This document shows, one piece after another, positions 1-32,382 of a stretch of DNA of 32,382 nucleotides. Below the pieces are notes generated by a model. That model was not told where the DNA came from. It made no database searches and was given only the letters and a program-made list of their open reading frames with translations. How positions within the stretch are numbered: position 1 is the first letter of the stretch; every line of letters starts with the position of its first letter. Source of the stretch: Azonexus sp. (GTDB taxonomy: Bacteria > Pseudomonadota > Gammaproteobacteria > Burkholderiales > Rhodocyclaceae); contig JAVBXO010000209.1 in assembly GCA_030824535.1 (NCBI GenBank), forward strand, positions 1 to 32,382, in the 5' to 3' direction. The position numbers and the translations under genes were made by a program.

Positions 1-2
1 TG

Positions 3-569
3 TTCGTTGAAAAAGGTTACAGCGCCACCCGACTGGAAGACGTCGCCGCCCGCGCCGAGGTTTCCAAGGGCACGCTCTACCTGTATTACGCCAGCAAGGA
101 AGCGCTGTTCAAAGCAGTAATCCAGGAAGGCATCGTGCCGGTCATCGCCGAAAACGAAGCCATCGTCGCCAACCATCAGGGTTGTAGCTTCGCCTTGCTG
201 GAACGTCTGCTGGACAACTGGTGGAACAAGATCGGCATGACTGACTTTGCCGGCATTCCCAAGCTGATGATCGCCGAGGCGCGCAATTTCCCCGAATTGG
301 CGCAGTTCTACTACGAGCAGGTGATCAGTCGAGGGCGCGCCATGGTTGGTGCGGCCTTGCGGCGTGGCATGGCCAGCGGCGAGTTTCGCGAACTGGAGGT
401 CGAGACGAGTATCGACGTCGTCATCGCGCCCATCCTGATGCTGCTGATCTGGCGTCATTCGCTGAGTTGCTGCCAGTCTGGCGACAACGATCCACAGGCA
501 TATTTGCGTATTCATCTGGACCTCCTGCAGCAAGGTTTGCGCAGGCTGGAAAAGGAGAGTCAGGTATAA
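3..569 (+). CDS. TetR/AcrR family transcriptional regulator, 5'-truncated by window start
   Basis: Reading frame is open from nt 3 (FVEKGYSATRLEDVAARAEVSKGTLYLYYASKEALFKAVI...), a typical TetR N-terminal HTH; continues into the ORF listed at 135-569. Confidence 0.9.
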   Translation, partial: FVEKGYSATRLEDVAARAEVSKGTLYLYYASKEALFKAVIQEGIVPVIAENEAIVANHQGCSFALLERLLDNWWNKIGMTDFAGIPKLMIAEARNFPELAQFYYEQVISRGRAMVGAALRRGMASGEFRELEVETSIDVVIAPILMLLIWRHSLSCCQSGDNDPQAYLRIHLDLLQQGLRRLEKESQV

Positions 570-590
570 TTTTGCTTTGTCGGAATCAAT

Positions 591-610
591 ATATTAGCCT
601 GTGCTAATAT
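591..610. promoter_or_regulatory. Perfect inverted repeat ATATTAGC-ctgt-GCTAATAT, candidate operator
   Basis: 8-bp perfect arms, 4-nt spacer, between the TetR gene and the methyltransferase start at 630. Confidence 0.6.
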
Positions 611-629
611 TAAGCCTGCGGAGACCCCA

Positions 630-1283
630 ATGAATATCGAGCAAGCGCGCTTCAATATGATCGAACAGCAGATCCGGCCCTGGGAGGTTCTGGATCCGGG
701 TGTTCTTGACCTGCTCTTCGTCGTCAAGCGCGAAGACTTCACCCCGCCGGCCTGCCGCAGTCTGGCCTTTGCCGATCTGGAAATCCCGCTGGGCGATGGT
801 CAGGTCATGCTGTCGCCAAAAATGGAAGCCCGGCTGCTCCAGGAAATGAGCCTGAAGAAAACCGACAAGGTTCTCGAAATCGGCACCGGCAGCGGCTATA
901 TGGCTGCGCTGATGGCGGCGCGCGCCGAACACGTCGTCAGCATCGAAATCCGCCCGGAAATCGCTGTCCAGGCCAAGACCAATCTGGCCAACGCCGGCGT
1001 TGCCAATGTCACCGTGCAAACCGCTGACGGTTCTGCCGGCTGGTCGCAGAACGGCCCCTACGACGCCATCGTGATTTCCGGCTCGGTCCCCAGCATTCCT
1101 GCCAGCATCCTCGCCCAACTACGCGTCGGCGGCCGCCTTGCTGTTGTCGTCGGTCAGGCGCCGGTGATGGAAGCACAATTGGTGACGTGCACGGCCGAAG
1201 GTATCTACAACACGGTCATCCTCTTCGAAACGGTCATCCCGCCGCTCGATGGCTTTACCCCCAAGAACAGTTTCTCCTTCTGA
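630..1283 (+). CDS. Protein-L-isoaspartate O-methyltransferase family protein
   Basis: SAM-binding motif VLEIGTGSGYMAALMA and PCMT-like N-terminus (MIEQQIRPWEVLDPGVLDLL). Confidence 0.88.
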   Translation: MNIEQARFNMIEQQIRPWEVLDPGVLDLLFVVKREDFTPPACRSLAFADLEIPLGDGQVMLSPKMEARLLQEMSLKKTDKVLEIGTGSGYMAALMAARAEHVVSIEIRPEIAVQAKTNLANAGVANVTVQTADGSAGWSQNGPYDAIVISGSVPSIPASILAQLRVGGRLAVVVGQAPVMEAQLVTCTAEGIYNTVILFETVIPPLDGFTPKNSFSF

Positions 1284-1606
1284 TGCAGCAGATTCACGTA
1301 CAGCAACTGGCCGAATGGCTTGCCGACTCAGCTCGGCCCCAACCCTTCCTCCTCGATGTACGTGAATCCTGGGAATGCGAGCTTTGTCAGATTGAGGGGT
1401 CGCAGCACATCCCCATGCACCTGGTGCCGATGCGCTGCGACGAACTGGACCCGCAACGGGAAATCGTGGTGATTTGCCACCATGGCGGCCGCAGCATGCA
1501 AGTCGCCATGTTTCTCGAACGCAAGGGTTATGACTCGGTCTTCAACCTGATGGGCGGTGTCGAGGCCTGGGCTTGCGAAATCGAGCCGGGCATGCGCCGC
1601 TATTGA
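1283..1606 (+). CDS. Rhodanese-like domain protein
   Basis: LLDVRESWECELCQIEGSQHIPM and active-site loop CHHGGRSM; ATG at 1283 overlaps the previous stop (TGATG), so the supplied ORF start at 1187 is too long. Confidence 0.9.
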   Translation: MQQIHVQQLAEWLADSARPQPFLLDVRESWECELCQIEGSQHIPMHLVPMRCDELDPQREIVVICHHGGRSMQVAMFLERKGYDSVFNLMGGVEAWACEIEPGMRRY

Positions 1607-1614
1607 GAACGCGC

Positions 1615-2940
1615 ATGAAAAGAATTGCCTGGCTGCTCGCCGCCCCCCTATTCGCTAGCTCGCTGCATGCGGCAGACCTGATGCAGGTCTATCGCGAAGC
1701 GCAGGACAACGATCCCGGTTTTGCCGCTGCCCGCGCCGTGCTTGATGCCGGCCGCGAGAAAGCGCCGCAAGCTCGCGCCGGCCTGCTGCCGACGCTGGCC
1801 GTTTCCGGCAACAGCACCTGGAACGACAACGAACTGGCACTGCACAACGGCACGACTTTCGCCAAGCCGCAGTTCAATTCCAACGGTTACCAGCTGACCC
1901 TGTCCCAGCCCTTGTTCCGCTGGCAGAACTGGGTTGGCTACGATCAGGCAACGCTGCAGGTAGCGCAGTCCGAAGCCAGCTTTGCCCAGGCCCGGCAGGA
2001 CTTGATCCTGCGCGTCGCCCAAGCTTATTTTGACGTGCTCAACGCCCACGAAAGCCTGGCTGCGGTACAGGCCAACCAGCAGGCGATCAGCCAGCAACTC
2101 GAACTGGCAAAAAAGAGTTTTGAAGTCGGCACAGCAACCATCACCGACACCCACGAAGCCCAGGCCCGTTTCGATCTCGCTGTCGCCCAGGCCATCGCCG
2201 CCGAGAGCGACCTCGAGGTCAAGCAGCGCGCACTGCAAGCGATCATCGGCAAGGAAGCCGGTCTGCTGGCGCAATTGCGCAAGGCTGCGGAACTATCCCG
2301 GCCGCAACCGGCAGCCATGGCCGACTGGGTCAGCGCCGCCGAAAAAGACAGTTTGGCCGTGCAAATCCAGCAAGCCGCCGCCGATATCGCCGAGCGCGAA
2401 GTCGACAAGCAGCGCGCCGGTCATTACCCGACTGTCGATCTGGTCGCCAATGTTGGTCACAGCAAGAACTACGCTACGACCGGCAATATGGTCGATACCG
2501 ATTTCAAGAACGCCGGCATCCAGGTCAACATCCCGCTCTTTACCGGTGGCCTGACCGTTTCCCGCCAGCGCGAAGCCAGCGCCAATCGCGCTGCCGCCGT
2601 GTCCACGCTGGAAGCGGCCAAACGCAATGCCGCGCTCGGCGCCCGCCAGTACTACCTCGGCGTTTCTAATGGCCTGGCCCAGGTCAAGGCACTGAAGGCC
2701 GCGCTGGTGTCATCGCAATCGGCGCTGGAATCGAACAAGCTGGGTTATGAAGTCGGCGTGCGCATCAATATCGATGTGCTGAATGCCGAGAATCAGGTCT
2801 ATGTCACTCGCCGCGACCTGGCCAAGGCGACCTTCGATACGCTGATGGCGCAACTGCGCCTGAAAGCCGCCGTCGGCGCCCTCGGCGACGACGACGTCGC
2901 GCAAATCAACGCGCTGCTGGATCCGTCCAGCGCGAAATAA
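1615..2940 (+). CDS. TolC family outer membrane efflux protein
   Basis: Signal peptide MKRIAWLLAAPLFASSLHA followed by TolC-type repeats (DLMQVYREAQDNDPGFAAAR; LSQPLFRWQNW; VNIPLFTGG). Confidence 0.92.
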   Translation: MKRIAWLLAAPLFASSLHAADLMQVYREAQDNDPGFAAARAVLDAGREKAPQARAGLLPTLAVSGNSTWNDNELALHNGTTFAKPQFNSNGYQLTLSQPLFRWQNWVGYDQATLQVAQSEASFAQARQDLILRVAQAYFDVLNAHESLAAVQANQQAISQQLELAKKSFEVGTATITDTHEAQARFDLAVAQAIAAESDLEVKQRALQAIIGKEAGLLAQLRKAAELSRPQPAAMADWVSAAEKDSLAVQIQQAAADIAEREVDKQRAGHYPTVDLVANVGHSKNYATTGNMVDTDFKNAGIQVNIPLFTGGLTVSRQREASANRAAAVSTLEAAKRNAALGARQYYLGVSNGLAQVKALKAALVSSQSALESNKLGYEVGVRINIDVLNAENQVYVTRRDLAKATFDTLMAQLRLKAAVGALGDDDVAQINALLDPSSAK

Positions 2941-4168
2941 GCGCCAGCATCCGCCCTGCCGCACCGCGGTGGGCAGCAGCAAAATCACTGGCCGCGAGTC
3001 GCATCGCGGCCAGTTTGGTTTTACCGGCTAAAAGACCGTCGACCGCAGCAATCAAACTTTGCACATCATCGACCCGCTGCGCCGCCCCGGCAGCGATGGC
3101 ATCTTCGGTCGCCTGCAAAAAATTGAAGGTGTGCAGTCCGACCAGCACCGGACAGCCGCAGGCTGCGGCCTCAATCAGGTTTTGCCCGCCGAGCGGCAGC
3201 AAACTGCCGCCGATGAAGGCCAGATCGGCCAAGGCATAGTAGGCCACCATCTCGCCCATGCTGTCGCCCAGCCAGACTTGTGTATCCGCTTGCGGCGAGG
3301 CGTCGCTACGCAGGACACAGCGCAAGGGCGTGGCGGCCAGCAGCGCCGCGACTTCAGAGAAGCGTTGCGGATGCCGTGGCACGATGACCAGCAAGGCGTC
3401 ATCCTGCTCGATCCGGCGCTGCCAGGCGTCAATGATCAGCGCCTCCTCGCCTTCACGGGTACTCGCCGCCAGCCATACCGGCCGCGCGCCGATGGCCGCG
3501 CGCCATGCGCGCCCGAGCGCCAGCTTTTCCGGCGGCGGGGTGACATCAAATTTCAGATTGCCGCAGACCTCGACCGGCTGCGCGCCCAAGGCCAGCAAAC
3601 GCTCCGCATCGCCGGCTGTCTGCGCAGCAACACCACGCAAGGCAGCAAAAGCCGGTCGAACAAGGGCCGAAAAACGCTGGTAACCACGCGCTGAACGCGC
3701 TGATAGCCGGGCATTGGCCAACATCACCGGAACCCCCCGCCGACGGGCGGTAGCCAGCAGATTGGGCCAGATTTCAGTTTCCATCAGCACGCCAAAGGCT
3801 GGCGAAAAGTGCCGAAAAAAGCGGTCGACCGCAAAAGGGTAGTCGTAAGGCAGATAGGCCTGGATCACCCGCTCGCCATAGACGCTGCGCCCGGCTTCAC
3901 GGCCAGTGGGCGTCATGCCGGTCAGCAGGATGCGATGCGTCGGCCATTGCGTCAGCAAAGCCTCAATCAGCGGCTGGGCGGCGCGGGTTTCGCCGACCGA
4001 AACGGCGTGCACCCAGATCAGCTTTTCCGGCGCCGGCTGCTCATAAATACCGTAACGCTCGCCTATATTCTGCAAATACTCCGGTTGCCGGCGAGCCCGC
4101 CAGGCCAGGCGCAGCCAGATCAGCGGCGTGATGGCAAACAGCAGCAGGGTGTAAAAAAACCGCGCCAT
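2906..4168 (-). CDS. waaA: 3-deoxy-D-manno-octulosonic acid transferase
   Basis: KdtA/WaaA motifs: WVHAVSVGETRAAQPLI, SVYGERVIQAYLPYDYP, ETEIWPNLL, FIGGSLLPLGGQNLIEAAACGCPVL. Confidence 0.93.
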   Translation of the reverse strand: MARFFYTLLLFAITPLIWLRLAWRARRQPEYLQNIGERYGIYEQPAPEKLIWVHAVSVGETRAAQPLIEALLTQWPTHRILLTGMTPTGREAGRSVYGERVIQAYLPYDYPFAVDRFFRHFSPAFGVLMETEIWPNLLATARRRGVPVMLANARLSARSARGYQRFSALVRPAFAALRGVAAQTAGDAERLLALGAQPVEVCGNLKFDVTPPPEKLALGRAWRAAIGARPVWLAASTREGEEALIIDAWQRRIEQDDALLVIVPRHPQRFSEVAALLAATPLRCVLRSDASPQADTQVWLGDSMGEMVAYYALADLAFIGGSLLPLGGQNLIEAAACGCPVLVGLHTFNFLQATEDAIAAGAAQRVDDVQSLIAAVDGLLAGKTKLAAMRLAASDFAAAHRGAAGRMLALISRWTDPAAR

Positions 4169-5121
4169 CAGCCTAGGGCGCCCTGCAATTCGCCCAGCAC
4201 TGCCGCGACCGCAGGAATTTGTCCCTTGCCGCCGAGATTACGCCAGAAACCGACCCCGAGCACGCCAGTCAGCCCCGGATCGGTGGCGGTGTACAAGGCA
4301 ATGGTCGGCACTTTCAGCGCCACCGCCAGGTGCGTCAGGCCAGTATCAACGCCGACACAGGCCTTGGCGCTGGCGAGCAGCGAGGCAAGCGCCGGAATGC
4401 TCAGCGCCGGCGCCGCCACGGCACCGGGAATCGCTGCCCCCAGGCGGGCCGCACGCGCCCGCTCGACAGGATTTCCCGCCGGCAGCACGACGGCGTAGCC
4501 TTGTTCAGCCAGTTCCCTGCCCAATTGCTGCCAATGATCTTCCGGCCACAGCTTGTCATCGCGGCTGGTGGCCGTCAGCAAGACCACATAAGGCCGTTCC
4601 GGCAGCCAGTCAAAATCGGCCGGCGGCGCAGTAATGCCGTAATCAGGCTCGCCAATCAGATCGTAGCCCAGCGCTTCGGCCGCCAGCCGCCGGTTGCGCT
4701 CAACGGCATGCAATTCGCGCGACACCTTGAAATGGCGCTCGTAGAGATAGGCAACTATCGGCTCACGCGCCGAATCACGGTCGTAACCGAGCACCGGCCC
4801 GTTGGCCCAACGCGCGAGCAGCGCGCTTTTCAGCAGCCCCTGGGTGTCGACCACAGCATCGTAGGCGCTATCACCCAGCGCCCGCCGCACGGCGACAATC
4901 TCGCGCCAGGTTGCCGCCTTGAACAGGCTCCGGCGCCAGCGCCGTACCGCCACCGGCACGACATTTTCAACGCCGGGATGCAGACAGGGAATGCTGGCGA
5001 AACTCTCCTCGACGCACCAATCGATGCTCGCACCGGGAAAATGCCGGCGGATGTCGCTGACCACCGGCAAATTGTGGATCACATCGCCGAGCGAGGAAGT
5101 TTTCACGAGCAGTAGACGCAT
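4168..5121 (-). CDS. waaC: Lipopolysaccharide heptosyltransferase I
   Basis: MRLLLVKTSSLGDVIHNLPVVSDI and GT9 features (VGVDTGLTHLAVAL); overlaps waaA start. Confidence 0.92.
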   Translation of the reverse strand: MRLLLVKTSSLGDVIHNLPVVSDIRRHFPGASIDWCVEESFASIPCLHPGVENVVPVAVRRWRRSLFKAATWREIVAVRRALGDSAYDAVVDTQGLLKSALLARWANGPVLGYDRDSAREPIVAYLYERHFKVSRELHAVERNRRLAAEALGYDLIGEPDYGITAPPADFDWLPERPYVVLLTATSRDDKLWPEDHWQQLGRELAEQGYAVVLPAGNPVERARAARLGAAIPGAVAAPALSIPALASLLASAKACVGVDTGLTHLAVALKVPTIALYTATDPGLTGVLGVGFWRNLGGKGQIPAVAAVLGELQGALG

Positions 5122-5160
5122 CGGCAGATAAAATGGGCGCTTTCAAAAGCCCGATTATAA

Positions 5161-5916
5161 ATGTCCGCACCGCGTCAGCCGCTTTCTGTTGCGATCATCA
5201 CCCTCAATGCAGCCGCACAATTGACCGATTGCCTGGCCAGCGCCGCCTTTGCCGACGAAATTGTCGTCGTTGATTCGGGCAGCAGCGACGGCACCGCCGA
5301 ACTGGCCGCAAGCTTTGGCGCACGAGTGATCCAGCAGGACTGGCTGGGTTTCGGGCGGCAAAAGCAATTTGCCGTCGAGGCCGCCAGCCACGACTGGGTG
5401 CTCTGCCTCGATGCCGACGAGCGCGTCAGCCCGGCGCTCCGGGCGAGTATCGAAAATGCCCTCGTAGCGCCGTCGACCGCAGCATTCCGCTTTGCCCGCT
5501 GCAATCGCTTCCTCGGCCGCTATCTGAAGTTCGGCGAAGGCTATCCCGACTGGTCGCTACGCCTGTTCGACCGCCGCCAGGCACACTGGTCGAACGATAC
5601 CGTGCATGAAAAGGTCGTCACCAGTACCGCCGTAGCAACGCTGGCCGGCGATCTGCTGCACGATTCCGCTGAAACTCTGGCCGCCTATCTCAGCAAGCAG
5701 AACCGCTACACCTCGCTGGCCGCCGACATGGCGCTGGCTGCCGGCAAGCGCAGCAGTTTCGCCCGCATCGCCATCAGCCCGCTGGTTCGTTTCATCAAGT
5801 TCTACCTGATCCGCCAGGGCTTCCGCGACGGTCTGCCCGGGCTGATCCATATAGCCATCGGCTGCTTCAACAGCTTTTGCAAATACGCCAAGATCTTGGA
5901 ACGCCAGCAGCGATAA
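5161..5916 (+). CDS. Glycosyltransferase family 2 (LPS core biosynthesis type)
   Basis: GT-A motifs SVAIITLNAAAQLTDCL, VVVDSGSSDGTAEL, LCLDADERVSPAL. Confidence 0.88.
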   Translation: MSAPRQPLSVAIITLNAAAQLTDCLASAAFADEIVVVDSGSSDGTAELAASFGARVIQQDWLGFGRQKQFAVEAASHDWVLCLDADERVSPALRASIENALVAPSTAAFRFARCNRFLGRYLKFGEGYPDWSLRLFDRRQAHWSNDTVHEKVVTSTAVATLAGDLLHDSAETLAAYLSKQNRYTSLAADMALAAGKRSSFARIAISPLVRFIKFYLIRQGFRDGLPGLIHIAIGCFNSFCKYAKILERQQR

Positions 5917-5946
5917 AATACGCGCTTCTCAAGCAGGATTCCCCCC

Positions 5947-6954
5947 GTGAAAATTCTTGTCACCGGCGTTGCCGGCTTCATCGGCTCAGAGACTGCGCTG
6001 CGCCTGCTGGCGCGCGGCGATGAAGTCGTCGGCATCGACAACCTCAACGACTATTACGAAGTTTCGCTCAAGGAAAACCGCCTGGCCCGGCTGAGCGGTG
6101 ACGCGGCTTTCCGCTTCATCAAGCTCGATGTCGCCGACCGCGCCGGCATCGAAAAGCTGTTCGCCGACGAGAAGTTCGACAAGGTCGTCCACCTCGCCGC
6201 CCAGGCCGGCGTGCGTTATTCGCTGCAGAATCCACACGCCTACGTCGACAGCAACCTGGTCGGCTTCGTGAATATCCTCGAAGGCTGCCGCCACCACCAG
6301 ATCCAGCATCTGGTCTATGCCTCCAGCTCAAGCGTCTATGGCGGCAATACCAAAATGCCCTTCTCCGAGCACGACAGCGTCGACCACCCGGTCAGCCTGT
6401 ATGCCGCGACCAAGAAGGCCAACGAGCTGATGGCCCACACCTACAGCCATCTCTACCGCCTGCCGACCACCGGCCTGCGCTTCTTTACCGTCTATGGCCC
6501 GTGGGGCCGCCCGGACATGGCCCTGTTCCTGTTCACCAAAGCCATCCTCGAAGGCCGGCCGATCAATGTCTTCAACCATGGCGACATGCGCCGCGACTTC
6601 ACTTACATCGACGACATCGTTGAAGGCGTCATTCGCGTGCTGGATCGCAATGCTGCGGTGAACCCGGTCTACGACCCAAATTCCGCTGACCCGGCGACGA
6701 GCAACGCGCCTTATCGCGTGTTCAACATCGGCAACCACGATCCGGTGCCGCTGCTCGATTTCATCGCCGCCATCGAAAAAGCCCTGGGGCTGCAGGCTGA
6801 AAAGAAACTGCTGCCGATGCAGGACGGCGACGTGCCGGCGACCTATGCCGATACCGAATTGCTCGACGACTGGGTCGGCTTCGCCCCCGCCACGTCCGTC
6901 GAAGAAGGCGTTTCACGCTTTGTCGCCTGGTATCGCGAGTACTACAGTTGCTAG
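5947..6954 (+). CDS. NAD-dependent epimerase/dehydratase, UDP-glucuronate 4-epimerase-like
   Basis: GTG start; Rossmann motif [55 protein letters not shown]. Confidence 0.9.
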
Positions 6955-7019
6955 TTGCTAGTTGCAGTCATTAGCAAACCCTTCCGCCAACCTCTAACCA
7001 CTGGAAACTAACAACCATC

Positions 7020-8843
7020 ATGTGTGGCATCGTCGCGGCAGCAGCTCAGTACAATATTGTCCCGGTCCTCATCGAAGGACTGATGCGTCTTGAATACCGG
7101 GGCTACGACTCGGCCGGTCTGGCGATCATCGGCGATGGCCAGATCGAACGCCTCCGTTCGGTCGGCCGCGTCGCCGAACTGGCCGCCGCGGCAGCGACGA
7201 CCACGGCGATCACCGGCATTGCCCACACCCGCTGGGCAACGCACGGCGTACCGTCGGAACGCAATGCCCACCCGCATGTTTCCGGGGCGATTGCCGTCGT
7301 GCATAACGGCATCATCGAGAATTACGAAAGCCTGCGCCGCGAACTGAGCGCCCAGGGCTATGTCTTCACCTCGGATACCGATACCGAGAGCATCGCCCAC
7401 CTTATTGAAGCCACGCTGCAGACCGAACCCGACCTGTTCAATGCTGTCCAGCGGGCCTGTCGCCGCCTGGTGGGGGCGTTCGCCATCGCCGTCATCGACC
7501 GCAGCCAGCCGGGGCGCATCATCGTCGCCCGCGAAGGCTCGCCGCTGCTGCTTGGCCTGTCGGAAAACGGCAATTACGCCGCCTCCGATGCCTCGGCCCT
7601 GCTGCAAGTCACGCGCAACATGGTCTATCTGGAAAATGGCGATATAGCCGAGTTGACCGCAGCAGCGGTCCGTATCGAACGCCTCGACGGCACCCCGGTC
7701 GAGCGTCCGGTGCATGTCTCGCAACTCTCCGCGGCTGCTGTCGAACTGGGCAATTATCAGCACTACATGCAAAAGGAAATCTTCGAGCAGCCGGATGCCC
7801 TGGCCAACACGCTGGAAATCGTCGGTGGCAGCAAGAGCATCCAGCCCGGCATTTTCGGCGCCGAAGCCGCACATCTGCTCGCCGATATCGACCACATCCT
7901 GATCCTCGCCTGCGGCACCAGCGCCCACTCCGGCCTGACCGCCCGCTACTGGCTCGAAGCCCTGGCCGGCATACCCTGCACCGTTGAAGTCGCCAGCGAA
8001 TACCGTTACCGCATCTCGGTGCCGAACCCGCGCCAACTGGTCGTCGCCATTTCGCAATCCGGCGAAACTGCCGACACGCTGGCGGCATTGCGCCACGCCA
8101 AATCGCTGGGCCAGATGAAGACCCTGGCCATCTGCAATGTTCCGGAATCGGCCATCGTCCGTGAATCGGCCCTGCGTTTCATCACCCGCGCCGGCCCGGA
8201 AATCGGCGTTGCCTCAACCAAGGCCTTCACCACCCAGCTCGCCGCACTCTTCCTGCTGACGCTGGTTGTCGCCAAGATCCGCAATCGCCTGAGTGCCGAG
8301 CAGGAAAGCAACTACATCGACCAGTTGCGCCACCTGCCGGTCGCGGTCAACAAGGTGCTGGCGCTGGAAGATGACATTCGCCAATGGGCTCAACGCTTCG
8401 CCGACAAACACCATGCCCTCTTCCTCGGCCGTGGCCGACATTATCCGATTGCCATGGAAGGGGCGCTGAAGCTCAAGGAAATCTCCTACATCCACGCCGA
8501 AGCCTACCCGGCCGGCGAGCTCAAGCATGGCCCGCTGGCGCTGGTCGATGCCAACATGCCGGTAATCTCGGTCGCGCCGCGCGATGACCTGCTGGAAAAG
8601 CTCAAGTCCAACCTGCAGGAAGTCCGCGCCCGAGGTGGCGAGCTGTATGTCTTCGCCGACGGCGACTCGGAAATCCCGGCCTCGGAAGGCGTGCACATCC
8701 TGCGCCTGCCCGAGCACTACGGCGAACTCTCGCCCATCCTGCACGTCGTGCCCCTGCAACTACTGTCCTACCACGTTGCCCTGGTCAAAGGCACCGACGT
8801 CGACAAACCACGCAATTTGGCAAAATCGGTCACCGTCGAATGA
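7020..8843 (+). CDS. glmS: Glutamine-fructose-6-phosphate aminotransferase (isomerizing)
   Basis: Starts [10 protein letters not shown] (catalytic Cys2), SIS domains, C-terminus [11 protein letters not shown]. Classical Tn7 target gene. Confidence 0.97.
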
Positions 8844-8877
8844 AAAAAGCCCGGAAAAATGAGTCCTGATGGGAAAT

Positions 8878-8911
8878 AATAAAGTCTGTCGCGCGAGAAT
8901 AAAGTCTGTCG
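8878..8911. repeat. Two direct copies of AATAAAGTCTGTCG (8878-8891, 8898-8911) just downstream of glmS; candidate transposon-end TnsB-binding repeats
   Basis: Exact 14-bp repeat at 20-bp periodicity, about 35 bp after the glmS stop codon. Confidence 0.55.
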
Positions 8912-9084
8912 AACAATAGATATGAGAGGGAGCCCTGCGATAGCCGGGCTTTCATTTTGAATTTCCGTTTTTCGGCCTTTGCTGTCGTTCGCTTGGCTAG
9001 CCATCTAGGTCAGCAATGTCGCGGATACCTGCCCCACTATGAAATCTCGCATTTAGTATTTCGGTGGCAGGGATCACGTAATCC

Positions 9085-9375
9085 TCAGCCCTCGTCCTTG
9101 CCGACGCCGTAGCGGTACTTGCGAAGTGCCAGCCCTTCGTCGGCTCTCCGCTGCTCATGCTCGATCAGGCGTTGCAAGCCCTCGGTGAGCCACTGGGCGA
9201 ACGCTCGGACGCGGTCATCCTCATCGTTCTTCCAACAGGAAATCTCTTGCAGTTTGCGCGCGAACGCCTGGGCCATACCGTACTCGCCAATCACGACGCC
9301 TGTCGTCTCGATCGCGGCCGCGACCTCGTTCCAGATGTGTGAGCGTTGGCAAATGCAATAGCTTATCGGTGCCAT
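9085..9375 (-). CDS. Hypothetical protein
   Basis: ORF 9085-9426; ATG at 9375 (MAPISYCICQRSHIWNEV...) is a plausible start; same strand as, and just downstream of, the STAND gene. Confidence 0.5.
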   Translation of the reverse strand: MAPISYCICQRSHIWNEVAAAIETTGVVIGEYGMAQAFARKLQEISCWKNDEDDRVRAFAQWLTEGLQRLIEHEQRRADEGLALRKYRYGVGKDEG

Positions 9376-9440
9376 CGGAATTGACCCTTGTCTTGAGGAG
9401 TGCGTGAACGTCCTCCCGATTGTCACGCCCTCGGCCTACG

Positions 9441-12400
9441 TCAAGGCCTCATTCGGCCTTGGACGATGGCTAAGGCCATGCTATTGATATAGGAGAGTTC
9501 CGGAGCGTCTTCTCCCCTATACCGCTTCACGAATGTGCCAGCCTCTGTAAGCAACTTGAGCGCGCCGACCACATCTCCTTTCATGTGCAGAATTTCGGCC
9601 AGGTTGTAGAGCGCTTTTGGAAGATGGCCCTCTGCAAACCCTTCTATTGTCCTCAGCAGATTTACTGCTTTGGTCAGATGGCTCTTAGCCTCATCAAACT
9701 GATATCTTTCGAGTGCATTTGCCCCCCAGTTCGCGAGGGCAATCCCTCTGTCAAAGTCGCTTGCATCAGGGTTCGCCATAACCGCAGTGAAGGCTCTTTC
9801 GAAAAGAGTGCGGGCCTCTTGTTCGTCTTCGCCTGCCTCCATGATGGCATTCGCCAAATTGATAAGTGCAGTTATGACTTCCTTGTGATCGTCGTCTAGG
9901 TCACGCTCAACAATCTCAACGTTCTTGCGCAGGAGGGACACCGCTTCTGTCGGTGTTCCCTGGGCAATCAGTCCATGCGCTAGCGCGGTGCGGACCGGTA
10001 CGCAGAGATGTGATTCTGGACCATCGGACGCTTCGTACAGGCTGAGCGACTCTCGAAGAATCTGTAACCAGTCATCGGCAGCGTTAGCATCTCGCAGCAC
10101 TGTTCCTGCGTCCGCGAGTATCTGCGACTTCGACTGCTCGCGAACACCTTCGATGCGGTTGGCGCTTCGAACCGCATTTCGGGCCATAGCGATGGCGCTT
10201 TCACGATTGCCTTGAGCCAACGCAATCCCTGCCTTCTGCATGAGAATGTTTGCATCGGTGATCGGGTCGATCCAAGCGCCCGACGCCTCAGAATCCGGAA
10301 ACGCGTTCGATAAAACCTTGGATGCACGCTTCAGGTCGTTGATTTTGAGCGCGAGGTGAGTCTCTACCACTGCCAGGAAGTTTCGCAGCTCAAGATCGAA
10401 CTGGCGCTTGCAAGCTTCGCCCTGACTGGTCACAAGCCAATCGATAAATTCGAGCCCGCGCTCAGGTTGAAACTCCCCCAACGATCCGGCAAGCTTTGAG
10501 GCCATGCGCAATCCTTCAAAACTGAGTTCGAACCAGTCGGTGCGGGTCGAAACCAGGCTTGCGAGGATCGCCTCACCTTCAGGAACACGAGCGGTACGAA
10601 TCAGGGAAGCACCTTGATGCAACCTCAACGTCGCTTCGACGATCGTCTTCGGCGTGGCATCGGGCTCAAATGCCTCGTCAAGTGCAAACTCGACTGTGGA
10701 TAGGCAGTGTTCGTAGTCTCCAATGCCATACATCAGTTCAGCCGCGCGCGTTATCCCCGCGACGAAGTGGCCGAACGAGCCGGCGCCGCACTCAATGTCG
10801 GCCTGATTCGCGTTCGCATGCTCCAAATAAGCTTTGATCCTTAGTTCCAAGCCAAGCCATGCCGGGGCATGCATGTCGATCTCAGCGAGCGCTTGGTACC
10901 AGTCCGCGTTATGACCGGACAGGTCCATGGCGTAGTTTTGTAGCACGACCAAGTAGGAGATCAGGTACTCTTCAGCCCGAGTGTAGGACGTCTGCGCAAC
11001 TTCGTTGATCGCCTTCAGCAGATCTTCAAGCAATAGGTGGCAGGCACGGAAGTAGGAAGCCTTTCGCTGCGCGTCCCCCATGCACCATGAGCGCATAGAA
11101 CGCACCAGCTGGGAATGCACTCGGTAGCAGTCGCCGTCCACGTGCGATATGCAGTACCGTCGCTCCCCCACTACGCGCTGAAAGTGATGTGAACCGACTC
11201 CCGGTAGCAGGCCGACACGTAGAGCGGCCGCGAATTGCTTCTCCGAGAACTCACCGAAGATCGAGAACACTTCCAATAAGTCGCGCTCGGGGGCCGTTAG
11301 ACCACGGAGGAATCGATCGTACATGTCGGAGGCGCTGCGGCCGAGAAGATCGATCGTAAAGTTGTCGTGGTGTCGCGCAACTTGCTCGACAGCAACCGTC
11401 AATGCCAAAGCGTGAACCGTCGCAGACTCATCACTTTCCCGACATCCTGCCAAGATGTCTCGCCTATGCTGGCGAAGCAGCTTTGCGATCGCTTGGCCTT
11501 CTGGAGCCTCACACTGGTCGTACCAAACTTCAACCCGGGACACGAAGGTCTCAGCGGCGGCTTGCTGCAAGCCAAGCAAGTCCCTCTGTTCAATGAGTTC
11601 CGGCCAACCGCTGGACGATCCAGCAGCGTCGTACTTCGCCCAAGCGATTGGCGTTCGGGAGAAGACTACGCATCGGACGGCGCGGCCCACGGGGCTTAGG
11701 AGCAGATTTGCTAGGAGCTGTTGGATGGCCCACTCGGCGTTATGCTCCTTCGATTCGGACTGGAGCCGGTCAAAGCCGTCAATGAAGAGCGTAAGCTGGC
11801 TATGCCGCTCTTGAAGTTGGTGGATGATGTCCGCCGCTAGCGCCTTCGGAGCCAGTGGGTCCAACGCCGCCGGAGCAATCGTTGCCAAATCGATGTCCGC
11901 AAAGCGTTCGGCAAACCGATTGCGCTGGCGAGACGCCTTCAAGTACGTCGCGCCTTTCAGGAGAAGCTTGGCGGTCCCAAACCCCTCGGCCGCCTCGCCA
12001 AAGACCTCTAGCCAGTCGGCCTTGAAGAGCGCATCCTTCTCTTCAAGGGCCTCGCTGGTGTCCTTTCCCTGATCGAGGAGATCCTTGAACAGTGTGGACT
12101 GGGAGATCGCCGACTGCTCATTCAGCCTCGCAGCCCAAGTCGTGTACATCACAAGGAACAGCGGACATCTGAATCCCGCAGCCCGCAAGGCCGGATAGAG
12201 TGCTTTGCCAAAGAGCTCGAACAGCGGATACGCGGAGTAATACCGAGGAGAGTCGAAGTCCAGCGAACAAATGCCGGTCTTTCTTCGCACCTCCGGCGTC
12301 ATGCGTGCATGTGCGTTGGAGCAAAGGGCTGTCTTGCCGATGCCAGATACTCCGCAAAAGGCCAGCACTGGTGGCGTGGTTGGCCCTTCCACTGCTGAAT

Positions 12401-12500
12401 CGATGTGCCTCAGAATCAGGTCAAGCTCGTCCGAGCGCGCGACGAATAGTTTGTCCCACTCTGGAAGTAGGACCGAAGGGAGAAGCTGGCTGTCTGGCAT
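9441..12500 (-). CDS. STAND/AAA-type NTPase with C-terminal TPR-like repeats
   Basis: Walker A CGVSGIGKTALC, Walker B LTLFIDGFDRL; long C-terminal helical repeats (e.g. SLYEASDGPESHLCVPVRTALAHGLIAQGTPTEAVSLLRKNVEIVERDLDDDHKEVITALINLANAIMEAGEDEQEARTLFERA). Start taken as MPDSQLLPS (12500); the ORF extends to 12554. Confidence 0.85.
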   Translation of the reverse strand: MPDSQLLPSVLLPEWDKLFVARSDELDLILRHIDSAVEGPTTPPVLAFCGVSGIGKTALCSNAHARMTPEVRRKTGICSLDFDSPRYYSAYPLFELFGKALYPALRAAGFRCPLFLVMYTTWAARLNEQSAISQSTLFKDLLDQGKDTSEALEEKDALFKADWLEVFGEAAEGFGTAKLLLKGATYLKASRQRNRFAERFADIDLATIAPAALDPLAPKALAADIIHQLQERHSQLTLFIDGFDRLQSESKEHNAEWAIQQLLANLLLSPVGRAVRCVVFSRTPIAWAKYDAAGSSSGWPELIEQRDLLGLQQAAAETFVSRVEVWYDQCEAPEGQAIAKLLRQHRRDILAGCRESDESATVHALALTVAVEQVARHHDNFTIDLLGRSASDMYDRFLRGLTAPERDLLEVFSIFGEFSEKQFAAALRVGLLPGVGSHHFQRVVGERRYCISHVDGDCYRVHSQLVRSMRSWCMGDAQRKASYFRACHLLLEDLLKAINEVAQTSYTRAEEYLISYLVVLQNYAMDLSGHNADWYQALAEIDMHAPAWLGLELRIKAYLEHANANQADIECGAGSFGHFVAGITRAAELMYGIGDYEHCLSTVEFALDEAFEPDATPKTIVEATLRLHQGASLIRTARVPEGEAILASLVSTRTDWFELSFEGLRMASKLAGSLGEFQPERGLEFIDWLVTSQGEACKRQFDLELRNFLAVVETHLALKINDLKRASKVLSNAFPDSEASGAWIDPITDANILMQKAGIALAQGNRESAIAMARNAVRSANRIEGVREQSKSQILADAGTVLRDANAADDWLQILRESLSLYEASDGPESHLCVPVRTALAHGLIAQGTPTEAVSLLRKNVEIVERDLDDDHKEVITALINLANAIMEAGEDEQEARTLFERAFTAVMANPDASDFDRGIALANWGANALERYQFDEAKSHLTKAVNLLRTIEGFAEGHLPKALYNLAEILHMKGDVVGALKLLTEAGTFVKRYRGEDAPELSYINSMALAIVQGRMRP

Positions 12501-12861
12501 GTCTGCGTAGTATTGATTTGTCGTTGGTTTGCAGAAAGTGAAAGCGTGCCACAACTTAACGTCACGGTCGATGCACCAAGCACAATTCTCGTTCGAGGAG
12601 CCGAACCTTTACTGCTTAATGGCTGCTTTGGGGTTGGCAGCAGCCAAGCGCTTTAGAAGGGGTGACGGTCTTCTTAGGCCGATCACCAGCCTGATGCCAA
12701 TTACAACAGGCGGCACGTCGGCCTTTGCTGACGTTCGCCGTCGCTGAAGGTAAAGACTGCTGACAAAAACAAAGCAGCCCTTCAATGTAAATACATAAGC
12801 CGGTGGCGATTTCCCACTTCCCATATGTGTCGGCCGCTGAAGATGCCATCGGACAGTTGTA

Positions 12862-15069
12862 TTAGATAACCAGGACTCCCTTCGAGAGGGGGAGAGTAAT
12901 GACGAAGGCGACGCCTCCCTCACGGTTTTGAGCCACAATATTGCCGCCCATTCCGCCAATCTGGATTTTGGCGGCATAAAGCCCCAACCCCATGTTCTCG
13001 GATGATGACCTGTCCGTGACCCCGAGTGAAAAGATAGCGACAGTGTCCTCGATGTGCTTTCCGTAATTGAGCACTTCGATTACCGCCATTTCGCCCTCGG
13101 CGCAAACGCTGATTTCGATGGTCGTCCCGTTAGCATAGCGCAACGCGTTATTCACAACGTGATCGAGGTGCTGATCGAGGGTGATTGGGTCATACACTGC
13201 AACGATTCCACTCGTCGGCCCGCTAGCCGTGACCGAATGTCTTTCTTCTCGTAGACGTTCAGTGAATTCAGCTACGTATTCCGCAATGTCCTGGTGGGAA
13301 ACGACAATTTCGCCGTTCTTCAACCCATCTTCCAGGCGGTTGGCTTCATAGAGCGCTTCTACGTTGCGCCGCATGCCTTCCAGGGCCCTACGATGCCGCT
13401 CAGACAGATCCTTGCTGGCCAACAACGTCCCGAGTGGCGATTTGATCCCGTGTCCGATCGCATGCAGATTGTGCTGCCGGATCTTCAGCAGTTCCAATTC
13501 CTTGGCGAACGCCTGTTGCCGCAGTAGCGTGTCACTGTCGACGCGACGCAGATGTCTGTTCAGGCGTTTTTGGTCCCGCTGAAACAGCACATGCATGACG
13601 CGTCCCAAGGTGCCGATCTGGTCCTTCTCGTGCGCGAACTGTTCCAGTCCGCCCAGTCGATGCGCCTTGGCAATCGAATGGGCTGTCCGGGTCAGCCGAT
13701 CAAGCTTGGACAACTTGACGATGGCAATCACGATCAGACATAGGATGGTGATCAGCAGGGCCACGATCCACATGAAGGCTCTTGCCGCGATATCCGGAAT
13801 CACGATGCGTTCTGCGGTCAAGGTTGCAGTCATGCGTGGCAAACCGTCGATGTCCTGCAGCTGGCTGACGTGGACCGGGGGCACGCCCCTGACTACAAGA
13901 CGGGCGATCCAGTTGCTGAGCGCTTGCCACTTCGTCGAGGGCGCTGAATCTTGATGTATCCCCAGCGCCGTCGAGTTCCATATGTCCGGGTCGGACGCCG
14001 AGCGATTCTCGGCCCTGACGATGAGCGCCGCGCGCGAAATAACGGAAGACATGTAGGCCTGTTCCAGCGACATGACTCCCTTTCCTATTTGGCCGGGTGT
14101 GAAGCCATAAGCTGACGATGGCTTGCCGACGGCCGGAGCAACTACGATCTCTGTCCCGATACGAAGGGCTTTGATGCCGCTCGATGGCCATGCCTCGCCA
14201 TCATTGAAGCCGGGGAGGATTCTCGAATCGATGCGGCCGAGGATGGTGACGACCGAGGATTCTCCGTCTTGGGCACGCTCATAAGCTTGAGCTTGCACAG
14301 CACGGTTTGGCTTTCCTCCATCACCGGTCAAGAACCCCGCCACCTCATGGAAGCCGTTCAGTTTCTTTCCCGGTGCGCGGCGACGGGTAATTGGCGTTGG
14401 GGGGGCCTCGAAGGCTAGGGTGATCGTCACCGTCCTCTGTCCATCAAACTGCAGGATGACGCGATCACTCTCAGCAAGCGGCTTCCCGGGGGAGTGGCGG
14501 GTAATCGGCGGCGATGGATAACGCAGGGCAAAGTAGACGAACCGGCCCGCAGGATCCAGCGGAAGCGCCGAAAAGCAAGCCTGAACGGTGTTGTTGGCTC
14601 CGGGACTCTGCTGAACACTGCCACGATTGGTTTCGATGGCGAATTCCGTTGAACAGCTGCGCGGCGGGGAGAACCGCAGTTCATCAGCCTGAAAGGAACG
14701 CTGGTTATCGCGCGTCAGGAAGTAGGAAAAAAACGGACGGCGGATGGTCATCACCTGCACTGAGCGGGCTGACCGGGTGTTTTCGGCAGGGTTTTCCAGC
14801 AGAGAGGAGCCGTCCGGCTCTCGCGTGCTCAGGAGGAATTCCGCCAGTTGACTGCGGAGTACCGACTCCTGGTGCATCTCATCCTTTGTCTTTGCCGCTC
14901 GAACGAAGTCGGCAATAGCCCATACCGTCAGGATCAGGAGGGCAATCCCCCCCAGGGCCATGGTCAGCGTAAAATTCCGAGCACTCCACCATTTCCGTAA
15001 GCGCTTTACGCGTGGATGCTCGCTAAACCTTCCAGCGATAGCCTTGGCGTGCGACAGCTTGAATTTCAT
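12862..15069 (-). CDS. Membrane sensor histidine kinase
   Basis: Two predicted TM segments flanking a large periplasmic region, HAMP-like linker, H-box HGIKSPLGTLL, N-box VVNNALRYA, G2 GLGLYAAK. ATG at 15069 or 15090. Confidence 0.88.
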   Translation of the reverse strand: MKFKLSHAKAIAGRFSEHPRVKRLRKWWSARNFTLTMALGGIALLILTVWAIADFVRAAKTKDEMHQESVLRSQLAEFLLSTREPDGSSLLENPAENTRSARSVQVMTIRRPFFSYFLTRDNQRSFQADELRFSPPRSCSTEFAIETNRGSVQQSPGANNTVQACFSALPLDPAGRFVYFALRYPSPPITRHSPGKPLAESDRVILQFDGQRTVTITLAFEAPPTPITRRRAPGKKLNGFHEVAGFLTGDGGKPNRAVQAQAYERAQDGESSVVTILGRIDSRILPGFNDGEAWPSSGIKALRIGTEIVVAPAVGKPSSAYGFTPGQIGKGVMSLEQAYMSSVISRAALIVRAENRSASDPDIWNSTALGIHQDSAPSTKWQALSNWIARLVVRGVPPVHVSQLQDIDGLPRMTATLTAERIVIPDIAARAFMWIVALLITILCLIVIAIVKLSKLDRLTRTAHSIAKAHRLGGLEQFAHEKDQIGTLGRVMHVLFQRDQKRLNRHLRRVDSDTLLRQQAFAKELELLKIRQHNLHAIGHGIKSPLGTLLASKDLSERHRRALEGMRRNVEALYEANRLEDGLKNGEIVVSHQDIAEYVAEFTERLREERHSVTASGPTSGIVAVYDPITLDQHLDHVVNNALRYANGTTIEISVCAEGEMAVIEVLNYGKHIEDTVAIFSLGVTDRSSSENMGLGLYAAKIQIGGMGGNIVAQNREGGVAFVITLPLSKGVLVI

Positions 15070-15715
15070 TCCAGTTCTGGTCGATGTCACAGAAAGCTCT
15101 TCGGATGTTCGAAAAATGGGTGGCCAACGCCGACGAACCTTGGGCTGACTTCAGGATGGCGGTCAAATCACGGTAGGGTACCGCGACACCCGGTTCCCGC
15201 GCGAGACGGTCTACCAGACTGCGTTGTGTGAGCGTCAAATTTACCCGCTTACCTTTCCAGAGCAGTTGCATCCTATCGTTGGGATCAACCTCAAGCCCTT
15301 CTGGCCACTCCATCGGAATCGCATCCCTATCCCGCTCCTTGGTCCACGTCAGTGCGTTCTCGACCTTGGTGATCAGGTCGAGCGGATTCACCGGCTTGCT
15401 AACGAAATCGTAACGGTTGAAATAGACAGCGACACTCTTCAGGGTGTCGTCAGCGGTCCCCGAGACGAATAGCGTAATGCAGCCCATTTCCTGAAGATCG
15501 CGCTGCAGGCCTAGCCCAGCGAATCGACCTCTTGCCGTAGGCGCCAGATTGATGTCGAGTAGTGCGATGTCATAGCGCTTTGTGAAAATCAGTGCACGCG
15601 CAGTTTCCTCGTCGCCCGCAGTGTCGATCTCGAGCCCTTGTATTTCCGCAAGGATGTCCTTCAGCTGCTGCTGAATGTCAGGCTCGTCATCGACGATCAA
15701 AACCTGGTTCTTCAT
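15023..15715 (-). CDS. OmpR-family response regulator
   Basis: Receiver domain (VLIVDDEPDIQQQL; IALLDINLAP; FVSKPVNPLDLI) and C-terminal winged-helix (LTLTQRSLVDRLAREPG...RRAFCDID...RQGYRWKV). Confidence 0.9.
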   Translation of the reverse strand: MKNQVLIVDDEPDIQQQLKDILAEIQGLEIDTAGDEETARALIFTKRYDIALLDINLAPTARGRFAGLGLQRDLQEMGCITLFVSGTADDTLKSVAVYFNRYDFVSKPVNPLDLITKVENALTWTKERDRDAIPMEWPEGLEVDPNDRMQLLWKGKRVNLTLTQRSLVDRLAREPGVAVPYRDLTAILKSAQGSSALATHFSNIRRAFCDIDQNWNEIQAVARQGYRWKV

Positions 15716-16133
15716 GGGGCCTCCCCGCTATCTACGCTCTCGTTTGCATCTTGGCGCATTCGCCGCCGCCTGTGCGTTCAGGATTCTTAATGGACGGACA
15801 CAAATATCAAGAAACGTTAATCGCTATCTGCGCGCATTGAAGCGCCCCGCCACCGCTTCACAAAGCTGAATCCGGGTATCAACCCTTCTTCATTGCATAA
15901 GTCAGACACTTGAGGCTATGGCGACATGGTGCGTACTAGCCCGGTCGGAACCGACTTTAGGAGTCTCATGTTGAACGCGTATAGCAGAGCAGTTTTGGAA
16001 CAGATTGGACGCCAGCTTGACCAGTCCATCTTTCCTGAAGTCCACAATGGCGGGCCGGTTTTGCCCGGTCCAACCGCCGTTGATTCCATCATGCCGGGGA
16101 AGGAGTTAGTTCGATTTGATTGTGCGTACATAT

Positions 16134-16176
16134 ACTATATGTAGTGTTTATGCGGCCATGTTGAACTATATGTAGT
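16134..16176. promoter_or_regulatory. Direct repeat of palindrome-like 12-mer ACTATATGTAGT (16134-16145 and 16165-16176), candidate operator of the CBASS-like operon
   Basis: Two exact copies 31 bp apart (start to start), 60-100 bp upstream of the first gene; copy 1 overlaps a TATACT -10-like hexamer (16131-16136). Confidence 0.55.
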
Positions 16177-16235
16177 AGAAGAAAAATTTCTTTGCAGTTA
16201 AAGAAGAATGCCTGAAAGACCTAGGGAGATTGGCA

Positions 16236-17159
16236 ATGAATGACATACCGGGCGACCAAAACCGTGACGATCGGCTCGACCTTTTGCGTGCACAACGTAC
16301 TTACTACGGTCGCGCTAAGCACTTGCAGACAGCGTTTCTCATCCTGGCGCTTGTCTTGCCTTGGGTTGGTGTATTTTGGAGTGTGGAGTACCCCGAAATT
16401 CGCCCCAAGGTGGCATTGGCCAGTATCGTGCTGCTGCTCCTTGAAATCGGCCTTGCAACAGGGCTTCAGCGCGATTGGGTCAAGACTGCAGCACGGATTC
16501 AAGAGCAGTTCGATACCGAAATATTTCAGCTTCCGTGGAACCAGTTAGTTGTTGGTTCGAAGGTGGCTCCAGAAATTATTCGCTCCGTGACGCGTAAACC
16601 CATCACGGCTAAGAAACGCAAAGACCTTGAGGATTGGTATGAGCACTGTGTCGGCTCTGTCCCTCTTCCTTTTGGTCGCCTTGTCTGCCAACGCACCAAT
16701 GTTGCCTACGACATGGAGGTCCGGAAAACTTTCGCTTGGGGTTTACTTATTACTGCAATCGGGATGGTCGTGTTCCTGATCTACCACCATGGCTTTCAGG
16801 AAGGCATTTCCTTTGCCGACTTGCTACTCACCGTCCTAGTCCCCTATATGCCGTTCGCTGCGTTCGTTCTTCGCGAATACCGTAGGCAGTACGATACCGT
16901 GGAGAGCCTTACCACGCTGAAGTCTGAAGTCGACAAGCTTTGGGCAAAGGCAGTAAAGATACCTGACGCCGCCGAACTGAGACAAGATTCTCGGAATCTT
17001 CAGGACGCAATCTATCGCAACCGTACGTCCAACCCGTTGGTGTACGACTGGGTCTATTGGTTGATGCGGAAACTCAACGAGGACTCTGCTCGACATGCGG
17101 TAGAGACCCTTGTCGCAGAAGTCAAGCGCAGCCTCACTCCGGCCAAGGAGGTTCAATGA
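16236..17159 (+). CDS. S-4TM-like putative pore-forming CBASS effector
   Basis: N-terminus MNDIPGDQNRDDRLDLLRAQRTYYGRAKHLQ resembles S-4TM family proteins; four hydrophobic segments (about AFLILALVLPWVGVFW, VALASIVLLLLEIGLATGL, FAWGLLITAIGMVVFLIY, LLLTVLVPYMPFAAFVL). AGGGAG Shine-Dalgarno before ATG 16236. Confidence 0.8.
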   Translation: MNDIPGDQNRDDRLDLLRAQRTYYGRAKHLQTAFLILALVLPWVGVFWSVEYPEIRPKVALASIVLLLLEIGLATGLQRDWVKTAARIQEQFDTEIFQLPWNQLVVGSKVAPEIIRSVTRKPITAKKRKDLEDWYEHCVGSVPLPFGRLVCQRTNVAYDMEVRKTFAWGLLITAIGMVVFLIYHHGFQEGISFADLLLTVLVPYMPFAAFVLREYRRQYDTVESLTTLKSEVDKLWAKAVKIPDAAELRQDSRNLQDAIYRNRTSNPLVYDWVYWLMRKLNEDSARHAVETLVAEVKRSLTPAKEVQ

Positions 17160-18601
17160 AACTGCTCAACCACTTCGAGACGTTCCTGGAAGACCACGTC
17201 AACCTTAACAATACTAGACTCAGACTGCTGACCGACAGCGTTGAGGCGGTAAAGAATGCGGTCAAGCAACTCGAATGGGGGCCGGAGATTGTCGACTTTG
17301 CTGAACAAGGCTCCTGGGCTCACGAGACCATTATCAAGCCTCAATCGGACAAGCCTTTTGATGCGGACTTACTTGTGTTCGTGAAAGCTGTGCCGGACTG
17401 GACGGCGAAGGACTACGTCAACAAACTGGTGACTGAACTAGATGCCCTTCCTGCATACAAGGAAAAAGTACGTCGCTTTTCCCATTGCGCCACTATCGAG
17501 TACGCCGGTGAACGAAAGATAGATATTGCCCCCTGTATTGTCGACCGGCTCTACCCTGGGACTTATGAAGTCTGCAACCGCGCTACGGATCAGTTCGAGC
17601 AATCCGAGCCGATTGCCTACACCGACTGGGTTAGGGGCAGGAATGCTATCGCCGGCGGCAATGACCTGAAGAAGGCTACGCGTTTGTTGAAGTACATGCG
17701 CGATATCAAAGGCAATTTCACCTGCCCTTCCTTCCTGCTCACAACTCTTCTCGGTTACCACGTCTACGATTTTGACCGCGATAGCGCTCAGTTTGCTGAC
17801 CTACCGACTACGCTCAAAACGTTGGTCGGTCGCTTGGATGACTGGCTACAGGCTCGCCCCGACGTGCCAGAGGTGGCCAATCCCGTACTCTACGGTGAAG
17901 ACCAGGCTTGCGGATGGGATCAATCCAAGTACGCGAATTTCCGCGACAAGGTGAACTTGTATCGTGGATGGATTGATGACGCGTACGACGAGGTTGATAA
18001 GGAAGAGTGCATTGGCAAGTGGCGTCGAGTGTTCGGCGATGGATTTGCAGAAGGCGAAACTAAGCGAGCCGCTGAGCAAGTCAGCGAAGCAGTTATGCGC
18101 ACAGATGGAACATCGCTAGTTCTTGGCAACCACTACGCGGACTTGGTCGCGATGGTCAAGGCACTCGGGGTCAAGGCTGTCCCACCACGCATCCACCGAC
18201 TGCCCCACATTGAGCGGCCGAAATGGCGCCGCGCGAGCGAGCAACTAACCGTTCGTGTGACAGCCGAGTTGAAAACCTCGAAAAACGGCCAGTTGATTCG
18301 CCAGATAAAGTCAGCAGAAACACTTCAGCAAGGTTACTCGGTAAAGTTTTGCGCGAAAACCGTACTCGGCGCTCCGTATCAGACAGATAACTACAGCATC
18401 AAGTGGCGCGTTACGAATACCGACAAGGCAGCGGTGGCCGCTAACCAACTGCGAGGTCAATTCTACCCATCCGATGAAGGTGCTTTTCGCAGCGAATCTT
18501 TGAGCTATCGCGGGGTGCACTTTGTCGAGGCCTTTGTCGTACGCAAGCGTGATCAGAGTCTAATGGGTCACTCTGAGCCCTTCTACGTCGTCATTGAATA
18601 A
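17156..18601 (+). CDS. CD-NTase (SMODS-type nucleotidyltransferase) with C-terminal AGS-C-like sensor domain
   Basis: Pol-beta NTase signature GSWAHETIIKP...FDADLLVFV with third acidic residue in RKIDIAPCIVDR; C-terminus resembles AGS-C (SVKFCAKTVLGAPYQTDNYSIKWRVTNTDKAAVAANQLRGQF...YRGVHFVEAFVV...LMGHSEPFYVVIE). ATGA overlap with the S-4TM gene; the supplied start at 17057 is too long. Confidence 0.87.
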   Translation: MKLLNHFETFLEDHVNLNNTRLRLLTDSVEAVKNAVKQLEWGPEIVDFAEQGSWAHETIIKPQSDKPFDADLLVFVKAVPDWTAKDYVNKLVTELDALPAYKEKVRRFSHCATIEYAGERKIDIAPCIVDRLYPGTYEVCNRATDQFEQSEPIAYTDWVRGRNAIAGGNDLKKATRLLKYMRDIKGNFTCPSFLLTTLLGYHVYDFDRDSAQFADLPTTLKTLVGRLDDWLQARPDVPEVANPVLYGEDQACGWDQSKYANFRDKVNLYRGWIDDAYDEVDKEECIGKWRRVFGDGFAEGETKRAAEQVSEAVMRTDGTSLVLGNHYADLVAMVKALGVKAVPPRIHRLPHIERPKWRRASEQLTVRVTAELKTSKNGQLIRQIKSAETLQQGYSVKFCAKTVLGAPYQTDNYSIKWRVTNTDKAAVAANQLRGQFYPSDEGAFRSESLSYRGVHFVEAFVVRKRDQSLMGHSEPFYVVIE

Positions 18602-18624
18602 CTCAATGGAATAATGGCCATATC

Positions 18625-19881
18625 ATGCTTCGTGAAAAATTATTTCATCCCTCCAGAGGTAGCCTTGCTTCCCAGGCATCAGCCCGGTTTACCTATCTAG
18701 CGGAGGTCGTTGCTAAGGCGTTTGAACCGACGCAGACGCAGTTGGAGGATTTGGAGCGTGCCTACAATGCTACTGGCGAATACCTAGCTGCTTGTCCAGA
18801 GTTTGATGGGTTGCTCACCCAGGTTCACGCCCAAGGCTCTCGTCAGATGGGAACCATTATTCGCCCGATGAACTCAAGCCGCGAAGGGTTCGACATTGAC
18901 CTAGTTGCGAAGTTGTCGACGAATGCAATTGCACTCTATAGCGGTAGCCAAGGTGCATCTCTCCTGCTTAGCCATCTTAAAACTGCCCTCACGCGATACG
19001 CAAAGAGCCATGAACTGAAAATCGAACCTTGGGATCGCTGCGTGACCCTTGTGTACGCAGGGGGAATGCGTGCCGACTTCGTTCCCATCATTGAGGATCC
19101 CCGATTCTCGCTCTCTTACGGCGAGCATCACGGCTTGATTCCTGACAGAAAGCTCCAAAGCTATATGTCGACCAATCCCAAGGGCTACTGCTTAGGATTC
19201 GACAAGGTGGCCAAAATTCAGGCCAATTTCACAAGTCAGTTTGCGTTGGACTCCATTGCCACCGAAGCAATGAAGGCGGAACTGGTACCTCTCCCGGACG
19301 CGGCGGAAGTATTGGGGCGGCTGTTGTGCCGCTTCGTGCAATTAGCCAAGGTTCATCGCAACTTCTCATTCGCTGATGCAAATGAGGCATTTGTACCAAC
19401 GTCAGTCTTCCTTACGTCGCTCATTGCTCTCGCTTACGAACGACTGGCGCCACACCCTCACGATGGGCCACTTGAGTTGTTCGTGGATATCATTGATGTG
19501 CTGCCCAATATGTTTGAGCGCCATAGCTTTGGAAATGGCCGTCAACATTGGATTCTGAGAAATCCCTTCGCCCTCAATGATAATCTCGCCGACTCCATGA
19601 ATACGCCTGAGCGGCAAGAGGCATTTAACCAGTGGCATGAAAAGCTGAAGAGCGATCTAAAACAACTGGTCTATGCAATTGACGATATGTCTAACTCCGA
19701 CGGTGTGCTTGATGTCGTCAAGAAGTCGTTCGGGCCGAGGGCGTCCATGGCAATGGTTGAGCACAACGCTAAAACTCGGGAGGCTCGCCGTGCAAACGGT
19801 AGAGCCAACTATTTCGTAGGCGGAGCAGCAGCTTCAATTAGCTCTGTGTCACGCTCGCACACCTTCTTTGGCGACCACTGA
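18625..19881 (+). CDS. Second DncV/cGAS-like nucleotidyltransferase
   Basis: GSRQMGTIIRP...GFDIDLVAKL plus MRADFVPII gives an apparently intact GS + DxD + D active-site pattern. Confidence 0.8.
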   Translation: MLREKLFHPSRGSLASQASARFTYLAEVVAKAFEPTQTQLEDLERAYNATGEYLAACPEFDGLLTQVHAQGSRQMGTIIRPMNSSREGFDIDLVAKLSTNAIALYSGSQGASLLLSHLKTALTRYAKSHELKIEPWDRCVTLVYAGGMRADFVPIIEDPRFSLSYGEHHGLIPDRKLQSYMSTNPKGYCLGFDKVAKIQANFTSQFALDSIATEAMKAELVPLPDAAEVLGRLLCRFVQLAKVHRNFSFADANEAFVPTSVFLTSLIALAYERLAPHPHDGPLELFVDIIDVLPNMFERHSFGNGRQHWILRNPFALNDNLADSMNTPERQEAFNQWHEKLKSDLKQLVYAIDDMSNSDGVLDVVKKSFGPRASMAMVEHNAKTREARRANGRANYFVGGAAASISSVSRSHTFFGDH

Positions 19882-20345
19882 TGGCGATACCGTGTCGCCG
19901 CCTTTCATTGGCTCAGCGTGGCTCGGAGCTACAGGCGTTGCGGTGGCCAAACTCCAAGATGGAGTATTGGCAAGGCCGGGAAATGCGTTTTTCCTTTAGT
20001 ATGGCACCGACGCCGATGTCTAGAAGCTACCGGTGCTTGTTAAAGGTGCCAAGGTCTGGTTTCCCTGAAATGATCGTCCTCGAACCGGATTTGAAGCTGC
20101 TTGCCGGTGGCCGGCCGATTCCGCACGTGTACCCGTATAACAACAAAGGCACAAAGCTCTGCCTCTGGCTCCCAGGTTCGGGCGAGTGGAATTCAAACAT
20201 GCGATTCGAGGAGACGTACCTCTCGTGGACTGCGGAGTGGCTCGATTACTTTGAAGAGTGGCTCGAAACGGACAAGTGGGCAGGAGGCGGTGCTCATCCC
20301 GAGCCACATTCGAGCAAAAAGAATCTTGGAAAGAGGTCGCTTTAA
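19881..20345 (+). CDS. E2-like (ubiquitin-conjugating-fold) CBASS protein
   Basis: PHVYPYNNKGTKLCLWLPGSGEWNSNMRFEETYLSWTAEWLDYFEEWLETDKWAGGGAHP fits the bacterial CBASS E2 signature with candidate catalytic Cys (TGC at 20160-20162); TGATG overlap with the upstream stop. Confidence 0.75.
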   Translation: MAIPCRRLSLAQRGSELQALRWPNSKMEYWQGREMRFSFSMAPTPMSRSYRCLLKVPRSGFPEMIVLEPDLKLLAGGRPIPHVYPYNNKGTKLCLWLPGSGEWNSNMRFEETYLSWTAEWLDYFEEWLETDKWAGGGAHPEPHSSKKNLGKRSL

Positions 20346-20735
20346 GTGTTTATCGAGCTGCGAAGCTTGACCATCCTTTTTGTAGTGCGACGAATCGAAA
20401 ACCATGAATGTCGATATCTGCGTCCCTGAGCGGTGCAATCATGGTGCTTCGGCGGTAAGAACCGGTCAAAAAGGAATCGAGACAGTGAATCAGTCTCGAA
20501 AGCTTCGCGCATGTGCTTTTACCGGGTTGAGACGGTCGTCGCCTGTAAGTCTGTGATTTCCAGATTTGACGTCAATTTCTGAAAGCTCTGATAGATGGTT
20601 GTCGGCATGAATGCCCCCAATATTGGATGTCGATAGCCTCATATTATTCTTGTGGAATTATACTTACAGATGCAGGCAAACCTATAACTTCGACATATGT
20701 GTCATGGAATTTTCCTGAGGACAGGCTGGCGGTTT

Positions 20736-21512
20736 ATGGCTACCCAACCCCAACGCAGCGACCCAATTAGTGAAAAATACTTTAAGCCTCTTGAGCGGGC
20801 TGACGCGGCTGGAGACTGGCTTTTCGTCGGCGCCGCAGTTGTATCGATCATCACAGTATTGATCGAAAAAGGCGATTTACCCCGCGCCTACAATCTGATT
20901 CAGGGCACTTTCGTTGTACTCGTCCTGAGTCTCTTCGTGGCCGGACAGATCAGTCGCCTTTATTTTTCCCCCCGCGCCGAAGACAAACGCCGAGAAGAGT
21001 TCCTATCCAACGCGCTCAGTGTCAATCTGACCCATGAGCGTACCATTGGCTATTACAACAACAGTGAGATTGACCCAATCCGGAAAGTGGGTCTCAATAT
21101 CCTGGAAAACACGCATTTCACGAAGGCAATTGCCCTTGAGATGGTGAAAAGAGAGCGGCTGGTGAGTGGCACTTACCTTGCCATCTGGCTTGTTCTCCTG
21201 CTCAACAGGGATACCGACCTTGGCTTAATTTCAGCGGCCGCGCAGGCTGTATTCGGCGAACAGATTATTTCCCGCTGGCTACGCTTGGAATGGCTACGCA
21301 TCCGGTCGGAAAAAATCTTCCGGGAGTTGCATAGAGCTTTTCTGTCAAATCCGGCACCGCATGTTTTGGGTGCCCAAATCTTGGAAGCGTTTTCGACCTA
21401 CGAGGCAACGAAGTCGAGCGCTAGCATCGTGCTATCGACCAGCAGCTTCGACCGTCTCAACCCTTCGCTGACCCAAGAATGGGAGGACATCAAGGCATCG
21501 CTCACTACGTAG
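20736..21512 (+). CDS. Uncharacterised membrane protein
   Basis: ATG 20736 (MATQPQRSDPISEKYF...); hydrophobic stretches WLFVGAAVVSIITVLI, GTFVVLVLSLFVAGQI, GTYLAIWLVLLL. Confidence 0.7.
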   Translation: MATQPQRSDPISEKYFKPLERADAAGDWLFVGAAVVSIITVLIEKGDLPRAYNLIQGTFVVLVLSLFVAGQISRLYFSPRAEDKRREEFLSNALSVNLTHERTIGYYNNSEIDPIRKVGLNILENTHFTKAIALEMVKRERLVSGTYLAIWLVLLLNRDTDLGLISAAAQAVFGEQIISRWLRLEWLRIRSEKIFRELHRAFLSNPAPHVLGAQILEAFSTYEATKSSASIVLSTSSFDRLNPSLTQEWEDIKASLTT

Positions 21513-21809
21513 GAAGGTGAGTTCCGGCTGGAAAATCTGCCATACAGAGTGCTTGGCCACCGAAGGGCCGCTTATTGATGCTTTGTTGACCGAATCAGCC
21601 TGTCTCTCAAATGGCGGCTCTGGCCGAGTTGAGGTCATCGCGGGGCGTAGGGACCCGACCATCGGGCGCAACAGTACAAGGGCCAAGCCAGTCTGACGCA
21701 ACATCGCATGAGCGCCCGCTTTTGAAAACCTGAAGATAGCGTAATTAGTGCCAGCGTCGTTGCACCGTTGCAGGAGCTCCAGCAAGCAGGCCAAACTCAA
21801 TGCAGATTC

Positions 21810-22664
21810 TTATCCGCTTTGAATAGTGAGCTCCATCAAGATAACTTGGGCGAGTTCGGACGAATCGAGTACCCGACCTCTCTCCTCCTCGACCCTGGTC
21901 TTCATCCGATCCAGCGCTTGGATGGATTTCAAGTAGTAGCTTGAACAAAAGCAAACGCTCCCTGCCAACGGATCGCGGCAACAGTCTGGAAACAGTACAT
22001 ATTCATAGTACTCGCTGATCGCCTGAGCGATGCCGTGCCTGAAGAACCAAGGGCCGAGAGTCAGTAAGCATCGCGTTGCCGCTCGATAAAAGATGATGGC
22101 TGTATCGATGAGCTTCGCTTCTCCAGCCAGCCGCATGCAGATGGTGAGAACTCCGAGGCTCTCGAGATTTCCGATCATTAAAACTGCAGTGCAGCGCTTT
22201 TTTAGCCAGCGCGGATCGTAGGGAGTTCCACTGGCTGATCCGAACATTCTCGACAACAGCTCATCACCCTCCGCGCACGTGCGCCCCGCCAAGGCGAGCC
22301 CGACCTGAGTCGCTGGCCGATCTAACCGAAGCGAGTCCCAAAGGGGCGATTGAAGTATCTGCGTCGTCCCGGGGCAGCGACGCTCTGCCAAGGCGATGGT
22401 CTGTGCTGCGGGCGAATGAACTCCTGAGCGGTAATCCCGCCATCGCCTTCTAGCCCCCTGTGGATCCTCGTACTCTTCGTCAATCGGCTCCAGAGTGCGC
22501 TGGATGTCCGTCGGTGTGTCTGCATCGAGGCGGAGCCGAATTTCATTGAACCAACAAATCGTGGCAAACGCGGTGGAGACATGTCGCCTTCCGGACGCGA
22601 AAGATCGCCGTTCGATGGATGCGAAAGTAAATGCCGCTAACGATTTATGTGAAGAATCAACCAA
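21810..22664 (-). CDS. Hypothetical protein
   Basis: 284-aa ORF with protein-like composition, no recognised family; divergent from the 22762 gene. Confidence 0.6.
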   Translation of the reverse strand: MVDSSHKSLAAFTFASIERRSFASGRRHVSTAFATICWFNEIRLRLDADTPTDIQRTLEPIDEEYEDPQGARRRWRDYRSGVHSPAAQTIALAERRCPGTTQILQSPLWDSLRLDRPATQVGLALAGRTCAEGDELLSRMFGSASGTPYDPRWLKKRCTAVLMIGNLESLGVLTICMRLAGEAKLIDTAIIFYRAATRCLLTLGPWFFRHGIAQAISEYYEYVLFPDCCRDPLAGSVCFCSSYYLKSIQALDRMKTRVEEERGRVLDSSELAQVILMELTIQSG

Positions 22665-22761
22665 TTGAGCGTGACTTCATGAGCGACTGTAATAACAACC
22701 GTTACCTAGGTCATTTAGAACCCAAACGATAGCATGGTGACAGAGCACGACAGGGGATGCC

Positions 22762-23064
22762 ATGACTATTGCAATACATGACGAGGCCGACATTCGGCAG
22801 ATCGCTGAGGAACTCTCCACTCGATTGACAGCGCAGTACGGTGCAGTACTGGGCTCGAGTGCACTGATCAAAGAGCTGGGGTATCCATCGTCAGGTGCAT
22901 TTCAGCAGGCGTTGGTACGTGGAACGGTTCCTGTACCCGTGTTCCGCATCGAGCATCGGCGGGGCAGCTTCGCGCTGACGCGTGATGTTGCGCTGTGGCT
23001 GAGTCGGCGGCGCGCCCAGGCCCTTGCCAGCCGACGAGCTCAAGGCAGGGGGCTATCTCAGTGA
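22762..23064 (+). CDS. Small putative DNA-binding protein upstream of tnsA
   Basis: SSALIKELGYPSSGAFQQALVRGTVPVPVFRIEHRRGSFALTRDVALWLSRRRAQ reads like an AlpA/PrtN/excisionase-type winged helix. Confidence 0.55.
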   Translation: MTIAIHDEADIRQIAEELSTRLTAQYGAVLGSSALIKELGYPSSGAFQQALVRGTVPVPVFRIEHRRGSFALTRDVALWLSRRRAQALASRRAQGRGLSQ

Positions 23065-23141
23065 TTGCCAAGATTCATCGCAACGGCAAGAACAAAGCAG
23101 CAAGGAGTGAGATGACCGCATGAAAGCATGAGCACAAACAA

Positions 23142-23173
23142 AAACGCCGCCGGCTGGCAGGCCGGCGGCGTTT
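23142..23173 (+). terminator. Strong GC-rich hairpin, likely intrinsic terminator
   Basis: AAACGCCGCCGGC-TGGCAG-GCCGGCGGCGTTT, 13-bp perfect stem, 6-nt loop. Confidence 0.7.
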
Positions 23174-23206
23174 CGTACCAAGGAAGACCCTTAGATTTAC
23201 TTTAGT

Positions 23207-23238
23207 GATTCGAATCTACTCGCGCCACCTGCGCGAGT
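23207..23238. promoter_or_regulatory. Two adjacent inverted repeats upstream of tnsA: GATTCGAATC and ACTCGCGC-CACCT-GCGCGAGT
   Basis: 10-bp perfect palindrome (23207-23216) and 8-bp-arm inverted repeat (23218-23238) within 100 bp of the tnsA start. Confidence 0.5.
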
Positions 23239-23300
23239 CAAGGGCCTTCCTTTTCCTATCGATATTTCAGACCGGAGATCCCGGTCGGAAAGGAACTGGC

Positions 23301-24287
23301 ATGCCCAAAGCCATCAAACTGACCCTGGCGCGCCTGCAGGAAGTCCTGCGCCGTCAGGACCCGCCACAATGGGGCAAACCATACGACCCCGCGATTCGCG
23401 CAACGCGGGAGGAGGCGCCCTCCAGAAGTCGGCCAGCACAAGTCTGGTCCGAACGCTTAGATCGCTACTGCCATACCTTGTCCCTAGTAGAGCAGAAAGT
23501 GCTGTTACTGGCTCTATTCAATCCACATCTGTTTGAACTCCAGGAGCAGCGGATGCTCACAACAGAGCCAAGACCACATCCGCTGACAGGACACAGTCTG
23601 GCCATGGGACTGGAGCTACCCGGCTTACGCGGCATAATTGATGTGTGCGAGCGACTGAACATGATTGATCGGCTCCCGTGGATCCTCATCGATCACCCTG
23701 ATAGTACCGACCGGGTTCCCGTACCAGCCCCCTTCATTGGCGACTTCCTCTTATTCCTGAGCGATGATAACGGTCCGTATTGCGTGAACTGGACAGTCAA
23801 GGCTTCGAAGGAGGATTTTCTGCGCCGCCCGATTGACCAACGCCCGGCTCGCCGCGCCGAAGTGCAAGAGGCTGCTGTGCGTGCTCGGCATGCCATTGAG
23901 GAGCGCTACTATTTGGACGCGTGCATTCCCACCATCCGCATTGTGGATTCCGATATCCCCGAGCTGTTTGCGCAAAACCTCCGGAGCCTGATTCTAGTAC
24001 AACACCGCGCCGCTGGCGTCGATGCCTCAATCTACGCAGAGGTCTGCGATCGCTTGCGGGCGTCGCTGCAGACGGAGCAGCCGCCGCTCGAAATCCTGCT
24101 CTCCGTCATTCATCGACACGATCTGGACTTGGAAACGGCTAAAGCCCTGTTTTTCCGGTCGCTCTGGCGACGCGACGTACGCCCGGAGTTGACGGAGGAG
24201 GTCATCTTTGTTGACCGCCCATTACGGCCGGAGCGCCATGATCCGCTTCAGGTCTACGCGAGTTGGTTTGCGCGGCAGCAGGCATGA
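23301..24287 (+). CDS. tnsA: TnsA-like transposon endonuclease subunit
   Basis: First gene of a tns-type operon; nuclease-like motif PFIGDFLLFLSDDNGPYCVNWTVKASKEDF fits PD-(D/E)xK TnsA; ATG 23301 preceded by AAGGAA. Confidence 0.78.
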   Translation: MPKAIKLTLARLQEVLRRQDPPQWGKPYDPAIRATREEAPSRSRPAQVWSERLDRYCHTLSLVEQKVLLLALFNPHLFELQEQRMLTTEPRPHPLTGHSLAMGLELPGLRGIIDVCERLNMIDRLPWILIDHPDSTDRVPVPAPFIGDFLLFLSDDNGPYCVNWTVKASKEDFLRRPIDQRPARRAEVQEAAVRARHAIEERYYLDACIPTIRIVDSDIPELFAQNLRSLILVQHRAAGVDASIYAEVCDRLRASLQTEQPPLEILLSVIHRHDLDLETAKALFFRSLWRRDVRPELTEEVIFVDRPLRPERHDPLQVYASWFARQQA

Positions 24288-24296
24288 GGAGCGACC

Positions 24297-26435
24297 ATGC
24301 GTACCGGTACTCAGTTATGTGCCCCTGAGGGCTTTGATGCCCTTTGCAAGGGTGTACGGTATCACCTGCTTCGCAGCGACCCGGCCCGGCAGCGCGTTTT
24401 GCTGGTGGAATTCCAGCGGAAACACCAACGCAGTGGTGAAGGCCAAAGGAGTAGTGCCGACACCGGCACCAAAGGGGGCGCATCCGGGGGGCATTCGGGA
24501 GTCTCTGATCAGGGCGCGGGTGGAACATATGCCAGCTACCGGCCTGTTCTGCATTTCTTGTCTCGCCATCAATTCGAGCAGGCCCTGGAGCGTGGGCTGA
24601 TTTTCGCGTGCGAACCACAGGACGAGCTTCCCCCTTGGCTCGCCGGCGTGACCATTGTGGAACTCCAAGCGTACGCAGAACTTCGCGTGGGCCAGAAGCG
24701 CAGCCACGCTGCGCGTATCGACCAGATTTTGGTGCATCTATGGCCGCTGGTGCAGAACCTGGACCAGATTCTGGGTGCCGAGTCTCCCGACACACTCATC
24801 AACGCACACGCGAGAGCGTGCAAGCCTCCACAGCATGAGACGCGCTTTAGGACTGCGTTCTATGCGTACGTGTGCTTCGGTTGCAATCGGTGGGCTTTGC
24901 ACTATCCGGTGCATCATATTGGTCACTGGGACCGGATGGGGCGCGAGCGGAAGTTTGGCCGGCCATCAAGGCTCAATGGTGCCCATCACGGCCACGGTTC
25001 CAACGACCAGGAGATGATTAATCGGATTCTGGAGGGGTACCGAAAGTATGCCGGTCCGGGGCAACACCTGAGCGCAATCTATCGCCGCACCCTGCGCACC
25101 GTGTTCGGCTGTCTGGTGCAAACCGACCCCCAGGGCAGAAAGTACTTCGTACACCCCGCCGGCAAGGCATTTCCGACCTTTGGTCAGTTCGCCTACCGGG
25201 TCGGTCAGGCCTTTCCACTGGAGATGCGCCAAGTCTACAAGTATGGTCATACCCGGGTCAGGACCCGGCTGCAGCATTCGCTCGGTCGCTTTGCTGAGAG
25301 TGTGGGCAACCTAATGGAACGGACCGAGCAGGATGCCTATTGCTGTGATCGGGTAGCCAAAGGTTACTTGCCAGACAGCCACCTGCCGGCACTCTGGGTT
25401 GTACGCACGCGCTGCATTGCATCTGGGATGCTCGTCGGGATTGGATTCTCCATCGGTGCAGAGGCGGCGTCAGCGTATCGCCTGGCCAAGTTCTGCGAAG
25501 CCATCGACAAGGTGAAGTTCTGTAGCCTGTTCGGCTTGCAGATTAAGGAAGGCGACTGGCCGAGTGTCGGCGTGTCACCCCATGTGATCCATGACCGAGG
25601 TCCTGGCGCCACAGCCAGAGCCGAATCGGCCAATCCCGTTCTAAGGCCCGTCATCAAGGAATCTGCTCCCAGTTACTCTGGCCAATCCAAAGCATCAATC
25701 GAAACGACCCACCCAAAAGCGATCAAGCTCGAAGGAAAACCCCACTATCTCGAGACACGCCTTTCAATTACCCAATTGGCGGCCCAGGAAATCATCAGGA
25801 CGATCGCCGACAATCACAGCATCGATGTGGCGGACCGGCTCAACAACGATGCTGTCGAGGCTGGTGTGTTTCCGACCCCTGTTGCGTTGTGGAACTACCT
25901 TGATCGTCGAGGACGCAACCACGCCATCTCAATGCGCTTCGAAGAGGCAGTCCGGGCATACTTGACGCCAATTGAGCTGACCGTTCGGGACGATGCGGTG
26001 TACTTCAAGGAAATGCGCTTTGACTCCACGGCCCTACAGCGGTCGGAGGCACTGCAGAAGGCACACACCTGCGGAACCTACCGGCTAGGCGGCTACATGT
26101 TGGATGTCTGCGTGCGCCATCTGTGGGTGGAGGCGGGCACGGATCTGATCGAGGTGGATGCGATGCTGGCCATTCGGGATGGGGAGGAACAACTCTACAT
26201 CTCGGTGGTGGAACTTGAACAGCTTGATCGCTTGCGACGCGACGGGAAACTGGAGCTCAAATACCACCAGCTTGCTGCGCGATCCGAGTACGAGGCCACA
26301 TTCGAGCAGCATATGGGACAACAGTTCGACCAGTGTATCGTCAAGGGTGGAAGAAACAAGAGATCGAAGGCCGCTTCAGTAGAAGAACGCCAGCAAATCA
26401 TGCAATACCTGCGAGCAAAAGGAGGAAAGCGATGA
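24297..26435 (+). CDS. tnsB: TnsB-like DDE transposase
   Basis: RNase-H fold signature: ERTEQDAYCCDRVAKG (first D), GIGFSIGAEAASAYRLA, VIHDRGPG (second D), SKASIETTHPK (E). Confidence 0.85.
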   Translation: MRTGTQLCAPEGFDALCKGVRYHLLRSDPARQRVLLVEFQRKHQRSGEGQRSSADTGTKGGASGGHSGVSDQGAGGTYASYRPVLHFLSRHQFEQALERGLIFACEPQDELPPWLAGVTIVELQAYAELRVGQKRSHAARIDQILVHLWPLVQNLDQILGAESPDTLINAHARACKPPQHETRFRTAFYAYVCFGCNRWALHYPVHHIGHWDRMGRERKFGRPSRLNGAHHGHGSNDQEMINRILEGYRKYAGPGQHLSAIYRRTLRTVFGCLVQTDPQGRKYFVHPAGKAFPTFGQFAYRVGQAFPLEMRQVYKYGHTRVRTRLQHSLGRFAESVGNLMERTEQDAYCCDRVAKGYLPDSHLPALWVVRTRCIASGMLVGIGFSIGAEAASAYRLAKFCEAIDKVKFCSLFGLQIKEGDWPSVGVSPHVIHDRGPGATARAESANPVLRPVIKESAPSYSGQSKASIETTHPKAIKLEGKPHYLETRLSITQLAAQEIIRTIADNHSIDVADRLNNDAVEAGVFPTPVALWNYLDRRGRNHAISMRFEEAVRAYLTPIELTVRDDAVYFKEMRFDSTALQRSEALQKAHTCGTYRLGGYMLDVCVRHLWVEAGTDLIEVDAMLAIRDGEEQLYISVVELEQLDRLRRDGKLELKYHQLAARSEYEATFEQHMGQQFDQCIVKGGRNKRSKAASVEERQQIMQYLRAKGGKR

Positions 26436-27901
26436 GCGCTGCTTCTACTGCAAACGGGTGGCTGCATTGGTTTGATCGGCTGGATACCGACGATGCAATC
26501 CGGACGGCGGCATACCGCGCGGTGACGCCAGTCAAAGATCTACAGGCCTTGCCCGTTGAGAGGGCCTGCAGCGCTTTGGGCGCCGCATGGAGCGAGGTCT
26601 TCATCCCCGGACCTCGCCATATCGAAATCTTGCGCATGCTGGTAGACCAAGCGAAGGAATACTCCTTGTCGATGTATCCAACGCTGAGGGATTACAACCG
26701 GCGGCTCAGCGGCGAGATCGAGACTGTTCGGAAGCCATACCCGATTCGCTGCCTGACGGGGCTGGCCGGTGTCAGCAAGTCGTCCCTCATGCAGGCCCTC
26801 GTCCGTATCTGCCAAGTTACCCCGGATAGCCAATTCGTTACGGACTCGCAGCGGCTGACGATCCATCCGGTTCGACACATTTCCGTGCAGGCGCATCTCT
26901 CCGTGCGAGCGCTGCTCAAGAGCCTCTCGAATCCTGTGGCGGTCAGCGGCCGCACGATGGTCGATGTGAGTGTCCTGCTCACACACGTACGGGACTGGTT
27001 TCAGGCGACAGGTACTGCGCTGCTCATCGTCGATGAGATGCAGTTCTACACGCAAAGCGGCACGGCCAGCACCAAGACGGCGCAGCTCATCATGACCCTG
27101 GCAAGTCCTGGCATTCCGCTTGTCTATGCGGCCAACTACTCGCTGGTCAAGAAGCTGCTCGAACGTCCCCATGAGGAAAAAGATCGTCTTCTGGCGCATC
27201 CGATCGTGCTTGACCCACCGGATGCCGACTCTGCGGCCTGGTGCGAGGTGCTTGGCGAGTACCTTGCTGTCGCGCCCGAGCACTTTCATCTGGAGGTGTC
27301 TGCTCACGCCCACGAGCTGCACCGGCTTACCGCCGGACTGTTCAGAATCTTGCGGCAACTGCTTCTGGAGGCCTATCGAGTGACCGTTGGGCGAGGTGCA
27401 CGAGCTGTGACCATGGATGACGTCAGGCAGGCCTTTCGCGGTGCTGCATTCAGTAGCCACCGCAAGGATGTGGAGGACTTGGCATCCCTGGCCGTGTCTG
27501 GCTTGATCGCCCAGCAGCGTGCCGACTTGGCGTGCCCATTTGCACCGGCCAAGGGTCTCCAGCGACAGATATCTCATGGTCGAGCAACCGGTAATGTTGA
27601 AACTGGCGCCACTCCCCCGGTGGCAATGTTGGAAAGCACCCTGAGTATCGACGCCCAGAAGACCCTCCGGGTATTACGTCAGGCAGCCGACCATCCTCTA
27701 CGGCCGAACGATGCTGCCAAGGTGACGCCCTTGCCCCGTCGTTCCACCATATCCGCTCAGACCTTACGCGATGGAGCAGAGCTGTTGCGGAGTACCTTGG
27801 CCAAGCCCAAACCGTCCTCGGTCAAGAGCTTGTCACCCTCCAGCGAACACGCACAGGGACAGGGAGAGGGAGAGGGAGAGGATCGTGTCGAGACAAGCTG
27901 A
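26432..27901 (+). CDS. tnsC: TnsC-like AAA+ ATPase
   Basis: Walker A-like GLAGVSKSSLMQAL, Walker B LLIVDEMQFY; ATGA overlap with tnsB, GGAGG Shine-Dalgarno. Confidence 0.85.
   Translation: MSAASTANGWLHWFDRLDTDDAIRTAAYRAVTPVKDLQALPVERACSALGAAWSEVFIPGPRHIEILRMLVDQAKEYSLSMYPTLRDYNRRLSGEIETVRKPYPIRCLTGLAGVSKSSLMQALVRICQVTPDSQFVTDSQRLTIHPVRHISVQAHLSVRALLKSLSNPVAVSGRTMVDVSVLLTHVRDWFQATGTALLIVDEMQFYTQSGTASTKTAQLIMTLASPGIPLVYAANYSLVKKLLERPHEEKDRLLAHPIVLDPPDADSAAWCEVLGEYLAVAPEHFHLEVSAHAHELHRLTAGLFRILRQLLLEAYRVTVGRGARAVTMDDVRQAFRGAAFSSHRKDVEDLASLAVSGLIAQQRADLACPFAPAKGLQRQISHGRATGNVETGATPPVAMLESTLSIDAQKTLRVLRQAADHPLRPNDAAKVTPLPRRSTISAQTLRDGAELLRSTLAKPKPSSVKSLSPSSEHAQGQGEGEGEDRVETS
27857..27882 (+). repeat. 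Purine hexamer tandem repeat GGGACA(GGGAGA)3GG at the tnsC 3' end / tnsD ribosome-binding region
   Basis: Direct reading: gggacagggagagggagagggagagg immediately before the GTG at 27885. Confidence 0.8.
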
Positions 27902-29663
27902 GATTTTCGAGTCGACGGTTGGCCTGGCGCCATTGCCCGACGAGACGCTGTTCAGTTGGTGCAGCCGCTACCACCGTTTGGCTGCCAATGGACTTGATCG
28001 CGCGACTTGTCTCCAACTCTTCGGACATGCGCGCATCGGCTCGGCACATGACTTTCCGGGCCGGATCGATACGCTGGTGGCTCGAAGCAAAGGTGCCTTG
28101 GGAAGCGCGGAGCAAGTTATCCGAGATCGGACGCTGTTGCCTTTCTACTGGCCTTTCAAGCCTTCTGATCTGGCAAGGCAATCCGTGGCAGCCATGAGGG
28201 GCAATGGCATTGCCCATCTGAAATACCAGCTCGGTCTGCTGACCAGTGGGCTCGGAGCCGCGCATCCCTTGAAGACCTGCCCTGAATGTATGCAGGCCGA
28301 TCTGGAGGGGCATGGTTGGACGTACTGGCGCCGGGCCCATCAGCTACCTGGTGTGTGGTTGTGCCCCAGCCACGGCATTCCTCTGCGGATATCCCACATG
28401 AAGCTGGATCAGGTGGCGCGATTTGCCTGGACGCTTCCTGTAGCTGCGTGCTGCCAAGAAGTAGTGTGTCTGGACAGCGCCGCTGACAAATCTACCCAAG
28501 GCGATTGGTTACGCCGGCTGGCAGCCCAAGGAGTCGCGCTTGTCGGCATGAGCCCGGGACGCTTTGCAGATCCTGTTCGGATTGCCCATGCCTTCCGATT
28601 TCACATGGAGGGTATCGGAATGCTCCACGCCAGCGGCCGTGTCCGCTGGCGCGAGGTTGAGCCTTGGTTGCTCCAGCTGGCAACGAACCTGACTTGTCTT
28701 CCTGAGGCGCGTCAGGATGCCGACTTGGGCTTGCTTCGAGGGCAACTCGCTCGTCTTCTGTCTGCACGCTCCCTGACACATCCTCTGCGATATCTGACTT
28801 GGATCACCGCTTGGTTTGACGGGATCGACGATTTCGAACAAGCCTACGAAAGCTGTGGGATGGCAACAGATCAAGCGCTGGAAATCGCAGCCTCCCCTCG
28901 GACAAGCCGCGATGTAGCGACCCAGCGGCAGGTTCCGAAGGAGATCCTGACCTCCCTTCGGGACTGCAACCTTAGCATGACTGCGGCCGCGCGGCAGTTG
29001 GGGGTCAGCTACGCGACACTCGCCGCGTGGGCATGTCGTGTCGCGATTGAGCCGCCAAGACGGCCAAAGAAACTTGATGCCCCGTCGTGGAGCTTGGCCC
29101 TTGGTATGCTAAGGAATGGCGCCGAGAAGAAGGCGGTTGCGGCAGCGACCAAGATATCGGTACCGACCGTCACCAGGATTCTGCGGACTGTTCCGGGGCT
29201 TCAGAATGAATGGCATAGCGTCCGTCATGAAAGTCGCCGGATGGCGGCCAGGGCCGCCTGGGCGCAGGTGGCAGCGCTAAACCTTCATCTGGGCGTCAAG
29301 AGGCTTCGGCGGCTTGAGCCCGCTGCTTACGCTTGGCTCTACCGCAACGATCACTGTTGGCTCAAGGCATCGCTTGAGCGTGTGGTAACCGTTCCCAGAG
29401 CGAATCACGCCACGGTGCGGATGGAGCGATCGGATGCGCGGATGGCCGATGCGCTGCGCAACGTCGCTCTGTCCTGCAGCAAGGAAGCACCGCGATGGCT
29501 ATATGATGAATTGAAACGAGCACTCCCTGCACTACGTAAGGCCATCCACAGCCCGGAACAGTGGCCTCTGACCGTTGAGGCGCTAACGGATAGCCTACGT
29601 TGTCATAGGCCCGCGCATCCGCTTCTAGATCCAGCAGGTTCAGATGAACAAGCCTCTCGGTGA
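27885..29663 (+). CDS. tnsD: TnsD/TniQ family target-selection protein
   Basis: TniQ N-terminus (VGLAPLPDETLFSWCSRYHRLAANG) and zinc-binding motif CPECMQADLEGHGWTYWRRAHQLPGVWLCPSHGIPL; GTG 27885 overlaps the end of tnsC. Confidence 0.85.
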   Translation: MSRQAEIFESTVGLAPLPDETLFSWCSRYHRLAANGLDRATCLQLFGHARIGSAHDFPGRIDTLVARSKGALGSAEQVIRDRTLLPFYWPFKPSDLARQSVAAMRGNGIAHLKYQLGLLTSGLGAAHPLKTCPECMQADLEGHGWTYWRRAHQLPGVWLCPSHGIPLRISHMKLDQVARFAWTLPVAACCQEVVCLDSAADKSTQGDWLRRLAAQGVALVGMSPGRFADPVRIAHAFRFHMEGIGMLHASGRVRWREVEPWLLQLATNLTCLPEARQDADLGLLRGQLARLLSARSLTHPLRYLTWITAWFDGIDDFEQAYESCGMATDQALEIAASPRTSRDVATQRQVPKEILTSLRDCNLSMTAAARQLGVSYATLAAWACRVAIEPPRRPKKLDAPSWSLALGMLRNGAEKKAVAAATKISVPTVTRILRTVPGLQNEWHSVRHESRRMAARAAWAQVAALNLHLGVKRLRRLEPAAYAWLYRNDHCWLKASLERVVTVPRANHATVRMERSDARMADALRNVALSCSKEAPRWLYDELKRALPALRKAIHSPEQWPLTVEALTDSLRCHRPAHPLLDPAGSDEQASR

Positions 29664-29668
29664 GCACG

Positions 29669-30733
29669 TCAAGCGACCTCAGTTTCGTGTGCTGTGCTAC
29701 ATCTGCTTCGTAGCAGACTCTCAACGTCTTCCATGCCGACACCGAAAGTTTTACAGGCCTGTTGGAGTCCTGCTCCTGCAAGAAAGGCGCCGAGAGCCTG
29801 GCTGGCCGCATCGACTGCATTCCCGTGGGGGGCAATCCGCCGATTTGCCAGGTCCAAGGTAATCAACGCATCTTCTGCATTGTCGAACAGTACGGCAAGG
29901 ATGGCCGTGCAAGCCAATGCTGGGTAAGTGACGTGCCGATCAACGCAGGCACCGTCGACCTTTCTGATGTATGTCAGTGCCTGCTTGGATGCCACCTCCG
30001 GCATATGCCGCTTCAGCCAGCTTTGCGGGAAGTGCTCCAGGATCAGGTCGCTGGTGACAGGACGCTTCCCCATTTCTCCTATACGCAAGTCGAGGGCGTG
30101 GCAGCGTTCGCGAACAGCATCCCCCCAAGCCCGCACGTGAACGGGCTCTGGTCGTTGAAGCCATCCGAGCAAGATGCCCTGCAGACGATGAATCGCAGAC
30201 GACGCCAGCTCGTTCTGAAGGTCGATCTCGGAGACAGCCACATGGCTGAGGGCGGGTGGCTGCTCGGGTACGGATATCTCCGATCCCTCCGCAAGGATGC
30301 CAAGAGGGATATGGTGGGTCGGACACCAGTCGATGCCATTGATCTGGTGTCGCCGCCTCCAGTAGGCGAAACCATGGTCGCCATGGTCAATCTGGACGCA
30401 TATCGGGCACCACCGGCACCCGCTCGCAGAGGTACTGAGGCCGTAGACTTTGGCCAAATGTCGCCGATGATTTGCCTCACGCTCGGAGCCCGCGTGACGG
30501 GATACCGGGTACAGCACGGGAATCATCGAGTGCTTGGCCGTGAAGTCAGCTATGCGTGCGCCGCAAGCCTGGGCGAGCAACCAAAGGACAGGGACATTGT
30601 CATCGCTCGTGAACGCCGCTTTGATCGACTTGGTGGCCCATGTGACGGAGGGCATTGCGTTTAGGCGTGCAAACCGGCCAAGCACGCCCATGGCTAGTTC
30701 GTCGTCGAGAGGAATCGGTAGATTTTGAATCAC
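29669..30733 (-). CDS. Second TniQ family protein
   Basis: MIQNLPIPLDDELAMGVLGRFARLN and CRWCPICVQIDHGDHGFAYWRRRHQINGIDWCPTHHIPLG; convergent with tnsD, 5-bp gap. Confidence 0.85.
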   Translation of the reverse strand: MIQNLPIPLDDELAMGVLGRFARLNAMPSVTWATKSIKAAFTSDDNVPVLWLLAQACGARIADFTAKHSMIPVLYPVSRHAGSEREANHRRHLAKVYGLSTSASGCRWCPICVQIDHGDHGFAYWRRRHQINGIDWCPTHHIPLGILAEGSEISVPEQPPALSHVAVSEIDLQNELASSAIHRLQGILLGWLQRPEPVHVRAWGDAVRERCHALDLRIGEMGKRPVTSDLILEHFPQSWLKRHMPEVASKQALTYIRKVDGACVDRHVTYPALACTAILAVLFDNAEDALITLDLANRRIAPHGNAVDAASQALGAFLAGAGLQQACKTFGVGMEDVESLLRSRCSTAHETEVA

Positions 30734-30977
30734 GACGTACTCCGGTCTTGCAAAGGGGACGCTATGAACAAACCGAACCTTCGAGTGACTGTAGCCAGCA
30801 CACGGGCATGTGCGGGAACTCCATCCCAGACATAAATTCGTCCGATCATGGAATTCGCTGCAAAGCTATCTTTCGAGTGCCCAAGAAAATACGGCACGAT
30901 CTCCCGCTGTACCCAGAAGAAATCACTGCTCGCTCGGTCGCATAATTTGTACCGAACTGGGCAAAGACAAACCTCAT

Positions 30978-31208
30978 TTACGGCTTTAAGAGATCGCACA
31001 CTTGGACTCGTAACGCGCGAGCGAGCCGCTCAATGTTATCCAACGAAATATTCCGAACACCGCGTTCCACATGTGCGACAAACGTTCGATGCAGCTCAGC
31101 CTCAAGAGCGAGATCCTCCTGCGACCACCCCCGTACTGCGCGCAAAGCACGCAAGTTCGCAGCGAGGATTTGTCTGGCAGTAAGCGGTATTTCACCGGTT
31201 GTGGACAT
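30978..31208 (-). CDS. XRE-family HTH transcriptional regulator
   Basis: LRALRAVRGWSQEDLALEAELHRTFVAHVERGVRNISLDNIERLARALRV. Confidence 0.88.
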   Translation of the reverse strand: MSTTGEIPLTARQILAANLRALRAVRGWSQEDLALEAELHRTFVAHVERGVRNISLDNIERLARALRVQVCDLLKP

Positions 31209-31377
31209 GTCCCCGATGTTGGTGAAATGCTGCTTTTGTGTCAGCCGTGTTTAAGTCACAATTGACCTATTCGCGAGACTCTTCCTAAGGCGTGCGATGC
31301 CCCAGGGAAATTTCGTACGTCCGTGAAGATATCCCCCCAAAGCCTGCCTCGTTCCACCTATCACTGAGTTTGCTTCT

Positions 31378-31809
31378 ATGATCCACACGAGACCCGAAGG
31401 TGAACTGACTCTTCCCGCATCACTGGCGCCAGCAGGTGAACGCTCTTGGTGGTGGGTTGAACTCGGACTTCCGATTCCATATTTGTTAATCTCTATCCGC
31501 CAAACTACGGAACAAGGTGAGTTCGAGACGACCTTACTGACATCCAGGGTGGACGATCTGCTGCACATCGCCAGCAACGAAGCTCCCTCGCTTCGGATAC
31601 GCCAAGTTCAGTTACTAAGCCCTCATTACATGAACGGAACCGAGGATTATCAGTTCGCCGCCGTTCTCCAAATCTGGCGTTGCGATGATGGAAGGGAGGA
31701 TGTGGTGTTCGTGCTGCTTGACGGTAGCAGGCAAAACTATTTCACAAGCTCAGAGCCCCCCGAAATGGATGAGCTGTCGCTGGCTTATAGCCGCAACAAA
31801 GCGGATTAA
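31378..31809 (+). CDS. Hypothetical protein
   Basis: 143-aa ORF with protein-like composition; no family recognised. Confidence 0.5.
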   Translation: MIHTRPEGELTLPASLAPAGERSWWWVELGLPIPYLLISIRQTTEQGEFETTLLTSRVDDLLHIASNEAPSLRIRQVQLLSPHYMNGTEDYQFAAVLQIWRCDDGREDVVFVLLDGSRQNYFTSSEPPEMDELSLAYSRNKAD

Positions 31810-31891
31810 TACGAACTCTCACAATAGTGGGTGACGTCGGTACGAAGTAACGAGCATGACCAACATGCATTGGCGGCTTGCGCTAAACGCA

Positions 31892-31943
31892 GCTCTGGCC
31901 GATGAACTGTCTGCAGGGCATCCGGCAGTTGGTCGGCCAGAGC
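31892..31943. repeat. Large imperfect inverted repeat/hairpin
   Basis: GCTCTGGCCGA-TG-AACTG-16 nt-CAGTT-GG-TCGGCCAGAGC: 11 + 5 bp perfect stems around a 2-nt mismatch. Confidence 0.6.
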
Positions 31944-32382
31944 GGACATTTGGCTTCTGTTCGGCGTCGGGCAGCTCTAGGCCGGTAAGCGGTCTTTCCG
32001 CCGCTGATGGCGTCTAATGGCCGCTTCCTGATTGACGCTACAGCCGGCCCCGACCCAAAGTGGAAGTTCGGATGAGCCCCCATTAAAACCGGCTTAGCAG
32101 CGAAAAGGGGCTGTTGCTTCGCCGAACAGAGAACCACAAAGTAGCCCTACAGCACGCCCCAAATGGAACTCTCTCGAGGCAGAGGCGCCGGGTCTGTACC
32201 GCCTAAGATTGTTCCGACCTAGATATCGCACGCAGAGTCTTGGCGCACTGTTCTGCTGGAGGCGTGGATGGGGCGCGATTGGTGTACTACGCAAGATTGC
32301 CGAACTCGGCTCCGTCGCTTGGCCCGGGTGGCTGCGCACGCTTCGGTCTGCGCGGATAGAAGCCTTGCCGTCCGCGAGTGTA

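Follow-up and report, generated by a model that had tools for sequence, protein, structure and literature searches.

The window analysed here, a 32,382-nucleotide stretch of an Azonexus sp. genome, contains two nucleotidyltransferase genes that lie side by side, the first preceded by a gene for an S-4TM effector and the second followed by genes for an E2 ubiquitin-conjugating-like enzyme and a second 4TM protein (Table 1). This arrangement raises the questions of what the second nucleotidyltransferase is, which of the two enzymes the E2 serves, and whether the five genes make up one anti-phage system of the CBASS type or several.

Table 1. Positions within the window of the genes, motifs and relic discussed in the text
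Feature	Position	Strand	Basis
S-4TM effector, type I CBASS	16233..17159	+	PF18159 4.4e-84; PDLC00721 1.7e-111
AGS-C CD-NTase, type I CBASS, 481 aa	17156..18601	+	SMODS 1.4e-35; AGS_C 1.1e-17; PDLC00793 9.6e-186
CdnG-like CBASS cyclase (CD-NTase clade G type), 418 aa	18625..19881	+	Pfam, PADLOC, structure matches, tree
Cyclase GS motif	18835-18840	+	
Cyclase D90	18892-18894	+	
Cyclase D92	18898-18900	+	
Cyclase D151	19075-19077	+	
Cyclase lid N184/Y188	19174-19188	+	
Predicted E2 processing/conjugation tail H-T-F-F-G-D-H, cyclase residues 412-418	19858..19878	+	Conservation, SmCdnG alignment
E2 ubiquitin-conjugating-like enzyme, 154 aa	19881..20345	+	PADLOC, PDB match
E2 catalytic Cys94 (TGC)	20160-20162	+	
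Third CBASS cyclase relic, PDLC00823 kind, N-terminal residues ~1-67, truncated, frameshifted	20425..20608	-	tblastn, blastn
Second 4TM CBASS effector, candidate for CdnG-E2	20697..21512 (start maybe 20739)	+	PADLOC PDLC00719 2.1e-99

Identity and clade of the second cyclase

The gene at 18625..19881 runs from ATG to TGA uninterrupted by stops, and its product matches the Pfam SMODS (2.8e-12) and DncV-like nucleotidyltransferase (4.2e-8) families and is spanned from residue 1 to 417 by the PADLOC cyclase model PDLC00817 (E 1.5e-173). It carries the motifs AQGSRQMGTIIRP (G71, S72), FDIDLVAKL (D90, D92) and MRADFVPII (D151), and so has the GS motif and the three acidic metal ligands on a nucleotidyltransferase core by which a CD-NTase is recognised. 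These five residues are invariant across the 32 representative relatives that were aligned and, taken together with the family matches, indicate that the motifs are more than chance. The first-pass annotation had read the enzyme as one that diverges from the neighbouring CD-NTase while keeping its catalytic acids, and had argued against a recent tandem duplication; both points are borne out by the motifs and their conservation and by a blastp comparison with the AGS-C cyclase, in which 26.9% identity over 119 residues (E ~1e-5) speaks against a recent duplication of that gene. Its remark that an AGS-C-like tail is lacking also stands, insofar as the product has no Pfam AGS_C match (the upstream neighbour scores 1.1e-17), but it missed a conserved tail of the protein's own, SHTFFGDH, which is predicted to serve in E2 conjugation.

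By profile, tree and fold, the cyclase belongs to CD-NTase clade G. Its best solved relative in a single-sequence search is the Serratia marcescens enzyme SmCdnG (8hsb_A, 8.1e-24), and a profile built from 33 family members recovers SmCdnG (4.1e-112), VcCdnG (3.4e-64) and BdCdnG (9.8e-29), with far weaker matches to other clades. In line with this, the top PDB matches of its AlphaFold model (pLDDT 85.3, pTM 0.86) in Foldseek are 8hsb and 8yjy, the cryo-EM structures of S. marcescens CdnG-E2 (E 2.7e-18, TM 0.71/0.79), followed by 7ljn (Bradyrhizobium CdnG), and ranks 1-6 are all CdnG enzymes; the catalytic residues are in place. The cyclase also groups with SmCdnG, VcCdnG and BdCdnG in the tree (97/80), whereas the AGS-C cyclases form a separate group (100/99), in agreement with the earlier proposal that the two neighbours come from different clades. 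Its branch is long (2.96), leaving its exact position among the CdnG rows open, and since reference enzymes from other lettered clades were absent from the tree, the placement in clade G rests mainly on profile and fold. The sequence is a divergent one, with at most ~30% identity to any full-length sequence compared. Single-sequence searches of genome_contigs and viral_contigs recovered no close relatives, and neither did searches of genomes from its order (348), phylum (399) and family (199); phage records gave a single distant match.

What the enzyme makes can be approached through VcCdnG, whose residues G56/S57, D73/D75/D135, K244 and S261 are all matched by alignment (the last two by K242 and S260 here) and whose lid pair N194/Y198 aligns with N184/Y188, an N/Y lid being predominant in clade G. 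Since VcCdnG produces 3',2'-cGAMP (PMC12804361) and its functional residues are conserved here, a cGAMP-type dinucleotide is, by analogy, the most likely product as a first guess. Caution is advised by residue 319, an aspartate in this cyclase versus a glutamate in all 32 representatives and in VcCdnG; the VcCdnG residue, E308, is described as contacting guanine and is a donor-base specificity residue that is not stated to define the clade. Given the divergence of the sequence and its long branch, product specificity may differ, and the difference in clade makes it plausible that the product is not that of the AGS-C neighbour.

The enzyme thus resembles VcCdnG of the Vibrio cholerae CdnG-Cap5 system (PDB 9WOO; PMC12804361) in its clade, N/Y lid, catalytic triad and K and S contacts, but that system employs a SAVED-HNH effector (Cap5), of which there is none in the window. 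With S. marcescens SmCdnG-E2 it shares the cyclase fold, the catalytic residues, the N/Y lid, an adjoining E2 with an LCL cysteine motif and a cyclase tail of the form N/H-T-F-[FY]-G-x, and it differs in overall sequence (22% identity in the structural alignment), in having D for E at position 319 and possibly in using a 4TM effector. The first-pass annotation had held out the prospect of novelty, to be given up if the enzyme proved to be of a well-described CBASS kind. It is a divergent yet ordinary CdnG-type cyclase, of a kind already known and represented by the structures 8hsb, 8yjy and 9kkb, and the prospect therefore lapses.

The E2 partner and the cyclase tail

The start codon of the E2 gene overlaps the stop codon of the cyclase gene (TGATG), and the E2 product matches both the PADLOC E2 model PDLC00863 (4.2e-48) and chain B of PDB 8hsb (1.1e-24), which is the E2 of the SmCdnG complex; of 81 E2 sequences in the alignment, 80 retain the catalytic Cys94. 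Its pairing was assessed across 80 relative loci (28 groups at 70% identity), collected by scanning genome_contigs with cyclase-family patterns that are blind to the E2. An E2 gene lies directly 3' of the cyclase and on the same strand in every one of these loci, whereas none of the six AGS-C cyclase loci (L017, L018, L022, L128-L130) has one, and we therefore regard the E2 as the CdnG-type cyclase's own partner. Service to the AGS-C cyclase was rejected in view of the same six loci and of the C-terminus of that enzyme (...SEPFYVVIE), which has no CdnG-like tail. In addition, two parts of a single PADLOC profile, PDLC00816, align with the pair, positions 19-362 with the cyclase and 485-537 with the E2, suggesting that natural cyclase-E2 fusions exist. 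No E1 gene was found among the neighbouring ORFs scanned with Pfam and PADLOC. We are confident that the CdnG-type cyclase encoded at 18625..19881 and the E2 encoded at 19881-20345 are partners in a CBASS module of type II-short (E2-only).

The tail of the cyclase offers a view of how this pair may work. F415 aligns with Y405 of SmCdnG, the C-terminus of which reads ...N-T-F-Y405-G-E, and an aromatic-Gly tail, mostly N-T-F-F-G-x, ends 78 of the 80 relative cyclases. G416 is kept in all 32 representatives, and across the family the aromatic and the glycine are fixed and then followed by a variable stretch of ~1-4 residues, which is what a processed tail would look like. This end of the protein is disordered in the AlphaFold model, with pLDDT <50 at residues 397-412 and 415-418. 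For SmCdnG-E2 (PDB 8hsb, 8yjy, 9kkb), PMC12804361 and PMC12135389 cite Yan et al. 2024 Nat Microbiol, and PMC12135389, citing work from 2024, names Y405 as the residue whose conjugation by the E2 promotes activation. As SmCdnG ends in Y405-G-E, two residues would need to come off before Y405 could be conjugated. The Serratia pair is said to combine C-terminal processing of the cyclase with poly-cGASylation and cGAMP production.

If the window's pair behaves as SmCdnG-E2 does, the E2 would trim the flexible cyclase tail between F415 and G416 (...HTFF/GDH), the new C-terminus would be loaded onto Cys94, and the cyclase would then be conjugated to lysines, perhaps on other copies of the cyclase. 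Such conjugation would boost cyclase activity upon infection, and the active enzyme would produce a cGAMP-like dinucleotide that switches on an effector, leading to cell death or growth arrest. By this analogy, processing of the tail and activation by the E2 are probable, and the family-wide tail, with its invariant glycine, the aromatic before it and the few variable residues after it, supports processing beyond Serratia, across E2-only CBASS. Type II CBASS with an E1-E2 and a JAB protein (Cap2/Cap3) is similar in that the cyclase is conjugated via its C-terminus, as predicted here, but there the conjugated residue is a C-terminal Gly or Ala (PMC10097602, PMC11153139), and the module in the window is without E1 and JAB.

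A separate contig of the same genome (C36, L035) encodes, at 437-3918, a further CD-NTase that is 25% identical over 343 residues, and after it come an E1-E2 gene (PDLC00856, 1.6e-151) and an ORF of 165 residues; the genome thus also contains a type II CBASS.

The effector question

The effector is the weakest step of this explanation. Around 33 representative relatives of the cyclase, 14 neighbours are patatin phospholipases and 9 are SAVED proteins (2 of them of the 2TM type), and in the window neither of these usual CdnG effectors adjoins the cyclase. The sole unpaired candidate is the second 4TM gene, which is intact and lies 351 bp 3' of the E2, with the relic of a third cyclase in between; both gene and relic are absent from the first-pass annotation. 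The relic matches WP_040140761 in tblastn (E 5e-15) and is recovered by blastn with 76.5% identity over 100 bp, and its reading frames are broken. Pairing of such a 4TM protein with a CdnG-type cyclase was seen in 0/80 relatives, and what is unusual about this locus is a CdnG-E2 module whose only unpaired nearby effector is a 4TM protein. A literature search gave no dedicated study of the 4TM CBASS effector class.

We put the chances that the 4TM protein at 20697-21512 is the effector of CdnG-E2 at about even. Somewhat short of even, and touching the effector alone, is a second reading that is compatible with the identity of the CdnG-E2 pair: cyclase and E2 would be complete as sensor and signal maker and would borrow the S-4TM protein or have lost their effector, and the 4TM gene at 20697 would be left over from a decayed third CBASS. 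The relic between E2 and 4TM is of the very cyclase kind that, in L022 (Rhizobium sp. NXC24), has a member of this 4TM family as its neighbour, and the same family stands beside related cyclases in three further loci (L027, L028, L118); the 351-bp gap and the preference of CdnG relatives for patatin or SAVED effectors point the same way. Against a leftover, however, the 4TM gene is intact, on the same strand as the E2 and just 3' of it, and the relic lies on the opposite strand, whereas cyclase and 4TM are co-stranded in all four of those loci. Because the gene is intact, downstream and on the same strand, we place its adoption by CdnG-E2 slightly ahead. A more elaborate scenario, in which a 4TM protein from a decayed CBASS with another kind of cyclase took the place of the phospholipase or SAVED protein usual for CdnG-E2 and the E-to-D change at 319 gave a donor pocket suited to the signal of that effector, seems unlikely.

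Relatives of the second 4TM protein with 38-43% identity are also found on four plasmids from four genera (L023-L026), without a recognised cyclase but with a large AAA gene and a phospholipase-D-like (or 'phosphatidylserine synthase') gene close by, where the 4TM effector is possibly employed by another defence system.

The neighbouring type I module and the genomic setting

Only 23 bp separate the stop codon of the AGS-C cyclase gene from the start of the CdnG-type gene. The two nonetheless travel apart: an AGS-C cyclase or 4TM protein accompanies none of the 80 CdnG-type loci, and the AGS-C cyclase and 4TM pair stands by itself in a congeneric genome (G111, L017) and on the Pseudomonas syringae plasmid pMG2_SR198 (L128). 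The latter is a type I CBASS of the same kind as the window's S-4TM and AGS-C genes, and differs from CdnG-E2 in its cyclase clade (PDLC00793), in having no E2 and in its tail. A 4TM gene adjoins the cyclase in five of the six AGS-C loci, and a phospholipase gene in the sixth (L018). Since each module is seen without the other in other genomes, the window holds two adjacent and independent CBASS modules, a type I module of 4TM and AGS-C cyclase and a type II-short module of CdnG and E2. The ownership of the E2 is thereby settled, and a puzzling five-gene operon resolves into two ordinary modules. The implication of the first-pass annotation that the second nucleotidyltransferase was an extra member of the S-4TM/AGS-C system, sharing its E2, is not borne out, with co-occurrence in 0/80 and 0/6 loci.

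The same counts make it very improbable that the five genes form a single composite CBASS, expressed as one transcript with two cyclases, two signals and an E2 acting on one or both; the close spacing and shared strand of the cyclase genes would suit such a system, as would the multi-cyclase cluster of Rhizobium sp. NXC24, but the ...SEPFYVVIE end of the AGS-C cyclase, with no CdnG-like tail, speaks against it as well. It is scarcely credible that the nucleotidyltransferase is no cyclase and instead modifies protein or RNA, for example by nucleotidylating the E2 or the first cyclase, an idea to which its low identity to all characterised enzymes and the altered D319 lend something, but which is opposed by the retention of all CdnG catalytic, lid and triphosphate-contact residues and by best structural matches that are CdnG enzymes. 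The cluster on the NXC24 plasmid occupies 3540-6636, where the genes for an AGS-C cyclase, a 4TM protein of the second kind and a third cyclase lie consecutively.

On either side of the two CBASS modules lie glmS (7020-8840) and genes whose products carry TnsC-like AAA, TnsD and TniQ domains (26333-30733). CBASS is known as cargo of Tn7-like elements (PMC8649781), and with these genes around them the two modules appear to be carried by such an element, positioned at the glmS site; TnsA and TnsB were not confirmed by Pfam, and the ends of the element were not located. Scans for promoters and terminators gave no signal above the shuffle background. A possible further defence gene, on the reverse strand at 9444-12554, encodes a 1037-residue protein with AAA/NACHT-like and TPR matches, and beside it, on the same strand, are genes for a histidine kinase and a response regulator (12865-15715). 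Finally, a CdnG-like cyclase (25-26% identity) together with an E2 was observed on three IMG/VR viral contigs (L119, L120, L125).
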